NCBI RefSeq assembly: GCF_900176405.1
Contig: NZ_FWXJ01000001.1
Coordinates: 62,001-126,000, forward strand
From: Polynucleobacter kasalickyi
Lineage (GTDB): Bacteria; Pseudomonadota; Gammaproteobacteria; Burkholderiales; Burkholderiaceae
DNA: 64,000 bases
Direction: 5' to 3'
This document shows positions 1-64,000 of this stretch, one piece after another (position 1 is the stretch's first letter; the number at the start of each line of letters is the position of its first letter). Below the pieces are notes generated by a model that was not told the origin of the DNA, did not search any database, and saw only the letters and a list, made by a program, of their open reading frames with translations. A program made the translations under genes and the position numbers.

Positions 1-2
1 CA

Positions 3-203
3 CAATATTTAAAAATGCAGTTAGAGGCATTAAGCCCGGATCGGACGCTAGAGCGAGGGTATTCCTTAGTGTTAGAGAACGGTAAACCCGTCAGAAATCC
101 TCGGCAGTTGCAAGTACAACACTCTTACACCATCGAGATGGCGCAGGGAAGTACGCAGGTACAGTTTGCTGAGGTCACTACTTTGGTGAATAAAAGCGAA
201 TAA
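3..203 (+). CDS. xseA: Exodeoxyribonuclease VII large subunit, C-terminal end (partial)
   Basis: This is the last 66 codons of a gene that begins before the window; the frame is open from base 3 and stops at 201-203. The segment LSPDRTLERGYSLV followed by a short beta-rich tail is the conserved C-terminus of XseA, the catalytic large subunit that with XseB degrades single-stranded DNA to oligonucleotides in the cytoplasm. The internal ATG at 15 is not a start, because the family sequence continues upstream of it. The next gene, sodB, lies about 120 bp downstream on the same strand, an arrangement I recall from Burkholderiales. Only the tail is visible, so catalytic residues cannot be checked. 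Confidence 0.85.
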   Translation, partial: QYLKMQLEALSPDRTLERGYSLVLENGKPVRNPRQLQVQHSYTIEMAQGSTQVQFAEVTTLVNKSE

Positions 204-324
204 AAATCAAATTGTTAGATGAAATTTTGGCTTGATTGTGAAACTGTCTTGAAATCGTCTTACAATCTTACAATACGAATTTATTGAATTTTGAAATTTG
301 ACTGAATTAACCCTAGGAGATCAC

Positions 325-903
325 ATGGAACACGCTTTACCACAATTACCTTATGCTTTAGACGCATTAGCACCACACATTTCTAAAGAAACTTTAGAGT
401 TTCACTATGGCAAACATCATCAAACTTATGTAACGAACCTCAATAACCTCCAAAAAGGTACTGAATTTGAAAACATGAGTTTAGAAGAGATCGTCAAGAA
501 ATCTTCTGGCGGAATTTTCAATAATGCTGCTCAAGTGTGGAACCACACTTTTTACTGGATGGGTTTAACGCCTGCAGGTAGTGGCGCTCCAACAGGTGCA
601 TTAGCTGACGCGATTAATGCAAAATGGGGTTCATTCGACAAGTTTAAAGAAGAATTTACCAAGTGCGCAGTCGGTACATTTGGTTCAGGTTGGGCTTGGT
701 TAGTGAAAAAAGCAGATGGTTCTTTAGACTTAGTTTCTACTAGCAATGCAGCAACTCCTCTCACAACAGATGCAAAAGCATTGTTAACTTGTGACGTTTG
801 GGAACATGCTTACTATGTTGACTACCGTAATGCCCGTCCAAAATATGTTGAATCATTTTGGAATCTCGTGAACTGGGATTTTGTGGCAGCAAACTTTGCT
901 TAA
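325..903 (+). CDS. sodB: Superoxide dismutase [Fe]
   Basis: Cytoplasmic superoxide dismutase that converts superoxide to oxygen and hydrogen peroxide. The 192-residue product aligns without gaps in the core to E. coli SodB. The metal ligands are visible as H27 ([11 protein letters not shown]), H74 (WNHTFYW), D157 and H161 (DVWEHAYY). The active-site segment FGSGWAWLV and the iron-type helix [11 protein letters not shown] favour iron over manganese. I chose the ATG at 325 because AGGAG at 314-318 precedes it by 6 bases and the protein then starts like its relatives; a TTG at 298 would add nine unrelated residues. A strong terminator follows at 993-1025. Confidence 0.96.
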
Positions 904-992
904 TTGAAGTTAGGTAACTTAATTGCTTCGATTGAAAGTAAATAGTTGAAGAGAAGTTAAGTTACTCTAGTTACAAAATAGCTGTACAAACA

Positions 993-1025
993 AGGATTGT
1001 CGATTTACCTCGGCAGTCCTTTTTT
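993..1025 (+). terminator. Rho-independent terminator after sodB
   Basis: An 11-bp stem (993-1003 with 1010-1020, including G-T pairs) closes a 6-base loop and is followed directly by TTTTT. It sits 90 bp after the sodB stop on the same strand. Confidence 0.85.
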
Positions 1026-1138
1026 GTTGTTTAAAAAGTCTATAGAAGTTTAATAAGTAATAGGAGTTATTAAAAATATACTTTCTCAGTTTATCTCCAA
1101 TACAGTAAGGTGAAATTTAAGAAAGTTTGAAGATGAAG

Positions 1139-1159
1139 TTGAGAAATAACCATTCTCAA
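1139..1159. promoter_or_regulatory. Possible operator for the ParS/MbcA-like antitoxin gene
   Basis: TTGAGAA (1139-1145), a 7-base spacer and TTCTCAA (1153-1159) form a perfect inverted repeat 71 bp before the antitoxin start. A partial third copy (GTGAGAA) lies near 1190, and a direct repeat TGGTTTAA occurs at 1177-1184 and 1199-1206. Antitoxins of this family usually bind and repress their own promoters, so autoregulation here is an inference. Confidence 0.4.
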
Positions 1160-1229
1160 AATATGTGTTTTAAATATGGTTTAAAAATGGTGAGAAATTG
1201 GTTTAATCTAATTGGATAATTTAAAAAAC

Positions 1230-1676
1230 ATGAAAACTAAACAAGTAAACGCTCAAATTGATAAGGTTAAACTCCCATTTGGTCTTTTTGACAATGTTAG
1301 AGAGGACACACTTAACTTTGGTATTGGAAAAAACTTTGATGCTAAAAGAGTCCCTGAAATGCTCAATCTAAATCGAGAGGATGTTTCCAGATTAGCTTCT
1401 GTATCAGTTAAATCAGTGCGATATGATGATGCCATTCCTGAACAAGTTCGTAATCACCTTGAAGAAATTAGTATCACCATTAATATGGTTGCAAAAGTTT
1501 TTAACGGCGATCCTGAGAAAACTGCTCTTTGGTTCCGTGCACGTAATCCTTTACTCGGAGATGTTGCTCCTAGAGATATGATTCGCTTGGGTCGCTTTGA
1601 GAGATTGCGTAAATATATCATTGGGGCAATGGGTATTAACGATGCCGCAAAACAGCATATCTCCGAAATAATTTAA
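1230..1676 (+). CDS. MbcA/ParS/Xre-type antitoxin (DUF2384 toxin-binding domain), orphan
   Basis: A 148-residue protein whose C-terminal half matches the MbcA/ParS/Xre toxin-binding domain: AKVFNGDPEKTALWFRARNPLLG, then DMIRLGRFERLRKYI. This domain neutralises RES-domain toxins that attack NAD metabolism, and the N-terminal half (LNREDVSRLASVSVKSVRYDD) looks like the degenerate helix-turn-helix that binds DNA. The ATG at 1230 is preferred to a TTG at 1212; no good ribosome site is visible for either. A RES toxin gene normally follows directly, but here only a short broken ORF does (1688-1906). The gene is therefore an orphan antitoxin, the remnant of a toxin-antitoxin pair, or a partner for a toxin elsewhere. 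Confidence 0.75.
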   Translation: MKTKQVNAQIDKVKLPFGLFDNVREDTLNFGIGKNFDAKRVPEMLNLNREDVSRLASVSVKSVRYDDAIPEQVRNHLEEISITINMVAKVFNGDPEKTALWFRARNPLLGDVAPRDMIRLGRFERLRKYIIGAMGINDAAKQHISEII

Positions 1677-1687
1677 TTGTTTAAGGA

Positions 1688-1906
1688 ATGTCAGGGACGA
1701 AGAAAAATATAATCCGAGGTCTGCAATCATTGCCATCTAAGCGGCTAATGCGCGACATTCTTGAATTAAATCGTTTTTCAGAATCAAATCTTAGCGAATA
1801 AAGAACTTCCTCAGAGAATTTGGATGAACTGGAGGCAGTTCTCTATTTTCATCTAGAGCCAGAAAGATGCAAACTGAGATCTCAGTTGATTGAATCTCTT
1901 CAATAA
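1688..1906 (+). pseudogene. Possible broken small ORF downstream of the antitoxin
   Basis: From the ATG at 1688, which has AAGGA immediately before it, one frame runs 37 codons to TAA (1799-1801). It then stays open in the same frame for another 34 codons to TAA at 1904-1906. The second part reads like real protein (LDELEAVLYFHLEPERCKLR). Taken together this could be a 72-codon gene broken by one nonsense mutation. It does not resemble a RES toxin, and I do not recognise the family. It sits 11 bp after the antitoxin stop. The rest of the gap to murB (1907-2054) shows nothing I can name. Confidence 0.3.
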
Positions 1907-2054
1907 ATTAAATTGCAGCAATATAAAATCAAAAATTGGGTAAGGTTGGCAATATGCCCCTCGTCGATTTCATCCCCCAACATAGGTGGTTGACGATGTG
2001 AGCCTAAAAAGATTGACATAAATGATTAAAAGAAATGATGTAATTTAAATCTGA

Positions 2055-3134
2055 CTAAACCTTGCCATTAGGTAAATTAATCGGCTCTTGGTGAAGAGAT
2101 ACACCAAATTTTTCTAAAACGCAGTGTTTGATGTGATTTGCTAATTGCAATACTTCTGAACCGGTAGCGTTGCCATAATTTACAAGCACCAATGCTTGTT
2201 TTTCATAAACGCCACAATCGCCAGCTCGGTAGCCTTTTAAGCCGCATTGATCAATTAACCAGCCGGCCGCCAATTTAAATTGTTTCTCACCAAAGTGATC
2301 TGGTGCCGGATAACTAACCAGACCAGCAAATTGCTCTTTTAGCTGCTGATGCGTCGCAAGATCTACCACTGGATTATGAAAAAAACTCCCAGCATTGCCA
2401 AGTACTTTGGGGTGAGGCAGCTTTCTGCTCCGAATCGCAATCACCGCTTCAAAAATTTCTAATGGCGTGGGCGACTTATTGTGGAGGAAAAAATTGGCTA
2501 GTTCTGCATAACTTAAGTTCGCTTGCCACTTCTTGGGAATTGCGAACCGTACTTGGGTGACAACATAAGCGGGTAGTTCACGCTTAAAGATACTGTCACG
2601 ATAGGCGAATTGGCACTCAGATTTGGGAATGACTTGCCAATTTTGTTGGGTACTCAGATCACCCGCGAAATTCGCTTCAGTACTTTGCAGGGATTTGGTA
2701 TCTAAGACCTCAACGGAATCAATCATGCCGGCAACTTCTGCCCCGTAAGCACCAATATTTTGGATCGGTGCTGCGCCAGTAGTCCCTGGAATCAAAGCTA
2801 AATTTTCTAGACCAGGATAACCTGACTCAAGGGTCCATTGCACAAAATCATGCCAACTTTCACCAGCACCACAATCAATATAAAAATGAGTTGCTGACTC
2901 AGAGACCAGTTTCTTGCCTAAAATTGCCATGTGGATGGTCAGCCCTGGTAAAAACTCTTGTAAAACGACATTACTACCGCTGCCAAGGACCTGCCATGGT
3001 ATTTTTTTCTCGAGCGCAAATTCAATCGCTGTTGATAAAGCGTGCTCGTCCTCTACGCTGACAAAATATTCAGCATAGGACAAAAAACCAAAAGAATTTA
3101 GTTTTTGGAGAGAAAAATTGGATTCAATCTGCAC
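2055..3134 (-). CDS. murB: UDP-N-acetylenolpyruvoylglucosamine reductase
   Basis: FAD- and NADPH-dependent cytoplasmic enzyme that reduces UDP-GlcNAc-enolpyruvate to UDP-MurNAc, the second committed step of peptidoglycan synthesis. The 359-residue length and layout are those of type I (E. coli-like) MurB. The FAD-binding segments LGSGSNVVL (50-58) and PGTTGAAPIQNIGAYG (116-131) are clear, as are the catalytic residues R179 (YRDSIF), S250 (GNAGSFFHNPV) and E350 (HQEPINLPNG). It is transcribed divergently from yajQ, with only 43 bp between the two starts. The gene is complete and shows no anomaly. Confidence 0.95.
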   Translation of the reverse strand: MQIESNFSLQKLNSFGFLSYAEYFVSVEDEHALSTAIEFALEKKIPWQVLGSGSNVVLQEFLPGLTIHMAILGKKLVSESATHFYIDCGAGESWHDFVQWTLESGYPGLENLALIPGTTGAAPIQNIGAYGAEVAGMIDSVEVLDTKSLQSTEANFAGDLSTQQNWQVIPKSECQFAYRDSIFKRELPAYVVTQVRFAIPKKWQANLSYAELANFFLHNKSPTPLEIFEAVIAIRSRKLPHPKVLGNAGSFFHNPVVDLATHQQLKEQFAGLVSYPAPDHFGEKQFKLAAGWLIDQCGLKGYRAGDCGVYEKQALVLVNYGNATGSEVLQLANHIKHCVLEKFGVSLHQEPINLPNGKV

Positions 3135-3177
3135 AGAAGGATATTATTACTTATTAAATGATGAATAGGAGAATTTC

Positions 3178-3663
3178 ATGCCCTCTTTTGATGTGGTTTG
3201 TGAGCCAGATATGATTGAAGTAAAAAATGCCTTAGAACAAGCAAATAAAGAAATCAGTACGCGCTTTGACTTTAAAGGTTCTGATGCTAGAGTCGAAATG
3301 AAAGAACAGCAATTAACGATGTTTGCGGATGATGACTTTAAGATTGCGCAGGTAAAAGATGTTCTGCTGAATAAAATGGCGAAAAGAAATGTGGATGTGC
3401 GTTTCTTAAAAGATGGTAAGAAAGAAAAGATTTCAGGGGACAAGGTCAAACAGTTCATTGATATTCAAAAAGGCATCAATGGGGATTTAGCCAAGAAAAT
3501 TGTAAGAATTATTAAAGATAGCAAAATTAAAGTTCAGGCGAGTATTCAAGGGGATGCAGTACGAGTTACGGGTGGTAAACGGGATGATTTACAAGCGGTG
3601 ATGGCGCTGTTGCGTAAGGATGTCTCTGAGTCTCCCTTGAACTTCAATAATTTCCGGGATTAA
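3178..3663 (+). CDS. yajQ: YajQ family nucleotide-binding protein
   Basis: A 161-residue cytoplasmic protein of the YajQ (UPF0234) family, small two-domain proteins that bind nucleotides and, in some bacteria, cyclic di-GMP. The N-terminus [21 protein letters not shown] and the segments [27 protein letters not shown] and [12 protein letters not shown] are diagnostic. The start at 3178 has AGGAG at 3167-3171, 6 bases upstream. It is convergent with the AEC transporter gene, 24 bp away. The role is known only for a few homologues, so regulation of gene expression in response to nucleotides is inferred. Confidence 0.92.
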
Positions 3664-3687
3664 GCCTCCGCTTTGCTCGGCACCCGG

Positions 3688-4587
3688 TCAAGTGGCTTGA
3701 ACTAAGGCAATCCAAAATGGGATGGTAAAGGCCGCGCAAACGGTCATTACGGAAATCGTAAAAGAGACGATAGCACCGTTACCACCCATTCGGGTTGCCA
3801 TAACAAAGGCACTAGTGGCCGTTGGCACACAGGAGATGATGACCGCAGTCATCAGTTGCGCTTTTGGTAAATCAAGTAAATGCCCAACCGTAAAGGTGAA
3901 TAAGGGGAATATCACCAATTTGATGGTGGTCCAAAAAAACACCAGAGCCATATCTTTTTTTGCTCCAACCCAAGCCAAACTTGCTCCTACGGTCATCAGT
4001 CCAATCGTGATGGAAGCATTGCCCATCCGTTGTAGATTGGAATGAATAAAATCGGGCAAGGTGATGTGACTCAAATTGAGTAAAAGCCCTAAGACCGTTG
4101 AGATCACAAAAGGGTTTTTGATGAGTTCTAGCACCACACTATGTTTCGAATTTCTAGATAAGGAAATGATCGAAAGGGCATTTGATAATGGGACGAGGCT
4201 AGCTACTGCAATGGCCATCAAGGCAAGTCCGTCTTCACCCCCAAGGCGCAAAGCAACTGCAAAAGCAATAAAGGTATTAAATCTAAAAGTTGTTTGGATA
4301 CCCGAATGATGATTGACTGGATCAGGACGCAAGAGCCATTTGGCGCTATAAGCTAACAGTGCCATGAGCGTCATCCCACCGCCTAATAGTAGCAACATAG
4401 GGATATTATCGGTCCAGACTAATTTAGCGCGGCTGGCAGAAGAAATGAGTAACGCAGGAAATAAAATCCAATAAACAATCTTTTCTAAAGCAACCCAAAT
4501 TTCGCGATTCAGAAAGGTATAACGGTTTAACCCCCATGCAAAGATCATGAGAATAAAATCAGGAAGTAAAATAAGTGCAGTATTCAA
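3688..4587 (-). CDS. AEC (auxin efflux carrier) family permease
   Basis: A 299-residue inner-membrane protein with about ten hydrophobic segments. It matches the AEC family (bacterial malate/malonate permeases such as MdcF and MleP): the start MNTALILLPDFILMIFAWGLNR, the central GLLLNLS-LPDFIH-NLQRMGNASITIGLMTVGASL, and the C-terminal TAVIISCVPTATSAFVMATRMGG are typical. It probably carries an organic acid anion across the membrane. It stands alone between convergent yajQ and divergent xerD, so context does not name the substrate. The first methionine at 4587 gives the usual N-terminus. Confidence 0.85.
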   Translation of the reverse strand: MNTALILLPDFILMIFAWGLNRYTFLNREIWVALEKIVYWILFPALLISSASRAKLVWTDNIPMLLLLGGGMTLMALLAYSAKWLLRPDPVNHHSGIQTTFRFNTFIAFAVALRLGGEDGLALMAIAVASLVPLSNALSIISLSRNSKHSVVLELIKNPFVISTVLGLLLNLSHITLPDFIHSNLQRMGNASITIGLMTVGASLAWVGAKKDMALVFFWTTIKLVIFPLFTFTVGHLLDLPKAQLMTAVIISCVPTATSAFVMATRMGGNGAIVSFTISVMTVCAAFTIPFWIALVQAT

Positions 4588-4712
4588 AGTTTTAATCGAT
4601 TGGACTTCGTGTCCAGTGAGTGTCTCGTAATATTTTGTTCTATGGATGCCCTACAGCATTATTTTGTATTTAGTGGTGTTTATTTTTAAGTTGGATTCGA
4701 CAAACAGCGGTG

Positions 4713-5666
4713 ATGGCAAACGAAACAATTAACTCATCCATTTCAACACAAAATAATAATTCAATTATTTTAAGGCATAGCCTAGATGAGATAGCGCATT
4801 TTATCGATTCTTTGTGGTTGGAGAATGGTTTGTCGAAAAATACCCTCGATGCCTATCGGAGTGATTTAGAAATCTTTGCCAACTACTTATCTGTACACCA
4901 TCAGAAGTCGATCTTAGCAACGACCCAGGTAGAAATTACGGCGTTTATGGCGGCTAAACGCGCGGATAAAGCGAGCTCTGCCAATCGACGCTTAACGGTT
5001 TTTAAACGATTTTTTAGATACTGTATCCGTCAAAACAAGTTAACTGAAGATCCCTGTTTATATCTGCGGCAAGCCAAGCAGTTGATGCGCCTACCCGTGA
5101 GCCTATCAGAAAATCAGATTGAACAGTTGTTATTGGCTCCTGATGTAGAGGAGCCACTCGGACTGCGTGACCGCGCGATGTTAGAGCTCATGTATGCAAG
5201 TGGTTTGCGTGTCTCAGAAATTATTATGATTAAATTCTTGCACGTCAGGCTCAATGAAGGCGTCCTGCACATTATGGGCGGTAAGGGCAATAAAGAGCGT
5301 TTAGTCCCCTTTGGCGCTCAGGCAGCGGCGTGGATTACTCGCTATGTGGAGGAGGCGCGTGCCAAGATTTTGGGTAATCAGACTAGTGATTATTTGTTTG
5401 TTGGTAGATACACGGGTGAGCATCTTTCGAGACAAGCGTTTTGGTATATGATTAAGCGCTACGCCGTTGTTGCAGGGATTGAAGGACACCTCTCGCCACA
5501 CACCTTAAGGCATGCTTTTGCTACGCATTTATTAAATCACGGGGCAGACTTACGCGTAGTACAGTTATTATTGGGGCATGCCGATATTTCTACGACGCAA
5601 ATTTACACCCACGTCGCGCGCGAGAGATTAAAAAATATTCATCAACATCACCACCCTAGAGGGTAG
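4713..5666 (+). CDS. xerD: Site-specific tyrosine recombinase XerD
   Basis: Cytoplasmic recombinase that, with XerC, resolves chromosome dimers at dif during division. The N-terminal SAM-like core-binding domain (about 20-110) is followed by the catalytic domain with all six conserved residues: R166 (SGLRVSE), K191 (GGKGNKER), H263 and R266 (SPHTLRH), H289 (LLGHADIS) and Y298 (QIYTH). The C-terminal end LKNIHQHHHPRG is typical of XerD rather than XerC. A GTG at 4710 lies one codon before the ATG at 4713; the ATG is the simpler choice. plsY follows after 6 bp, so the two are probably cotranscribed. Confidence 0.93.
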   Translation: MANETINSSISTQNNNSIILRHSLDEIAHFIDSLWLENGLSKNTLDAYRSDLEIFANYLSVHHQKSILATTQVEITAFMAAKRADKASSANRRLTVFKRFFRYCIRQNKLTEDPCLYLRQAKQLMRLPVSLSENQIEQLLLAPDVEEPLGLRDRAMLELMYASGLRVSEIIMIKFLHVRLNEGVLHIMGGKGNKERLVPFGAQAAAWITRYVEEARAKILGNQTSDYLFVGRYTGEHLSRQAFWYMIKRYAVVAGIEGHLSPHTLRHAFATHLLNHGADLRVVQLLLGHADISTTQIYTHVARERLKNIHQHHHPRG

Positions 5667-5672
5667 TTCATT

Positions 5673-6308
5673 ATGACAACAGAAATGCAGACTTTATTTT
5701 TATCCGTAACATTGATTGTGGGTGCTTATTTGTTAGGCTCTATCTCTTTTGCGGTCGTCGTGAGTAAGTTCATGCAACTCCCTGATCCTCATACTTATGG
5801 TTCCGGTAATCCAGGTGCGACGAACGTCTTGAGAACCGGCAATAAAAAAGCCGCGATGTTGACCTTGTTAGGTGATGCGACTAAAGGGCTACTTGCAGTA
5901 ATGCTGGCGAAATATTGGTTACAAACGAGTACGCAAATCGACTGGGCTTTACCGTGTGTAATTGCTGCCGTTTTTATTGGTCATTTATTTCCCATTTTTC
6001 ATGGTTTTAAAGGTGGGAAGGGCGTGGCAACGGCCTGCGGTATTCTGTTTGGGGTCAATTTTATTTTAGGGATTGCTACTTTATCTACCTGGTTCATTGT
6101 GGCATTTTTCTTCAGATATTCTTCATTAGCGGCATTGGCAGCCGCTGCCTTCGCACCGTTTTATGCTGCGCTACTCTTTGGTTTGCAACCCCTTTGTACC
6201 GCGATTTTACTGATTGGTGTTTTGCTGACTTGGCGTCATCGTCAAAATATTATCAATTTATTGAATGGTAAAGAAACCAAGATTGGCAAAAAAAATAAAC
6301 CAAAATAA
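5673..6308 (+). CDS. plsY: Glycerol-3-phosphate acyltransferase
   Basis: Inner-membrane acyltransferase that transfers an acyl group from acyl phosphate to glycerol 3-phosphate, the first step of phospholipid synthesis in the PlsX/PlsY route. The 211-residue protein has five or so membrane segments and the three family motifs: [14 protein letters not shown] (43-56), GDATKG, and the loop [17 protein letters not shown]. The tail is lysine-rich, as usual for a cytoplasmic end. It follows xerD by 6 bp. Complete and normal in length. Confidence 0.95.
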
Positions 6309-6448
6309 TGCGAATTAGGCGCTATTGAAGTTGTATAGGTGCTCTGAAAGTTTTTGTAAATACTGATAAAGTCTTATTTGAGTATGTTTTGATGTCCCCA
6401 CACCTGAGGTGGTGCTGAAGAAGCCTTACTAAACTTGAAAATTTAAAT

Positions 6449-7219
6449 ATGACAACAAAACTGACCAAAAAAGTCGCAACCAAATTAGTCTCTACACCAA
6501 AAGCATCCAGCAAAAAAGCACTTACTAAAGAAGATATTGGTATTCCAGTGTCCGTAAAAATTCGTGAAAAAATTGTTAAAGCGAAACAACGCTTTCATGC
6601 GAATGACAATATTGCACAATTTTTAGAGCCGGGAGATGAAGATCTTTTGTTAGCTGAAGTGGCTGAAAAGATGCAAGGCGTTTTAGAGAGTTTGGTGATT
6701 GATACGGTGAGTGATCACAACACCCAAGAGACAGCCAAACGGGTGGCCAAGATGTTTGTGAAGGAAGTTTTTGCGGGGCGTTATCAAGAAATGCCTCCGA
6801 TTACAGAGTTTCCTAATATTTCCCAGTTAAATGAATTAATGGTGATTGGACCAATCACTGTACGAAGTGCTTGTTCTCATCATTTATGTCCAATTATGGG
6901 GAAGGTCTGGATTGGGGTCTTGCCAAATAAAGATAGTAACCTGATTGGCTTATCGAAATATGCCCGCGTTGCTGATTGGATTATGAGTAGACCGCAAATT
7001 CAAGAAGAGGCGGTGATCCAGTTAGCAGATCTGTTAGAAAAACGTATCAAACCGATTGGGATTGCTGTGGTCATGGACGCAGATCATTTCTGTATGCAGT
7101 GGCGCGGAGTCAAAGATCCGGATTCAAAAATGCTCAATAGCGTGATGCGTGGCGTCTTTCTAAAAGATTTCAATTTGCGTCGTGAATTCTTATCTTTACT
7201 CGGTAGCCGCTATAAATAA
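6449..7219 (+). CDS. folE: GTP cyclohydrolase I
   Basis: Cytoplasmic zinc enzyme that converts GTP to 7,8-dihydroneopterin triphosphate at the head of folate synthesis. The zinc ligands are visible as C142 and H145 (SACSHHLCP) and C215 (DHFCMQWRG), with the catalytic histidine H144. Other family segments are GLSKYARV, ISRP-like MSRPQIQE and the C-terminal RREFLSLL. At 256 residues it is longer than the usual 200-220, owing to an N-terminal lysine-rich, low-complexity stretch of about 45 residues (TKLTKKVATKLV and onward). No strong ribosome site precedes the ATG at 6449, so a shorter product is possible, though no internal ATG lies in the extension. Confidence 0.92.
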   Translation: MTTKLTKKVATKLVSTPKASSKKALTKEDIGIPVSVKIREKIVKAKQRFHANDNIAQFLEPGDEDLLLAEVAEKMQGVLESLVIDTVSDHNTQETAKRVAKMFVKEVFAGRYQEMPPITEFPNISQLNELMVIGPITVRSACSHHLCPIMGKVWIGVLPNKDSNLIGLSKYARVADWIMSRPQIQEEAVIQLADLLEKRIKPIGIAVVMDADHFCMQWRGVKDPDSKMLNSVMRGVFLKDFNLRREFLSLLGSRYK

Positions 7220-7244
7220 AAGCAAATTTTTTAGAAAATTCAAG

Positions 7245-7272
7245 ATTAACTAGGGATAATCCCTAGGTTAAT
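7245..7272. terminator. Hairpin after folE
   Basis: ATTAACTAGGG (7245-7255) pairs with CCCTAGGTTAAT (7261-7272) with one bulged base around a 5-base loop. It lies 25 bp after the folE stop. The run of T after it is weak (TTGTATT), so it may be an imperfect terminator or part of the control region of the next gene. Confidence 0.5.
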
Positions 7273-7278
7273 TTGTAT

Positions 7279-7293
7279 TGAGAATCATTATCA
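7279..7293. promoter_or_regulatory. Fur-box-like site upstream of the HiPIP gene
   Basis: TGAGAATCATTATCA matches the 7-1-7 Fur consensus (TGATAAT-N-ATTATCA) at 14 of 15 positions. It lies about 105 bp before the HiPIP start. Control of this iron-sulfur protein gene by iron through Fur is an inference from this match. Confidence 0.6.
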
Positions 7294-7397
7294 ATTAAAA
7301 TTTGTTTTAAAACAATGACTTGGCAAAAAAAATACAGAACAAAATATTTCTATTATCCTTACAATGTTGTCTAATTTAACCTTGAAAGGTAATCCTA

Positions 7398-7706
7398 ATG
7401 AAAACAAGTCGTCGTCAATTTATGATTTTTTCTGCAACTGGTTTAGCTGCTGCTACTGCTGGTCAAACATTTGCTGCAGACCCAATGGTTGCTGAAACTG
7501 ATCCACAAGCTATTGGACTTGGTTACAAGGCTGATAGTTCAAAAGTTGATAAAGCAAAATATCCAAAACATGCTGCTACTCAATTTTGTAGTGGTTGTGC
7601 ACTGTACAAAGGTGCTGCTGGATCCGCTGCTGGTGGCTGTCAGATTTTTGCTGGTAAGCAAGTCGCTGGTAAAGGTTGGTGTAGCGCATTTGCACCAAAG
7701 GCTTAA
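7398..7706 (+). CDS. High-potential iron-sulfur protein (HiPIP)
   Basis: A small periplasmic electron carrier with one [4Fe-4S] cluster. The 102-residue precursor starts with a twin-arginine signal peptide (SRRQFMIFSATGLAAA, ending near ATAGQTFAA), used to export the folded, cluster-loaded protein. Cluster ligands C64, C67, C81 and C95 follow the HiPIP spacing C-x2-C-x13-C-x13-C, with the aromatic Y43 and Y70 nearby. HiPIPs accept electrons from cytochrome bc1 or reduce oxidases or reaction centres; which applies here cannot be told. The gene is monocistronic, with a Fur-box-like site upstream and a terminator downstream. AAAGG at 7384-7388 supports the ATG at 7398. Confidence 0.93.
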   Translation: MKTSRRQFMIFSATGLAAATAGQTFAADPMVAETDPQAIGLGYKADSSKVDKAKYPKHAATQFCSGCALYKGAAGSAAGGCQIFAGKQVAGKGWCSAFAPKA

Positions 7707-7782
7707 GACATCGGTTCATTTGATGTTGCCTCGTTGCGCTCTGGTCGAGTCTCATTAAAACAGTGCTTCGACGAACGCAAAT

Positions 7783-7814
7783 AAAAAGGAGTTCAATTAC
7801 TGAACTCCTTTTTT
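7783..7814 (+). terminator. Rho-independent terminator after the HiPIP gene
   Basis: AAAAAGGAGTTCA (7783-7795) pairs with TGAACTCCTTTTTT (7801-7814) around a 5-base loop, ending in a run of T. It rules out the TTG at 7816 as a natural start for corA. Confidence 0.88.
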
Positions 7815-7902
7815 ATTGTGTAAAAACAACCTAGGGATTGTATTCACCAAGTTCTATCTGAATTCGTTAAACTCATCTTATATTTTATTGAAAAAGGCGA
7901 CG

Positions 7903-8877
7903 ATGTTAATTAATTGTGTTGCATATCAAAATGGCTACAAGATTGCTGAGATGCCCATTGATCAAATTAGTGATTATTTAGCAAAGCCAGAAGTCTTTGT
8001 CTGGGTAGCTTTATTTGAACCATCGATTGAAGAATTATCGGTGATGCAAACAGAATTCAAATTACATGATTTAGCTATTCAAGATGTTGTGCATGGTCAT
8101 CAACGGCCTAAAACGGAAGAATATGGTGAGGTTATTTTTTCAGTAGCCCAAATCGTGACGGTGTTACCCAATAAAAACTTGAAGGTTGGTGAACTGGATA
8201 TTTTTACCGGGCCCAATTTCATTCTTTCGGTTCGCTCGGGTAGTGACAAACCACTGTTAGGCGTTCGGGCTAGATGTGAGCAAGAACCTCATTTACTCGC
8301 CTTAGGTCCAGCCTATGTGTTGTATGCATTAGTCGATTATGTGGTGGATGAGTATTTTGACGTCATGGAAGATTTACGCTCTGAACTTGAGGAAATTGAA
8401 GCTGAAATTTTCATGAAAAGTAAGGGCCGTCAAAATATCGAGCGTCTTTATTACTTAAAACGCAAAGTTTCCACCTTGAAGCATGCGAGTGTTCCGCTGC
8501 GAGAAAAATTTAGTCACTTTAATGGTGGCAGAATCCCAGTCGTCCTCGCTCAGGCCCATCTCAACGAATATTTTAGAGATTTGAATGACCACTTAGCGAG
8601 AATTATTGATTTATTGGAGTCCATTGAAGATTCGATTTCGATGACAGTACAAGTGAATTTGTCACTCGTAACCATTGATGAGACGGAAATCACTAAGCGC
8701 TTAGCTGCATGGGCTGGAATTTTTGGACTAGCTACCAGTTTTGCTGGTATTTGGGGAATGAACTTTGAAAAGATGCCTGAATTACACTGGCAATTGGGAT
8801 ATCCAACAGCGCTGTTGATTATTTTTGGGGGCTGCTCATTGCTGTATTGGCGCTTCAAGAAAATTAAGTGGCTCTAA
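7903..8877 (+). CDS. corA: CorA family magnesium/cobalt transporter
   Basis: Pentameric inner-membrane channel for Mg2+ (and Co2+/Ni2+). The 324-residue product has the large acidic cytoplasmic domain with a long coiled helix (about 150-260). Two C-terminal membrane helices follow, the first ending in the selectivity signature G285-M286-N287 (IWGMNFEKMP). The C-terminus ends in basic residues (RFKKIKWL). I start at the ATG at 7903, preceded by AAGGCG; the longer reading from a TTG at 7816 overlaps the upstream terminator and adds unrelated residues. It appears monocistronic. Confidence 0.92.
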   Translation: MLINCVAYQNGYKIAEMPIDQISDYLAKPEVFVWVALFEPSIEELSVMQTEFKLHDLAIQDVVHGHQRPKTEEYGEVIFSVAQIVTVLPNKNLKVGELDIFTGPNFILSVRSGSDKPLLGVRARCEQEPHLLALGPAYVLYALVDYVVDEYFDVMEDLRSELEEIEAEIFMKSKGRQNIERLYYLKRKVSTLKHASVPLREKFSHFNGGRIPVVLAQAHLNEYFRDLNDHLARIIDLLESIEDSISMTVQVNLSLVTIDETEITKRLAAWAGIFGLATSFAGIWGMNFEKMPELHWQLGYPTALLIIFGGCSLLYWRFKKIKWL

Positions 8878-8972
8878 TCTTGGTTTTAGAGATTGCAAGG
8901 CGGTTGTCTCAATAATTCGGCAAGCACGAAATTACTTTTGATAAGATAGAGCCATCCCTTAACGAATACAAG

Positions 8973-9548
8973 ATGGGTTTCCCGATGAGCAAAACCAAAC
9001 GATTTCCACAGCTTTCCCTTGAACAACTCGATCCTGCCGCTCAGGAGCTCGGTAAAGAAATCTTAGCGATTTCTAGCGTAGGTTTAGGTGGACCTTATAA
9101 CGTTATGTTGAGAAGTCCGGTGTTTGCACAGCGCATGAAAAGCTTGCTCGATTATTTACGCTTTAATTCGTCTATATCGACACGAATTAACGAGTTTGCG
9201 ATTCTCATTCAGGCCAGAATCTGGACCTCCCAAGTAGAGTGGTATGCGCATTATCCACTCGCTTTAAAAGCCGGCTTAGCGCAATCGGTCGCAGATGATT
9301 TGAAAGCCAATATTCGTCCTAGAAATATGCAAGCCGATGAGGCAATTGCTTACGATGTTTGTATGCAGATGTGTCAAAATCATCAAATTAGTGATGAGTT
9401 ATTTGCTCAGGCAAAAGAAATACTCGGTGAGCAACAATTAGTGGATTTAATTGCTGTAACTGGCACCTACGTGACGGTTGCCATGTTACTTAGCCTAGGT
9501 GAAGAGCCGATTCCCGCAGGAAAACCATTGCCATTTCCAGAGAAATAA
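8973..9548 (+). CDS. Carboxymuconolactone decarboxylase family protein
   Basis: A 191-residue all-helical cytoplasmic protein. The core GPYNVMLRSPVFAQRMKSLLDYLRFNSSISTRINEFAIL and the segment WTSQVEWYAHYPLALKAGL match the CMD superfamily. The C-x2-C redox pair of the AhpD branch is absent; W-T-S-Q-V-E-W-x-A-H occupies its place. The protein is therefore unlikely to be a thiol peroxidase reductase and may be a decarboxylase-like or unassigned enzyme. Either ATG at 8973 or ATG at 8985 could be used. The PaiB-like gene follows after 9 bp, suggesting cotranscription. Confidence 0.8.
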   Translation: MGFPMSKTKRFPQLSLEQLDPAAQELGKEILAISSVGLGGPYNVMLRSPVFAQRMKSLLDYLRFNSSISTRINEFAILIQARIWTSQVEWYAHYPLALKAGLAQSVADDLKANIRPRNMQADEAIAYDVCMQMCQNHQISDELFAQAKEILGEQQLVDLIAVTGTYVTVAMLLSLGEEPIPAGKPLPFPEK

Positions 9549-9557
9549 TTCTTCACG

Positions 9558-10241
9558 ATGTATCAGCCCGGTCATTTTGCGCAGCAGGATATTCAGTTGT
9601 TGCAAGCCCATATCCAGGAGTATCCCTTTGGTACTTTAGCAACCGCTTTAGACGGGTTGCCCCAAATGAATCACTTACCGTTTTATTATGACTTGGCTAG
9701 CAATTGTTTACAGGCCCATATTCCTAAAGTAAATCCCTTATTTGCGCAAGTACAGCAGTGGTTGCAGCGATCATCGACACCCACTGAGGTAAGCGCTGAG
9801 TTACCCGTTTTAGTCGCCTTTCAGGGGCCCGATGCTTACATTACGCCCAGTTGGTATCCTTCTAAAAAAGAGCATGGCAAGGTGGTACCTACCTGGAACT
9901 ATACCGTTGTGCATGTTACGGGGCGCTTACGGATCACTCAAGATCCAGAATGGTTAACCCAACACTTGACGCAACTCACAAATCAACAAGAACCAACACG
10001 TAATTCGACCTGGGAGATGTCCGACGCGCCGGCTGAATATACCGAGGGCATGATGCGCGTCCTGTGTGGACTCGAAATTGCCGTGGATCACATCGTCGGC
10101 AAATATAAAGTCAGTCAGAACCGGCAACCACAAGACCAGCAAGGGGTCTTAGAGCATCTTCAGAAAAGTGAGCAATGGCATGATCGTCAATTAGCAAACT
10201 TGACCATGCAGGTAAATCGTAAAACAGATAATGGCAATTAA
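9558..10241 (+). CDS. PaiB-like FMN-binding protein
   Basis: A 227-residue protein of the PaiB / FMN-binding negative transcriptional regulator family. It has a split-barrel flavin fold, visible as MYQPGHFA at the start, FGTLATA, MNHLPFYYD, the hallmark YITPSWYPSKKEHGKVVPTWNYTVVHVTG (about 96-124) and GLEIAVDHIVGKYKVSQNR. PaiB was described in Bacillus as a repressor of sporulation and protease genes; in proteobacteria the role is unclear and may be that of a flavin reductase-like enzyme. It follows the CMD-family gene by 9 bp and is convergent with the MFS gene. Confidence 0.85.
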   Translation: MYQPGHFAQQDIQLLQAHIQEYPFGTLATALDGLPQMNHLPFYYDLASNCLQAHIPKVNPLFAQVQQWLQRSSTPTEVSAELPVLVAFQGPDAYITPSWYPSKKEHGKVVPTWNYTVVHVTGRLRITQDPEWLTQHLTQLTNQQEPTRNSTWEMSDAPAEYTEGMMRVLCGLEIAVDHIVGKYKVSQNRQPQDQQGVLEHLQKSEQWHDRQLANLTMQVNRKTDNGN

Positions 10242-10256
10242 GGCTAACTAGAGCGC

Positions 10257-11873
10257 TTAATGATGCAGAGGAGCTGCGACGCGGCGGGTCACTTTAGGTG
10301 GGGTTTTAGCCCTATGAAAGCTAAATCGCTCATCTTGTAAATTTAAATCATTGGTCGTGAAGCGATCAAAGCGCCTTAAGTAGTCTGCCCATGTTTCGAA
10401 AATAAAGTACTCCAAACACTTTCCTTCTTGCTCGGCATCTTCAAAGAAACTCCATGAGACAGCACCTTGTCTTAAGCGCGCATCCCGAGATTTTTTCATC
10501 ACAGTCTGAAATTCAAACATATCCTTAGGATTAATTTGATACTCCACGGAAATCATCACTGGGCCAGCAGTATGCTCAATATCACGATCTGGCATCGGAT
10601 GCTCAATCGGACAAACCGGGGTTAAGTCTTCTTCATTACCCCCTTCGAGTTTAAGGTGATTGGTAAACAAGACCGAAATGATGCCAAAGGCGGAGCCAGT
10701 GATAACGGCCGTAGTAACCGAAGTATGCTCAGCCAGTTTGCCCCAAACAGCTGCGCCCAGAGCACTACCACCCATGAGTGACATCTGAAAAATAGACATA
10801 CCACGTGCTCGAATCCAACTTGGTAAGGCTAACTGGGCAGAAATAGAGATCGAGTTAGCGGTAATAATCCATGAAGCACCACTGAGCATCATAATCGGTG
10901 CCGAGAACCAAACGTTTGGAACAAGTACTACGCCAATCGAAGTGGCTGCTTGCAAAATTTGCCCAAATGATACTAACTGGTTACGGTCATAACGACGTCG
11001 CAGTTTGGGTAATTGTGAGGCCGAGAAGATAGCACCTATGCCTAAGCAGGACAACATAATCGTAAAGGTTTGGGCATTCCCGTTAAAGTGATCTTTAGCG
11101 ATCACGGGCAGTAAAGCAAGTAGGGCAGAAGACTGGACGAAAAATAAGAAAATACGAATCAACACGGCGCGCATTCGCATGGATGATTTTACGTATTGAA
11201 TCCCAACGCGCATGGCACCAAAAAACCGCTCACCCGGTAAGGAGGAAATATTCGATTGATATTTCCAGCGCATGATTAAAAAAGTACAACCAAGCGACAA
11301 AATCATATTGAGTGCAAATACATACTCTGTTCCTGCACTAGCGATTAAGGCCCCAGCGACTAGTGGACCAATAATCCGTGAGGCATTCATGGCAACTGCA
11401 TTCAGTGCAAGCGCTGCAGGTAATTGTTCACGTCCGACCAAATCTGGCACAATGGCGGCGAAAACAGGCCAACGCATGGCGAGCCCAATACCGTTCGTAA
11501 AAGTCAAAAATAGGAGTAAGGAGGCATTCAAAGAATCCGTAAAGGTCAAAAAGCATAAAAGAGCCGCATTGAGAGCTATCCAAATTTGGGTAACAACAAA
11601 ATAATTTTTTCGGTTCAGAATATCAGCAAAAGCACCACTCGGGATGCCTAATAAGAAGACGGGTAAATTAGATGCCGTCTGGATGAGTGCGACTAATGTG
11701 GCCGACTTGGATAATGTGGTCATCATCCAAGAGGCTGCGACATCGTTCATCCACATACAAATGTTGGAAGTCATCCATGCGAGCCAAAGCATAAAGAACA
11801 CATGATTTTTTAATGGCATCCACCAACGTTCTTGTTGTATCGTGATGGCGGAAGTTTGATCGGTTGTGTTCAA
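10257..11873 (-). CDS. MFS transporter with C-terminal ABM-like domain (MFS_3/EntS-like)
   Basis: A 538-residue protein. Residues 1-400 form about twelve membrane helices with major facilitator features of the EntS-like exporter branch (WMTSNICMWMNDVAASWMMT, GIPSGAFADILNRKN, RIIGPLVAGALI). After a polar linker, residues 430-520 (PVMISVEYQINPKDMFEFQTVM to WADYLRRFDRFTTND) resemble the antibiotic-biosynthesis-monooxygenase-like ferredoxin fold. This tail is known in MFS_3 proteins. It probably exports a small molecule by proton antiport; the cytosolic tail may bind ligand. It reads divergently from the amidase gene 104 bp away. Confidence 0.85.
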   Translation of the reverse strand: MNTTDQTSAITIQQERWWMPLKNHVFFMLWLAWMTSNICMWMNDVAASWMMTTLSKSATLVALIQTASNLPVFLLGIPSGAFADILNRKNYFVVTQIWIALNAALLCFLTFTDSLNASLLLFLTFTNGIGLAMRWPVFAAIVPDLVGREQLPAALALNAVAMNASRIIGPLVAGALIASAGTEYVFALNMILSLGCTFLIMRWKYQSNISSLPGERFFGAMRVGIQYVKSSMRMRAVLIRIFLFFVQSSALLALLPVIAKDHFNGNAQTFTIMLSCLGIGAIFSASQLPKLRRRYDRNQLVSFGQILQAATSIGVVLVPNVWFSAPIMMLSGASWIITANSISISAQLALPSWIRARGMSIFQMSLMGGSALGAAVWGKLAEHTSVTTAVITGSAFGIISVLFTNHLKLEGGNEEDLTPVCPIEHPMPDRDIEHTAGPVMISVEYQINPKDMFEFQTVMKKSRDARLRQGAVSWSFFEDAEQEGKCLEYFIFETWADYLRRFDRFTTNDLNLQDERFSFHRAKTPPKVTRRVAAPLHH

Positions 11874-11976
11874 TGGAAGTATTTATAAAAATGAACTCTT
11901 ATTTTAATGTTTCTTAATAATTATGTTAAAAATGATAAGAATTAAATTTCATTAACCTGAATATAGTCATTATCTT

Positions 11977-13425
11977 ATGCCACAAAGCCCAATTACTCAA
12001 CTGAGTGCCGTTGATTTATCCGTACAGATTGCCAATAAAAACCTCTCTTGTGTTGAGGTGATGCAAGCCTACCTTGCCCAAATTGACCGCTTCAACCCCC
12101 AGGTGAATGCGATTGTATCTGCGGTCGACAGTGAGTCGTTACTCCAGCAGGCCCAAGAAAAAGATCAAGAGTTGGCCAGGGGAAGATATTTTGGTTGCTT
12201 ACATGGCTTACCTATGGCCCCCAAAGATTTAACGGCAACCAAAGGAATTGCCACTACTTTAGGTTCACCCTTGTTAAAAAATCAAACGAATCTATCCGAC
12301 TCTTTAATGGTAGAACGATTACGGCAAAGTGGCGCTATTTTGATTGGCAAAACTAATGTGCCAGAGTTTGGCTTAGGTTCTCATACCTACAATAAGCTGT
12401 TTGGGACCACCCTCAATGCCTATGATTTGACAAAATCAGCGGGTGGCAGTAGTGGCGGTGCCGCGGTGAGTTTGGCTTTAAATATGTTGCCAGTAGCTGA
12501 TGGTAGTGATTTTGGTGGTTCTTTACGCAATCCCGCCGCTTGGAATAATGTCTATGGGATGCGTCCCTCACGTGGGCGGGTGCCAGCAATCAGTCCAGAA
12601 TTATTTTATGATCATTTTTCTACGGAAGGGCCGATGGCAAGAAATGTGCAGGATTTAGCAATGCTGTTATCCATTCAATCAGGCTATGATGCGCGTGTGC
12701 CCTTATCGCTCACTGAGGATCCGAAAGTATTTACAGGGAATTTAGAAACTTCGGTTGCTGGAAAAAAAATTGCTTGGCTGGGGAATTATCAAAATTATTT
12801 ACCCATGGAAGAGGGCTTACTCGATGCCTTAGAGGCTTCTTTCTCCTATTTTAAAGATCTGCAGGTGCAAGTCGAGCCAGCCCAAGTGAACTTTCCTTTG
12901 GAACAATTGTGGGAGTGCTGGTTAGTCCTGCGCGCCTTCATTACGGGTGGCAAACTCGGTAGTTTGTATCAAACACCAGCCAATCGCGAGCTGATGAAAC
13001 CAGAAGCGATTTGGGAAATTGAACAGTCGCTCCAATATTCTGCTGTAGATGTTTACCAAGCCTCGGTAAAAAGATCCAATTGGTACCGTGCTATTACCCA
13101 ATTATTTGGACAGTATGATTATTTGTTATTACCTGCTGCGCAAGTGATGCCGTTTGATACAGCGATGGACTGGCCAAAAAACATCGCTGGTAAAACGATG
13201 GATACCTACCATCGTTGGATGGAGGTAGTGATAGGGCCAACCATGGCGGGGTTACCAGTGCTAGCGATTCCGGCCGGTAGTTTGCATGGTTTGCCCATTG
13301 GCTTTCAGCTCATTGGTAAACCACAAGCTGAATTAGACTTGCTGCATTTAGGCTATGCTTGGCAACAAGCAACGCCGTATTTACAGAATCGACCTAGTAT
13401 TTTAAGTGAAGGATTTAGGCAGTAA
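11977..13425 (+). CDS. Amidase signature family amidohydrolase
   Basis: A 482-residue cytoplasmic hydrolase of the amidase signature family, cleaving a carboxamide to acid and ammonia. The Ser-cisSer-Lys triad is visible as K83 (PMAPKDLTA), S158 (SAGGSSGGAA) and S182 (DGSDFGGSLRNPAAW). The canonical segment usually has G-T/S-D-x-G-G-S, so this site is intact. The C-terminal GPTMAGLPVLAIPAG-LPIGFQLIG is also typical. Homologues include aryl and aliphatic amidases and indoleacetamide hydrolases, so the substrate is open. It lies between two MFS exporter genes facing away from or toward it. The ATG at 11977 lacks a strong ribosome site. Confidence 0.9.
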   Translation: MPQSPITQLSAVDLSVQIANKNLSCVEVMQAYLAQIDRFNPQVNAIVSAVDSESLLQQAQEKDQELARGRYFGCLHGLPMAPKDLTATKGIATTLGSPLLKNQTNLSDSLMVERLRQSGAILIGKTNVPEFGLGSHTYNKLFGTTLNAYDLTKSAGGSSGGAAVSLALNMLPVADGSDFGGSLRNPAAWNNVYGMRPSRGRVPAISPELFYDHFSTEGPMARNVQDLAMLLSIQSGYDARVPLSLTEDPKVFTGNLETSVAGKKIAWLGNYQNYLPMEEGLLDALEASFSYFKDLQVQVEPAQVNFPLEQLWECWLVLRAFITGGKLGSLYQTPANRELMKPEAIWEIEQSLQYSAVDVYQASVKRSNWYRAITQLFGQYDYLLLPAAQVMPFDTAMDWPKNIAGKTMDTYHRWMEVVIGPTMAGLPVLAIPAGSLHGLPIGFQLIGKPQAELDLLHLGYAWQQATPYLQNRPSILSEGFRQ

Positions 13426-13434
13426 AGAGCGCTA

Positions 13435-14721
13435 TTATTTTTGACTAGTGATGGCATTCAAGAGCTGGTGGCGATACAGTAAGTACACGATTACCGCCAT
13501 CAGTGACAGGGTTGCTATGCCTAAGGAGAAGTGGATGCCAATCCAGCCACCGACCACGCCGACCGTTACTCCCGAACCAATTCGTAGTCCCATCGAAGCC
13601 ATATTAAACAGTCCAATCACACGCCCACGAATCGCCGTCGGCGCATTCGTTTGTACAATCGACTGGGCCATGGAGTTAAAAGATAATTCAAAGAAACCAC
13701 ACATGAAGAGCAATAAGATGGCTAGTAAGTAATGGCCGTTGACGGCAAAACTAAATAAAGTTGCACACCATGCCAGAGCCAATAACAGCGCAGTCCTAGG
13801 ATGTGGCTTTAATAAACCGCGACTCTCAAGTAAGATCCCAGCAAACAGTGCTCCCCCTGCATCAGCAGCCAGTAAGAGGCTATATAAAACACCGGGGTTG
13901 CCATGTCCTAGGCCTTCGGCAAAGGCCGGCATTTGTGCTTGATAACTATTCCCGACGAGTAGGGAGGTAAAACAACACAATAAGATCATGATGGCAATCG
14001 GCTTGATGGGCTTCACATCTTTAATGGTTTGAATAATATCGGAAAGACCTTTCACGGCTCTTTTCATGGGCGGCTCACCAATACGATACTTGGGGCCATA
14101 AGGAGCGCTCATTAACCAAATGAGGGCCGGTAAATAAATGAGGATATTCCACAGTAGTCCGTACTTAGGACCCGCCGTGAGCATAAAAAATCCACCCACT
14201 GCAGGACCAATCAATAAGCCTAAATAGCGACCGGTTGCCAGAATACGGATAGCGCTTGGTAGTGTTTGAGGATCAACAATGTCGTACAACAAAATTTGAC
14301 TAATAATCAGCCAAAAGACCCCTGAGAAACCGTGTAAGACCAAGAGGGTCATCGCACTCCAGACTTCAACGGTATCGGTGATAAATAAATACGCCCAACC
14401 TGCCGAACAAATAATAAATAAGCTGACACCAATTTGAATCAATCTTCTCGGATCGAAACGATCTGCTAAAGCACCTGCGGGTACTGAGAACAATAAAAAA
14501 GGCAGCCAATGAGAGAAAACCGCAAAACCACCTAATTCAGGGGAGTGAAATTTCTGAAAGATCATCCAATAGCTGATCACATGTTCTACATTGTCCGCCA
14601 TCATGACGAGCATAAAGGTCAGCAGATGCCATCTAAATCCAGCAATTTTTAGAGCATTTAAAGACAGCTTGGGTGGGGCTGTAGGGTTTGGTGGTGTTGA
14701 AGGCGAAGTAGTTGTATTCAT
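13435..14721 (-). CDS. MFS transporter (EntS-like)
   Basis: A 428-residue inner-membrane protein with about twelve hydrophobic helices and MFS landmarks: VPAGALADRFDPRRL after the second helix, RYLGLLIGPAVGGFFML in the centre, and APTAIRGRVIGLFNMASMGLRIGSGVTVG in the second half. It belongs to the same exporter branch as the larger MFS protein at 10257-11873 but lacks its extra C-terminal domain. The gene ends 9 bp from the convergent amidase stop. A role in efflux is inferred; the substrate is unknown. Confidence 0.85.
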   Translation of the reverse strand: MNTTTSPSTPPNPTAPPKLSLNALKIAGFRWHLLTFMLVMMADNVEHVISYWMIFQKFHSPELGGFAVFSHWLPFLLFSVPAGALADRFDPRRLIQIGVSLFIICSAGWAYLFITDTVEVWSAMTLLVLHGFSGVFWLIISQILLYDIVDPQTLPSAIRILATGRYLGLLIGPAVGGFFMLTAGPKYGLLWNILIYLPALIWLMSAPYGPKYRIGEPPMKRAVKGLSDIIQTIKDVKPIKPIAIMILLCCFTSLLVGNSYQAQMPAFAEGLGHGNPGVLYSLLLAADAGGALFAGILLESRGLLKPHPRTALLLALAWCATLFSFAVNGHYLLAILLLFMCGFFELSFNSMAQSIVQTNAPTAIRGRVIGLFNMASMGLRIGSGVTVGVVGGWIGIHFSLGIATLSLMAVIVYLLYRHQLLNAITSQK

Positions 14722-14775
14722 TAATCTAGTTTAACGGAATGTGTTGTCGCTCAAATGAACTAGAGTGATCTCATT

Positions 14776-14809
14776 CAGTGCATCATTGAGATGGGCAGAG
14801 GATGCACTG
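14776..14809. terminator. Hairpin downstream of the first Bug gene
   Basis: CAGTGCATC (14776-14784) pairs perfectly with GATGCACTG (14801-14809). On the forward strand it is followed by ATTTTT. The adjacent Bug gene ends at 14824 on the reverse strand, so it probably terminates that transcript although the better T-run lies on the other strand. Confidence 0.45.
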
Positions 14810-14823
14810 ATTTTTATCAGGGA

Positions 14824-15810
14824 TTATTCAGGTTTGATATTTTTTGACTTGATAATTTTCGCCATTTTTACAACTTCATCGTTTAAAAATTTTGCGCTGT
14901 CTTGCGGATTACTTCCCACCCCTTCAAGTCCCAGAGCATCAAAGCGCGCTTTAATATCAGGGGAGTTCACGGCTTTTTGAGTTTCCAGCGCAACCCTTTG
15001 CACAATTTCCTTAGGCGTACCTGCAGTCGTGAGAATCATTGACCATGTTGAAGATTCAATATCGGGGCCACCCGCTTCTAGCATCGTTGGCACTTCACTT
15101 GCGCCAGGAATCCGTTTATTGGACATCACCGCAATGGCCCGAATGCGACCGTTACGTACCTGTGGCATGAGGGTTGGAGCCGTATCAATGAATACCTGAA
15201 TATTATTGCCAATCAAATCTTGCAACGCTAATGCAGAACCTTTATAAGGTGCATGCACCATATCAATATCCGTTGTTAATTTCAGTAGCTCAGTTGCCAT
15301 ATGGGCGGCAGCACCAATCCCAGAGGATCCATAAGTAATTTTTCCGGGATTCGCCTTGGCGTAGGCGACCAATTCTTTGACGTCCTTCACAGGTAGATTG
15401 TTATTCACTGTGATTAATAGAGGTGTAATACCAATCAAACTAACGGGGGTGAGACTTTTCAGTGGGTCAAAATTTAAGGTGCCGGCATAAAGGGTTGGAT
15501 TGACCGAGTGGGCGGCAAGTACCGTAACGAAGTTATAACCATCGGCTGGTGCTTTCGCTACAAATTCTGAACCAATGAGCGCATTTGCTCCGGGTTTATT
15601 TTCAATAACGATGGTCCAACCCGTGTTTTCTGCAATTTTTTTGGTAATAATGCGCGTGGAGGTATCACTGAGTCCACCAGGGGCGTAGGGGACGACCCAA
15701 CGAATCGGCTTACTTGGCCAATTTTTATCTTCATTATTTTGCCCAAATGCAGTAGTGCTGCCGAGAAGAGAAATAGAGAGTAGGGCAGATGTAAATAAAT
15801 TTTTGAACAC
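14824..15810 (-). CDS. Bug/TctC family tripartite tricarboxylate transporter substrate-binding protein
   Basis: A 328-residue periplasmic binding protein with a cleavable Sec signal (MFKNLFTSALLSISLLGSTTAFG). Family landmarks follow in order: WPSKPIRWVVPYAPGGLSDTSTRI, VIENKPGANALIGSEFV, PADGYNF, YGSSGIGAAAHMATELL, MVHAPYKGSA, and AGTPKEIVQRV. Bug proteins bind carboxylates by two water-bridged loops; the conserved ligand-loop aspartate in GGLSD is present. It stands apart from the later Bug cluster and has no TctA/TctB partner nearby. A long palindrome (15861-15906) upstream may control it. Confidence 0.9.
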   Translation of the reverse strand: MFKNLFTSALLSISLLGSTTAFGQNNEDKNWPSKPIRWVVPYAPGGLSDTSTRIITKKIAENTGWTIVIENKPGANALIGSEFVAKAPADGYNFVTVLAAHSVNPTLYAGTLNFDPLKSLTPVSLIGITPLLITVNNNLPVKDVKELVAYAKANPGKITYGSSGIGAAAHMATELLKLTTDIDMVHAPYKGSALALQDLIGNNIQVFIDTAPTLMPQVRNGRIRAIAVMSNKRIPGASEVPTMLEAGGPDIESSTWSMILTTAGTPKEIVQRVALETQKAVNSPDIKARFDALGLEGVGSNPQDSAKFLNDEVVKMAKIIKSKNIKPE

Positions 15811-16135
15811 AGAAACCTCGGAAATGAAGATGATGAAGACAATACCTTAATCTAAAGCGAATTACTCAATTTTAGCAATAGGTGATATTACTGCTTCTTG
15901 AGTAATCGTTTTTAAAAGAACACTTTGTTGTTGGCATGCTATCAGTTTCTTCATGGTTATCGGTAGCTTTCCTCTCATCCTCTTCAAATTTACTGGATGC
16001 AGACGTCTGCTTGGCTGAAAAAACAATGCTTAGCTAAAAAACAGGTTAATACAAATATAATGAACCTTGTTCTAAATTCTAAATTGCATTCCGGTTTTGA
16101 GGAATCCTACTTTATCCATGTAAATAGACCTAATC
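15811..16135. other. Divergent intergenic region between a Bug gene and the acyltransferase gene
   Basis: About 325 bases without a credible gene. Besides the inverted repeat at 15861-15906, it contains a perfect 12-base palindrome GCAGACGTCTGC at 15999-16010. Overlapping open frames on both strands have no protein-like composition. It presumably holds both promoters. Confidence 0.5.
15861..15906. promoter_or_regulatory. Inverted repeat in the divergent promoter region
   Basis: ATTACTCAA (15861-15869) and TTGAGTAAT (15898-15906) form perfect 9-base arms with a 28-base spacer, about 50 bp before the reverse-strand Bug gene. The spacing could suit a dimeric activator or repressor binding two sites. 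Function is inferred only from symmetry. Confidence 0.35.
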
Positions 16136-18214
16136 ATGCACCGTATTCATCCATCAAATCCACTTGCTCCTGCCGCAACAAAATATCGTTCAGATATTGA
16201 TGGTTTAAGAGCCATTGCGGTTTTAGCCGTTGTCATCTTCCATGGCTTTCCCAACTTTATTGGTAGTGGATTTATTGGCGTAGATATTTTTTTTGTGATT
16301 TCAGGTTTTCTTATTTCTAATATTGTTTTAGAAAATTTACAAAATGATACTTTTAGTTTTGTTGATTTTTATTCTCGACGGATTAAACGAATCTTTCCAA
16401 GCTTGGCCGTAGTCTTGATCAGTTGTCTGGTGTTTGGTTGGTTTGCACTATTAGCTGATGAATTGAACCAATTAGGTAAACATACCGCAGCAGGCGCAAG
16501 TTTTATTTCGAACTTAGTTCTTTGGAGTGAGGCTGGTTATTTTGATAATTCTGCCGAAACCAAACCATTGCTGCACCTTTGGAGTTTAGGTATTGAGGAA
16601 CAGTTTTATATTGTTTGGCCATTACTGTTATGGCTTACCTGGCGTAGTAAGTTCAGTTTAATCTTTATGATTGCGATAGGCGCCACGCTTTCTTTTGTGC
16701 TCAGCGTAAAAGGCGTAAAAGTCGACCCCACCGCAACTTTTTACTCGCCACAAACTAGGTTTTGGGAACTAATGGTTGGCAGTCTGTTAGCGTGGATATC
16801 AGCTTATTCAATGAACTTAAACTTTTTGAATAGAAACAATCTACCTAAGGAGAGATGGCTTGAGCTGGTTAAAAAAGCATCTAACTTATCCTCTAACCTC
16901 GGTTTACTTTTATTGGTCTATGGGTTTTGGAAAATAGAGAAGTCATTCAGTTTTCCAGGTCAGTGGGCGTTAATCCCTGTTTTAGGTGCCGCTCTTATTA
17001 TCTTAGGAGGTCCAAGTGCTTGGGTGAACCGAACCATCTTATCTAATAAATTATTGGTTTGGGTTGGCTTAGTGAGTTTTCCTCTCTATCTTTGGCATTG
17101 GCCCATCCTTTCATATGGTCGAATTATTTACAACGAAACACCTAGTGTGGAGTTTCGGCTCATCGCAGTTTGTAGTTCATTTTTACTGGCTTGGCTGACC
17201 CTAAAAATTGTCGAAAAACCGTTTAGATTTGGTCCGATGCGAAACCACGTTAAAGTCACCATTCTTTGCGGTTGCATTGTTGTCATCGGGCTTGCTGGCT
17301 TTGCCATCAGTCGCAGCGATTTATCTACTTCCCATACGTATGAACAATTATTGGTGAAGAGAAAGGCCTTTAAACAACGATTTGGATTTTCTGATGCTTG
17401 GTATAAAGGTAAAGCCGATTGGTTATTTCTTGGCAATTCCTTTGAGAGAACGGTCGATAAATTAGAGCTTGTAACCGTACCTGACAGCAGTATGATTGAC
17501 GAAAGTAATCAAAACATTATCAATGTTGCAAAAAAGGCGGCTGAATTTAATACCCAGGTCGCCCTGCTAGTCGGGCCTAATAAATCGAGTGTGTATTCTG
17601 AGTATTTACCAGACGATATCATTCCATCGAAAAAAAGATATCTCAATTTCTTTTTGGATCCGTTAAGGCAAACCCCTAACCTCATCGTTTACGACCCAAC
17701 TGAAGATTTGATTGCCTTTAAAAAGACAGAGGGAATTTTGTACTGGATGACGGATACCCACTGGAATAATAAGGGCGCTTTTTTAGCTTATCAAGGATTT
17801 TCAAAATTACTGGGAACACCATCTCCCATGGTCGATTTTATCAATAGCACCCCCCGGAGTGGAGATTTAATTGGGATTGCAAAATTAAATAACTTCCCCT
17901 TACATCCAGAGGATAACTGGGACATTGTATGGAAAAACACCTTATCACTGACCGAACAAGAAATCCCGGATGAGCAAAAATCGACGATGGGTTCTGCTAC
18001 GATAGTGACGAATAAAAAGCCTCTGTCTGACAAATATATTTGGGTTGTTGGTGATTCTTTTACCGAGGCTTTGAAGCCCTTTATTAACGCCACATTTAAA
18101 GAGGTTCGATACTTGGGACATTGGCACAAGTTGAAGGATTTACCCTTGGCTTTAACGCAGGCTACCAGAAAGCCGGATATGATCATAGTGATTCGTGTTG
18201 AGCGATCTTTTTAG
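16136..18214 (+). CDS. Acyltransferase 3 (OafA-like) fused to an AlgX-like SGNH domain
   Basis: A 692-residue membrane protein in two parts. Residues 18-380 are the acyltransferase-3 module: YRSDIDGLRAIAVLAVVIFHG, FIGVDIFFVISGFLIS, RRIKRIFP and LLHLWSLGIEEQFYIVWP, with about ten helices. Residues 410-692 face the periplasm and resemble the AlgX/AlgJ acetyltransferase domain. The D540-x-H542 pair (TDTHWNNKGA) comes before the nucleophile motif G639-D640-S641 (WVVGDSFTE), which is the AlgX order rather than the OatA order. It likely moves acyl groups across the inner membrane and onto a surface polysaccharide. The gene is alone, with no polysaccharide genes around it, so the acceptor is unknown. 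No clear ribosome site precedes the ATG. Confidence 0.88.
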   Translation: MHRIHPSNPLAPAATKYRSDIDGLRAIAVLAVVIFHGFPNFIGSGFIGVDIFFVISGFLISNIVLENLQNDTFSFVDFYSRRIKRIFPSLAVVLISCLVFGWFALLADELNQLGKHTAAGASFISNLVLWSEAGYFDNSAETKPLLHLWSLGIEEQFYIVWPLLLWLTWRSKFSLIFMIAIGATLSFVLSVKGVKVDPTATFYSPQTRFWELMVGSLLAWISAYSMNLNFLNRNNLPKERWLELVKKASNLSSNLGLLLLVYGFWKIEKSFSFPGQWALIPVLGAALIILGGPSAWVNRTILSNKLLVWVGLVSFPLYLWHWPILSYGRIIYNETPSVEFRLIAVCSSFLLAWLTLKIVEKPFRFGPMRNHVKVTILCGCIVVIGLAGFAISRSDLSTSHTYEQLLVKRKAFKQRFGFSDAWYKGKADWLFLGNSFERTVDKLELVTVPDSSMIDESNQNIINVAKKAAEFNTQVALLVGPNKSSVYSEYLPDDIIPSKKRYLNFFLDPLRQTPNLIVYDPTEDLIAFKKTEGILYWMTDTHWNNKGAFLAYQGFSKLLGTPSPMVDFINSTPRSGDLIGIAKLNNFPLHPEDNWDIVWKNTLSLTEQEIPDEQKSTMGSATIVTNKKPLSDKYIWVVGDSFTEALKPFINATFKEVRYLGHWHKLKDLPLALTQATRKPDMIIVIRVERSF

Positions 18215-18280
18215 ATAAACTAAGATTTGTGACGTAATATGCTCAATTTTTTATAAATAACCATCGAAAGTCTTTCTAAA

Positions 18281-18805
18281 ATGACCCAGATTAACTCAGA
18301 ACCTCAGCAAGTAACCGATTGGAAGCATGATGGTGTGCGTGTCGTACCAGGTAATCAACTCGATACGAATACTGCGCAAACCCCTGGCATGAACCGTGCT
18401 GCTGCGATCAACTTAGCCCGTGTAGGTGCGCAAAAATTATGGGCCGGTACAGTAACCATCCATCCCAATGCCAAAACAGGTGCCCATCACCATGGGGCTT
18501 TGGAAAGTGTGATCTATATCGTCAAAGGCAAAGCCAGAATGCGTTGGGGCGATCAATTACAGTTCACGGCAGAAGCAAGTGCGGGAGATTTCATTTACGT
18601 TCCGCCTTATGTGCCACATCAAGAGATTAATGCCAGTACCGATGAAGCGCTCGAATGTGTGCTAGTCCGGAGCGATAATGAAGCAGTGGTGGTGAATTTA
18701 GACATTCCACCGGTTGAAGTACCTGAAAATGTCTATTGGGTCGACCCAACCCATCAACATCCGCACACGCATGACCATGGTGGTGAGCAAAAAGATCTTA
18801 GCTAA
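18281..18805 (+). CDS. Cupin domain protein
   Basis: A 174-residue single-cupin protein. Motif 1 (GAHHHGALESVIYIVKGKARM) gives the metal-binding histidines and glutamate, and motif 2 is GDFIYVPPYVPHQEINAS. The histidine-rich tail (PTHQHPHTHDHG) may bind metal or be an accessory ligand. Such proteins are often dioxygenases, isomerases or small-molecule binders; the substrate is not evident. It precedes the tcuAB genes by 144 bp on the same strand and may belong to the same pathway, but the spacing suggests a separate promoter. The start at 18281 is the first methionine. Confidence 0.82.
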   Translation: MTQINSEPQQVTDWKHDGVRVVPGNQLDTNTAQTPGMNRAAAINLARVGAQKLWAGTVTIHPNAKTGAHHHGALESVIYIVKGKARMRWGDQLQFTAEASAGDFIYVPPYVPHQEINASTDEALECVLVRSDNEAVVVNLDIPPVEVPENVYWVDPTHQHPHTHDHGGEQKDLS

Positions 18806-18949
18806 CCCCCTGTTTGCGCAGAGAGAAGGGCTCTAGAAAGGCCTTTCTCAAACAAAATCATTACGATTTATCCGGCATCTTCGTGTCCATTCGTAAAATG
18901 ATAAAATTGATCAATTGATTAATAAAGATAAATACAACACGGAAGACTT

Positions 18950-20368
18950 ATGGTTGATGTTTTAGTGGTTGGTGGTGGTAATGCCGCACTTTGTGCTGCG
19001 ATTACTGCAAGAGAAGCTGGTGCTTCAGTAATGATTCTAGAAGCTGCACCGCCTGAATGGCGTGGTGGTAACTCAGTGCACACACGTAATTTACGTTGTA
19101 TGCATGATGCGCCCCAGGACGTTCTCGTGGAAGCTTATCCCGAAGAAGAATACTGGCAAGACTTGTTAAAAGTAACGGGTGGTCTCACCAATGAAAAGTT
19201 GGCTCGGATGATCATTCGAGGAACTGCCAGTGTACGTACGTGGATGAAAATGCATGGCGTGCATTTTCAGGCATCTTTGTCAGGCACCTTGCATGTAGCT
19301 AGAACAAATGCATTTTTTATGGGTGGCGGCAAAGCGCTGGTGAATGCTTTTTATCGTAGCGCTGACAAATTGGGTATTCAAATTCGCTACGAAGCGCCTG
19401 TAAAATCCATCGATTTAGAGGGTACTGAGTTTAAAGCTGTCATTTTAGAGAGCGGCGAACGAATTGAAGCGAAGGTCTGTGTTTTAGCCTGTGGTGGTTT
19501 TGAGTCCAATCGTGAGTGGTTGCGTGAAGCCTGGGGGCAGAACCCAAATGGTGAGTGGCCCGCAGATAATTTCTTAATCCGTGGCACGAAATATAACCGC
19601 GGTACGATTTTGAAGTTCTTACTCGATGCTGGAGCCGATTCGATTGGTGATCCGACGCAAGGTCACTGCGTGGCGATTGATGCCCGCTCTCCTTTGTACG
19701 ATGGTGGAATTTGTACGCGTTTAGATTGTGTTTCTTTAGGCGTCGTCGTGAATCAATTTGCCAAGCGTTTTTATGATGAGGGTGAAGATTTTTGGCCGAA
19801 GCGTTATGCTATTTGGGGACGCTTGGTCGCCTTGCAGCAAGGTCAAATTGCTTACTCAATTATCGATTCGAAAGCAATTGGCCGCTTTATGCCTCCTGTC
19901 TTTCCGGCAATTAAAGGCAATACGATTGAAGAAATTGCCGCGCAAATCAATCTCGACCCATTGGTCTTGAGAGCCACGATTGATGAATACAATGCGGCTT
20001 GTAAGGTAGGTACGTTTGATCACAATGTCTTAGATGATTGTCATACCGAGGGAGCAACTCCTGAGAAGACGCACTGGGCCTTGCCAATTGATCAAGGTCC
20101 TTTCTATGCGTATCCTCTGCGTCCCGGCATTACTTTTACTTACCTAGGTTTAAAAACGGATGAGACGGTAGCAGTATTCTTTGATGGTAAACCTAGCTCG
20201 AATTTATTCGCTGCTGGTGAAATCATGGCAGGCAATGTATTAGGTAAAGGATATACCGCTGGTATTGGTATGTCGATTGGAACAATTTTTGGTAGGATGG
20301 CAGGTCAAAGTGCGGCGCGTGCATTAAACCTAGCTATTAAAGAGGATGAATATGCAAGTGCAGAGTAA
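18950..20368 (+). CDS. tcuA: FAD-dependent tricarballylate dehydrogenase
   Basis: A 472-residue flavoprotein that oxidises tricarballylate to cis-aconitate, feeding the citric acid cycle and relieving inhibition of aconitase. The N-terminal dinucleotide-binding fold ([20 protein letters not shown]) is followed by [13 protein letters not shown] and a C-terminal FAD segment ([28 protein letters not shown]). This is the fumarate reductase/succinate dehydrogenase flavoprotein-like layout of TcuA, at about the Salmonella length. The ATG at 18950 has GGAAG upstream, and ATTGATCAAT (18906-18915) is a palindrome in the promoter region. tcuB overlaps its 3-prime end. A close relative acting on another dicarboxylate cannot be excluded. 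Confidence 0.87.
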
Positions 20369-21530
20369 CCCAACTTCAACAAGCCCTAATTTAAATGGCT
20401 TGATCGCCGAGGCATCGAGACTCGCTCAAGGGAGTGAAAACGTCGCTGAAGTGCATCGTGTTTTACAAATTTGTAATGCCTGCCGCTACTGCGAAGGTTT
20501 TTGCGCAACCTTTCAATCGATGACCAGACGTCTGGACTTTAGCGTGAAAGATATTCACTTTATGGCCAACCTATGCCATAACTGTGGTGCTTGTTTACAT
20601 GCTTGCCAATATGCGCCACCGAATGAATTTGGCGTTAATATTCCGCAAGCAATGGCGAAAGTTCGCTTAGAAACTTATACAGATTTTGCTTGGCCTAGAC
20701 CCTTAGGTGTGCTCTATAAAAAAGCCGGCCTTTCTTTGTCTTTGATTGTATCGATTGCGATTGGGATTTTCTTGATCGCTCTCATGCAAGTCAATCAAAG
20801 CTTGTGGACGAGCTCGCCTAACGGCAACTTTTATGCAATTTTCCCGCATAACAGCTTAGCCTTGACTTTTGGTATTGTCTTTGTTGCGATGGTATTTTGT
20901 TTGGGGATGGGTGTCAAAAACTTTTGGGGAGAAATCTCCACTGATCCAATTCCACCGAAAGCCACCGTGGATGCGTTGCGCGATACATTGACACTCAAAA
21001 ATTTAGGCGGTGGTCATCAAGCCGGTTGTAATGAAGCTGATGATGCTTTTTCACTAGCTCGCAAACACCTCCATCATGTCACCTTCTATGGATTTATGTT
21101 GTGCTTTGCGGCGACGAGTGTTGCCACCTTATTTCATTATTTATTAGGTTGGGAAGCGCCTTATTCTTATACGAGCTTACCAGTCATTCTTGGTACTTTA
21201 GGTGGTATCGGTTTAATTATTGGGCCGATTGGCCTGCTCTATCTCAACCTGAAACGTCACCCATTGCACGGCGATGCTGCACAAAAGCCAATGGATCGCG
21301 GTTTCATCATGTTACTTCTGATGATTAGTGTTACGGGCCTTGGCTTGTTAGCGTTGCGTGAAACCCAATACATGGGGATTTTGTTAGCATTGCATTTGGG
21401 CTTTGTGATGGGCTTTTTCTTGATGATGCCTTACGGTAAATTTGCCCATGGTATTTATCGTTCTGCTTCTTTACTCAAAAATGCGGTTGAAGTACGCCTG
21501 GGTAAAAAGATGAGTGTTGGTTCAGAGTGA
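20352..21530 (+). CDS. tcuB: Tricarballylate utilization iron-sulfur membrane protein
   Basis: A 392-residue protein that passes electrons from reduced TcuA to the quinone pool. Two ferredoxin-like clusters are visible near the N-terminus: C41-x2-C44-x2-C47-x3-C51 and C75-x2-C78-x2-C81-x3-C85. Several membrane helices follow (about 110-380), with histidines that could hold heme. I prefer the ATG at 20352 because AGAGG at 20341-20345 is 6 bases before it; an in-frame ATG at 20346 would add two residues. The gene overlaps tcuA, which implies translational coupling. The tcuC transporter and tcuR regulator of Salmonella are not here. Confidence 0.88.
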
Positions 21531-21634
21531 TATATTAACCTTTAGTTAACAAGCTTCGATTTTAAAGATAGGTAATTTATATTGATGAAGCCGAAGCTTC
21601 TAATGTTAATTTTTTGGGGATGTTGAATCCCGAT

Positions 21635-21715
21635 AGGATTACTTTAATATGTAATCCTTACACTCTAACAACTAAGCTTTCTATTTGAAATCGATGTGAA
21701 GGAAAAATTTCAAAT
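21635..21715. promoter_or_regulatory. Stacked inverted repeats upstream of the first AbiE locus
   Basis: Two perfect inverted repeats lie in the 260-bp gap before the AbiEi gene: AGGATTAC/GTAATCCT (21635-21642 and 21651-21658) and ATTTGAAAT/ATTTCAAAT (21683-21691 and 21707-21715). The second also carries the direct repeat AATCGAT (21689-21695 and 21713-21719). A third pair, AAGCTTCG/CGAAGCTT (21551-21558 and 21592-21599), is closer to tcuB. AbiEi antitoxins are known to bind inverted repeats in their promoter, which makes the second pair the better operator candidate. Confidence 0.4.
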
Positions 21716-21794
21716 CGATTCTGCAGTAATATCACAATCCATTTATAACCCTACTCTTGCAATTGTTTGAAATATTTGCGATAGTTAAGGTTAA

Positions 21795-22535
21795 ATGCGA
21801 ATTTCAAGAAATATTTCAATCAAATCACTGCTTAGTCAACTCGAGATGGATTCACCTTACGGTGTAATCGACTTGCAGACTTTGGGTTTGAACTCGTCAG
21901 GTGCCGCTAGGCTGGCTGAGTCGGGGTGGCTCAAGAGGCTTGGGCGAGGTGTCTACCAAATTCCTAATGCAAAGCTTGACTTAAATAAGACGCTAGTCCT
22001 TTTGGCACTCGATATTCCAGAACTGCATATTGGGGGAAGAACGGCATTAGCTAGGCGTGGAATTCGTCACAACCTTGCATATCAAGAGAAAATTCATCTT
22101 TGGGGATTAAAAACTGGAAGACTACCTAAATGGTTTACTGACATCTTTAATGTTTCCTATCAATCTACAAAAATCTTTGACGATACACTGCCAGCGGGGT
22201 TTGGTCTTGCGCCATTGCCAGATGGGAATCAGAAAGTACTAGTCTCAGTTCCAGAAAGGGCATTACTGGAACTTTTCAGCGATACAGGAAAACTTCAATC
22301 GCTGGAAGAAACAATGAATCTAGTAGAAAGTGTTTTTCATTTGCGTCCTGATGTTCTAGAAACTTTATTAGCACATACAACTCGGGTCAAGGTGGTACGA
22401 CTAGCAAAAATAGTTGCAGAGGAGTTCGACTTACCATGGCTTGAAATTGCACGAAAGCATAACGATCGACTTGGCAGTAATAGTCGTTGGATTGCTGTTA
22501 CTCGAGATAAAAAAATTCTTCACTTAAAAAAATGA
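21795..22535 (+). CDS. AbiEi-type antitoxin of a type IV toxin-antitoxin system
   Basis: A 246-residue cytoplasmic protein with the AbiEi arrangement: an N-terminal winged helix (GVIDLQTLGLNSSGAARLAESGWLKRLGRGVYQIP, about 23-57) and a larger C-terminal domain (IGGRTALARRGIRHNL, VSVPERALLELFSD). In AbiE systems the antitoxin represses its own promoter and protects against the nucleotidyltransferase without binding it. The stop overlaps the toxin start by 4 bp (ATGA), so the pair is translationally coupled. The system can act in abortive phage infection. Local inverted repeats at 21635-21715 are operator candidates. Confidence 0.85.
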   Translation: MRISRNISIKSLLSQLEMDSPYGVIDLQTLGLNSSGAARLAESGWLKRLGRGVYQIPNAKLDLNKTLVLLALDIPELHIGGRTALARRGIRHNLAYQEKIHLWGLKTGRLPKWFTDIFNVSYQSTKIFDDTLPAGFGLAPLPDGNQKVLVSVPERALLELFSDTGKLQSLEETMNLVESVFHLRPDVLETLLAHTTRVKVVRLAKIVAEEFDLPWLEIARKHNDRLGSNSRWIAVTRDKKILHLKK

Positions 22536-23458
22536 ACTTAACTTATGTACAAACGGTTAATTTACTGTTGGATGTTGCACCTATAGTATTTCAAACTCCT
22601 CGATTCGCTCTGAAAGGTGGGACGGCCCTAAACCTTTTCATCCAAGATATCCCTAGGTTATCGGTGGATATTGATGTTGTTTTTATTGATCATCAGCTTG
22701 ATAGAGATGCCGCACTTGATGAAATTGCTCAGGAACTTAACCGTATTGAGTTAGCTATTATAGAAATGGGTTACCAAGCAACGATTAGAAAAATGCATAG
22801 TGGAGATGAGGTAAAGATTATCATCTCAAACGCTGAAGTAGAAGTGAAAATAGAAGTTAATTTTGTTTTTCGTGGCACAGTACTGCCGTTGCAAAATCTT
22901 TCCCTATCAACAAAAACACAAAAGTTATTTTCAAGAAATATCCTTCTTCCAGTTCTTTCAACCTCTGAACTCTATGGTAGTAAATTAGTAGCGGCGATGG
23001 ACAGGCAGCATCCCCGTGATTTATTCGATGTGCTAAAGATGTACGAAAGTCATGGACTATCATCAGGAATTTTAGACTGCTTTGTGGCCTATCTTGCTGG
23101 GCACAATAGGCCAGTTCATGAAGTTTTGTTCGCTAATGCTCAGCCAATAGAAGAGACGTTTAAAAATGAGTTTGTGGGTATGACTTCTGAGCCAATTAAT
23201 GTGGAACAGTTGAAGAGAATACAGACTAAACTGATAACAGAACTTCCTCAAGCCTTAACGTACAATCATAGAAATTTCTTACTATCTTTAGTCATGGCGA
23301 CGCCAGATTGGTCGCTTCTTCCATTTGCTCATCTTCAGGAAATGCCTGCCATCAAATGGAAGTTGAAAAATTTGAAGAGTTTGAAGTTAAAGAATCCGGT
23401 GAAATTCCAACTTCAGAGGGAAGAACTTGAACGTCGATTTCGTCAGTCAACTAGTTGA
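22532..23458 (+). CDS. AbiEii-type nucleotidyltransferase toxin
   Basis: A 308-residue member of the DUF1814/AbiEii nucleotidyltransferase toxin family. Motif I is L27-K-G-G-T-A-L-N (27-34) and the metal-binding pair is D46-x-D48 (RLSVDIDVVF). A third conserved segment is seen at GSKLVAAMDRQHPRDLFDVL (about 150-170). Homologues transfer nucleotides, in some cases onto tRNA acceptor ends, which halts growth. It overlaps the antitoxin gene by 4 bp. All recognised motifs are intact, so the toxin should be active. Confidence 0.87.
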   Translation: MNLTYVQTVNLLLDVAPIVFQTPRFALKGGTALNLFIQDIPRLSVDIDVVFIDHQLDRDAALDEIAQELNRIELAIIEMGYQATIRKMHSGDEVKIIISNAEVEVKIEVNFVFRGTVLPLQNLSLSTKTQKLFSRNILLPVLSTSELYGSKLVAAMDRQHPRDLFDVLKMYESHGLSSGILDCFVAYLAGHNRPVHEVLFANAQPIEETFKNEFVGMTSEPINVEQLKRIQTKLITELPQALTYNHRNFLLSLVMATPDWSLLPFAHLQEMPAIKWKLKNLKSLKLKNPVKFQLQREELERRFRQSTS

Positions 23459-23529
23459 TTTTTTTAAATAGCAATCTGGATTAGTTGGCGTTCATTTCTA
23501 TTATTTAAAGGCTGAATGTTGCAATGTAA

Positions 23530-23570
23530 AAACAGCTAGCGCAAATTACTAAATTTTGCGCTAGCTGTTT
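23530..23570. terminator. Bidirectional terminator between the AbiEii and ammonium transporter genes
   Basis: AAACAGCTAGCGCAAA (23530-23545) pairs perfectly over 16 bp with its complement ending at 23570, with an 8-9 base loop. Read on the reverse strand it ends in a run of five T, which suits termination of the ammonium transporter gene; it also lies 70 bp after the AbiEii stop. Confidence 0.85.
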
Positions 23571-23587
23571 GATTTGATTAGGTCAGC

Positions 23588-24790
23588 TTACCAGTTTGGT
23601 TCGCGATCTGGCGTTGAAGAGATTTTATGGATGCTTAAATCAGCCCCTTCAAATTCTTCTTCTTGTGAAAGACGAATCCCTAAGAATAGCTTAAGACCAC
23701 CATAGACAATCACTCCACCAATGAGGGCGATACCGACACCTAGTAGGCTACCAATGAGTTGCCCCATGAATGTCACTCCACCCATGCCGCCTAAAGCTTT
23801 GGCACCAAATATACCGGCCGCCAATCCGCCCCACAGACCGCATAAGCCATGCAGTGGCCAAACACCTAGTACATCATCAATTTTCCAACGATTTTGTACT
23901 AGGGTGAACATGTAGACAAATAAGCCTCCAGCCACTAAGCCTACAAATAACGCACCTAGGGGATGCATTAAATCAGAGCCTGCACAAACAGCCACTAATC
24001 CAGCTAATGGGCCGTTATAGGTAAAGCCGGGATCATTCTTACCAATGACCCATGCTGCTAAAGTGCCGCCCACCATTGCCATCAATGAATTCATGGCAAC
24101 TAAGCCGCTAATCTTATCGATAGTTTGTGCGCTCATTACGTTAAACCCAAACCAACCAACTGCCAGCGTCCACGCTCCCAAAGCAAGAAATGGGATGCTT
24201 GATGGTGGGTGTGCGGATATTTGTCCGTCTTTGTTATAACGACCACGACGTGCGCCGAGAAGAATGATTGCAGGGAGAGCAATCCAGCCGCCGACTGCAT
24301 GAACTACCACAGAGCCTGCAAAGTCATGAAACTCTTCGCCAGTAAACGCCTTGATCCAGGCTTGAATACCGTAATGTTGATTCCATGCTATTCCCTCAAA
24401 AAAAGGATAGACAAACCCAACCAAAATAAACGTTGCGATTAACTGAGGATTAAACTTGGCTCTCTCCGCAATTCCACCAGAAATAATTGCTGGAATAGCC
24501 GCCGCAAAAGTCAGTAAAAAGAAAAACTTCACTAGTTCGTAACCATTTTTCTGAGCTAGAACTTCAGTACTCGCGAAAAAATCCACGCCATATGCAATGC
24601 TGTAGCCAATGAAAAAATAAGCAATAGTCGATACTGAAAAATCAACCAAAATTTTGACTAATGCATTGACTTGATTCTTTTTTCGAACAGTTCCTAATTC
24701 TAAGAATGCAAATCCAGCATGCATGGCAAGCACCATGGTGGCGCCAAGTAATATGAATAAAGCATCAATGCCTGTTTTTATGTCTTCCAT
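23588..24790 (-). CDS. amtB: Ammonium transporter
   Basis: A 400-residue inner-membrane channel of the Amt family that takes up ammonium. About eleven helices are visible, starting with GIDALFILLGATMVLAMHAGFAFLELGTVRKKNQVN. The conserved pore features are FAGSVVVHAVGG (first pore histidine) and GVWPLHGLCGLWGGLAAGIF (second). There is no Sec signal; the first helix follows directly, as in many homologues without the cleaved leader. GGAGGAG (complement of 24794-24800) supports the start. No glnK lies next to it, unlike many amt loci. A TATAAT-like element (24818-24823, reverse) and an NtrC-like palindrome (24854-24870) lie upstream. Confidence 0.93.
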   Translation of the reverse strand: MEDIKTGIDALFILLGATMVLAMHAGFAFLELGTVRKKNQVNALVKILVDFSVSTIAYFFIGYSIAYGVDFFASTEVLAQKNGYELVKFFFLLTFAAAIPAIISGGIAERAKFNPQLIATFILVGFVYPFFEGIAWNQHYGIQAWIKAFTGEEFHDFAGSVVVHAVGGWIALPAIILLGARRGRYNKDGQISAHPPSSIPFLALGAWTLAVGWFGFNVMSAQTIDKISGLVAMNSLMAMVGGTLAAWVIGKNDPGFTYNGPLAGLVAVCAGSDLMHPLGALFVGLVAGGLFVYMFTLVQNRWKIDDVLGVWPLHGLCGLWGGLAAGIFGAKALGGMGGVTFMGQLIGSLLGVGIALIGGVIVYGGLKLFLGIRLSQEEEFEGADLSIHKISSTPDREPNW

Positions 24791-24853
24791 TTACTCCTCC
24801 TTGTGATTTATTGCATCATTATAGGGAAATAAAAAACGTAAATCGGTGCAGAT

Positions 24854-24870
24854 TGCACATAATTAGTGCA
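24854..24870. promoter_or_regulatory. NtrC-box-like palindrome upstream of amtB
   Basis: TGCACATAATTAGTGCA has the TGCAC-N7-GTGCA arms of an NtrC site. An extra half-site (GTGCA at 24846-24850) is next to it. It is 64 bp before the amtB start. I saw no clear sigma-54 minus 24/minus 12 element between it and the gene, so the assignment is tentative. Confidence 0.4.
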
Positions 24871-25063
24871 ATATTGGTTGTGAATAAATGGTTTTATGCT
24901 AACCATTTATTAAGTGCATTGATGGGGAAGGTTTACTCGAAGAAGTCACTGCGCTGGCTTTGAAATGAGTCATTGCCTGGTAAATTCAACAGACAATGAC
25001 GAACAAAAATTAAATTGGAGTTACTGCCAGCGTCATCTACTGAATGGCAAACGCCTTAAACAT

Positions 25064-26032
25064 CTAAAAAGTACTTAAATCTTTTAAGTGGCTAGTTTGA
25101 CCATTCACAAATTTAATAATATTTTCAAAAGCAGTACCTAAATAGGCTTCGTAATTGTCTTTCTCTACGTAGCCCAAATGTGGCGTGCAGAGCGTATTCG
25201 GCAAATGAAGTAATGGATGTTGCGCATCCAGAACAGGTTCTAATTCTTGTTCATACACATCGATTGCAGCAAAACCTGGGCGATTATTTTGAAGAGCAGT
25301 AACTAATGCACCCGGTTCGATGAGTTCAGCTCTACTAGTGTTAACAAAAAGGCTAGTTGGTTTCATTAGGGCAAGATCAGATGCCTTGATCATGCCACGT
25401 GTTTGTGGATTAGATCGGATGTGAACGGTCAAAATATCAGAACGACTAAAAAACTCTTCACGACTTTTAGCGCTCTCATAACCCAGAGTCGCAGCTTGTT
25501 GTAATGATCCTTCTCTACCCCAAACTAAAATATGTGCACCAAAGGCATCAAGAATTTTGGCGACTTGCGTACCGATTTTTCCAAGTCCAAGAATACCCAC
25601 CGTTTTTCCGCGAATTTGTTCACCAATCGAACCTTGCCATTGACCACTTTGCAGGCGATTGACTTCGGATACGATATTTCTTTTAGCCGCTAAGATTAAA
25701 GCAATGGTTAGTTCTGCAGTCGCTGCACCGGAACCTTCGCCTTCGCCAATCGCAATACCTGCAGCTTTACACGCGGCTAAATCAATATGAGCATTGGCTT
25801 TACCTACTTGTGAAATCAGTTTGAGATTGGGTAATCGTTCAATAAGTTCTTTGGTCATGCGAGTACGTTCACGAATGAGCACTAATGCGTCAGCAGAGGA
25901 TAAAGCAGCAACTCTTTCTTCTAAATTTTTAAGAGGTTGATTCAGGATGACTACCTCATGATCTTTTAACATTGAAAAACAGTGAAGATGGCGAACGCAA
26001 TCTTGGTAGTCTTCAGGAATAATAATTTTCAT
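25064..26032 (-). CDS. D-2-hydroxyacid dehydrogenase family protein
   Basis: A 322-residue cytoplasmic NAD(P)-dependent oxidoreductase interconverting a 2-hydroxy acid and its 2-oxo acid. The Rossmann motif GILGLGKIG (146-154) is clear. The catalytic residues are R234 (VNTSRAELI), E263 (DVYEQELEP) and H285 (CTPHLGY), with the usual 29 and about 22 residue spacings. Relatives include phosphoglycerate and glyoxylate/hydroxypyruvate dehydrogenases; the substrate is not determined by sequence. It is divergent from the acyl-CoA dehydrogenase gene at the left border of the catabolic island. Confidence 0.88.
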   Translation of the reverse strand: MKIIIPEDYQDCVRHLHCFSMLKDHEVVILNQPLKNLEERVAALSSADALVLIRERTRMTKELIERLPNLKLISQVGKANAHIDLAACKAAGIAIGEGEGSGAATAELTIALILAAKRNIVSEVNRLQSGQWQGSIGEQIRGKTVGILGLGKIGTQVAKILDAFGAHILVWGREGSLQQAATLGYESAKSREEFFSRSDILTVHIRSNPQTRGMIKASDLALMKPTSLFVNTSRAELIEPGALVTALQNNRPGFAAIDVYEQELEPVLDAQHPLLHLPNTLCTPHLGYVEKDNYEAYLGTAFENIIKFVNGQTSHLKDLSTF

Positions 26033-26181
26033 AATAAATAGTTAACCCAATAAAAAAAGAAAGAAAAAAGAAATTTTGCCGCTTATTGAAGTTGACATCA
26101 TTAATTTTCAGCCTATTTTGCCATGATTTAAAATACTACAAGATTAATAAAATAAATAACTATATTAAAAGGCAAAAAGAC

Positions 26182-27342
26182 ATGGATTTCCAACTTTCAT
26201 CAGAACAAATTGCTTTTGCTGACGCACTACACAAACTAGGTCGTGAAAAGTTAGCCCCCGATGCTTTAAACAGAAATCATAGCCCTGACTATCCTTGGGA
26301 GATTGCAGAATTACTCAGTCAGCAAGGTCTGTTAGGAATTACTTTAAAAGAGGCTGATGGTGGTATTGGCGGTAGCTTAATGGATGCGGTGATAGCGATA
26401 CAAACCATCGCTTTATATTGTCCAAAGAGTGCTGATATTGTCCAAGCCGGTAACTTTGGTCCGATTCGTAGTTTTGCAGAATATGCTACAGAAGACCAAA
26501 AAGAACGTTACTTACCAGACCTCTTAGCTGGAAAGGCAGTCATATCCTTAGGGATGACGGAGCCAGATGCTGGTTCTGCGGTGACTGAACTGACTACCAA
26601 TGCAAAAAAAGTAGAAGGTGGCTATTTGGTGAACGGTAGTAAGGTGTTTTCAACCCATAGTCCAGATGCTAAAGTATTTTTAATTTATTTACGTTATGGC
26701 CCAGGCCTCGACGGAATTGGTTCGATGTTGATTGAGCGTGACTCTCCTGGCTTTGAAATTGGTCAACCGTCCAGCTTTATGAGTGGTGAGCGTTGGTCAC
26801 AACTCTATTTCTCTGATTGCTTTGTCCCTGACAACAATGTACTGCTCGGTCCTGGTGGCTTTAAAAAACAAATTAGTGGCTTTAATGTGGAACGGATTGG
26901 TAACGCCTCGCGTTCATTAGCCCTCGGTAGATACGCTTTCTTACAAGCGAAAGAGTATGCTAAAACGCGTAGTCAATTTTCTCGAAAAATTGCTGAATTT
27001 CAAGGAATTCAATGGAAATTTGCCGAGATGGCAACAAAATTAGAAGCCGCACAGTTATTGCTTTACAAAGCCGCATTAAATGCTGATAGTGGCCTGCCTT
27101 CACCTTATGAAACTGCCATGGCGAAACTGATTTGTAACGAAACAGGCTTTTGGGTTGCCAATGAAGCTTTACAAATTATGGGAGCCTCTGGATATAGCCA
27201 AGAAAACTTGGTGGAATATTGTGTCAGAAGAACCCGTGGTTGGATGATTGCAGGGGGATCGATTGAGATTCTAAAAAATCGGATTGCTGAAGAGGTTTTA
27301 GAAATGCGATTTGACCAAAGACCTTCAAAGCCTAAAGCTTAA
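26182..27342 (+). CDS. Acyl-CoA dehydrogenase family protein
   Basis: A 386-residue FAD enzyme that inserts a 2,3-double bond into an acyl-CoA. The middle-domain FAD segment is SLGMTEPDAGSAV, and the C-terminal helical domain reads RSLALGRYAFLQAKEYAKTRSQFSRKI and ALQIMGASGYS. The catalytic glutamate of medium-chain enzymes (in YEGT) is replaced by glycine (G358 in IAGGS). E237 in FNVERIGN instead matches the alternative base position of isovaleryl-CoA and long-chain dehydrogenases. I start at the ATG at 26182; a longer frame from 26086 adds a hydrophobic, non-conserved stretch. It heads a forward run of nine genes. Confidence 0.88.
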   Translation: MDFQLSSEQIAFADALHKLGREKLAPDALNRNHSPDYPWEIAELLSQQGLLGITLKEADGGIGGSLMDAVIAIQTIALYCPKSADIVQAGNFGPIRSFAEYATEDQKERYLPDLLAGKAVISLGMTEPDAGSAVTELTTNAKKVEGGYLVNGSKVFSTHSPDAKVFLIYLRYGPGLDGIGSMLIERDSPGFEIGQPSSFMSGERWSQLYFSDCFVPDNNVLLGPGGFKKQISGFNVERIGNASRSLALGRYAFLQAKEYAKTRSQFSRKIAEFQGIQWKFAEMATKLEAAQLLLYKAALNADSGLPSPYETAMAKLICNETGFWVANEALQIMGASGYSQENLVEYCVRRTRGWMIAGGSIEILKNRIAEEVLEMRFDQRPSKPKA

Positions 27343-27384
27343 AAAACCAGATACTTACTTAACCGATTACTCACTGGAATAAGA

Positions 27385-28383
27385 ATGAAAATATTGTCTA
27401 AGCTAAATCTTATCAATTTATTGAAAGTTGCTGCTTTCGGATGCCTGATGTTCGCTCATGTGCAGAAACTTGCCACTGCGCAGACCGAAACCTACCCGAC
27501 ACGCCCCATCAAAATGATTGTGTCATTTACCGCTGGTGGCACGACAGATATTTTGGCTCGGGAAGTTGCTAACCAATTGACCCAACGTTTGAAAGTACCC
27601 GTTATCGTCGAAAATAGACCGGGCGCTGCAGGTAACTTGGGTACAGAAATTGTTGGGAAGTCAGCACCTGATGGCTATACCTTGTTAGTCAACTCGAGTG
27701 GTCCGATTTCAGTGAATCCTACCTTATTTAAAAATCTGGCAGTGAATCCCTTAACAGATTTAGACCCAGTGGCTTTACTTGCTGAAGTGCCTAATGTGTT
27801 GATTGTGCCCGCTAGTTCAAAAATTAACTCTGTTAAAGAGTTAATTGATTATGGTCGTGCCAATCCGAACAAAGTGAATTATGGTTCAACGGGCATCGGT
27901 ACCGCCTCGCACATGACCGGTTTTATGTTTAGTCAACAAAGCGGGATTAATGCCACGCATATTCCTTATAAGGGTGCTGAAGCAGTAAGGGATTTAATCG
28001 CTGGTAGACTCGACTACATGTTCGCCACCTTGCCCTCAGTTGCCGCCCTCATTAAAGGCGGTCAAGTCCGACCACTTGGCATCTCGATTAAAAAACGCTA
28101 TGTCACTTTACCTGAAGTGCCAACCATGCTGGAATCTGGCATCAATATGGCCGCCGGTTCTTGGTTTGGAGTATTTGCTCCGCATGGCACATCCCCTGAA
28201 AATCTAAAGATGCTAAATCAACAGATTGTCGACATTTTAATGTCCAAAAAAACCAAAGATAAATTGATTAATGAAGGGGCTGAGCCCATTGCGATGAATG
28301 TTCAAGAATTTACTAAATTTGTCAGAACAGAATATGAAACTTGGGCGCCGATTGTGCGCTCCTCTGGAGCAAAGCCTGAATAA
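27385..28383 (+). CDS. Bug/TctC family substrate-binding protein
   Basis: A 332-residue periplasmic binding protein. The leader (about 1-33, KLNLINLLKVAAFGCLMFAHVQKLATAQ) is a Sec signal. The mature part shows YPTRPIKMIVSFTAGGTTDILAREV, VIVENRPGAAGNLGTEIV, PDGYTL, YGSTGIGTASHMTGFM, HIPYKGAEAV and APHGTSPENL. The first ligand loop (TAGGTTD) has the usual glycines and aspartate. It lies 42 bp after the acyl-CoA dehydrogenase gene and 31 bp before a PrpD-like gene, so it probably serves uptake or sensing of the same pathway substrate. Confidence 0.92.
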   Translation: MKILSKLNLINLLKVAAFGCLMFAHVQKLATAQTETYPTRPIKMIVSFTAGGTTDILAREVANQLTQRLKVPVIVENRPGAAGNLGTEIVGKSAPDGYTLLVNSSGPISVNPTLFKNLAVNPLTDLDPVALLAEVPNVLIVPASSKINSVKELIDYGRANPNKVNYGSTGIGTASHMTGFMFSQQSGINATHIPYKGAEAVRDLIAGRLDYMFATLPSVAALIKGGQVRPLGISIKKRYVTLPEVPTMLESGINMAAGSWFGVFAPHGTSPENLKMLNQQIVDILMSKKTKDKLINEGAEPIAMNVQEFTKFVRTEYETWAPIVRSSGAKPE

Positions 28384-28414
28384 GCCTATCCATCATTCAC
28401 CATTAAAGAGCCCT

Positions 28415-29773
28415 ATGAAAACCCTACTATCCACCTTTGGTGAGTATATTGAATCAGCAACTGCGCAACCTTTAGCAGACGATGTGTTACATGCAGCAAG
28501 AAGAGCCTTACTCGATTGGCAAGGTGCCTTGATTGCAGGTTCTAATAGTGATGTGGCACAAAAATTGATCGCCTCGTATCAACCTGAATTAGGCTTTGGT
28601 CAGTGTGCGGTAGCTGGGACGAATTTAAAAACGACGCCAAGAGCTGCCGCTTTCTTAAATGGTTCGATTGCCCATATCGCCGAGTTCGATGACATTTATC
28701 GAAATGGTGCTTACCATCCAGCTTGTCCAACGATTTCTGCAGCTTGGGTGTGCGCCACCCAACAAGGATTAAACCTAGAAGCTTTACTGAAAGCGATTGT
28801 GGTTGGGTATGAAGTATCCACCCGGATTGCTGAGGTGATTCAGCCAAGTCATTACAAATATTTTCATACCACTGGCACTGTTGGCGTGTTTGGTGCCGCG
28901 GCCGCCTGTAGTAGTTTATTAGGCCTGTCGGCAGAGCAATCCATGCATGCCATGGCGACGGCAGGAACTTTTGCCAGTGGTTTACAACAAGCATTTCGAA
29001 GTGATTCGATGACCAAGCCCCTGCATGCTGGACATGCAGCGGAAGTGGGTTTAAACGCTGCTTATGGTGCATTTGCTGGCATGACTGGCACTCCAGACTT
29101 ATTAGAAGGTGCAGCAGGCTTTGGCGCCGCAATGTCACAAAATCCTCGCTGGGAAGATGTGTTTAATGGCCTCGGAGAGGTCTTTAATATTACGCAAATG
29201 ACGTTTAAAAATCACGGTTGTTGTGGTCATACTTTTCCGGCGATTGATGGTGCCCAGTATTTGACAAGAACCTATCAAATTGATTCCGCAGCGGTGAAAA
29301 AAATTGATTTGGCTGTTTATCAAGCGTCAGCGGATGTCTGCGCTTATCGCCATCCACAAACCCCTTTTGAAGCAAAATTTAGTCTGACCCATACGGTTGC
29401 TTGTGGCATGATCCTTGGCGCTGTCCGAGAAAAAGCCTTTACCCAAGAGCAGTTGGGTAATGCAGTCATTCAGCAATTAGAGGACAAAATTAATTTCACT
29501 GTCGACCCACAAATTACCAGTTTGTTCCCTAAAGTACGTAGTGCAAAAGTTCGAATTGAGATGACATCCGGGCAGGTTTTTGAACATCATCAACAGACGC
29601 GACACGGTGATCCAGATGATCCATTAACTGATATTGAACTAGTAGAAAAATTTACCGAACTATCCATTGGCAGAGTTGGCGTGAATGCTGTCAGCAAGTT
29701 GAGTGAGTTGATTTGGCAGGGAGAGAAGGAATTGGTTGAGAGCCTTACTGCCTATTGGAGTCTTCAAGAATGA
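28415..29773 (+). CDS. MmgE/PrpD family protein
   Basis: A 452-residue protein of the MmgE/PrpD superfamily, which includes 2-methylcitrate dehydratase and cis-aconitate (itaconate-forming) decarboxylase. Family features are AARRALLDWQGALIAGS near the start, AAFLNGSIAHIAEFDDIY (about 75-92), the loop FHTTGTVGVFGAAAACSSLLGLS, KPLHAGHAAEVGLNAA and FKNHGCCGHTFPAIDGA. The ATG at 28415, behind AAAGAG, gives the normal N-terminus; upstream reading runs into the Bug gene. The stop overlaps the next Bug start (ATGA). Dehydratase, decarboxylase or isomerase activity on a tricarboxylate-like acid is possible. Confidence 0.87.
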   Translation: MKTLLSTFGEYIESATAQPLADDVLHAARRALLDWQGALIAGSNSDVAQKLIASYQPELGFGQCAVAGTNLKTTPRAAAFLNGSIAHIAEFDDIYRNGAYHPACPTISAAWVCATQQGLNLEALLKAIVVGYEVSTRIAEVIQPSHYKYFHTTGTVGVFGAAAACSSLLGLSAEQSMHAMATAGTFASGLQQAFRSDSMTKPLHAGHAAEVGLNAAYGAFAGMTGTPDLLEGAAGFGAAMSQNPRWEDVFNGLGEVFNITQMTFKNHGCCGHTFPAIDGAQYLTRTYQIDSAAVKKIDLAVYQASADVCAYRHPQTPFEAKFSLTHTVACGMILGAVREKAFTQEQLGNAVIQQLEDKINFTVDPQITSLFPKVRSAKVRIEMTSGQVFEHHQQTRHGDPDDPLTDIELVEKFTELSIGRVGVNAVSKLSELIWQGEKELVESLTAYWSLQE

Positions 29774-30741
29774 TAAAACTTTTTAGTCATCGTTTACAAA
29801 TTGTCTTCCTGAGTATCCTCAGTATTGCTGCCGTAGCGAATGCCACTTATCCAGAAAAACCAATTAAGTTAATCGTGCCGTTCTCACCTGGTGGTGGGAC
29901 CGATTTGGTCGCTAGAACGGTAGCAGAAGGGATGTCTAGGGATTTAAATCAATCGGTGATTGTAGAAAACAAACCAGGGGCTGGAACAGTCATCGGCACA
30001 GATTATGTAGTGAAAAGTCCAGCAGATGGCTATACCTTGATTGTTGCTACTTTCGCACAAGCCGTGAATCCTAGCTTGATCAAAAATTTACCCTATAACG
30101 CGAGCCGTGATTTAATCCCGGTAGCGATGGTGGGTAACTCGCCGAATGTATTAGTGGTCTTACCCAACAGTGAGTTCAAGTCGGTAGCAGATGTGATTGC
30201 TTACGCTAAAAAAAATCCAGGGAAATTAACTTATGCTTCCCAAGGCAATGGCACTTCAGCTCACTTGGCAGGTGAATTATTTACGAGCTTAGCGCAGGTC
30301 GAGATGGTTCATATCCCCTATAAGGGTGCTAGTCAGGCAATTACGGATGTGCTGGGCGGTCAAGTCAGTATGAGTTTTGCGACAGCTTCGGCTGCAGCGA
30401 ATTTAGTAGGCGGTGGTAAATTAAAAGCGCTAGCGGTGACTACCAAAGAACGTTCTACGAGTTGGCCTAAAACACCAACCATGATTGAGGCAGGTGTGAA
30501 AGATTACTATATGGAAAGTTGGTATGGCATATTTGCCCCGGTAGGAACTCCCAAAGAGGTAGTAGAGCGTTTAAATAAAGCAGTTTTACAAGCCACAAAA
30601 ACGAATTACTTTTCGACACGACTCTCAGAAGAGGGTTTAATGGCAAAACCTGGTAGCCCAGAAAGTTTTGGTCAATATGTTGCAAGTGAAGAAGCTCGTT
30701 GGCAAAAAATTATTCAAAACGCCAAAATTAAATTAGATTAA
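29770..30741 (+). CDS. Bug/TctC family substrate-binding protein
   Basis: A 323-residue periplasmic protein with a short Sec signal (LQIVFLSILSIAAVANA). Mature landmarks are YPEKPIKLIVPFSPGGGTDLVARTV, VIVENKPGAGTVIGTDYV, PADGYTL, YASQGNGTSAHLAGELF, MVHIPYKGASQ and APVGTPKEVVERL. The ATG at 29770 follows GGAG (29757-29760) and overlaps the PrpD stop by 4 bp, so the two are coupled. The enoyl-CoA hydratase gene starts 13 bp after it. Confidence 0.92.
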   Translation: MIKLFSHRLQIVFLSILSIAAVANATYPEKPIKLIVPFSPGGGTDLVARTVAEGMSRDLNQSVIVENKPGAGTVIGTDYVVKSPADGYTLIVATFAQAVNPSLIKNLPYNASRDLIPVAMVGNSPNVLVVLPNSEFKSVADVIAYAKKNPGKLTYASQGNGTSAHLAGELFTSLAQVEMVHIPYKGASQAITDVLGGQVSMSFATASAAANLVGGGKLKALAVTTKERSTSWPKTPTMIEAGVKDYYMESWYGIFAPVGTPKEVVERLNKAVLQATKTNYFSTRLSEEGLMAKPGSPESFGQYVASEEARWQKIIQNAKIKLD

Positions 30742-30754
30742 ATCGGAAAATATC

Positions 30755-31576
30755 ATGGAAGTTAAATTACAGTCAGCAGAAACAAAGCAACCTGAAGTCT
30801 TATTCACTATTGAAGACAATATTGGTATTTTGACCTTGAACCGACCAGAAAAAATGAATGCTTTTTCTGATGCGATGCGTGCCCAGTATTTAGAGTTATT
30901 AAATCAGATTACGTATGACCGTACTGTGCGTGCATTAGTTGTTACTGGGGCTGGTAAAGGATTTTGCGCTGGTGGTGATATCAACGGCATGAAACAAAGA
31001 ATGAATGCACCGATTGGTGAAATGGGCTTTAATGGCTGGACCCGTCAACAATATGTTGGTTCGACAGTCAGTGCGCTCATGAATATGCCCAAACCAACCA
31101 TTGCTGCAGTCAACGGCCCAGCCATGGGACTTGGGGCAGACTTAGCACTTTCTTGTGATTTTGTGATGTCTGCTGATTCTGCCTTATTTGCTTGGTCTTA
31201 TATTTTGCGTGGCATTATTCCAGATGGTGGTGGTATGTACTTTTTACCGCGCAGAGTCAGTTTGGCAAAGGCGAAAGAATTATTATTTACGGGAAAAAAA
31301 GTGCCAGCGAATGAAGCCTTAGCATTGGGTATCACCGATCGCATCGTACCGGCACAAGATTTATTATCCCAAGCAGTAGGATGGGCAAAAGAATTAAGTG
31401 TTGGTTCAGAAGCTGCGATTGCACTCACTAAAGGGATTATCAACCGTACCTATGAATCACAAGCAGAGCAAATATTCAGTCAGGGCAGTCTTGCTCAAGG
31501 ATTATGTTATACAACTCAGGACCACCATGACGCTGTAGCAGCATTTTTAGAACGCAGTCCCGCTGAAAAAAAATAA
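30755..31576 (+). CDS. Enoyl-CoA hydratase/isomerase family protein
   Basis: A 273-residue crotonase-fold enzyme. The oxyanion-hole segments are VTGAGKGFCAGGDINGM (about 69-85) and NGPAMGLGADLALSCDFVM. The position of the usual first catalytic glutamate is in the region of LPRRVSLAKAKELLFTG, and no clear canonical pair of glutamates is visible, so isomerase, hydrolase or hydratase activity stays open. It sits in the middle of the island run between a Bug gene and the ADP-forming synthetase gene, which fits a CoA-ester degradation route. Confidence 0.87.
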   Translation: MEVKLQSAETKQPEVLFTIEDNIGILTLNRPEKMNAFSDAMRAQYLELLNQITYDRTVRALVVTGAGKGFCAGGDINGMKQRMNAPIGEMGFNGWTRQQYVGSTVSALMNMPKPTIAAVNGPAMGLGADLALSCDFVMSADSALFAWSYILRGIIPDGGGMYFLPRRVSLAKAKELLFTGKKVPANEALALGITDRIVPAQDLLSQAVGWAKELSVGSEAAIALTKGIINRTYESQAEQIFSQGSLAQGLCYTTQDHHDAVAAFLERSPAEKK

Positions 31577-31612
31577 GATGAACTTTACAGCGCAAATATA
31601 TTGCATGGCACT

Positions 31613-33733
31613 ATGACAAAGGATGACACATTGAACTCTCTGGATTATTTATTTAAACCTAACTCCGTAGCCATTATTGGTGCCTCGGCTGACCCAACGA
31701 AAACCTCCGGTCTGCCAGGTGCTTACTTGGTAAAAAGAAATTTTAGTGGAGAGATTTATTTTGTGAATCCACGTTATACAGAAATGCTCGGTAAACCTTG
31801 TTATCCGGACATTGCTGCAATTCCGCAAGTGCCTGATATGGCGATTATTTTATTAGGTGCAAAAAATAGTATTCAAGCGGTGAAAGATTTAGCGGAGAAA
31901 GGCTGTAAAGCTGCCATCGTGTTAGCGAGTGGCTTTGCCGAATTGGGAGCTGAAGGGCAAGAATTACAAAGACAATTACTGGCCGCTAAAGGCAATATGC
32001 GCATCTTAGGCCCGAATACCATTGGCCTCATGAATTTGACTGACAATATTGCGTTGTCAGCTAGTTCTGCTTTGGAGATTGCAAATTTAAACGCTGGTTC
32101 TGTCGCGATTGTTTCGCAAAGTGGCGGAATTATTGGCTCGATTTTATCGCGCGCTGCAGGCAGTGGTTTGGGTTTATCAAAACTAGTCGCAACAAGTAAT
32201 GAGGCAGACTTAGATGTAGCTGATATGGTCGATTATCTGAGTGATGATCCGGCTACAAAAATTATTCTCTTATATCTCGAAGGAGTGCGTCATCCAGAGA
32301 AATTTGAGTTAGCTGCTAAAAAAGCTAAACTTGCCGGCAAGACGCTGATTGTTTATAAGATCGGTAAATCAGAGAGTGGTGCACGCTCAGCAGCTTCCCA
32401 TACGGGTGCAATGGCTGGCGAGGACCGAATTTATGATCAATTCTTTAAACAAAACCAAGTATTACGGGCAGATTACTTTTCGGACTTAATTGATTTCCCT
32501 GTTTCGATTCAAAATGGGAAACGACTCAGCAACAATCGGATTGCGATCCTCACTTCCAGTGGTGGTGCTGCGACCCTGATTGCTGATAATTTAGGGTTAA
32601 TGAATTTTGAAATGCCCTTACCAAATGCCGATACTGCACAAACCTTGCGTTCCTTGGATGAAAATTTGCCGATTGATTTAGGCAGTAACCCGATTGATGT
32701 GACCTTAGCAGGCTTAAAGCCAGAGCTACTTAAAAAAATCATTGCTACTTTACTTGCCTCGGATGATTATGATGCGATTGCGGTAGTCGTTGGATCTTCG
32801 GCTTTAGCTATGCCTGATTTAATGGCTGGTGCGATTCGAGAAGGGATGGGCGACTCTACAAAGCCAATTTTTGCTTATGTTTCTCCGTATGCTCCGCAAC
32901 TGGTCGCAACGTTTATTCGTCAAGGCATTCCAGCCTTTGCCGCACCAGAAGGATGTGCACGTGGTTTGAAAGCCTTGTGGCAAGTGTCGCAATGGGAAAA
33001 ACAAGCCCCCGTTGTAGTAAGTCCCATTGAGCGGACTGCAATGCCAAATCCGGACGGCTTTAAAGGCACGCTCAACGAACATGATGCTAAAGCATTATTT
33101 GGAAAGTTCGGTATGCCGATGGCTCGGGAGAGGGTGATTACGACGAGTTTACAAGCCACCATTTTTGAAGCTGAAGTGAAAAAACCCTTAGTTCTAAAAA
33201 TTCTAAGTGATCAAATTACCCATAAAACCGATGTGGGTGGTGTTGTAATGAATTTGCGCGGCATTCAAGTGGGTGCTGAGCTAGAAAAAATGCGTACCAA
33301 TGTGCTGGCGAAAACAGGTATCCGCATTGAAGAATTTTTAATTCAAGAAATGCTGCCGAAAGACTTAGAACTTTTCATTGGCGTGAAAAAAGATATCCTA
33401 GGCTTCGTATTGATCATTGGTTCTGGCGGAATTACTGCAGAAGTGTTTAAAGATTCCACCGTCTACTTATTACCTCATGAGGCCCATTTAGGCGTCAGTG
33501 AGGAGGTCGTGCTGGGCATGTTGCAATCACTGAGGATTTGGCCACTCATGACAGGCTTTAGAGGCCAAGAACCTCTCGATATTCCGGCCTTGATTAAGGT
33601 TGTACAAGGGTTTGTCAGAATGGCACAGCAATATCGTCATACCCTGATTGAAGCTGAAGTTAACCCAATCTTAGTTCACGTTCAGAATCAGGGAGTAACT
33701 GCGGTCGATGCGGTTGCAGTTTTTGAAAAATAG
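31613..33733 (+). CDS. Acetate--CoA ligase (ADP-forming) family protein
   Basis: A 706-residue fused ADP-forming acyl-CoA synthetase. It activates a carboxylate to its CoA ester with ATP, or runs in reverse to make ATP. The order is a CoA-binding domain (VAIIGASADPTKTSG, about 19-33), succinyl-CoA-ligase-like domains with the phosphorylated histidine H263 (AASHTGAMAGED), and a C-terminal ATP-grasp domain (about 490-706, FGKFGMPMARERV, ITHKTDVGGVVMNL, EAEVNPILV). The ATG at 31613 is used since a TTG at 31601 is less likely; neither has a strong ribosome site. Genes of this family often sit in aromatic and dicarboxylate pathways. Confidence 0.87.
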   Translation: MTKDDTLNSLDYLFKPNSVAIIGASADPTKTSGLPGAYLVKRNFSGEIYFVNPRYTEMLGKPCYPDIAAIPQVPDMAIILLGAKNSIQAVKDLAEKGCKAAIVLASGFAELGAEGQELQRQLLAAKGNMRILGPNTIGLMNLTDNIALSASSALEIANLNAGSVAIVSQSGGIIGSILSRAAGSGLGLSKLVATSNEADLDVADMVDYLSDDPATKIILLYLEGVRHPEKFELAAKKAKLAGKTLIVYKIGKSESGARSAASHTGAMAGEDRIYDQFFKQNQVLRADYFSDLIDFPVSIQNGKRLSNNRIAILTSSGGAATLIADNLGLMNFEMPLPNADTAQTLRSLDENLPIDLGSNPIDVTLAGLKPELLKKIIATLLASDDYDAIAVVVGSSALAMPDLMAGAIREGMGDSTKPIFAYVSPYAPQLVATFIRQGIPAFAAPEGCARGLKALWQVSQWEKQAPVVVSPIERTAMPNPDGFKGTLNEHDAKALFGKFGMPMARERVITTSLQATIFEAEVKKPLVLKILSDQITHKTDVGGVVMNLRGIQVGAELEKMRTNVLAKTGIRIEEFLIQEMLPKDLELFIGVKKDILGFVLIIGSGGITAEVFKDSTVYLLPHEAHLGVSEEVVLGMLQSLRIWPLMTGFRGQEPLDIPALIKVVQGFVRMAQQYRHTLIEAEVNPILVHVQNQGVTAVDAVAVFEK

Positions 33734-33788
33734 CATAATATTCTTTAAATCAATTACCACAAATTGCGTAACAAATAGGAGACAAAAA

Positions 33789-34583
33789 ATGACAACAAAC
33801 TTAAACGGAAAATTATATGTACGCTCTCTCAAAGATGAGGTAAGCCCTCAGGAATGGGAGGCACGGGTGAATCTAGCCGCCTGTTACAGATTAGTGGCCC
33901 ATTACGGGATGTCTGACATGATGGCGAACCATATTACTTTGCGGGTACCTGGTGAGGAAGATGCTTTTTTAACCAATGCTTATGGTTTGATGTACGAAGA
34001 AATGACGGCCTCCTCTTTATACAAGATTGACCATGAGGGAAAAATTCTCACTAAGCCAGACTTTGGTGATTTACAGTACGGCATTAATATCCCAGGTTAT
34101 ATTTTGCATAGTGCGATTCATAAAGCGCGTCCAGAAGTAAACTGCGTGATTCATACCCATAGTTGGCCTGGTATGGCGATTTCTTCTTTAGAAGTTGGCT
34201 TGTTACCTTTGAATCAAACTTCGATGCGTTTTTTGAAAATTAGTTATCACGACTACATGGGTGTGGTGCTCAACCTCGATGAACAAGAAAGCTTAGTGAA
34301 AGATCTTGGGGATTCAGAAGCCTTGATCCTACGCAACCATGGTTTGCTTACTTGTGGGGCAACTGTTGGCGAAGCCTTTAACTGGATGCACCGGCTCGAG
34401 TTATCTTGTAAAGCGCAACTGGCTGCGATGGCTTGTAACTCGCCTTTGCAGAAAGTATCACAGCAAGTCCTTGATGAAACCTATATGAATTACCAACCTA
34501 AAACACGTCGTCCTTATGGCGTGATGGAGTGGCCTGGTATGTTACGTTTACTCGACCGGATGGACTCTAGCTTCAGAGAATAA
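33789..34583 (+). CDS. Class II aldolase/adducin family protein
   Basis: A 264-residue metal-dependent cytoplasmic enzyme. Metal ligands are visible in HTHSW (H122, H124) and in the later LRNHGLL segment, and MSDMMANHITLRVPG is a typical N-terminal strand-loop. Family members cleave or form carbon-carbon bonds (fuculose-phosphate aldolase), epimerise sugars, or decarboxylate keto acids. The start at 33789 has AGGAG at 33777-33781. A perfect 12-bp hairpin (34598-34626) follows the stop before the next Bug gene. Confidence 0.87.
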   Translation: MTTNLNGKLYVRSLKDEVSPQEWEARVNLAACYRLVAHYGMSDMMANHITLRVPGEEDAFLTNAYGLMYEEMTASSLYKIDHEGKILTKPDFGDLQYGINIPGYILHSAIHKARPEVNCVIHTHSWPGMAISSLEVGLLPLNQTSMRFLKISYHDYMGVVLNLDEQESLVKDLGDSEALILRNHGLLTCGATVGEAFNWMHRLELSCKAQLAAMACNSPLQKVSQQVLDETYMNYQPKTRRPYGVMEWPGMLRLLDRMDSSFRE

Positions 34584-34597
34584 TTCAAGTAGTAGAA

Positions 34598-34626
34598 AAA
34601 CACTCACATGAGCTATGTGAGTGTTT
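34598..34626. terminator. Intra-run hairpin between aldolase and Bug genes
   Basis: AAACACTCACAT (34598-34609) pairs perfectly with ATGTGAGTGTTT (34615-34626) around a 5-base loop, 15 bp after the aldolase stop and 40 bp before the next start. Three T in the arm and no further T-run make it a weak terminator; an mRNA-stabilising or processing hairpin is possible. Confidence 0.5.
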
Positions 34627-34665
34627 AAGTTGGAAAGCAATTCTAAAAATCATCAAGGAGATCGT

Positions 34666-35685
34666 ATGCAAATCAGTCAGGTGCTGCAAAAGTATTTCTA
34701 TTTAAATTTCAAGACCAAGAGCTGGCCTTCGGTTTTTTTAGGTGTTTTTCTGATTCCAATCCTTGGCTTAGCGCAACCGACCAACAATACCTTTCCGAAT
34801 AAAAGTATTAACTTAGAAATTCCCTTTGCCCCTGGCGGCAATTTGGATATTATCGGTCGTACTTTAGCTCCGGGTTTATCCAAAATTTTAGGTCAATCGG
34901 TCGTCGTTGAAAATCGTGCTGGAGCGGGCGGCGCTATTGCTAGTAGTTATGTGGCAAAAGCGCCGGCGGATGGCTATACCTTAATTGTCGCAACCACGAA
35001 TACGATTGGTACGTTGCCGCATTTAATCAAGACAACGTATCAATTAGAAAACTTTGCGCCGATTAGTGCTGTGGCTTTTTCACCCTTAATGATTGTTGTA
35101 CGAAAAAATGATACGCGTTTTAATTCAGCAAAAGATTTGATTGCTATGGCCATGAAGTCTCCTGGAAAAGTAAGTGTTGGCCATTCTGGGCCTGGCACCT
35201 CTAATCATATGTCGATTCTGAACATGGAAGAGGCTGCAAAATTACAATTTAATGTGATTCCTTATAAGGGTTCAGCTCCTGCTTTAACCGATTTGATTGG
35301 AGGGCAGTTAGACTTTGTCGTGGATCAAATCACTAGTTCCAAACCTTTTATTGATGGTGGACAATTAAAAATACTCGCCGTACTAGCAAGAAATCGGGAT
35401 GGTAATTTCCCTGAGGTGCCAACCTTAGTGGAGCAAACCCAAATCGATTTAGAAATGGGCACCACAACGGGCATCCTCGCACCAAGCGGTACTCCACCTG
35501 AAGTGATTCAAAAATTAAATGCTGCGATAGGTCAGGTGACGAAAGAAGAAGATTTCTTAAAAAGAATGAAATCGATTGGTAGTACCCCTCTGTATTCAAC
35601 CCCAGCAGCTTGGCAAGAAATGATTGCTAAAGAATCTGCTAACTCAAAAAAACTAGCTCTTTCCGGAAAAATTAAAGCGGAGTAA
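34666..35685 (+). CDS. Bug/TctC family substrate-binding protein
   Basis: A 339-residue periplasmic protein. The ATG at 34666 with AAGGAG at 34655-34660 is the best start; a frame from 34621 overlaps the hairpin. The leader (FKTKSWPSVFLGVFLIPILGLAQ) is a Sec signal with an extended N-region. Mature landmarks are FPNKSINLEIPFAPGGNLDIIGRTL, VVVENRAGAGGAIASSYV, PADGYTL, VGHSGPGTSNHMSILN, VIPYKGSAP and APSGTPPEVIQKL. The usual PI after K/R is replaced by SI and the loop is PGGNLD. The LigI-like gene follows after 2 bp. Confidence 0.92.
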   Translation: MQISQVLQKYFYLNFKTKSWPSVFLGVFLIPILGLAQPTNNTFPNKSINLEIPFAPGGNLDIIGRTLAPGLSKILGQSVVVENRAGAGGAIASSYVAKAPADGYTLIVATTNTIGTLPHLIKTTYQLENFAPISAVAFSPLMIVVRKNDTRFNSAKDLIAMAMKSPGKVSVGHSGPGTSNHMSILNMEEAAKLQFNVIPYKGSAPALTDLIGGQLDFVVDQITSSKPFIDGGQLKILAVLARNRDGNFPEVPTLVEQTQIDLEMGTTTGILAPSGTPPEVIQKLNAAIGQVTKEEDFLKRMKSIGSTPLYSTPAAWQEMIAKESANSKKLALSGKIKAE

Positions 35686-35687
35686 TA

Positions 35688-36584
35688 ATGACTAAAGTAT
35701 GTTTGCCAGCCTTCCCACTCAATGAATATGAATCAGTGAGTTTACAAATCCCACAACTGGCATGTGATAGCCATGTGCATGTGTTTGGACCATTCGCTAA
35801 ATATCCTTTAGCAGATGATCGCAGTTATACCCCCGCAACCGAATTTTTACCCGCGCAATTTATAGCACATCTAGATCAGCTAGGTTTAACGAGGGGAGTT
35901 GTCGTGACCGCTAGTGTTTGTGGCACGAATAATGGCTCTACCTTAGATGCACTCCTAGCTTACCCAGATCGCCTTCGAGGCGTAGTAGTCCCTGATCCGA
36001 ATATTACCGATGAAGAATTAGATCAGATGCACGCATTAGGAGTTCGAGGAGTGCGAGTAAATCTTTTACAAGTGGGTGGTCATGCGATGTATCGAAATGG
36101 CATTGGCCTTGAAACCTTAGAAGCTTTAGCACCTCGTATGCGAAGTCGTGGTTGGCATGCGCAAATTTGGATTTATGCACCAGATTTACCTCGCTTGATG
36201 CCCCGTTTAGCCGCCTTACAATTACCCTTGATCGTCGACCATATGGGTCGCATGGAAACAGCTAGAGGTATCACCGACCCAGGCTTTGTATTTTTATGTG
36301 ACTTAATTAAAACGGGTGAAGCATATTGCAAAATTTCTGGAGTAGACCGAATTGGCACTGCTTCGAAAGGTTTTGTTGATGCATTACCATTTATGCAAGC
36401 CCTCGTTGATGCCAACCCTAAGCAATTAGTGTGGGGGACTGATTGGCCACATATTAACTATTTTGAACAACAAAAACTACCGAATGATGGTCGTCTGCTC
36501 AACTTGCTTGGTGAAGTATTAAACACCCCCGAACTTTTACAACAAGTGTTAGTAGATACACCTGCTGTGCTGTATGACTTTTGA
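35688..36584 (+). CDS. Amidohydrolase family protein (LigI-like, TIM barrel)
   Basis: A 298-residue TIM-barrel hydrolase resembling 2-pyrone-4,6-dicarboxylate hydrolase (LigI) and related lactonases. Recognisable parts are ACDSHVHVFGPFAKYPLADDRSYTP, GVRGVRVNL, the central LPLIVDHMGRM, ISGVDRIG and the C-terminal WGTDWPHINY. The HxH pair and the aspartate of GTDWPH are in place. Lactone hydrolysis is the family role; here the substrate is not known. It begins 2 bp after the Bug stop and ends the first forward run of the island. Confidence 0.87.
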   Translation: MTKVCLPAFPLNEYESVSLQIPQLACDSHVHVFGPFAKYPLADDRSYTPATEFLPAQFIAHLDQLGLTRGVVVTASVCGTNNGSTLDALLAYPDRLRGVVVPDPNITDEELDQMHALGVRGVRVNLLQVGGHAMYRNGIGLETLEALAPRMRSRGWHAQIWIYAPDLPRLMPRLAALQLPLIVDHMGRMETARGITDPGFVFLCDLIKTGEAYCKISGVDRIGTASKGFVDALPFMQALVDANPKQLVWGTDWPHINYFEQQKLPNDGRLLNLLGEVLNTPELLQQVLVDTPAVLYDF

Positions 36585-36667
36585 AATTAATTTTATTGGT
36601 TAAATTTTTTTGTGATTTTATTGACAAGTCATTAGCAAACATATTTCTATACGGTTTTAAGTTAAAT

Positions 36668-36690
36668 AGGTTCGAAACCAACCTTTTTTT
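36668..36690 (+). terminator. Short terminator after the LigI-like gene
   Basis: AGGTT (36668-36672) and AACCT (36680-36684) form a short stem over a 7-base loop, directly followed by T6. The stem is short, so efficiency is doubtful. Confidence 0.5.
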
Positions 36691-36699
36691 GTGCTAATA

Positions 36700-36728
36700 T
36701 GCATGAAATTTAAATAAAAATTCATGCA
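36700..36728. promoter_or_regulatory. Operator-like inverted repeat upstream of the second AbiE-type locus
   Basis: TGCATGAA (36700-36707) and TTCATGCA (36721-36728) form a perfect 8-base inverted repeat with a 13-base spacer. It ends 26 bp before the antitoxin start, beside the AT-rich TAATAT. The position fits an operator for autorepression by the AbiEi-like protein. Confidence 0.55.
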
Positions 36729-36754
36729 AAAAACTTACTTACACCTCTTTAAAT

Positions 36755-37354
36755 ATGACTTCTGAAAAACGTGAAAGTGCATTAGGAGCCCTTCAATCGA
36801 ATTTAAAGAAGGGGCATGTATATAGAAGAGAGGATTTATTAATTAGTTCTAATGCAGTTGATCGCCATTTGAAACAGTTATTAAAGTCCGGTGTTTTAGA
36901 AAAACTGTCGCAAGGACTCTATTACGCTCCTAAAACTTCCATATTTGGTCGACTACCACCTAAAGAAGATGACTTAGTGCGAGCGTTTTTAAAAGATGAG
37001 GAGTTTTTAATACTTTCACCGAATACTTATAACTCTCTTGGGCTTGGCACAACCCAGCTACATAACAAGACATCGGTATACAACCATAAGCGTCATGGTG
37101 TCTTTAAAATGGGCAATCGAAGTTTTGAGTTTAGAATAAAACCACGTTTTCCGAAAAAGCTTGATAAAGAGTTCTTGTTAGTTGACCTTTTGAATAACCT
37201 TAATTCCTTACCGGAAAATAAGGATGTAATATTGGCCAACATAAAAAAAATGTTGACTAATTTTGACCTCATTAAGCTAGAAAAATATGTTCTTCTTTAT
37301 GGTGTAGTGAGAACCAAGAAAACTGTTTTATCTTTGTTACATGATCTTCGATAA
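36755..37354 (+). CDS. AbiEi-like antitoxin (DUF6088 type)
   Basis: A 199-residue protein with an N-terminal winged helix (HVYRREDLLISSNAVDRHLKQLLKSGVLEKLSQGLYYAPK, about 21-60), then LPPKEDDLVRAFL and SPNTYNSLGLGTTQLHNKTSVYNHKRHG. This is the DUF6088 form of AbiEi-like antitoxin, which pairs with a nucleotidyltransferase toxin. It is clearly different in sequence and length from the AbiEi at 21795. The stop overlaps the toxin start by 14 bp. Composition is more AT- and lysine-rich than its neighbours, consistent with recent acquisition. Confidence 0.8.
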   Translation: MTSEKRESALGALQSNLKKGHVYRREDLLISSNAVDRHLKQLLKSGVLEKLSQGLYYAPKTSIFGRLPPKEDDLVRAFLKDEEFLILSPNTYNSLGLGTTQLHNKTSVYNHKRHGVFKMGNRSFEFRIKPRFPKKLDKEFLLVDLLNNLNSLPENKDVILANIKKMLTNFDLIKLEKYVLLYGVVRTKKTVLSLLHDLR

Positions 37355-38306
37355 GGATTGCCTATTGCTTTTACATCAGCATAAAAACTTTAAGGAACTA
37401 ATAGCTACAGTATCAAATAGTATGGCCATTCATCCTACATTAGTTGAAAAAGATTACTGGATAATGCATAGCCTATGGGGGTTGCAACAACAGGGGTTTA
37501 ACTATGAATTAAAAGGTGGTACTTCTCTATCTAAAGGATTTGGTTTGATCCATCGATTCTCGGAAGATATTGATATTCGTATTCATCCGCCAGAAGGAGT
37601 TCATGTTCAGGTTGGAAAAAATCAAGTTAAAAAAACACATATTCAATCAAGATTTGATTTCTACGAGTGGATAGCGAAAAATATAAAAATACTAGGTGTC
37701 CAAGAGGTTGTGAGAGATTATGCTTTTGACGATCAGGAAAAATTACGCAGTGGAGGTGTTCGTTTAAATTATCAAACTACAACCTCATCATTGAATGGAT
37801 TAAAAGAGGGTATTTTATTAGAGTTAGGCTTTGACGATACGGCACCTAATCGACCGGTAGATATTTCATCGTGGGCATATGATTATGCGATTAGGTATTT
37901 ACAAAACATTGAAGACAATAGAGCCAAAAAGGTCTTATGTTACTTACCTGAATATACCTTTGTAGAAAAGTTACAAACTATCTCTACAAAGTATAGGCAC
38001 TTCAAGGATGGTAAGGGATTTCCAAAAAACTTCTTGAGGCACTACTATGACGTGTATTGTCTTTTAGGACATTCGCCAGTTTTAGAGTTTGTTAAGACGG
38101 AAAAATATAAAAGAAGAAAAGTAGAGCGCTTTCCTAAATCGGATAATTTAATAATCTCACAAAATCCCGCTTTTCTTTTAAGCGATCAAAAGGATAGACA
38201 GTTGTTTGAGTCAGAGTATTTGAAAGTCGCTAGCCTGTATTACAAAGGGCAACCAAATTTCAATGACTTGATGAATCGGATACACTTTCATCTGAAGGTT
38301 TTATAG
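37341..38306 (+). CDS. AbiEii/AbiGii-type nucleotidyltransferase toxin
   Basis: A 321-residue nucleotidyltransferase toxin. The N-terminal part carries VEKDYWIMHSLWGLQ (35-49), motif I LKGGTSLSKG (57-66) and the metal pair D76-x-D78 (RFSEDIDIRI). A further conserved stretch is FVEKLQTISTKYRHF. This is the larger AbiEii/AbiGii group with the V-E-K-D-Y-W signature, which the toxin at 22532 lacks. It overlaps the antitoxin by 14 bp and is followed by the reverse CoA-transferase gene. Motifs are intact, so it should be active unless neutralised. Confidence 0.85.
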   Translation: MIFDKDCLLLLHQHKNFKELIATVSNSMAIHPTLVEKDYWIMHSLWGLQQQGFNYELKGGTSLSKGFGLIHRFSEDIDIRIHPPEGVHVQVGKNQVKKTHIQSRFDFYEWIAKNIKILGVQEVVRDYAFDDQEKLRSGGVRLNYQTTTSSLNGLKEGILLELGFDDTAPNRPVDISSWAYDYAIRYLQNIEDNRAKKVLCYLPEYTFVEKLQTISTKYRHFKDGKGFPKNFLRHYYDVYCLLGHSPVLEFVKTEKYKRRKVERFPKSDNLIISQNPAFLLSDQKDRQLFESEYLKVASLYYKGQPNFNDLMNRIHFHLKVL

Positions 38307-38372
38307 TGAGACAGTGCCCAAAAAGATATTTAAGATACCCCGACTGAATAGTGATTTGTTTAATAGTAAATA

Positions 38373-39593
38373 TTATTTTTTACTAGAAAGGCTATCACTA
38401 GCAACCATGATTCCTTTAGCGATTAACTCATCGATCGTTGCTTGTGACAAACCAAGCTCAGACAAAATCTCTTTTGTATGCGCTCCCTGATAGGGTGGAT
38501 CTAATCGAATCCCCAAACGTTGACCACCAATCGTTAATGGCAACAATGGTGTGTGAGTGAAGGATCCAGGGTTAGCACCATTCGGAATCTCAATCTTTGC
38601 AATACCTCCAGTGGCTAACAAATGAGGATCATTGAACAGCTCTTGAGGTTTAGTAATCGGTGCGTAAGGTAAGCCATTATCTTCAAAAACTTTTGCAATT
38701 TCAGTGACTGAAATTTCTAAAAAACGAGACCTTAATTCAGGGATTAAAGTAGCACGATTAGTTACTCTTAAATTATTCTTGGCATACCGCTCATCTGCTT
38801 GTAAGTCCGTCCAGCCAAATACCCGACAAAAGATTTCCCACTGCGTATCGGTGACGACGCCTAAGAAAATTTGTTCTTGATTTTTTGCCTCAAAAATATC
38901 GTAAATACCCCACGAAGAAATACGATTAGGCATCGGATCAGCAGCCTTACCGGTCACTGCATACTGCATCATGTGTTGTCCTACTAAAAAGACATTGTTC
39001 TCAAACAAGCCTGTTTGGATTTCTTCACCAAGTCCTGTACGATCACGATTTCGCAGGGCTGCCATCACACCAATCGCCCCAAAAATTCCACCCATCATGT
39101 CATTGACTGAGGTACCAGCACGCAGTGGCATGCCTTTGGGCCCTGTCATATAAGCTAAGCCCCCCATCATCTGTACAACCTCATCAAGCGCTGTACGATG
39201 ATCATAAGGGCCTGGTAAAAAACCTTTATTCGTCACATAAATTAAACGGGGATATTTTTTGGCAAGGGTTTCATAATCAAAGCCAAGTTTTTTCATCGTC
39301 CCAGTCTTAAAGTTTTCGACGACAACATCCGCTGTAGCAATCAGGTCTTCAACTACTTTCTTACCTTCTGGTGTTTTTAAATTGACCGATATACTTTTCT
39401 TATTCCGGTTGAACATTGGAAAAAAACCGGCGCCAGAACCGAGTAATTCACGGGTTTTATCACCTTCAATCGGCTCTACTTTAATGACCTCTGCCCCAAG
39501 ATCTGCAAGCACCATGCCACAAGTTGGCCCCATCACCATGTGGGTAAATTCAACAACGCGAATATCGTGATAGGGGAGGGTTGGATTTGACAT
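38373..39593 (-). CDS. CaiB/BaiF (class III) CoA-transferase
   Basis: A 406-residue cytoplasmic CoA-transferase of family III, moving CoA between two carboxylates. The N-terminal THMVMGPTCGMVLADLGAEVIKVEP, FNRNKKSISVNLKTPEGK and the catalytic aspartate D165 (GTSVNDMMGG) are seen. The C-terminal part has LPYAPITKPQELFNDPHLLATGG. It is transcribed away from the Bug-SnoaL-Bug block on the same strand, separated by a terminator at 39679-39714. A second member lies at 53776, and the two differ widely in sequence. Confidence 0.9.
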   Translation of the reverse strand: MSNPTLPYHDIRVVEFTHMVMGPTCGMVLADLGAEVIKVEPIEGDKTRELLGSGAGFFPMFNRNKKSISVNLKTPEGKKVVEDLIATADVVVENFKTGTMKKLGFDYETLAKKYPRLIYVTNKGFLPGPYDHRTALDEVVQMMGGLAYMTGPKGMPLRAGTSVNDMMGGIFGAIGVMAALRNRDRTGLGEEIQTGLFENNVFLVGQHMMQYAVTGKAADPMPNRISSWGIYDIFEAKNQEQIFLGVVTDTQWEIFCRVFGWTDLQADERYAKNNLRVTNRATLIPELRSRFLEISVTEIAKVFEDNGLPYAPITKPQELFNDPHLLATGGIAKIEIPNGANPGSFTHTPLLPLTIGGQRLGIRLDPPYQGAHTKEILSELGLSQATIDELIAKGIMVASDSLSSKK

Positions 39594-39678
39594 GTAGGTG
39601 CCTTCGTAAAGTATCCATTGATTTTAGCAAAACTAAAGTGCCATCAATTGCTATTCCCTCTAATGCTCACATGGCAAT

Positions 39679-39714
39679 AAAAAAGCAGAGAAAACCGAAC
39701 TTTTCTCTGCTTTT
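39679..39714 (-). terminator. Terminator downstream of the reverse Bug gene
   Basis: AAAAGCAGAGAAAA (39681-39694) pairs perfectly with TTTTCTCTGCTTTT (39701-39714). On the reverse strand the stem is followed by a run of T, ending the transcript that includes the Bug gene at 39747. Confidence 0.85.
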
Positions 39715-39746
39715 AATTACTTTACAAAAGAATGAGGTAAAGAAAT

Positions 39747-40739
39747 TTAATCTGCTTTTACATTAGCATCAGCGATTAAATTTTTCCAACGTACATAATC
39801 TTTGGCAATGGTGGCTTTCACTTCTTCGGTAGTAGGTGAAATAGGATGGCCACCTGCTTTTTCAAAACGTTCTTTGACATCAGCCTGATTTGCTGCTTTG
39901 GTCATTGCTGTACGCCATGCATTGATTGCTGCAGGAGAAGTCTTCGCTGGTAAAAATAAACCGAACCAAGACTCTAATTCCACGTTTGCCACCCCTGTTT
40001 CAATAATGGTTGGTACATTGGGTAAGTTTGGATTCCGCTTTGCACCGGAAGTCGCTAAGGTCACTACGCTACCGGCCTCAATATGCGGACGTGCCGTTGG
40101 CGCTAAGTCGAAAAACAAGTCCACTCGACCACCTAATAAATCGGTGTAAGCCGGTTGAGCACCGCGGTAAGGTACATGCACTAAATCTACTCCTGCTTTA
40201 TTCCAAAGCGCCGCAGGTAATACGTGTTGACCGGTGCCATTACCACCAGAAGCGTAGGTCAATTTACCAGGATTTTCTTTCGCATATTGGATTAAGCCTT
40301 GGAGCGTATTAAACGGCAAACCTTTACGACCAATTAAGGTATAGCTATAGCTAATAGCAAATCCTACTGGCTCAAAGTCTTTAATCGGATCATACGGTAA
40401 ATTCTTATAGAGCCATGGATTCATGACGATATTCGAAATCGATCCAACCAAAGCAGTAGAACCATCAGCAGGCAATTTGGCAACGTAATCGGTACCAACC
40501 ACAGTACCTGCACCAGTCCTGTTTTCTACCATAATTGATTGACCAATGGTGGTCGCCATCTTATCGGCTAGCACGCGACCAACGAAATCAAAACCTCCAC
40601 CAGGTGGTTGAGGAACGATGATGCGGAGTGGTTTGTCCGAAATGCTTTGGGCCGATACACTTTGAGTACTCAATAAACTCAATGCCGTCAATAAAGACGC
40701 AACGACGCCTAATGCTAGGTTTGCTTTTAACTTACGCAT
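39747..40739 (-). CDS. Bug/TctC family substrate-binding protein
   Basis: A 330-residue periplasmic protein with a long hydrophobic signal (ANLALGVVASLLTALSLLSTQSVSAQ). Mature landmarks are KPLRIIVPQPPGGGFDFVGRVL, IMVENRTGAGTVVGTDYV, PADGST, YASGGNGTGQHVLPAALW, LVHVPYRGAQPA and LPAKTSPAAINAW. The usual PF before the loop is PQ, and ADGYT is ADGST. The ATG at 40739 lies inside the end of the SnoaL-like gene (8-bp overlap), so translation is coupled to it. Confidence 0.9.
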   Translation of the reverse strand: MRKLKANLALGVVASLLTALSLLSTQSVSAQSISDKPLRIIVPQPPGGGFDFVGRVLADKMATTIGQSIMVENRTGAGTVVGTDYVAKLPADGSTALVGSISNIVMNPWLYKNLPYDPIKDFEPVGFAISYSYTLIGRKGLPFNTLQGLIQYAKENPGKLTYASGGNGTGQHVLPAALWNKAGVDLVHVPYRGAQPAYTDLLGGRVDLFFDLAPTARPHIEAGSVVTLATSGAKRNPNLPNVPTIIETGVANVELESWFGLFLPAKTSPAAINAWRTAMTKAANQADVKERFEKAGGHPISPTTEEVKATIAKDYVRWKNLIADANVKAD

Positions 40740-41358
40740 GATTGAGCCAATCACGACCACGTTGATAGAGGGCTTCAACAGCAGCACCCTTTAACTGTGG
40801 CATATCCTCTTTTACTTTAAAACCAAGCTTGGTTTGGATGTACGCTAAATGTCTATACCCTTCCGGAAAGCTCATGAGTAAATCTTGATCGAGTTTGAAA
40901 TTGGCGCTTGGATCCAATGGATTAATCCGATCTTTCTCATAAATCGGTTGGCGTAACACCACACCCCAACGTCCTTCACGTTTTTCCATGAAATCAAAGA
41001 ATCTACCTGTACAAACGACGTCACACTCAAAACCATCGACGAGACCTCTTTGGGTAATCGTCATTTTTGTTTGTGAAATCGCACGAGTACCAGAGGCAGA
41101 CAATTCAACTGAGCTACCACCTAAAAAGTGCAAAATACTAACGCCTTTGTTCCAGCCTTCAATCGATACCTTGATAAATTCTTCAAAGTGACCTTGGAAC
41201 CATGTTGCCATCATGACACCGTCACTATGCCAGACAGATTTGAACTCTTCCCATTTGCCAGAATCACGAAATACTACCCAATTCTCTACGACTTCGCGGA
41301 TACGTTGTTTTTCTAATAATTGTTCTAGATCGCTTGCAGTGCTGATACTTGTACTCAT
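40732..41358 (-). CDS. SnoaL-like (NTF2-fold) domain protein
   Basis: A 208-residue protein with a cone-shaped alpha/beta fold typical of the SnoaL/NTF2-like superfamily. Segments are KQRIREVVENWVVFRDSGKWEEFKSVWHSDGVMM, HFLGGSSVELSASGTRAISQTKMTI and CTGRFFDFMEKREGRWGVVLRQPIYEKDRI. Members include polyketide cyclases, ring-cleaving accessory enzymes and dehydratases. Its stop overlaps the following Bug start by 8 bp, and a second Bug gene ends 8 bp before its start on the same strand. The trio probably handles one substrate. Confidence 0.8.
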   Translation of the reverse strand: MSTSISTASDLEQLLEKQRIREVVENWVVFRDSGKWEEFKSVWHSDGVMMATWFQGHFEEFIKVSIEGWNKGVSILHFLGGSSVELSASGTRAISQTKMTITQRGLVDGFECDVVCTGRFFDFMEKREGRWGVVLRQPIYEKDRINPLDPSANFKLDQDLLMSFPEGYRHLAYIQTKLGFKVKEDMPQLKGAAVEALYQRGRDWLNHA

Positions 41359-41366
41359 TAAATTTC

Positions 41367-42392
41367 CTAATCGACTTGTAATTGAATAGATTTGACAATA
41401 TTTGCCCAGCGGGCTACTTCAGACTTCAAGAAGAGATTAAAGTCCTCCGGTGAATTACTTGCCACCGGAATAATTAATTGCTTCTTAAATGCTTCTTTTA
41501 CTTCTTCAGATTTTAAAGCTTCTACAACCGCAGCGTGTATTTTAGCAATCACGGCAGGCGGTGTTTTCTTCGGCGCAAATAAACCCTGCCAAGCATTGGT
41601 GCCAATACCGGGGTAACCTACTTCACTCATGGTCGGAGTATTGGGTAATTCGGCTAAACGCTTATCCGTAGTGACTGCCAGAGCGCGTAAGTTACCAGCG
41701 CGAATCATTTCGATCACAGAGGAGGCGTTAATAAACGCAATTTGTACATCATTACTAATCATTGGAATGAGAAATTGTCCAACTCCCCCGTTATAAGGGA
41801 TATGGGTCATATTTAAGCCGGCTGCTTTTTCTAAGGTAACCATATCGATCATCGAATAAGAACCAGTTCCTGGTGAGGCGTGATTGACTTTTTGAGGATT
41901 ATTTTTAATATAAGTAATGGTCTCAGCAAAAGTTTTTGGTTCTAATTTAGCGGATGAGACTAAGATATGTGGGATGGTTGCCAGAATAGAAATGCCTGTT
42001 AACTCATCCTCTGGCTTGAATTTCATTTTCTTTTCAAACACGGTTTGATTTAAGGCATTGGTTGATAAATTCCCCACAAATAGTGTGTAACCATCGGGTG
42101 CTGCTTTGGTCATCGATTCCATCGCAATGAGTCCACCGGCACCAATGCGATTTTCAACAATCACCGGGTTATTCAAAATTTGCGAAACTTGTTTGGCAAC
42201 AATTCGCGTCACGGTATCAGTGGCCCCACCAGGTGCGAGTGGCACCACAAATTTAATCGGTCGATTTGGAAAGGCTTCTTGAGCAGAAATATTTGGCAGG
42301 TAAGCGCTTGTTAACGCAACCATTACCAAGCTTGCTGCAGAAATTTTGCGGTGAAAAAAAGTTGATATAGGTACTATTTTTGCGAGCTGCAT
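41367..42392 (-). CDS. Bug/TctC family substrate-binding protein
   Basis: A 341-residue periplasmic protein. The ATG at 42392 has GGAG nine bases upstream (AATTGGAGACAACCATC) and gives a typical Sec leader (HRKISAASLVMVALTSAYLP). Mature landmarks are FPNRPIKFVVPLAPGGATDTVTRIV, VIVENRIGAGGLIAMESM, APDGYTL, HASPGTGSYSMIDMVTLEKA, MTHIPYNGGVG and APKKTPPAVIAKI. The segment PLAPGGATD keeps both loop glycines and the aspartate. It is divergent from the hydrolase gene at 42490, with 97 bp between the starts. Confidence 0.92.
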   Translation of the reverse strand: MQLAKIVPISTFFHRKISAASLVMVALTSAYLPNISAQEAFPNRPIKFVVPLAPGGATDTVTRIVAKQVSQILNNPVIVENRIGAGGLIAMESMTKAAPDGYTLFVGNLSTNALNQTVFEKKMKFKPEDELTGISILATIPHILVSSAKLEPKTFAETITYIKNNPQKVNHASPGTGSYSMIDMVTLEKAAGLNMTHIPYNGGVGQFLIPMISNDVQIAFINASSVIEMIRAGNLRALAVTTDKRLAELPNTPTMSEVGYPGIGTNAWQGLFAPKKTPPAVIAKIHAAVVEALKSEEVKEAFKKQLIIPVASNSPEDFNLFLKSEVARWANIVKSIQLQVD

Positions 42393-42489
42393 GATGGTTG
42401 TCTCCAATTTAGACCTTGACAAGTCTTTTATATATATTTAAAAATGTAATACAAACTATAAAAGATTTTAATAAAAATGTGGGGACAAA

Positions 42490-43719
42490 ATGATTAAAAA
42501 GCTCAGAACTGAGCGGGATAATCAGCAGTGGATGCTGGATCTCGCCCTTAATATGCGTGGTCGCGTACAAAACTTCGAAAGAGACGACGCAGAAGTACCT
42601 GCTGGTAAACGTGCCAGAAATTACCGGATGTACCCAAAAATTTGGCGCGAAGCCGGTGAGCGGCATGAGCGACTCGCTAAACTTGCCCAAGAACGTGGGG
42701 CCCATTCTTCGGCTACTTACCACTTTGATCATGCGATTGAAGCGTATCGTATGGCACAGCACCCCATTTATTTTGATGATCATCCTGTTAAAACATATTT
42801 GTATGGCAAGTTAACCGAGATGGTTGACCTTCGTACTAAGTCTGCACCTTATCCAATTGAACGTGTTGAGGTTGAGTTTGATGATGGTAAAACGATTTCT
42901 TGCTTACTCCACTTGTTACCAGATCGTCGCCGTGCGCCAGTGGTGATTTATGTGCCAGGCATGGACCAAACCAAAGAAGTATTTCCAAAGGCATACCATA
43001 ACATTGGTATTGAAAGAGGCTTCCATGTGCTTGCAATGGACGGTCCAGGACAAGGTAACTCAAATATTCAAAAAATTCGTGCGGTCGGTGATAACTACGA
43101 ACGTGCTGGTGCTGCGGTCATTTCCTATCTTAAAACGCGCCCTGAAATTGACGGCGATAAGATTGCGATTTACGGGATTAGTATGGGCAGTTACTGGTCA
43201 CTTCGCTTATCGAGTTATGACCACCGAGCTGCAGTAGTGGTTTCTTCGGTCGCTTGTTTTAACCCTAATAATACGATCTTCACGGTATCTTCTCCACGCT
43301 TCAAACAAATGTTCATGTACATGGCAGGCTATGACGATGAAGAGCGCTTTGATGAAGAAGTGGCGAAGGGTATGACAGTGCGTGGCCATTTAGACAAAAT
43401 TAAATGCCCAACCTTGTTAGTAACTGGTGAGTTTGATCCGCTCTGTCCATTAGAGGAAGCTGTGGAAGCCTTTGAAGATTTAAAGGTGCCAAAAGAAATG
43501 TGGGTCTTTGAGAATCAATACCACCCACTATGGAGCATTTCTAACCTAGGTGGCATGGACTGCCATGATTATGTTTTCGACTGGTTGCAAGGCTTCTTTA
43601 ACGGCACGAATCAACCCACTACAGAAGGTAAAGTTGCTTATATTAAAGAACATGGGGATGGTCCATGGTGTGATAACGAATGGGAGCCAACCGTCGGCCG
43701 AGGACAAGCTTATTTTTAA
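42490..43719 (+). CDS. Alpha/beta hydrolase (DHPON-hydrolase/FrsA-like)
   Basis: A 409-residue hydrolase with a helical N-terminal domain (about 1-110) and a C-terminal alpha/beta hydrolase domain. The nucleophile is S231 (YGISMGSYW), the acid is the aspartate in TGEFDPLCP and the histidine is in NQYHPLW. This layout resembles 2,6-dihydroxypseudooxynicotine hydrolase, which cleaves a carbon-carbon bond in nicotine breakdown. Activity on a related aryl-diketone or ester is inferred. It heads a twelve-gene forward run of the island. A similar protein is at 51507. Confidence 0.85.
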   Translation: MIKKLRTERDNQQWMLDLALNMRGRVQNFERDDAEVPAGKRARNYRMYPKIWREAGERHERLAKLAQERGAHSSATYHFDHAIEAYRMAQHPIYFDDHPVKTYLYGKLTEMVDLRTKSAPYPIERVEVEFDDGKTISCLLHLLPDRRRAPVVIYVPGMDQTKEVFPKAYHNIGIERGFHVLAMDGPGQGNSNIQKIRAVGDNYERAGAAVISYLKTRPEIDGDKIAIYGISMGSYWSLRLSSYDHRAAVVVSSVACFNPNNTIFTVSSPRFKQMFMYMAGYDDEERFDEEVAKGMTVRGHLDKIKCPTLLVTGEFDPLCPLEEAVEAFEDLKVPKEMWVFENQYHPLWSISNLGGMDCHDYVFDWLQGFFNGTNQPTTEGKVAYIKEHGDGPWCDNEWEPTVGRGQAYF

Positions 43720-43792
43720 GTAGTAGATGTAAATCGTCAATAGTAGCAAGCACACAAAGTAGTACAGACCAAAAAATAGAGAGGCATGTGTG

Positions 43793-44854
43793 ATGAGCAA
43801 GACATTTGAAGAGTTGATCCAGATTGATCAACAGCGTCGCTCCGCGCTAAATTTCGCAATGAAGTTTGGCGTGGCTTCGGTCGCATCAGGTTTTGGGATC
43901 CAAGACGTATTGAGTCAAACGCAAACTCCGGCTCAGGGTCTGTCTGCGTTACCACCCAATTGGCCAAACAAACCCATTAAGCTGATTGTGCCGTTTCCTC
44001 CTGGAAATACCCTGGATATCGTGGCAAGATTTGTTCAAACCAAGATGTCACAAGAGTTAGGGCAAAGTGTTTATATCGAAAATATCGGTGGCGCCTATGC
44101 GCAGATTGGGATGGCAGCAATTGCTAGAGCTAATCCCGATGGTTATACCTTTGGCGCTTCGCAAGGTGGCCCGATGGTAGTTCAACCCCATACTGTTAAA
44201 AATTTACCCTACGATGTATTACGTGATTTTATTCCTGTAGCCGTTTCAGCATGGAACTATAACGCTCTAGCAGGATCTCTAACCGCACCCTTTAAAACTT
44301 TATCAGAGATGGTGACTTGGGCACGTGCCAACCCTGGCAAGTTAACCGTTGGTACCACGGGTGAAGGTGGCTTTGCACACTTATGGTTTGAGGACTTTAG
44401 AAGGCAAGCAAAATTCGAATATACCCATGTTCCTTATAAGGGGACCGCAAATATTGCCAGCGATTTAGTCTCTGGCACCATCATGGCAGGAGCGGATGGA
44501 ATTTCTGGCTTTGCGGGACTTGCCAAAGGAGAAAAGATCCGAATTGTGGCAATCACCAACTCAACAAAAGTGGAGCAGTGGCCTAACGTGAGTTTGTTGG
44601 GTGACGTCGTACCTGGCTTTGCCGTGAACGGCTGGTTCGGCTTTGTCGCTCCTGCAAAAACGCCCATGCCCATTGTGCATCGATTAAATCAAGCAATTAA
44701 TGCAGCAATGAAATCACCCGAAGTCCAAGAGAAATTACCTAGCTATGGGCTCATTGGTGTCACGGAATCCCCTGAATATTTTGATCAACTCAATCGTAAA
44801 GACTATGAACGATATGGTGCGATTGTAAAAGCAATAGGACTAGAGGCTAAATAA
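43793..44854 (+). CDS. Bug/TctC family substrate-binding protein with Tat-like leader
   Basis: A 353-residue periplasmic protein whose leader is unusual. It starts MSKTFEELIQIDQQRRSALNFAMKFGVAS, a twin-arginine-like N-region before a short hydrophobic stretch. Mature landmarks are WPNKPIKLIVPFPPGNTLDIVARFV, VYIENIGGAYAQIGMAAI, NPDGYTF, VGTTGEGGFAHLWFEDF, YTHVPYKGTAN and APAKTPMPIVHRL. The first loop reads PGNTLD, lacking the second glycine. The ATG at 43793 is favoured over the GTG at 43790. The next gene starts within its stop codon (TAATG). Confidence 0.88.
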   Translation: MSKTFEELIQIDQQRRSALNFAMKFGVASVASGFGIQDVLSQTQTPAQGLSALPPNWPNKPIKLIVPFPPGNTLDIVARFVQTKMSQELGQSVYIENIGGAYAQIGMAAIARANPDGYTFGASQGGPMVVQPHTVKNLPYDVLRDFIPVAVSAWNYNALAGSLTAPFKTLSEMVTWARANPGKLTVGTTGEGGFAHLWFEDFRRQAKFEYTHVPYKGTANIASDLVSGTIMAGADGISGFAGLAKGEKIRIVAITNSTKVEQWPNVSLLGDVVPGFAVNGWFGFVAPAKTPMPIVHRLNQAINAAMKSPEVQEKLPSYGLIGVTESPEYFDQLNRKDYERYGAIVKAIGLEAK

Positions 44855-45861
44855 TGAATCGTATGATCAAAAGAAGTGTATCGACTGTCTTCCTGTTGGC
44901 ATTCAGTCAGCTATTTGTGATGCAAGCTCAAGCGCAAAATGAAAGTAGCGCTGGCGCTTTTCCAAATAGAGTCATTAAGATTATTGTGCCGTTTAATGCG
45001 GGTGGGCCAGCGGATGCGCTTGCTCGACCATTAGCTGAGTCCTTGAGTAAAAAATTAGGTACTGCAGTGATTGTCGAAAATAAACCAGGCGCTAATGCTG
45101 CTATTGCTTCACAGTATGTGGCGAAATCGAATCCAGATGGCTATACCTTACTCTTTGCGAGTGATGCAGGCATGTCCTTGGCACCTGCTACACAGAAGAG
45201 TCTACCGTATGATCCTGCCAAAGATTTTGCTGGCGTCACGATGGTTGCGCAGTTGAGTCAATTATTATTTGTGGGGAGTAGTTTCCCAGCGAAATCGGTG
45301 CAAGAATTACAAGCTATTGCCGCAAAAACACCGAACTCCGTGGTCTATGCTTCGATCGGTATGGGAAGTCAAACGCATGTGGCGATTGAATCATTAAGTC
45401 GCACCTTAAACATCAAAATGACACATGTTCCTTACACAGGGGCACCACCAGCCATTACCGATATCGTCGCTGGGAATGTGCAGGTCATGATGTCCACGGT
45501 AGCGGGTCCCTTGTCTTTTATTAAAGCTGGCAAAATTCGGCCTCTCGCTATTGCTGGCCCAGAAAGAAACAAATCTTTACCGGACGTCCCTACCTTTGCT
45601 GAGGTTGGTTTCCCCAATTATGAGTCGCGTGGTTGGTTTGGAATCGTTGCGCCAGCGAAAACACCACTAGAGGTCACCAATTTATTAGCGAAGCACATCT
45701 GGGAAATTGTCCATTCGGAGGAGTATGTCTCCAAGGTGATTGACTTTAATGGCTTTGAAGTTGCCAAAATTCCCCCTGCTGATTTCAGTACTTTTTTAGT
45801 AAAAGATCGGGTCAAGTGGAAAGGGTTAGTCGCTCAAATGGGTGACGCCATCAATAACTAA
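44854..45861 (+). CDS. Bug/TctC family substrate-binding protein
   Basis: A 335-residue periplasmic protein with a Sec signal (RSVSTVFLLAFSQLFVMQAQAQ). Mature landmarks are FPNRVIKIIVPFNAGGPADALARPL, VIVENKPGANAAIASQYV, NPDGYTL, YASIGMGSQTHVAIESL, MTHVPYTGAPPA and APAKTPLEVTNLL. The loop NAGGPAD is canonical in glycines and aspartate. It overlaps the previous Bug gene by 1 bp (TAATG), a rare tandem coupling of two binding proteins. A CocE-like gene follows 43 bp later. Confidence 0.92.
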   Translation: MNRMIKRSVSTVFLLAFSQLFVMQAQAQNESSAGAFPNRVIKIIVPFNAGGPADALARPLAESLSKKLGTAVIVENKPGANAAIASQYVAKSNPDGYTLLFASDAGMSLAPATQKSLPYDPAKDFAGVTMVAQLSQLLFVGSSFPAKSVQELQAIAAKTPNSVVYASIGMGSQTHVAIESLSRTLNIKMTHVPYTGAPPAITDIVAGNVQVMMSTVAGPLSFIKAGKIRPLAIAGPERNKSLPDVPTFAEVGFPNYESRGWFGIVAPAKTPLEVTNLLAKHIWEIVHSEEYVSKVIDFNGFEVAKIPPADFSTFLVKDRVKWKGLVAQMGDAINN

Positions 45862-45904
45862 TTGCAAGAAAACAAATAACTATTACTGACAAGAAAGAAG
45901 ACTT

Positions 45905-47647
45905 ATGAATTTGATGAAAAGTGAGATACGTGACGGGATGCAGATTGACTGGGACGCACCGATTTTAATGAAAGACGGCACCGTGTTGAGAGCTGATGTC
46001 TTTAGACCGATTGGTGATGGCAAGCATCCAGTCATCATTACTTACGGTCCTTATGCGAAGGGACTTGACTTCAGAACTGGTTATAAAAGTCAGTGGTCCA
46101 GGTTAGAAGAAGCGGTACCTGAAATCTTGACAGACACTTCGAATAATTACCAAAACTGGGAACTAGTCGATCCTGAGGTCTGGGTACCTGATGGCTATGC
46201 TTGTGTCCGCGTTGATTCCAGGGGTGCTGGTAGATCTCCTGGCGTGATTGATTGCTGGTCGCCACTCGAAACTGAAGATTTTCATGAATGTATTGAATGG
46301 GCTGGTACGCAGAACTGGTCCAATGGTAAGGTCGGCGTAAACGGTATTTCTTACTATGCGATGAACCAGTGGACCGTGGCAGCCACTAAACCAAAACACT
46401 TGGCCGCATTATGTATTTGGGAAGGATCCTCAGATTTCTACCGTGAACTATGTCGCCATGGCGGTATTTTGAGCGACTTCTTGGGCGATTGGTTCCCAAG
46501 GCAAGTGGTGAGTGTGCAACATGGCGTTGGTGATCGTGGCGCCAGAAATATTATTACGGGTGATACAGTCTGCGGACCAGAAACACTCACTGATGCAGAA
46601 CTAGCCGCAAATCGCGCTGATCCTGATATGCAAGCGCTACATCATGAATGGATGGATGAGTTTTATGTGAACCGCTCCCCCGACTTTTCTAAAATTGATG
46701 TGCCATTATTGTCTGCCGCCAACTGGGGTGGTCAAGGTTTACATACGCGTGGAAACTTTGAAGGATATTTAGCAGCAGGCAGTTCGCAAAAATGGTTAGA
46801 AGTTCATGGTGATACGCATTTCACGCATTTTTACAGTCGTTATGGGGCTGGTTTACAAAGACAGTTTTTTGCACACTTTTTAAAAGGTGAAAACTCTGGT
46901 TGGGAAAATCAACCGAAGGTATCCCTTAATATTCGCTCACCCGGTGAAAAATTTGAGTTACGTGCAGAAAATGAATGGCCACTCGCTCGCACGCAATGGA
47001 CGCCCTATTATCTCGACCCGGCCTCGATGGAAATCAATCCAGTCAGCCAAACCGCAACCACCACCCTGACCTACGATACACAGAGTGATGGCATTACCTT
47101 TTTAACGCCAGTACTTGATCAAGATGTCGAAATTACGGGTCCAGTTGCTGCCAAGGTTTGGCTATCAGCACAGACGAATGATGCAGATATTTTCTTAGCC
47201 TTACGTCTGTATGATCCAAGTGGGGTTGAAGTAGCATTTATTGGTTCGAATGACCCACGTACACCAATCGGTTTGGGCTGGTTAAGAGCTTCACATCGCA
47301 AAACTGACCCAAATAAATCAAAGCCCTATCGTCCTTGGCATACCCATGATGAAGATTGGCCACTGACACCAAACCAACCGGTTGAATTAGATGTGGAAAT
47401 TTGGCCAACTTGTATCGTGATTCCTGCTGGCTATCGACTTGGTTTAAATGTACGTGGTAAAGATTATGAATATGACGGTACAGATGCTGGTGTTGCCCAT
47501 GCGCCTTACCCGATGAAAGGGGTTGGTCCTTTCTTACATCGCAACCCTAAAGATCGTCCTGCTGATGTGTTTGGTGGGAAAAATACCCTACATTTCTCTA
47601 ATGAAATGAAACCCTACTTACTTTTACCTGTTATTCCAAAGAAATAA
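45905..47647 (+). CDS. CocE/NonD family hydrolase
   Basis: A 580-residue serine hydrolase of the CocE/NonD (Xaa-Pro dipeptidyl-peptidase, S15) family. The N-terminal alpha/beta hydrolase domain has nucleophile S149 (VGVNGISYYAMNQW). The C-terminal jelly-roll domain begins near 380 (VEITGPVAAKVWLSAQTNDADIFLALRLYDPSG). CocE relatives cleave esters such as cocaine, or acyl-proline peptides. The acid and histidine are probably in the AANWGGQG and HGDTHFTHF regions. A paralogue follows after 7 bp. No signal peptide is seen, so it likely acts in the cytoplasm. Confidence 0.88.
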   Translation: MNLMKSEIRDGMQIDWDAPILMKDGTVLRADVFRPIGDGKHPVIITYGPYAKGLDFRTGYKSQWSRLEEAVPEILTDTSNNYQNWELVDPEVWVPDGYACVRVDSRGAGRSPGVIDCWSPLETEDFHECIEWAGTQNWSNGKVGVNGISYYAMNQWTVAATKPKHLAALCIWEGSSDFYRELCRHGGILSDFLGDWFPRQVVSVQHGVGDRGARNIITGDTVCGPETLTDAELAANRADPDMQALHHEWMDEFYVNRSPDFSKIDVPLLSAANWGGQGLHTRGNFEGYLAAGSSQKWLEVHGDTHFTHFYSRYGAGLQRQFFAHFLKGENSGWENQPKVSLNIRSPGEKFELRAENEWPLARTQWTPYYLDPASMEINPVSQTATTTLTYDTQSDGITFLTPVLDQDVEITGPVAAKVWLSAQTNDADIFLALRLYDPSGVEVAFIGSNDPRTPIGLGWLRASHRKTDPNKSKPYRPWHTHDEDWPLTPNQPVELDVEIWPTCIVIPAGYRLGLNVRGKDYEYDGTDAGVAHAPYPMKGVGPFLHRNPKDRPADVFGGKNTLHFSNEMKPYLLLPVIPKK

Positions 47648-47654
47648 GAACCCT

Positions 47655-49340
47655 ATGAACTCAAGTACAGCATACGAAATCCAAGAGCACCCCCATTTTT
47701 TATTAGAAAAAAATGTGGATGTGACGATGCGCGATGGCGCTTTGTTAAAAGCAGATGTTTTTCGCCCAAAAGGGGATGGTAAATATCCAGCCATTCTAAA
47801 TTTAGGCCCTTATCAAAAAGATAAATTGTGGGTGACTCCGCCTACTCTAGAAGAGAAGGGGAATGAATTTATGAATTGGGAAACAGTGAATCCTGAAATT
47901 TGGATTCCTGAAGGCTATGTGAGTGTCCGCGTCGATGGCCGTGGCTCCGGAAAATCACAGGGTCAATGTGATCCTTGGTCAATGGCTGAATCAATTGACT
48001 ATTATGATGCGATTGAATGGGCTGCCCAGCAACCTTGGTGTAATGGGAATGTGGGCTTATTAGGGATCTCCTATTATGCGATTAATCAGTGGTTTGTTGC
48101 CAACCAACAACCACCGTCACTCAAAGCGATTATCCCTTGGGAAGGCTTTGCAGATATTTATCGCGACGGACTCTATCACGGCGGTATTTTGAGCGTGTTT
48201 ATGACCAATTGGTTTACAGCGCATTTATTACATCATCAACTCGGACGGGCATCGCAAACGGTGGCCAACCCTTGGGAACGGAATGTGCTTGGGAATTGGT
48301 TAGGTAATAACTTAGATACTGGTGCCCTGAGTGGCGCTCAAGCGGATTGGGAAAAAATTAAAGTGCCATTTTATTCGGTAGGTAACTGGACTGGTATGGG
48401 TCTGCATCTACGTGGCAATACCGAAGCATATATGCTCAGTCCTAACAAAAATAAAAAACTAAGAATGCAAAATGGCTCGCACGTCCATCCGTTTTATACC
48501 GCTGATGGTCGTGCCGATCAAATGCGCTTTCTAGATTATTGGCTCAAAGGGATTGACAATGGTGTGATGGACGAACCACCAGTGAAGTTAGCGATTCGTC
48601 ATGGTGGCGACAAGATTGTCTGGCGGAATGAAAATGAATGGCCAATTGCTAGAACCCAGTGGACCAAATGGTACCTTGATGTACAAAATGTGAATCCAAC
48701 AGCGGTCCCGCTCAAAGGGGCGATTGCCTCAAGTAACCCTAGCGTTGAGGCGCAGTGTTCTTATGCCGCGACCGGCATGGGCTCCATGGGATCAACATCG
48801 GCCGCGTCTTCCCAAGTCATGGGTGGCGGCATCAAGCCAGATATGGGGGTTTCATTTGTGACCGCACCGATGACTGAAGAGGTAGAAATTACAGGTCCAC
48901 TTAGCGCTACCTTATGGGTATCGAGCTCATCGGAAGATATGGATCTCTTTTTGACCATTCGTCATTTCGATGAAAATGGTCAAGAGCTTTTAGAGACAGG
49001 TCAGCAAGGATCTCCCGTACCTGTTGCCAAGGGTTGGTTGAGAGTTTCGCATCGCGAGCTGGATACTGAAAAATCATTGCCTTATCGTCCCTACCATCGC
49101 CATCAACGACGCTTACGTTTAACACCTGGTGAAATTGTCCAAGTGCAAGTAGAAATTTGGCCAACTTCGATGGTCTTTGCCAAGGGACATCAATTACGTT
49201 TAGATGTGCAGCCAAGGGACGGTATTGGTAGTAGTGGTTATTTGCACTACCATGCGGATTACAACACGGGTACGAACACAATTCATACCGGTGGTCAGTA
49301 TGAGTCGTTCTTGTTCTTACCAATTATTCCGAAAGTTTAA
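47655..49340 (+). CDS. CocE/NonD family hydrolase (paralogue)
   Basis: A 561-residue homologue of the preceding gene. The nucleophile is S139 (VGLLGISYYAINQW), and the two proteins share the segments DVFRPxGDGKxPxIxxxGPY and GGILSxFxxxWFxxx. An insertion of glycine-, serine- and methionine-rich residues (about 365-395, TGMGSMGSTSAASSQVMGGG) precedes the C-terminal jelly roll (VEITGPLSATLWVSSSSEDMD). It probably arose from its neighbour by duplication. A Bug gene starts 39 bp later. Ester or amide hydrolysis of a related substrate is inferred. Confidence 0.88.
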   Translation: MNSSTAYEIQEHPHFLLEKNVDVTMRDGALLKADVFRPKGDGKYPAILNLGPYQKDKLWVTPPTLEEKGNEFMNWETVNPEIWIPEGYVSVRVDGRGSGKSQGQCDPWSMAESIDYYDAIEWAAQQPWCNGNVGLLGISYYAINQWFVANQQPPSLKAIIPWEGFADIYRDGLYHGGILSVFMTNWFTAHLLHHQLGRASQTVANPWERNVLGNWLGNNLDTGALSGAQADWEKIKVPFYSVGNWTGMGLHLRGNTEAYMLSPNKNKKLRMQNGSHVHPFYTADGRADQMRFLDYWLKGIDNGVMDEPPVKLAIRHGGDKIVWRNENEWPIARTQWTKWYLDVQNVNPTAVPLKGAIASSNPSVEAQCSYAATGMGSMGSTSAASSQVMGGGIKPDMGVSFVTAPMTEEVEITGPLSATLWVSSSSEDMDLFLTIRHFDENGQELLETGQQGSPVPVAKGWLRVSHRELDTEKSLPYRPYHRHQRRLRLTPGEIVQVQVEIWPTSMVFAKGHQLRLDVQPRDGIGSSGYLHYHADYNTGTNTIHTGGQYESFLFLPIIPKV

Positions 49341-49379
49341 TAACGCAGTTTTTTCATGATCGAAGAAAGTGAGTAAAAC

Positions 49380-50360
49380 ATGAAGCAATTATTGATGTTG
49401 GTGATGTACCTTTGGGTTCCATTCTCATTTGCGCAAGATGCTATTACGAACTTTCCGAGTAAACCTGTCCGCCTAGTAGTAACCACGGCGGCAGGTGGTG
49501 GATCGGATGCGATTGCCCGCCCTTTGGAGCAGAAATTCTCTGAGTTTTTGGGCCAACCAGTCATTATTGATAACCGACCAGGTGCATCAGGCATGATTGC
49601 CATGGACCATGTGGCGAAATCTGCACCCGATGGATATACGATTGTTTTTGCCACCACCGGTACGATTGCGACGAACTACGCACTCAACCCAAAAATTCCC
49701 TACGATCCTCTGAAAGATTTTGCACCAATCACTCGAGTTGCAGATACCTATTTAGCTTTTTTAATTAATCCTAAATTAGGGGTTAATACCTTAGAAGAGT
49801 TTGTGGCTTTAGCAAAAAGTAGAGAAAAAATTAACAAACCACTCACTTTTGCTAGTTATGGCGTCGGTAGTTTTGCCCAATTGGTTACAGAATGGTTTAG
49901 TACCATTGCTAATATTAAGATGATTCATGTTCCCTACAAAGGGAGTGCACCAGCGATGACTGACTTGATTGGTGGTCAAGTAGATTGTTTCATTGATACG
50001 CTTCCTTCCTCGATGCCATTTATTAAGAGCAAGCAAGTCAAGGCGATTGCCGTTGGCTTAGAGAAGCGTGGAGAAGGTGTACTGGCAGAAATTCCAACCT
50101 TTACTGAAGCTGGATACCCAGAATTTAAACCGGTTGCTTGGTGGAGTTTATTAGCACCTGCCGCAACGCCAAAACCGATCGTGGCAAAGTTGCAGCAAGC
50201 AGCCGCAAAAGCATTGCAATCCCAAGAGGTCAAGGATCGCTTTGCCCTTGCACTCGCTACGCCAATTGGCAATAGCTCCGAAGATTTTGGCAAATTCATG
50301 AAAAGTGAAGTCGATACGTATGTCAAAGTCGTGAAGCAAGCGAACATTAAGTTGGACTAG
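49380..50360 (+). CDS. Bug/TctC family substrate-binding protein
   Basis: A 326-residue periplasmic protein with a very short leader (MKQLLMLVMYLWVPFSFAQ). Mature landmarks are FPSKPVRLVVTTAAGGGSDAIARPL, VIIDNRPGASGMIAMDHV, APDGYTI, FASYGVGSFAQLVTEWF, MIHVPYKGSAPA and APAATPKPIVAKL. The usual VPF is VTT, which changes the strand leading into the ligand loop. A further Bug gene begins 23 bp after it, so this is a second tandem pair. Confidence 0.92.
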   Translation: MKQLLMLVMYLWVPFSFAQDAITNFPSKPVRLVVTTAAGGGSDAIARPLEQKFSEFLGQPVIIDNRPGASGMIAMDHVAKSAPDGYTIVFATTGTIATNYALNPKIPYDPLKDFAPITRVADTYLAFLINPKLGVNTLEEFVALAKSREKINKPLTFASYGVGSFAQLVTEWFSTIANIKMIHVPYKGSAPAMTDLIGGQVDCFIDTLPSSMPFIKSKQVKAIAVGLEKRGEGVLAEIPTFTEAGYPEFKPVAWWSLLAPAATPKPIVAKLQQAAAKALQSQEVKDRFALALATPIGNSSEDFGKFMKSEVDTYVKVVKQANIKLD

Positions 50361-50383
50361 ACCGTCTTTAGAAAAATACCTTG

Positions 50384-51481
50384 ATGAACCTGCCTTTATT
50401 ATGCCAACCAAAGACGCTTTCAAAGTGGCTGAATCATCAGCATCACTATGCTCGTTTGACGAATTATCTAGGTTTAGTGATGGCGCTTGGCATCATGGGG
50501 ATTTGGCATACGGCTCTCGCGCAGTCCAATAACCTCAATCCTGCTAGTAGTGTTTCCTCAACTAGCACCACCAGTCAAACTTCGAATTATCCCAATCGAC
50601 CTGTCAAAATTATTGTACCGTTTACAGCTGGTGGGCCCACTGATGTGCAAGCTAGGTGGGCTGCAGAACAACTCAGTAATGCACTAGGTCAAGCCTTTAT
50701 TGTCGAAAACCTCGCGGGAGCAGGTGGGGTTACTGGAACCGATAAAGTCGCTAAGAGTCCAGCTGACGGATATACCTTGCTCGCTGGTAATCCAGGACCA
50801 TTGACCGTCGCGCCTGGCATTAAACAACAAATGCCTTATCAAACCTTAACGGACTTTGTACCTATTATGTTGATTGCTAGAACTGCTAGTTGTTTGACAG
50901 TTCATCCTTCAGTCCCTGCCAAGAACGTAAAAGAGTTTATTGCCTACGCTAAAGCAAATCCTGGCAAAGTCAATTATGGCTCGCCTGGTGTTGGGACGAT
51001 TGGTCATTTGGGGATGGAACGCTTTAACTATCAAGCGGGTATTAGTATGAACCATATCCCTTATAAAGGCACTTCACAATACCTGAATGATTTAATTGCC
51101 GGTCATATCCAAATTGCGATTACGCAATTGGCCGGTTGCATGACGTATGTAAAGCAAGGTAAGTTAGTTGCGATTGGTGCTACTGCCGAGAAACGTTCTA
51201 CTTTAATGCCTGATTTACCTTTAGTCGCTGAGCAAGGCCTACCAAATTATGCCAGCTACAACTGGAACGGTATCCTAGCCCCCAAGGGGACACCAACGGC
51301 AATCACACAAAAAATCTATGAAGTTTTATCCCAAAAGATGGCACTCAAAGAAAACCAAGAGTTATTTACAAGTCAGGGGCATGAGCCCGGGAATTTAACA
51401 CCAGATGGTTTTAGAAATTTCTTACAACAAGATTTAAATAGAAATACGGAACTCGCAAAAGTTGCCAATATTCACGAATGA
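50384..51481 (+). CDS. Bug/TctC family substrate-binding protein with long leader
   Basis: A 365-residue periplasmic protein. The N-terminus is unusually long: about 30 polar residues (LCQPKTLSKWLNHQHHYARL) precede a hydrophobic stretch (GLVMALGIMGIWHTALAQ), then a serine- and threonine-rich linker. Mature landmarks are YPNRPVKIIVPFTAGGPTDVQARWA, FIVENLAGAGGVTGTDKV, PADGYTL, YGSPGVGTIGHLGMERF, MNHIPYKGTSQ and APKGTPTAITQKI. The ATG at 50384 is preferred to a TTG just before it. No good ribosome site is visible, so a start inside the leader is possible. Confidence 0.88.
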   Translation: MNLPLLCQPKTLSKWLNHQHHYARLTNYLGLVMALGIMGIWHTALAQSNNLNPASSVSSTSTTSQTSNYPNRPVKIIVPFTAGGPTDVQARWAAEQLSNALGQAFIVENLAGAGGVTGTDKVAKSPADGYTLLAGNPGPLTVAPGIKQQMPYQTLTDFVPIMLIARTASCLTVHPSVPAKNVKEFIAYAKANPGKVNYGSPGVGTIGHLGMERFNYQAGISMNHIPYKGTSQYLNDLIAGHIQIAITQLAGCMTYVKQGKLVAIGATAEKRSTLMPDLPLVAEQGLPNYASYNWNGILAPKGTPTAITQKIYEVLSQKMALKENQELFTSQGHEPGNLTPDGFRNFLQQDLNRNTELAKVANIHE

Positions 51482-51506
51482 ACCATTTATTTTTTAGGAA
51501 CTGAAC

Positions 51507-52679
51507 ATGTCAGAAAAAAAAGATCCCCCATATTTTATGTATTTTCCTGGCAATTACCGCTGGTCTGCCGCCTTTATTAATATGCTCAGCGCAGCACCAT
51601 ATGGTGGCTCTGAAATCGGTGAGTTACATAAAATTGGTACCAAATTAAAAGGGAAATCTGCCGATGATGATGAAGCTTGGTTTACTGCGGTAACTGAAGT
51701 GGCGGATGGTGTACGTGCCTATGCTGAACAATTTGCCAGTAAAAATTATCAGGTTTCAGCCGCTCATGCTTATCAGCGCGCAGCTAATTATTATCATATG
51801 GCGGAGCGTTTTAGAACGCCTAAGGACGCACGTGCTTTAGATGTGTTTCAACGTGGTATTGATTGTTTTAGAGAGTTTATCAAACACACAGATTACCAAA
51901 TTGAAATCGTTGAAGTTCCTTATGAAGATGGTAGTTTGCCCGGCTATTTTGTTCATGCCCAAAATAGTAAGCGTGAGAAAAATCCTTGTATTGTCTATTT
52001 TGATGGCTTAGATGTCACCAAGGAAATACAGTTTATGCGTGGGGTGCCTGATTTAGTCAAGCGTGGATTCTCGGTACTGATTATGGACGGTCCTGGCACG
52101 GGTGAAGCCATTCGTTTAAGACAAAAATATTTACGTTATGACTATGAGGTAGCGGGTAGTGCTTGCATTGATTATTTAGAAACTAGAGCCGATGTGAATG
52201 TCGACAAAATTGGGATTGTGGCGATTAGTCTGGGTGGTTATTATGCCCCTCGCTGTGCGGCGAAAGATACACGTTACAAAGCTTGTATCGCCTGGGGAGC
52301 GCAGTGGGACTACTATCAAACCTGGAAAGGACGTATTGAAGCGCAGTTTAAAACCTCTTTATCGGTGCCAGGTCATCACATTAATTGGATTTTAGGCGTT
52401 GACACCTTAGAGCAATCTTTAGAAGTCCTAAAGCCATTTACTTTAGATGGTGTCATGCAAGAAATGACTTGTCCATTTTTACTAGTGCATGGTGCGGAGG
52501 ATGAACAAATTCCACTAGCGGATGCGCAAAAACAATTTGACGCTTGTGGCTCGAAAGATAAAACCTTCCGAGTGTATACAGCGGAAGAAGGCGGGTCGCA
52601 ACATTGCCAAAGAGATTACTTAACCCTCGTGGTGGCTGATATGTGGAACTGGTTTGAAGAAAAACTCATGAGAAATTAA
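51507..52679 (+). CDS. Alpha/beta hydrolase (DHPON-hydrolase-like)
   Basis: A 390-residue hydrolase with a helical N-terminal domain (about 1-125) and a C-terminal alpha/beta hydrolase domain. The nucleophile is S241 (VAISLGGYYAPR), the acid probably D in HGAEDEQIP and the histidine in GGSQHCQRD. It is a distant paralogue of the protein at 42490. The match to dihydroxypseudooxynicotine hydrolase-like enzymes suggests cleavage of an aryl ketone, ester or amide. It sits between two Bug genes. Confidence 0.83.
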   Translation: MSEKKDPPYFMYFPGNYRWSAAFINMLSAAPYGGSEIGELHKIGTKLKGKSADDDEAWFTAVTEVADGVRAYAEQFASKNYQVSAAHAYQRAANYYHMAERFRTPKDARALDVFQRGIDCFREFIKHTDYQIEIVEVPYEDGSLPGYFVHAQNSKREKNPCIVYFDGLDVTKEIQFMRGVPDLVKRGFSVLIMDGPGTGEAIRLRQKYLRYDYEVAGSACIDYLETRADVNVDKIGIVAISLGGYYAPRCAAKDTRYKACIAWGAQWDYYQTWKGRIEAQFKTSLSVPGHHINWILGVDTLEQSLEVLKPFTLDGVMQEMTCPFLLVHGAEDEQIPLADAQKQFDACGSKDKTFRVYTAEEGGSQHCQRDYLTLVVADMWNWFEEKLMRN

Positions 52680-52748
52680 AGCGCTCTTTGCATTGAACCA
52701 AGGCACCCAAGAGATAACCTTAGAAATATAATAATTGGAGACATAAAA

Positions 52749-53759
52749 ATGATGGTGAATCACACTTTTTCAAGATCGAAGTTACTCATAGCCATGTTAC
52801 TCATGGCAGGACACGCGGCATATGCGCAGTCTAATGCGACGCCTAATGCCCAAGCTATTAAAGATTTTCCGAATCGAACGATTAAAGTAGTAGTACCTTA
52901 TGTTGCTGGCGGGCCCATGGATTTTATTGGGCGATACTTGGATCAGAAATTACAGCCTGCTCTAGGCCAAACGATGATTGTTGACAACCGCCCAGGAGCT
53001 GGCGGGGCGATTGGTACAGATATTGTTGCCAAATCACCAGCGGATGGCTATACCATTTTGAACACTTCCTCGAGTCATGCGAGTTTACCGGTTGTGAGTA
53101 AATCGCTACCTTATGACCCAGTGAAAGATTTGCAACCTATCACGCAAATTGCTAATAGTGTTGGCTTCATTATTGCGGTTCGTAATGACCTACCAGCGAA
53201 AAATTTACAAGAATTTATTGCTGATGCGAAAGCAAATCCTAATAAATATAACTTTGGCTCAGGTGGCGTGGGCAATGTCATGCAGTTTGCCGGTGAGTAT
53301 TTCAATACGAGTGCAGGCATTAAAACGCAACATATTCCATTTAAGGGCGTCGGCCAAGCGATTACAGAACTTATGGCAGGCCGGATTGACTTTGTATTAG
53401 GCCCCGGTACCGGTCTTTCCACGTATATTAAAGCCGGAAAAATTAAAGCATTAGCCATCACTGCTAAAAAGCGCTGGTCAGAACTCCCTGATGTACCGAC
53501 TGCCGATGAAGCTGGACTAAAAGATTTTGCCTATATTCCATTTTACGGCTATTGGTACCCAGCGGGTGTGCCAAAAGAAATCGTTAACAAAATGCGGCTA
53601 GAAATTGTCAAAGTATTAGAACAGCCTGAAACTAAAAAAGCGTTTTTTGACCAAGGTTTTGAGGTGGTTGGTTCTACCCCAGAAGAGTTCTCAAAAGTCA
53701 TTGCCAATGAAATTGAACTCAATAAGCGTTTAGCAACAAATATCAAATTTACTGAATAA
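52749..53759 (+). CDS. Bug/TctC family substrate-binding protein
   Basis: A 336-residue periplasmic protein with a Sec signal (SKLLIAMLLMAGHAAYAQ). Mature landmarks are FPNRTIKVVVPYVAGGPMDFIGRYL, MIVDNRPGAGGAIGTDIV, PADGYTI, FGSGGVGNVMQFAGEYF, TQHIPFKGVGQA and YPAGVPKEIVNKM. The loop VAGGPMD is canonical. GGAG (52737-52740) is 8 bases before the ATG at 52749. The CoA-transferase gene begins 16 bp later, so Bug, CoA-transferase and lyase form a plausible import-to-CoA unit. Confidence 0.92.
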   Translation: MMVNHTFSRSKLLIAMLLMAGHAAYAQSNATPNAQAIKDFPNRTIKVVVPYVAGGPMDFIGRYLDQKLQPALGQTMIVDNRPGAGGAIGTDIVAKSPADGYTILNTSSSHASLPVVSKSLPYDPVKDLQPITQIANSVGFIIAVRNDLPAKNLQEFIADAKANPNKYNFGSGGVGNVMQFAGEYFNTSAGIKTQHIPFKGVGQAITELMAGRIDFVLGPGTGLSTYIKAGKIKALAITAKKRWSELPDVPTADEAGLKDFAYIPFYGYWYPAGVPKEIVNKMRLEIVKVLEQPETKKAFFDQGFEVVGSTPEEFSKVIANEIELNKRLATNIKFTE

Positions 53760-53775
53760 TTTATAAAGAAAAAAT

Positions 53776-54984
53776 ATGTCATTACCTTTAGAAGGAATTA
53801 AAGTTATCGAACTCGGCAATTTTATTGCTGGACCCTTTTGCGGGATGTTACTCGGCGATATGGGTGCTGAGGTGATAAAAGTTGAAAGACCAAAAAATGG
53901 CGATCAAACCCGCGCCATGCCACCGATGGTCAATGGCCATAGCGCAAGTTTTGCAGCGCTGAACCGTAATAAAAAAAGTTTGGTTTTAGATTTAAAGCAA
54001 GCAGAAGCGATTGAAATCTTAAAAAAACTCGTCAAAGAATCCGATGTTTTTTTAGAAAACAATCGTCCTGGCGTTTTAGAAAAATTAGGCCTAGGTGCGG
54101 CGGACTTAAAAGCAATTAATCCAAACATTGTGTATGTATCAGCTTCTGGTTTTGGTCAAACAGGACCCCATCGCAAGCGTGCGGGCGTGAATTTAATTGT
54201 CGAAGCATTTTCTGGCACCTTATCCGTCACTGGCGCGCCAGGGGAGATGCCGATGCGTCCCGGGATTCAGACAGCGGATATTTTTGGTGCTCTGTTTGCT
54301 ACCTACGCAGCCTTAAGTGGTTTGATTAGTGTCTTAAAAGGGCGCGGCGGTAAAGTTGCCGATGTCTCTTTAGTTGAGGCTTCGATTGCAGCGGCTGCTT
54401 GGGAAACGGCTTATTACCTCGCCACGAATGATGTTCCTGAGCGAATGGGAAATCAACATCGTTTAAATACACCCTATCAGTTATTTGAGACGGTTGATCA
54501 GGAATACTTGGCAATCGGCACGCCGAATGATGAGTTATTTAGACGCTTTATGGTGGCCCTTGAATTAAGTGAACACCTCACGGATCAACGTTTTTCTAGT
54601 TATGTGCTACGTAAGGAAAATGAAGCGCACCTATTAGCCATTGTTGAACCGGCAGTGTCTAGAAGGGCATCGGATGAATTAGAAGCGCTCTTAATGCAAG
54701 CGGGAGTACCATGTGCTCGCATGAATAATATTAAGGAAGTATTTGAAGACCCACATATTATTGATCGCAAGGTGGCCGTAGATATTGAGCATCCGGTGAT
54801 GGGCAAAATGAAAGCAGTTCGTAATCCTGTTTTATTTGAGGAAGGTAGTCCAACGATCAGACTGCACGCACCTAGTCTGGGTGAGCATTCAGCAGAAATA
54901 TTACAAGAACTCGGCTATACCGCAGACCAAATCCAAACCTATGCGCAGCAGGGTGTCGTGTTATTGCATCAGCCGCAGCATTAA
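53776..54984 (+). CDS. CaiB/BaiF (class III) CoA-transferase
   Basis: A 402-residue family III CoA-transferase. Features are LGNFIAGPFCGMLLGDMGAEVIKVERP, FAALNRNKKSLVLDLK, the catalytic aspartate D168 (GIQTADIFGAL) and GVPCARMNNIKEVFEDPHI. It activates a dicarboxylate or hydroxy acid to the CoA ester by exchange, giving the kind of substrate the neighbouring CitE-like lyase cleaves. The lyase gene begins 36 bp downstream. Relatives include formyl-, succinyl- and itaconate-CoA transferases. Intact, normal length. Confidence 0.92.
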   Translation: MSLPLEGIKVIELGNFIAGPFCGMLLGDMGAEVIKVERPKNGDQTRAMPPMVNGHSASFAALNRNKKSLVLDLKQAEAIEILKKLVKESDVFLENNRPGVLEKLGLGAADLKAINPNIVYVSASGFGQTGPHRKRAGVNLIVEAFSGTLSVTGAPGEMPMRPGIQTADIFGALFATYAALSGLISVLKGRGGKVADVSLVEASIAAAAWETAYYLATNDVPERMGNQHRLNTPYQLFETVDQEYLAIGTPNDELFRRFMVALELSEHLTDQRFSSYVLRKENEAHLLAIVEPAVSRRASDELEALLMQAGVPCARMNNIKEVFEDPHIIDRKVAVDIEHPVMGKMKAVRNPVLFEEGSPTIRLHAPSLGEHSAEILQELGYTADQIQTYAQQGVVLLHQPQH

Positions 54985-55020
54985 TTTTATTGAAAACCCA
55001 TTATTAAAGAAAGATTCTCT

Positions 55021-55932
55021 ATGAAAATTTGGCGCAGCCTCCTCTTTGTTCCAGCAAACCAAGAACGTATGTTGAATAAATTAGATTCATTACCAGCAGA
55101 TGGTTTTATTTTTGATTTAGAAGATACGATTCCTGATCCCGAAAAAAACAATGCCAGACAAATGACTCTAGATGTCATGCCAAAGGTAAAAGGTGACCGC
55201 AGTTGGGTCAGGGTCAATGGTTTATCTACAGGATTTATGCATGAGGATTTAGATGCCCTCATCGGCGCGCCGGGTCTGACGGGCTTAATTGTGCCTAAAA
55301 TGGATTCCTTAGCGGATGTAAATACGGTGGATAAGCTGATGGCAAGTCTTGAGATTCGTCGTGGACTTACTGTCGGATCAACTCCCATAATTGTGATGAT
55401 GGAAAGTGCTGGTGGGGTCCTTGACTCAAGAGCCATTATGACCAGTAGCCCTCGGATTCAGACCATGATTTATGGTGGTGGAGAAGATGGTGATATGAAT
55501 GTCTCACTTGGTGCTACTTGGACGAGTCCCGGCCCAGAAATGATGTTTGTGCGGCAATTTTCTTTAGTGTCTGCTAGAGCGGCAAATTTTGATTGTCCAC
55601 TTGACGGCGTGTTTGCCAATGTGAAAGACCCAGAGGGTTTTAGGAGCGATACACAATTATCGAAGCGTTTAGGCTATCGCGGTCGTACTGTGATTCATCC
55701 GAATCAAATTGAGGATGCTAATAATATTTATACCCCAACCGCTGCGCAAATCGAATATTACTCTAGAGTGGTAAACGCTTATCAAGAAGCCTTAACGCGT
55801 GGCGTTGCTAGTACCACTGTTGACGGTAAGTTAGTTGATTTAGCGATGTCTAAAACTGCACAACGTTTACTGGATCATGTGGCGGCGATCAAAAATATTG
55901 AGGCGATTACTGGCTTTGTGGGAAAAGCGTAA
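55021..55932 (+). CDS. HpcH/HpaI/CitE family lyase (CoA ester lyase)
   Basis: A 303-residue TIM-barrel lyase. The start WRSLLFVPANQERMLNKL, the metal-binding FIFDLEDTIPDPEKNNAR, WVRVNG and LTGLIVPKMDS are typical of CitE/malyl-CoA lyase-like enzymes, and VIHPNQIE closes the barrel. It likely splits a 3-hydroxy-dicarboxyl-CoA such as malyl-, methylmalyl- or citramalyl-CoA into acetyl- or propionyl-CoA and a keto acid. The segment GGGEDGDMNVSLG is somewhat unusual next to the common G-x-E-D-L. The next gene overlaps its stop. Confidence 0.88.
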   Translation: MKIWRSLLFVPANQERMLNKLDSLPADGFIFDLEDTIPDPEKNNARQMTLDVMPKVKGDRSWVRVNGLSTGFMHEDLDALIGAPGLTGLIVPKMDSLADVNTVDKLMASLEIRRGLTVGSTPIIVMMESAGGVLDSRAIMTSSPRIQTMIYGGGEDGDMNVSLGATWTSPGPEMMFVRQFSLVSARAANFDCPLDGVFANVKDPEGFRSDTQLSKRLGYRGRTVIHPNQIEDANNIYTPTAAQIEYYSRVVNAYQEALTRGVASTTVDGKLVDLAMSKTAQRLLDHVAAIKNIEAITGFVGKA

Positions 55933-56873
55933 TGGTCAATGCAGCTATTTTTGGTTTAGGTCGTTGGGGTAGAAATCTCGTCAATGCGGTTGAGCATAGT
56001 GATGTTGTCCGCTTTCAAAAGGCAGTCGTCACGAATCCTCAAAAACATCTAGATTTTGCACAGGAAAAGCAGTTAGTAGTAACTGCTGACCCAAACGAAG
56101 TCTTGCTCGATCCATCGATCCAGATGATTGTCTTAGCGACACCCCACCTGTTGCACTTGCCACAAATTACTGCAGCAGCAAAAGCCGGTAAAGCAGTTTT
56201 TTGTGAAAAGCCGCTGGCTTTGAATTTAGAGGAAGCCCAGCGTGCAGTAGCTGTTTGCCAAGAGCATCAGGTCTTATTGGGGGTCGGACATGACAAACGT
56301 TTTTGGCCCTCGATGCAGCATGTCCAGCAGGTTGTCAGATCAGGTGAACTTGGTAAGTTGATTCATATTGAGGGAAACTTTACCAATGAGAATCTAAAAA
56401 ATTTCCAAACTTCTTGGCGTGATCTTCCGGAGAATGTCCCAGGTGGGAACTTAACGGCGACTGGGATTCATATTGTTGATGCCTTTACCAACCTCATGGG
56501 CCCTATCAAATCCGTAGAAGGTATTTATCGTCAAATGGATGGTGGCACGATGGATACTTTAGCCTTGCTGGTGGATTTTGCATCTGGCGCAACCGGACTG
56601 TTATCTTCACCTAGACCATCACCGGTATTTTGGCGAGTACATGTATTCGGTCAACATGGCAATATCGAGTCCAGAGGTCCATTGCAAAGCATTCAGAGCA
56701 TGTCAGGTAAAGAGGCAGTTGTGAAAGAGTTTGCGCCAATAAATGCGTTGCAATTTCAGCTAGAGGCGTTTGCTCGGGCAATTGAAGAGAAAACGGATTA
56801 CCTGATTTCGCCGCAGGAGATTTTAAATACGGTGGCTGCTTTTGAAGCAAGTACCAAAGCGGTTGATTCATAA
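55932..56873 (+). CDS. Gfo/Idh/MocA family oxidoreductase
   Basis: A 313-residue NAD(P)-dependent oxidoreductase. The Rossmann segment is AAIFGLGRWGRNLVNAVEH (4-22), the EKP motif is VFCEKPLALNLEEAQRAV (about 91-108), and the C-terminal domain holds GGNLTATGIHIVDAFTNLMG. Substrates in this family are mainly sugars and cyclitols, but aromatic and aliphatic ones occur. It overlaps the lyase stop (TAATG), so it is translationally coupled, and it ends the twelve-gene run. A hairpin-rich gap and a GlcG-like gene follow. Confidence 0.87.
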   Translation: MVNAAIFGLGRWGRNLVNAVEHSDVVRFQKAVVTNPQKHLDFAQEKQLVVTADPNEVLLDPSIQMIVLATPHLLHLPQITAAAKAGKAVFCEKPLALNLEEAQRAVAVCQEHQVLLGVGHDKRFWPSMQHVQQVVRSGELGKLIHIEGNFTNENLKNFQTSWRDLPENVPGGNLTATGIHIVDAFTNLMGPIKSVEGIYRQMDGGTMDTLALLVDFASGATGLLSSPRPSPVFWRVHVFGQHGNIESRGPLQSIQSMSGKEAVVKEFAPINALQFQLEAFARAIEEKTDYLISPQEILNTVAAFEASTKAVDS

Positions 56874-56977
56874 AACTGTATTCAATTGCTTTGAAAACAG
56901 CTTCTCAGGGTTTACTCCTCTTGTAGGCTGACACCTAGGAGCTTAGGATGAAAGAAATAACCATAATGGAGATCAAT

Positions 56978-57478
56978 ATGAAAAAAGTTTCAAAATTACT
57001 TACTCAAGCCACCGTTTCATTGGCGGCTTTAATGGTCGTTTCAAGTTCGCAGGCTCAGCTTCTGAACCATAAAGATATGACTGCTTCCATTGCCATGACA
57101 ATGGCTCAGACAGCAATCGCCACTTGTAAAAATAATGGTTATGTAATATCAGTCAGTGTCGTTGGCAGGAATGGAGAAATCATTGTTCAAGTGCGTGGCG
57201 ATGATACTGGAATGCATACAGTTGAAAACAGTTTTAGAAAAGCTTATACAGCGCGGACCTTTCGTGTACCTTCCGGCGACATTGTGACTCGCTTAAAAAA
57301 TGACCCAAGCTTTCCCCTAATACATCTTAGTAATGTGATTGCTAATCAAGGTGGTTTACCCATTAAGTTTGGTGATGAAACAATTGGTGGGATAGGGATC
57401 TCTGGCGCACCTGGCGGTGATAAAGATGAAGCTTGTGCAAAAGCTGCATTAGATAAAGTCGCTGATCAACTTAAATAA
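56978..57478 (+). CDS. GlcG/HbpS family heme-binding-like protein, exported
   Basis: A 166-residue protein with a Sec signal (KKVSKLLTQATVSLAALMVVSSSQAQ). The mature part matches the GlcG/HbpS family: ASIAMTMAQTAIATCKNNGYVISVSVVGRNGEIIVQVRGDD, SFRKAYTARTF and GGLPIKFGDETIGGIGISGAPGGDKDEACAKAALDKV. Streptomyces HbpS is a heme-binding accessory sensor protein; other members are linked to glycolate or propanediol use. The start at 56978 has GGAG at 56968-56971; an ATG at 56948 is less likely. It is set apart from the upstream run by about 100 bp. Confidence 0.85.
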   Translation: MKKVSKLLTQATVSLAALMVVSSSQAQLLNHKDMTASIAMTMAQTAIATCKNNGYVISVSVVGRNGEIIVQVRGDDTGMHTVENSFRKAYTARTFRVPSGDIVTRLKNDPSFPLIHLSNVIANQGGLPIKFGDETIGGIGISGAPGGDKDEACAKAALDKVADQLK

Positions 57479-57524
57479 CCATTATTTTCTAAATACTGCA
57501 AAATCCTTTCCTTAAAAAATCCAT

Positions 57525-57560
57525 CAAGTCAAACCTTAGTGGGCTTTATGGTTTGACTTG
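57525..57560 (+). terminator. Hairpin after the GlcG/HbpS-like gene
   Basis: CAAGTCAAACC (57525-57535) pairs perfectly with GGTTTGACTTG (57550-57560) over a 14-base loop. A run of six T begins eight bases later. Likely a terminator. Confidence 0.65.
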
Positions 57561-57700
57561 AACTTGGTTTTTTAAAGACAGCAATCATTCTTCAGATATA
57601 AGTCAATGAACCTGCCATTTAATGCTCGCCAATACACATCACCTAAGGGATGTTGTAAGATGGATTGAAATAATACATTCAAATAAAATAGGAGACAAAC

Positions 57701-58132
57701 ATGGCCAAACTTCGACATATCACGATTACCGTTGAGGATCCAGAAGCTGCTGCGGAGTTCTACATTAATACCTTTGATATGAAAAGAGTTGGTGGCACCG
57801 ATTGGGAAAATGCAAAAGGCGTTTATTTGAGTGATGGCACGATGAATTTGGCCTTACTGAAGTATAAAAACGACGCCTCAGCAGGTGATCGGGGTGCGAA
57901 CTTTGTTGGGCTACATCATTTGGGGTTCTGGGTCGATGATGTTGGTCAAACCAGGAAATCACTAGAAAAAAATGGCGCCACCTATTGGATGGGCGATGTG
58001 AGACATGATGGCGGATTTTATGAAGTGAAATACTTTGACCCTCATGGTGTCGTCGTAGATATTAGTGAACATGGCTGGAAGGGCGCTACCAAAGAAGTCA
58101 TCCCAACGCCATCAACTGAGTCAATGAAGTGA
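57701..58132 (+). CDS. VOC family protein (glyoxalase/extradiol dioxygenase fold)
   Basis: A 143-residue metal-binding protein of the vicinal oxygen chelate superfamily. It begins AKLRHITITVEDPEAAAEFYINTFDMKRV, with the histidine of the first paired-beta motif, then continues through GLHHLGFWVDDVGQTRKSLEKNG. It ends in YEVKYFDPHGVVVDISEH with the final glutamate. Members are isomerases, dioxygenases and antibiotic-binding proteins, so the reaction is not fixed. AGGAG (57688-57692) supports the ATG. The Bug gene starts at 58135, right after its stop. Confidence 0.87.
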   Translation: MAKLRHITITVEDPEAAAEFYINTFDMKRVGGTDWENAKGVYLSDGTMNLALLKYKNDASAGDRGANFVGLHHLGFWVDDVGQTRKSLEKNGATYWMGDVRHDGGFYEVKYFDPHGVVVDISEHGWKGATKEVIPTPSTESMK

Positions 58133-58134
58133 TC

Positions 58135-59100
58135 ATGATGAAAACACTTTTAACTAGCCTACTCTTTTGTTTGATAGCACCATTTGCTTGGTCGCAAAGT
58201 TATCCCACAAAAACAGTGAAAATGGTTGTGCCATTTGAAACGGGAACACCCGATTCCTTAGCGCGGATTTTGGCAAAAGAATTGACTGCAAAAACGAACC
58301 AGTCTTTTTATACTGAAAACCATCCCGGCGCTAATGGAATTATCGGTACGGATTTAGTTGTCAAAGCAAAGCCCGATGGCTATACGCTCTTAGTTACTTC
58401 TTCATCGATTGTGGTGAATCCTAGTTACTACAAAAAGCTTCCTTTTGATTTAAAAAAGGACTTAATTCCAGTGACGAACCTTGGTAGTGTCGAAGCACTT
58501 CTGGTGGTTGTTAATGCAAAATCATCTTATAAAAATCTGAGTGAATTTTTGAAGTTTGCCAAGGACCCCAAAAATAAGGTCTCTTACGGAAGTCCAGGCA
58601 ATGGGAATCATTTGCATGTTTCTAGCGAATATTTCAATCAGAAGATGGGGCTGGATATGACCCATATTCCTTATAAGGGTGCTGGCCCTGCGACTACAGC
58701 GCTACTTGGGGAACAAATTCAAGTGTTAATCACAACGCCACCATCTGTGTTGCCCTATATTAAGGATGGTAGGTTTAAAGCCATCGCCTACACGGGCTTA
58801 AAACGAGCATCTTTCTTGCCAGATGTTCCTACCGTTGCAGAACAAGGATTTCCTACTTTTGAAATTGATGGGGGTTGGTTTGGCTTATTTACAACCGCTG
58901 GCACACCTCCAGATACAGTCAATAAAATTCAACAACTGATTCAACTGGCGATTGAAAATAAATCCGTGAAAGACAGTATTGTGCAAATTGGTTTAGAGCC
59001 TGTAATCGACAGTCCAGAGCATTTCAAAACCTATGTAAACTCCGAACAAACTAGATATTCTGAACTCTTAAAAATGCTGAACATTAAAGCGCAAGAGTAA
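58135..59100 (+). CDS. Bug/TctC family substrate-binding protein with altered ligand loop
   Basis: A 321-residue periplasmic protein with a Sec signal (KTLLTSLLFCLIAPFAWSQ). Mature landmarks are YPTKTVKMVVPFETGTPDSLARIL, SFYTENHPGANGIIGTDLV, KPDGYTL, YGSPGNGNHLHVSSEYF, MTHIPYKGAGPA and TTAGTPPDTVNKI. The first ligand loop reads ETGTPD instead of xGGxxD, so the main anion-holding glycine pair is altered. The ATGs at 58135 and 58138 are equivalent. It starts 3 bp after the VOC stop. Confidence 0.9.
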   Translation: MMKTLLTSLLFCLIAPFAWSQSYPTKTVKMVVPFETGTPDSLARILAKELTAKTNQSFYTENHPGANGIIGTDLVVKAKPDGYTLLVTSSSIVVNPSYYKKLPFDLKKDLIPVTNLGSVEALLVVVNAKSSYKNLSEFLKFAKDPKNKVSYGSPGNGNHLHVSSEYFNQKMGLDMTHIPYKGAGPATTALLGEQIQVLITTPPSVLPYIKDGRFKAIAYTGLKRASFLPDVPTVAEQGFPTFEIDGGWFGLFTTAGTPPDTVNKIQQLIQLAIENKSVKDSIVQIGLEPVIDSPEHFKTYVNSEQTRYSELLKMLNIKAQE

Positions 59101-59191
59101 GGCGCCAAGGAAAAAATTCAACTTATTATTCATACGCAAGAAGGTGTGATTCATTGTCCAGTTGAACCAGGGTGAAATTAGTAGTCAGGTG

Positions 59192-59226
59192 AAGAACTAA
59201 ATACTTGTTATAAATATTTAGTTCTT
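59192..59226. terminator. Bidirectional hairpin between convergent Bug genes
   Basis: AAGAACTAAATA (59192-59203) pairs perfectly with TATTTAGTTCTT (59215-59226) around an 11-base loop. It lies between the stops of two convergent Bug genes (59100 and 59283) and can serve both. Confidence 0.6.
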
Positions 59227-59282
59227 TCCATTAGTGACCTTTAGACCTGTCTCGTCAACAGATAAAGCGTAGTAGGTGCTGA

Positions 59283-60281
59283 TTAATCTGGTTTAATGTT
59301 GCCAGCCTTAACTACCTTCGCCCACTTCTCGACTTCCTGTTGAATAATCTGAGTTGTTTGTTCAGGCGTTGGCGTAAGCACAATGTAGCCTAAGCCTACT
59401 AGTTTTTCTCGCATGACTGGCTCTTGAACAATTTTGGTAATTTCCTGATTCAGGTAATTCACAATGGCTTTAGGCGTTCCAGCTGGAGCGGAAATAAATT
59501 GCTGGGTATCTCCTTCAAAGTCAGGAAAACCAGATTCATTAATGGTTGGTACATTTGGAATCGTCGCAAAGCGCGCCTTGCTGGTAATCGCTAAAGCAAT
59601 GAGCTTGCCTGCATTAATCTGAGCCATCGCTGGCGGTAATGCCGAAAATCCAACTGGAACTTGATGACCAAGGACTGCTTGTAAAGCTGGACCACCACCG
59701 TTATAAGGAATATGTTTCATATCTAAGTTGCCGCGAATCTTTAGTAATTCCATACTGAGGTGAGGGCCGGTACCATTCCCTGGTGTCGCATAATCCACTT
59801 TACCGGGATTGGTTTTTGTATAAGCGACGAAGTCTTTAAAGTTTTTCGCAGCAAAATCTGGACTGGCAACGAGGACATTCGGCGAGCTTACAGGGAGTGC
59901 CACTGGCGCAAAGTCTTTTAATGGATGAAAGCCAGGATTTTCATAGAGGGAAGGATTGATCACATAAGCACTACTCATGAGCAGCAGGGTATATCCATCC
60001 GGAGCTGATTTTGCCACTTGTACAGCGCCAATATTCGCCGCACCACCTGGTTTGTTTTCGACGATAAATGATTTTCCTGAATTTTCAGATAATTTTTGAG
60101 CCAGTAGACGTGCGATGATATCTGAGGGGCCACCCGGTGCAAAAGGCACAATGATCCTGACGACTTTCTCGGGATAGGGAGCAGCGCTAGATTGACTATA
60201 TGCACCTGTACTAAACGCTAAGGTGAATGGGAAAAAAACGAGTGGCAATACTTTCTTAAAGTGGCGCACTAGAAAGTTCAT
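59283..60281 (-). CDS. Bug/TctC family substrate-binding protein
   Basis: A 332-residue periplasmic protein with a Sec signal (KKVLPLVFFPFTLAFSTGAYSQ). Mature landmarks are YPEKVVRIIVPFAPGGPSDIIARLL, FIVENKPGGAANIGAVQV, APDGYTL, YATPGNGTGPHLSMELL, MKHIPYNGGGPA and APAGTPKAIVNYL. The loop APGGPSD is canonical. It is convergent with the Bug gene at 58135 and divergent from the GST gene; the 77-bp gap to the GST start must hold both promoters. Confidence 0.92.
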   Translation of the reverse strand: MNFLVRHFKKVLPLVFFPFTLAFSTGAYSQSSAAPYPEKVVRIIVPFAPGGPSDIIARLLAQKLSENSGKSFIVENKPGGAANIGAVQVAKSAPDGYTLLLMSSAYVINPSLYENPGFHPLKDFAPVALPVSSPNVLVASPDFAAKNFKDFVAYTKTNPGKVDYATPGNGTGPHLSMELLKIRGNLDMKHIPYNGGGPALQAVLGHQVPVGFSALPPAMAQINAGKLIALAITSKARFATIPNVPTINESGFPDFEGDTQQFISAPAGTPKAIVNYLNQEITKIVQEPVMREKLVGLGYIVLTPTPEQTTQIIQQEVEKWAKVVKAGNIKPD

Positions 60282-60358
60282 TTCGAGCTCCTAAAAATAG
60301 TGAATATGTCATTACATGGTCTATCATATTAGTATAAATAACAAATATGGAGATAAAA

Positions 60359-60988
60359 ATGGATGAACTAGTCCTTTGGGGTCGTCTGAACTCAATTAAC
60401 GTTCAAAAAGTCTTGTGGACTCTTGAAGAATTGGCGATTCCCTTTCAACGTATTGATGCTGGCTTGCATTTTGGTGTGAACAAAACACCAGAGTATTTGC
60501 AGAAAAACCCCAATGGCCTAGTGCCCATGATTGATGATAATGGCTTCATTCTTTGGGAGTCTCACACAATCATGCGTTATCTCGCTAAAAAACAAACAAC
60601 GTTAGGTCAACTTTATCCTAATGACAATCAAATTCAAGCGAAGATCGAGCAATGGCACGATTGGTACAACACGGTCTGTTGGCCGCCGATGAGAACCTTG
60701 TTCTGGGGCTATGTGAGAACGCCTGAGGCAGAGCGGAATGCTCAAGAGCTCGAATCTGCACGTCAACAAATGATTAAAGTATTAACCATTCTGGAAGATC
60801 AATTGACCAAGTTTAAATTTGTGGCCTGTGATCAATTTACTCTGGCGGATATCCCTGTTGCTCTCGTGGCTTATCGCTGGTTCAATATTCCGATTGAACG
60901 TCCAAGTTTCCCGAATGTCGAACGCTGGTATCAAGAAGTAAAAAAACGACCAGGCTTTTTGAAGTATTCATCCGACCCTTTAAGTTAA
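60359..60988 (+). CDS. Glutathione S-transferase family protein
   Basis: A 209-residue cytoplasmic protein with the two GST domains. The thioredoxin-like N-terminal half is ELVLWGRLNSINVQKVLWTLEELAIPF, with S12 (or N11) at the catalytic position, then NPNGLVPMIDDNGFILWESHTIMRYL, the glutathione-binding loop. The helical C-terminal half has FVACDQFTLADIPVALVAYRW. GGAG (60349-60352) six bases before the ATG at 60359 supports this start over the ATG at 60347. It is followed at once by the enolase-superfamily gene. Conjugation or isomerisation of a pathway intermediate is possible. Confidence 0.88.
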   Translation: MDELVLWGRLNSINVQKVLWTLEELAIPFQRIDAGLHFGVNKTPEYLQKNPNGLVPMIDDNGFILWESHTIMRYLAKKQTTLGQLYPNDNQIQAKIEQWHDWYNTVCWPPMRTLFWGYVRTPEAERNAQELESARQQMIKVLTILEDQLTKFKFVACDQFTLADIPVALVAYRWFNIPIERPSFPNVERWYQEVKKRPGFLKYSSDPLS

Positions 60989-60999
60989 GAAAAAATGTT

Positions 61000-62166
61000 A
61001 TGAAGATTGTAGATATAAAAGAAATTGCCATCCCGTTAAAGTCATCCTTACGTAACTCGGTATTTGACTTTAGTGAAATGACTACCTCAGTCGTTGCTGT
61101 CATTTCAGATGTGATTCGTAATGGTAAACCGTTGATTGGTTATGCCTTTAATTCCACTGGGCGCTATGCTTGTGGTGCGCAGATGCGCTCACGCTTAATT
61201 CCTAGAATTTTAAGTGCGAATCCAGATGATTTACTGGATGCCAGCGGTAGTAATTTTGATCCTGCAAAAATCTTTGCAAGGATGATGCTCCGAGAAAAAC
61301 CAGGGGGACACTCTGAACGCTCAGTTCCGATTGGCACGATTGAAGTAGCAGTTTGGGATCTAGTCGCGAAGGTGGCTGATAAGCCACTTTACGTGGTCCT
61401 CGCCGAACGCTTTAATCAAGGCAAGATTCCGACCAAAGTGCCGTGTTATGTAGGCGGCGGTTGGTATGCTCCGGGTAAGGGCATTCCAGAGTTAAAAGAC
61501 GAAATTTCACGTCGTAAAGATGAGGGCTATACGGTCATGAAAGTCAAGGTGGGTGGTGCGCCACTCGCGGAAGACTTAGCTAGATTAGACGCTGCTATCG
61601 AAGTAATGGGCTCACCGCAAAGTATCGCCGTTGATGCAAATGCGGCTTGGCAACGTGAAAGCGCGTTGACGTACGCAAAAGCATTAGCTCCTTATGGTCT
61701 GCGTTGGTTAGAAGAGCCAACAGACCCTCTGGATTATGCGTTATTGTCTGAGTTAAGTGGTTTTTATGAAGCCCCGATTGCGACTGGAGAAAATTTGTTC
61801 TCTACTCAAGATATTCGTAACTTAATTCAGTTTGGTGGCTTGCGCAGTGATCGAGATATTATCCAGATTGATGTGCCCCAATCCTACGGGATTACTCAGT
61901 TTTCAAGAACCTTGGACATGATGGCGGAAAGAAACTGGCAACGTTCACAAGTGTTCCCCCATGGTGGCAACTTGATGACATTAGCCATCGTTGCAGGATT
62001 TGGTTTGGGTGGTTGCGAAGCTTACCCCGATGTCTTTGGTGCTTTTGCAGGTTTTGCGGATGATTCGATTGTGACAGAGGGATCAATTAATTTATCTGAT
62101 CGGCCAGGTATTGGATTTGAAGGGCAAAATAACCTATTTAGTCTGATGCAAACCATTACGAATTAA
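61000..62166 (+). CDS. Mandelate racemase/muconate lactonizing enzyme family protein
   Basis: A 388-residue enolase-superfamily enzyme. The catalytic set is complete: K181-x-K183 (VMKVKVGG), metal ligands D212, E238 and E264 (VDANAAW, LEEP, ATGEN) and H321 (VFPHGGNLM). The K-x-K pair plus histidine is the mandelate racemase type of active site, abstracting a proton next to a carboxylate. Dehydration or racemisation of an acid sugar or hydroxy acid is likely. It starts 11 bp after the GST gene and precedes the esterase gene by 46 bp. Confidence 0.9.
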   Translation: MKIVDIKEIAIPLKSSLRNSVFDFSEMTTSVVAVISDVIRNGKPLIGYAFNSTGRYACGAQMRSRLIPRILSANPDDLLDASGSNFDPAKIFARMMLREKPGGHSERSVPIGTIEVAVWDLVAKVADKPLYVVLAERFNQGKIPTKVPCYVGGGWYAPGKGIPELKDEISRRKDEGYTVMKVKVGGAPLAEDLARLDAAIEVMGSPQSIAVDANAAWQRESALTYAKALAPYGLRWLEEPTDPLDYALLSELSGFYEAPIATGENLFSTQDIRNLIQFGGLRSDRDIIQIDVPQSYGITQFSRTLDMMAERNWQRSQVFPHGGNLMTLAIVAGFGLGGCEAYPDVFGAFAGFADDSIVTEGSINLSDRPGIGFEGQNNLFSLMQTITN

Positions 62167-62212
62167 AGTCAAAAAGGCAATAACAAGGACATGATTTAAA
62201 TCAGGGAGACTT

Positions 62213-63109
62213 ATGTTTAATCACTATAAAGAGGCAGCAAATGCCCAAGCGCAGTCAGGTATCAAATCAGCGGATCCATTAACCCAACCGTTAGAACAGG
62301 CCAGGCAGCAACAAGAACAGTATTTTCAAACGCTGAATCAAGATTTGCCAGAAGTTGCAAAAATTGAGGATCGATTGATTGCAGGGCCTAGTGGCGAGAT
62401 TCCAATTCGATTGGTGTATCCCCAAACAAAGGAACCTACTCGGTATTTGATTTTTATTCGGGGCGCAGGGTTTTGGGCAGGATCCTTAGATTCGCACGCA
62501 AGAACAATGAGAACCTTAGCGCTGGAAAGTGGTTGCGTCGTGTGCGGGATTGATTATCGCCGCGCCCCTGATTTTCACTTTCCCGTCCAACGCAATGAAG
62601 TGATTGCGGTGCTGGAGTACCTCAAATCACAACAAATGAGTCTTGGTATTCATGGTAAGCCGGTGCTCTTTGGTGAGTCTGCTGGTGCCACAATTGCCCT
62701 GAGTGCTGCTCAAGCTTTAAGAGATCAAAATAACGATGCACTTGCTGGTTTAATTTTGTTTTATAACAATGCGGGTGGTTTTAAACCAGAAGCTCGGGAG
62801 TATTCACAGTGGGTTTGGCAACAATACTTAGGGCCAGATACCCCTTTAGATGATGCACAGGCCACTCCCTTATTAGGCAGTGTTACTGGCTTGCCACCCA
62901 TTTGGCAGGGGGTGGGAGCGGATGATCCACTCATTACGGATACCAATAAGTTAGCGCATCAATTAAAAGCGATTGGGATTGACCCTCAAGTAAAAACCTT
63001 TCCCAACTTACCACATGGTTTTTTAATGTGGACAGGTAGTTTGCAACCAGCTTTGGATGCACTGAGAGAAAGCGTGCAAGTGATGAAAGGCTTTTTTACA
63101 GCTGAGTAA
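62213..63109 (+). CDS. Alpha/beta hydrolase (Aes/HSL-like esterase)
   Basis: A 298-residue esterase-like protein. The nucleophile is S156 (LFGESAGATIAL), the acid probably the aspartate in GADDPLITD (about 242) and the histidine in LPHGFL (about 271). The HGGG oxyanion motif of this family is replaced by R83-G84-A85-G86 (FIRGAGFWAG), which would alter oxyanion support. No signal peptide is visible. The substrate is likely an acylated intermediate of the neighbouring acid pathway. Confidence 0.85.
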   Translation: MFNHYKEAANAQAQSGIKSADPLTQPLEQARQQQEQYFQTLNQDLPEVAKIEDRLIAGPSGEIPIRLVYPQTKEPTRYLIFIRGAGFWAGSLDSHARTMRTLALESGCVVCGIDYRRAPDFHFPVQRNEVIAVLEYLKSQQMSLGIHGKPVLFGESAGATIALSAAQALRDQNNDALAGLILFYNNAGGFKPEAREYSQWVWQQYLGPDTPLDDAQATPLLGSVTGLPPIWQGVGADDPLITDTNKLAHQLKAIGIDPQVKTFPNLPHGFLMWTGSLQPALDALRESVQVMKGFFTAE

Positions 63110-63185
63110 AATGAATCGATGCTTGAAGACGGATCAAATGTAGTATCAATAAAAAATAAAAAGTTTAATTTAAGGAGATAACAAC

Positions 63186-63782
63186 ATGCAAAGATGGACC
63201 CCAACCCAAGAAGAAATGAAAAAACAAATCGCACGTTTTAATGAAATCGTGCCTGTAAAAAAACATCATTTAGAGGAAAAGGGTATTCCGCCTGAAGTGT
63301 TAGAAATGATTATGGCGAAGACCACACGTAATGTGATGTCACCTGGGCCGTTGCCAGGTCAGTTGTCGCCCAAGCCTGCTGTAACGGGCGGTGAAGCTGG
63401 TGTGTTTCGTCTAGGAATTGCTACTTGCCCACCTAATCAAGGTCCTGGTTTACATGTCCATTACAACACTGAAGAAACCTTTATGGCCCTGACTGGTCGT
63501 TGGGAAATTCAATGGGGTGATTTTGGTGAAGAGTCGATTATTTTGGAGCACTTGGATTTAGTGGCGATGCCTAAAGGTGTGACGAGACGCTTTATTAATC
63601 GTTCTAATGAAGATGCTCATTTGATGGTCATCATTCAGGGTAAGCGCGAAGAGTTTGATGACGTTGATCGTGTACCACAAACCGCTGAAAATATTGCTAA
63701 GAAATATGGTCAAGGCATGGTAGAAAAACTACAAAGCATGGGTTGGAAATTTACGATTGGTGTTGAAGCAGAGGGACAATAA
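63186..63782 (+). CDS. Cupin domain protein
   Basis: A 198-residue protein with one cupin barrel. Motif 1 is GPGLHVHYNTEETFMALTGRWEIQWGD and motif 2 is LDLVAMPKGVTRRFINRSNEDAHLMVII. The metal ligands of motif 1 (two histidines and a glutamate) are present. The N-terminal 75 residues are helical and unlike those of the cupin at 18281. AAGGAG (63172-63177) before the ATG is a strong ribosome site. It is followed immediately by a Bug gene. Confidence 0.85.
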   Translation: MQRWTPTQEEMKKQIARFNEIVPVKKHHLEEKGIPPEVLEMIMAKTTRNVMSPGPLPGQLSPKPAVTGGEAGVFRLGIATCPPNQGPGLHVHYNTEETFMALTGRWEIQWGDFGEESIILEHLDLVAMPKGVTRRFINRSNEDAHLMVIIQGKREEFDDVDRVPQTAENIAKKYGQGMVEKLQSMGWKFTIGVEAEGQ

Positions 63783-64000
63783 GTGCCAAACTTTCGACTA
63801 CGACGGAGTGTGCTACGTGCTAGCTCTTTAGCACTCGGCTATCCACTAATGAACGAAGCCAGCGCCCAGGCTGATCCTAATAAGTATCCAACGCAACCAA
63901 TTAAAGTAATTGTGCCATTTGCTGCAGGTGGTACTCTGGACGTCGCCTTGCGACCCATTAGTCAAGCGCTCCTAGAAAATTTAGGGCAACCTATCTTAAT
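63783..64000 (+). CDS. Bug/TctC family substrate-binding protein, Tat-like leader (partial)
   Basis: The start of a fourteenth Bug gene; the window ends after 72 codons. It begins with GTG at 63783, directly after the cupin stop. The leader is RLRRSVLRASSLALGYPLMNEASAQ, with a twin-arginine-like motif. The mature start YPTQPIKVIVPFAAGGTLDVALRPI and LLENLGQPIL match the family. The loop AAGGTLD keeps both glycines and the aspartate. No other ORF competes for this stretch. Confidence 0.85.
   Translation, partial: MPNFRLRRSVLRASSLALGYPLMNEASAQADPNKYPTQPIKVIVPFAAGGTLDVALRPISQALLENLGQPIL

Follow-up and report, generated by a model that had tools for sequence, protein, structure and literature searches.

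A modular catabolic gene run with paired DHPON-hydrolase-like and CocE/NonD hydrolases in Polynucleobacter kasalickyi

Bug-rich bacteria encode up to hundreds of binding proteins, the ligands of which are mostly unknown, beside many hydrolases of unknown substrate. The closest described systems are of several kinds. 2,6-Dihydroxypseudooxynicotine (DHPON) hydrolase acts in the nicotine pyridine pathway of Paenarthrobacter, and the published nic cluster also holds 2,6-dihydroxypyridine 3-hydroxylase, a ketone dehydrogenase and others (PMC10494377). Ayg1p is reported to shorten polyketides by hydrolysis (PMC12139152). Among routes through CoA-activated acids, published accounts describe mesaconate use by Burkholderia xenovorans, which requires mesaconase, succinyl-CoA:citramalate CoA-transferase and citramalyl-CoA lyase (PMC4682846), and a locus of Cupriavidus necator in which a CoA-transferase adjoins a second citramalyl-CoA lyase homologue, without a hydratase (PMC12290011). 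The twelve-gene run considered here is an uncharacterised modular catabolic cluster made of known enzyme types, and, in agreement with an earlier note whose author knew of no named pathway with this gene set, none surfaced in the literature searched.

The run occupies positions 42490 to 56873 of the window, the stretch of 64,000 nucleotides that was analysed. All twelve ORFs proposed in the earlier note were confirmed on the + strand, and their junctions are short or overlapping as it had claimed, with successive gaps of 70, -1, 43, 7, 39, 20, 25, 69, 16, 36 and -1 bases (range -1 to 70). Pfam and NCBIfam matches likewise agree with the families it assigned: two alpha/beta hydrolases (DH1 and DH2), two CocE/NonD hydrolases, five TctC/Bug proteins, one class III CoA-transferase, one HpcH/HpaI (CitE-like) lyase and one Gfo/Idh/MocA oxidoreductase. 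The 3′ end of the run at 56873 is not clearly defined, because an HbpS-like gene (56948 to 57478, + strand) follows 74 bases on, and this gene and the next Bug gene, B6 (58129 to 59100, + strand, after a gap of 650 bases), are conserved there in P. rarus. Both are also retained in G188; the HbpS-like gene was not found in the contig of G025. Upstream of DH1 lies a sigma-70-like site, TTGACA-18-AAAAAT (42416 to 42445, + strand, 10/12 match), which we grade as weak because the promoter scan as a whole gave 26 sites against 32.8 in shuffles, no excess; nor did terminator sites exceed shuffles (17 against 17.3). The GC content of the run, 0.43–0.45, falls among the highest values of the window (0.38–0.45), and a horizontal island was set aside as a reading of composition, which is not informative here.

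DH1 (42490 to 43719; 409 residues) and DH2 (51507 to 52679; 390 residues) fit the label "DHPON-hydrolase-like" by sequence, matching 2jbw with E-values of 2.6e-15 and 1.2e-19 respectively, although the best match of DH2 is the peptidase SMU_737 (3.9e-21). For DH1 the label also fits the fold, in that its model superimposes best on 2jbw of the 1000 chains compared (Z 34.0, rmsd 3.0 over 343 residues, 21% identity), followed in the structure comparison by FrsA and by AntI and Ayg1, two hydrolases that shorten polyketides. Candidate catalytic triads, with roles assigned by pattern, are S231/D316/H345 in DH1, invariant across 32 DH1 sequences, and S241/D332/H366 in DH2, conserved in 23 rows. The two proteins are 33% identical over 222 residues, which rules out a recent duplication and marks them as old paralogues.

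The same is true of the CocE/NonD pair, C1 (45905 to 47647) and C2 (47655 to 49340), which at 37% identity are old paralogues and not a recent tandem duplication. Both score well above the TIGR00976 cut-off of 66.3 bits (242.0 and 303.9 bits). C1 belongs to family S15 and most resembles SACOL2612 (3ib3/3iii; 33% identity, Z 43.3), cocaine esterase being lower at Z 31. Its candidate nucleophile S149 and its H305 are invariant in 18 rows of an alignment that did not span the Asp stretch of cocaine esterase; the catalytic Asp of that enzyme may be replaced in the SACOL2612-like subfamily. C2 clusters with the module A (see below) CocE copy from G155 in a quickly built tree with long-branch warnings that serves solely for the grouping of C2 copies. 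The genome carries five more CocE relatives of C1. Literature searches found no function for SACOL2612, nothing on CocE with Polynucleobacter and nothing relevant on NonD/CaiB/TTT.

The remaining genes encode the binding proteins B1 (43790 to 44854), B2 (44854 to 45861), B3 (49380 to 50360), B4 (50381 to 51481) and B5 (52749 to 53759), the class III (CaiB-type) CoA-transferase CT (53776 to 54984), the CitE-like HpcH/HpaI acyl-CoA lyase CL (55021 to 55932) and the Gfo/Idh/MocA oxidoreductase GF (55932 to 56873), the start of which overlaps the CL stop by one base. Five Bug proteins are weak evidence of a system, because TctC matches number 148 across the 2.91 Mb of the genome, and 14 of these start in the window. 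Of a complete tripartite tricarboxylate transporter, Pfam and NCBIfam find only TctC-type proteins in the run, with no TctA or TctB membrane genes beside them.

Comparisons with other genomes show that the order of the genes is conserved. The genome is close to that of P. rarus, and P. rarus MT-CBb6A5 (L056/L106) has all twelve genes in order at 87–98% identity, plus two more genes; G025 (L023) keeps 10 of the 12 in order at 64–92% protein identity. This conservation exceeds chance. G188, G003, G102 and G176 are consistent with the run, on broken contigs. Outside the run, three modules are separately conserved: A, DH1-Bug-CocE; B, Bug-DH2 (here B4-DH2), often with CocE; and C, Bug-CoA-transferase-lyase-oxidoreductase (here B5-CT-CL-GF). 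Module A stands alone as DH1-B1-C2 in G155 (L185), and DH1 is accompanied by B1 alone in L194, L195, L197 and L198. Module B is alone in L060, L062–L064, L066 and L067, and a genome of another family, G386, has Bug-CocE-B4-DH2 (L073). Module C is alone in G015 (L186) and, again in another family, in G280 (L191; B5, CT, CL and GF at 65, 77, 65 and 51%), with B5-CT-CL in L187 and L188. G015 has all seven enzyme genes, spread over four places. The idea of the twelve genes as one unit is thus not borne out. The refuting condition named in the earlier note, genes that fail to travel together, holds for the run as a whole but not for its parts.

The link between the genes does, as proposed, go beyond adjacency. 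Of 186 genomes of the genus, 15 have DH1, 15 have DH2 and 12 have both (odds ratio 224); CT is present in 11, ten of them with DH1 (odds ratio 340), and together with DH2 in eight (odds ratio 64), all uncorrected for phylogeny. These counts exclude DH2 matches in G175, G176 and G196, which are paralogues at 41% or less, and 128 genomes in which CT is represented by paralogues alone (no more than 41% in the rows listed). A control CoA-transferase, present in 34 of the 186, accompanies DH1 in 10 (odds ratio 12.2), DH2 in 11 (17.7) and CT in seven (9.6). Since this gene co-occurs too, part of the signal must reflect shared lifestyle; co-occurrence among DH1, DH2 and CT is nevertheless the stronger, also when they are unlinked (again uncorrected for phylogeny). 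When seven genomes with the run or pieces of it are left out, DH2 is found in just 2 of 4 CT genomes (p 0.013).

In the order (300 genomes), DH1 orthologues occur in 14 genomes, all of which have DH2, and DH2 in 17, excluding matches to DH1 in G236 (39%) and to DH2 in G236, G283 and G326 (40% or less). CL is rarer, with 3 of 300 at E<=1e-80 including the genome analysed here, and we conclude from the difference that DH1 is independent of module C. Partial genes were scored as present throughout (DH1 in G080 and G102, CT in G102, the control in G022, DH2 in G287 and G323). In the 68 loci L117–L184, taken as outside the genus by search rank and not by taxonomy, CocE ORFs lie within 3 kb of DH1 seven times, in six loci, and never at 4–10 kb; for CaiB genes the count is 11 in the 352 kb up to 3 kb from DH1, against 5 in 491 kb at greater distance. 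In 51 of the 68 loci neither type is within 3 kb, and no stable DH1 context was found outside the genus apart from local patterns. These include CaiB directly upstream of DH1 in seven loci and a trio of CaiB, crotonase and glyoxalase genes close to DH1 (L177, L183) or DH2 (L072, L094, L096).

These results bear on how the run should be read. The short junctions, the order common to P. rarus and largely to G025, the full set of enzyme genes, unlinked, in G015 and the strong DH1-DH2-CT co-occurrence would all suit one dedicated linear pathway of the kind put forward in the earlier note, with twelve genes acting in series on a single substrate. We regard this as unlikely, given that, of the 14 genomes of the order in which DH1 and DH2 occur together, 12 are without CL at the E<=1e-80 threshold, that G280, which has module C, is missing from the lists of genomes with DH1 or DH2, and that a series in which each kind of hydrolase appears twice seems redundant. 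At the other extreme, unrelated catabolic genes without shared substrates may have been heaped in a Bug-rich accessory region. The abundance of Bug genes and of further CocE relatives, the co-occurrence of the control gene with DH1 and DH2 and the varying context of DH1 outside the genus fit such a loose storage place, which we nonetheless consider very unlikely: G025 keeps the order at 64–92% protein identity, co-occurrence of DH1 with DH2 and CT is well over the control, and CocE recurs near DH1 in the six loci taken as outside the genus.

CT and CL could instead form a variant itaconate, citramalate or mesaconate route with hydrolases attached. Their nearest solved relatives, succinate-hydroxymethylglutarate CoA-transferase for CT and malyl-CoA/beta-methylmalyl-CoA lyases for CL, point this way, as do the B. 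xenovorans and C. necator precedents (PMC4682846, PMC12290011). However, CL reaches 145.6 bits against the (S)-citramalyl-CoA lyase equivalog (RipC/Ccl; cut-off 375) and 179.8 against citE (443.4), and CT 304.8 against the succinate-glutarate CoA-transferase model NF052585 (750) and 205.5 against the succinyl-CoA:mesaconate CoA-transferase model (700), so that both proteins miss every curated equivalog cut-off tested. By Pfam and NCBIfam, none of the twelve proteins matches a hydratase family, itaconyl-CoA hydratase included, and a fumarase is likewise absent from the run. The RipC score and the absence of a hydratase, the two features tested, speak against the itaconate pathway itself, which was rejected, and the variant route is also improbable. 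As the explanation of the run we favour a lineage-specific fusion of the three separately conserved catabolic modules, and judge it reasonably likely. Because the modules are separate elsewhere while DH1, DH2 and CT co-occur above the control, a functional link is partly supported, with the twelve-gene run as a whole assembled locally.

How such a fusion might work can be suggested from the enzyme types. The Bug proteins would bind periplasmic organic acids or esters, to be imported by membrane parts encoded outside the run. C1 and C2 could cleave an ester or amide, and DH1 and DH2 could hydrolyse a C-C bond beside a carbonyl, as in a retro-Claisen reaction, or an ester. CT may then transfer CoA to the released acid, with succinyl-CoA, for example, as donor, CL would split the activated acid into acetyl-CoA and an oxo acid, and GF might balance a hydroxyl/carbonyl step. 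In this inferred sequence hydrolysis comes first, then CoA transfer and lastly cleavage. As to the substrate, matter derived from plants or humus in dystrophic lakes is the probable candidate, a guess from habitat. A bolder and rather doubtful proposal is an undescribed route in which the two DHPON-type C-C hydrolases and two SACOL2612-type CocE enzymes shorten a compound of aromatic or polyketide-like type, after which a dedicated pair of the CT/CL type finishes the released dicarboxylic acid. Such a route would recur in Betaproteobacteria of freshwater and soil as modules open to exchange, and a plasmid would have an analogous version that uses a non-homologous lyase. The run does not overturn existing knowledge. 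Its reproducible modules, which stay together across species, and a cultured relative, P. rarus, offer a tractable route to function, and to the question of what one such gene group does to dissolved organic matter.

Set against the described systems, DH1 and DH2 are sequence relatives of DHPON hydrolase and have its Ser/Asp/His pattern, yet the identity of DH1 is low (21%). None of the 2,6-dihydroxypyridine 3-hydroxylase, ketone dehydrogenase and other nic-type genes named in PMC10494377 is present among the twelve, and the nicotine pathway was rejected on this ground. AntI and Ayg1 have a common fold family with DH1 (Z 28–29) but differ in their biosynthetic setting and at 17–19% identity. 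As in the itaconate cluster (Ict-Ich-Ccl), the CoA-transferase of module C adjoins a CitE-like lyase; the module differs in lacking itaconyl-CoA hydratase, in its attached Bug and Gfo/Idh/MocA genes and in scores far under the curated cut-offs. Plasmid matches comprise two distant records for DH1 and, all under 60% identity, 54 for DH2 and 17 for C2, with none for CL at 1e-60. Five DH2/C2 plasmid records were examined. In one of them, a Shinella plasmid, CocE lies amid transposase and conjugation genes with just a gene of the 3-keto-5-aminohexanoate-cleavage type nearby, and the pattern therefore finds no support there. The alphaproteobacterial plasmid pUSP2 of Aminobacter sp. MSH1 (L203) has the order TRAP transporter-CocE-(UroD family)-CoA lyase-CaiB-ring-cleavage dioxygenase. 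Its lyase is citrate-synthase-like, without similarity to CL, its dioxygenase is of the LigB type and no DHPON-type hydrolase is annotated in the 20 kb seen; even so, it brings a TRAP transporter, a CocE hydrolase, a class III CoA-transferase and a CoA lyase together in one run.

All twelve genes of the run described in the earlier note were recovered as open reading frames on the forward strand at 42490-56873, spaced -1 to 70 bases apart, and the families assigned to them agree with family searches of the proteins. Their order is DH1, B1, B2, C1, C2, B3, B4, DH2, B5, CT, CL, GF, where DH1 and DH2 resemble dihydroxypseudooxynicotine (DHPON) hydrolase, C1 and C2 are CocE/NonD hydrolases, B1-B5 are TctC/Bug proteins, CT is a class III CoA-transferase, CL a CitE-like lyase and GF a Gfo/Idh/MocA oxidoreductase. 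A thirteenth gene, HbpS-like, starts 74 bases past the run, and a sixth Bug gene (B6) follows 650 bases further. The source genome is 2.91 Mb in size and 99.94% complete. Elsewhere in the window, the region 27385-36584 also looks catabolic (Bug, MmgE/PrpD, a succinyl-CoA-ligase-like synthetase, a class II aldolase-type protein, Bug and an amidohydrolase, a list that leaves out the ORFs at 29755 and 30755). Two AbiE-type toxin-antitoxin-like pairs are also seen, one at 21795-23458 (AbiEi_3 at 21795, then a 308-aa ORF) and the other, DUF6088 with AbiEii, at 36755-38306, a few genes ahead of the run.

The earlier note had asked whether these genes travel together. Among close relatives they do. 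The nearest species-named record in the collection, Polynucleobacter rarus MT-CBb6A5, whose DH1 is 98% identical, has all twelve in the same order (87-98% identity), with the HbpS-like gene and B6 kept at the same place. Genome G025 retains ten of the twelve in order (64-92% identity), lacking B1 and B3; in G188 the twelve are spread across three contigs (L055, L189 and L193), and G003, G102 and G176 carry order-matching pieces on short contigs. The DH1 match in G102 (C62:76-1303) is split, with residues 1-104 and 100-409 in different frames, reflecting a frameshift or an assembly error.

Further out, however, the run splits into three modules. Module A (DH1-Bug-CocE) stands apart as DH1-B1-C2 in G155 and as DH1-B1 at four loci (L194, L195, L197 and L198). 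Module B (Bug-DH2) occurs as B4-DH2 with CocE and Bug genes at L060, L062-L064, L066 and L067, and as Bug-CocE-B4-DH2 in another family (G386, L073). Module C is found with all four genes, B5-CT-CL-GF, in G015 (L186) and in another family (G280, L191), and in part as B5-CT-CL (L187, L188) or CT-CL (G314, L192). Modules A and B adjoin in G189 (L112), where a quick tree places the CocE copies outside the group of window C2, and in G015 DH1, C1-C2-B3, B4-DH2 and B5-CT-CL-GF lie on four separate contigs.

DH1, DH2 and CT tend to share genomes, by counts that here and below take no account of kinship. DH1 and DH2 each occur in 15 of 186 genus genomes and together in 12 (odds ratio 224, Fisher p 7.9e-14); CT, present in 11, accompanies DH1 in 10 (340, p 3e-12) and DH2 in 8 (64, p 3.1e-8). 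A C1-type CocE is present in all 15 DH1 genomes, compared with 26 of 186 genus-wide. As a yardstick we used the CoA-transferase at window 38376-39593, found in 34 of the 186; it also co-occurs with DH1 (10 genomes, odds ratio 12.2, p 1.9e-5), DH2 (11, 17.7) and CT (7, 9.6), so that a shared lifestyle accounts for part of the association. When the seven genomes bearing the run, whole or in large pieces, are left out, DH1 and DH2 remain in nine each and share six (odds ratio 111); DH1 is present in 4/4 CT genomes and DH2 in 2/4 (24, p 0.013), against DH1 in 4 of 28 control genomes (4.9). Across 300 genomes at order level, DH2 (17 genomes) accompanies DH1 in 14/14, on different contigs in 12 of these 14. 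CL is much scarcer: at E<=1e-80 it occurs in 3/300, one of them the source genome of the window.

Co-occurrence of CocE with DHPON-like hydrolases in gene neighbourhoods, a check that had been proposed, is borne out in part. DH1 is highly conserved: even in records carrying the titles Alphaproteobacteria, Nitrospinota, Tectomicrobia and Rokubacteria, identity is still about 70%; of 164 related loci in GTDB genomes 80 were kept, and 68 were taken as outside the genus. Around these loci, which are not independent, seven CocE ORFs (in 6/68) lie within 3 kb of DH1 (352 kb in total) and none at 4-10 kb (491 kb). The corresponding counts are 11 and 5 for CaiB-type genes and 34 and 38 for Bugs, placing CocE and CaiB above expectation and Bugs hardly so. 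Yet CocE and CaiB are both absent from the 3-kb vicinity of DH1 at 51 of the 68 loci. In 7 of the 11 CaiB cases the gene is directly upstream of DH1; the records concerned bear the titles Nitrospinota (or Nitrospinae), Tectomicrobia or simply 'bacterium'. Two alphaproteobacterial loci (L177, L183) have CaiB, crotonase and glyoxalase genes as a trio in the vicinity of DH1, and three order-level loci (L072, L094, L096) have this trio beside DH2; the remaining DH1 neighbourhoods are variable. Titles of public MAGs may be wrong: the contig at L108, titled Thermoflexus hugenholtzii JAD2, matches in length contig C48 of G025, which belongs to the window's genus, and several DH1-bearing MAGs among L127, L128, L130, L135 and L137 are titled Bordetella parapertussis.

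The run is best read as three conserved modules, selected together and fused locally, which plausibly act on related compounds. The genes, order and families behind the proposal of one twelve-gene catabolic system are real, but a single pathway is only possible, the modules being conserved separately. Literature searches on these genes and families surfaced no named pathway with this combination; the enzyme types are all known already. The predicted DH1 model (mean pLDDT 75.3, pTM 0.80) best matches DHPON hydrolase 2jbw (Z 34.0, rmsd 3.0, 343 residues), followed by FrsA (Z 30.3), AntI (29.4) and Ayg1 (28.5). Candidate triads, S231/D316/H345 in DH1 and S241/D332/H366 in DH2, are conserved in alignments. 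The C1 model (pLDDT 84.7) lies far closer to SACOL2612 (Z 43.3) than to cocaine esterase (Z 31.0), and all 18 aligned rows retain its candidate residues Ser149 and His305.

The five Bugs say little alone, because the whole genome is so rich in them: 148 TctC matches, about 51 per Mb, 14 of them in the window. This density is close to a published extreme, that of Rhodoplanes sp. Z2-YC6860, with 434 in 8.2 Mb, about 53 per Mb (PMC5994714). Family searches of the run proteins found no TctA or TctB. Work on the Amazon River connects terrestrial organic matter with Polynucleobacter and with TTT genes (PMC7597016).

Plasmid records contain relatives of DH2 (54) and C2 (17; sum 71, overlaps included), and five were examined. 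Aminobacter sp. MSH1 pUSP2 (L203, NZ_CP028970.1) carries, in one run, a TRAP transporter, CocE, a UroD family gene, citryl-CoA lyase, CaiB and a LigB dioxygenase; the lyase here is citrate-synthase-like, with no relationship to CL, while CaiB shares 32% identity with CT. This plasmid is classed as conjugative, and two insertion-sequence transposases lie downstream of the TRAP-CocE-CaiB run. In Variovorax, a DH2 relative is flanked by a Bug pair, with fumarylacetoacetate hydrolase, and Bug-CocE occurs with fumarylacetoacetase-type genes; the fifth plasmid, from Shinella, offered no comparable setting. We infer from the other four that ring-cleavage or diketone-like compounds are the more likely substrates for hydrolysis.

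For module C, the closest solved relatives are succinate-hydroxymethylglutarate CoA-transferase for CT (259 bits) and malyl-CoA lyase for CL (126 bits); neither protein reached the cut-off of a curated equivalog model. The itaconate pathway depends on three enzymes, CoA-transferase, hydratase and lyase (PMC12290011), whereas the run has no hydratase. According to that source, a second citramalyl-CoA lyase homologue of Cupriavidus necator adjoins a CoA-transferase, has no hydratase beside it and is not tied to itaconate; module C resembles this pair.
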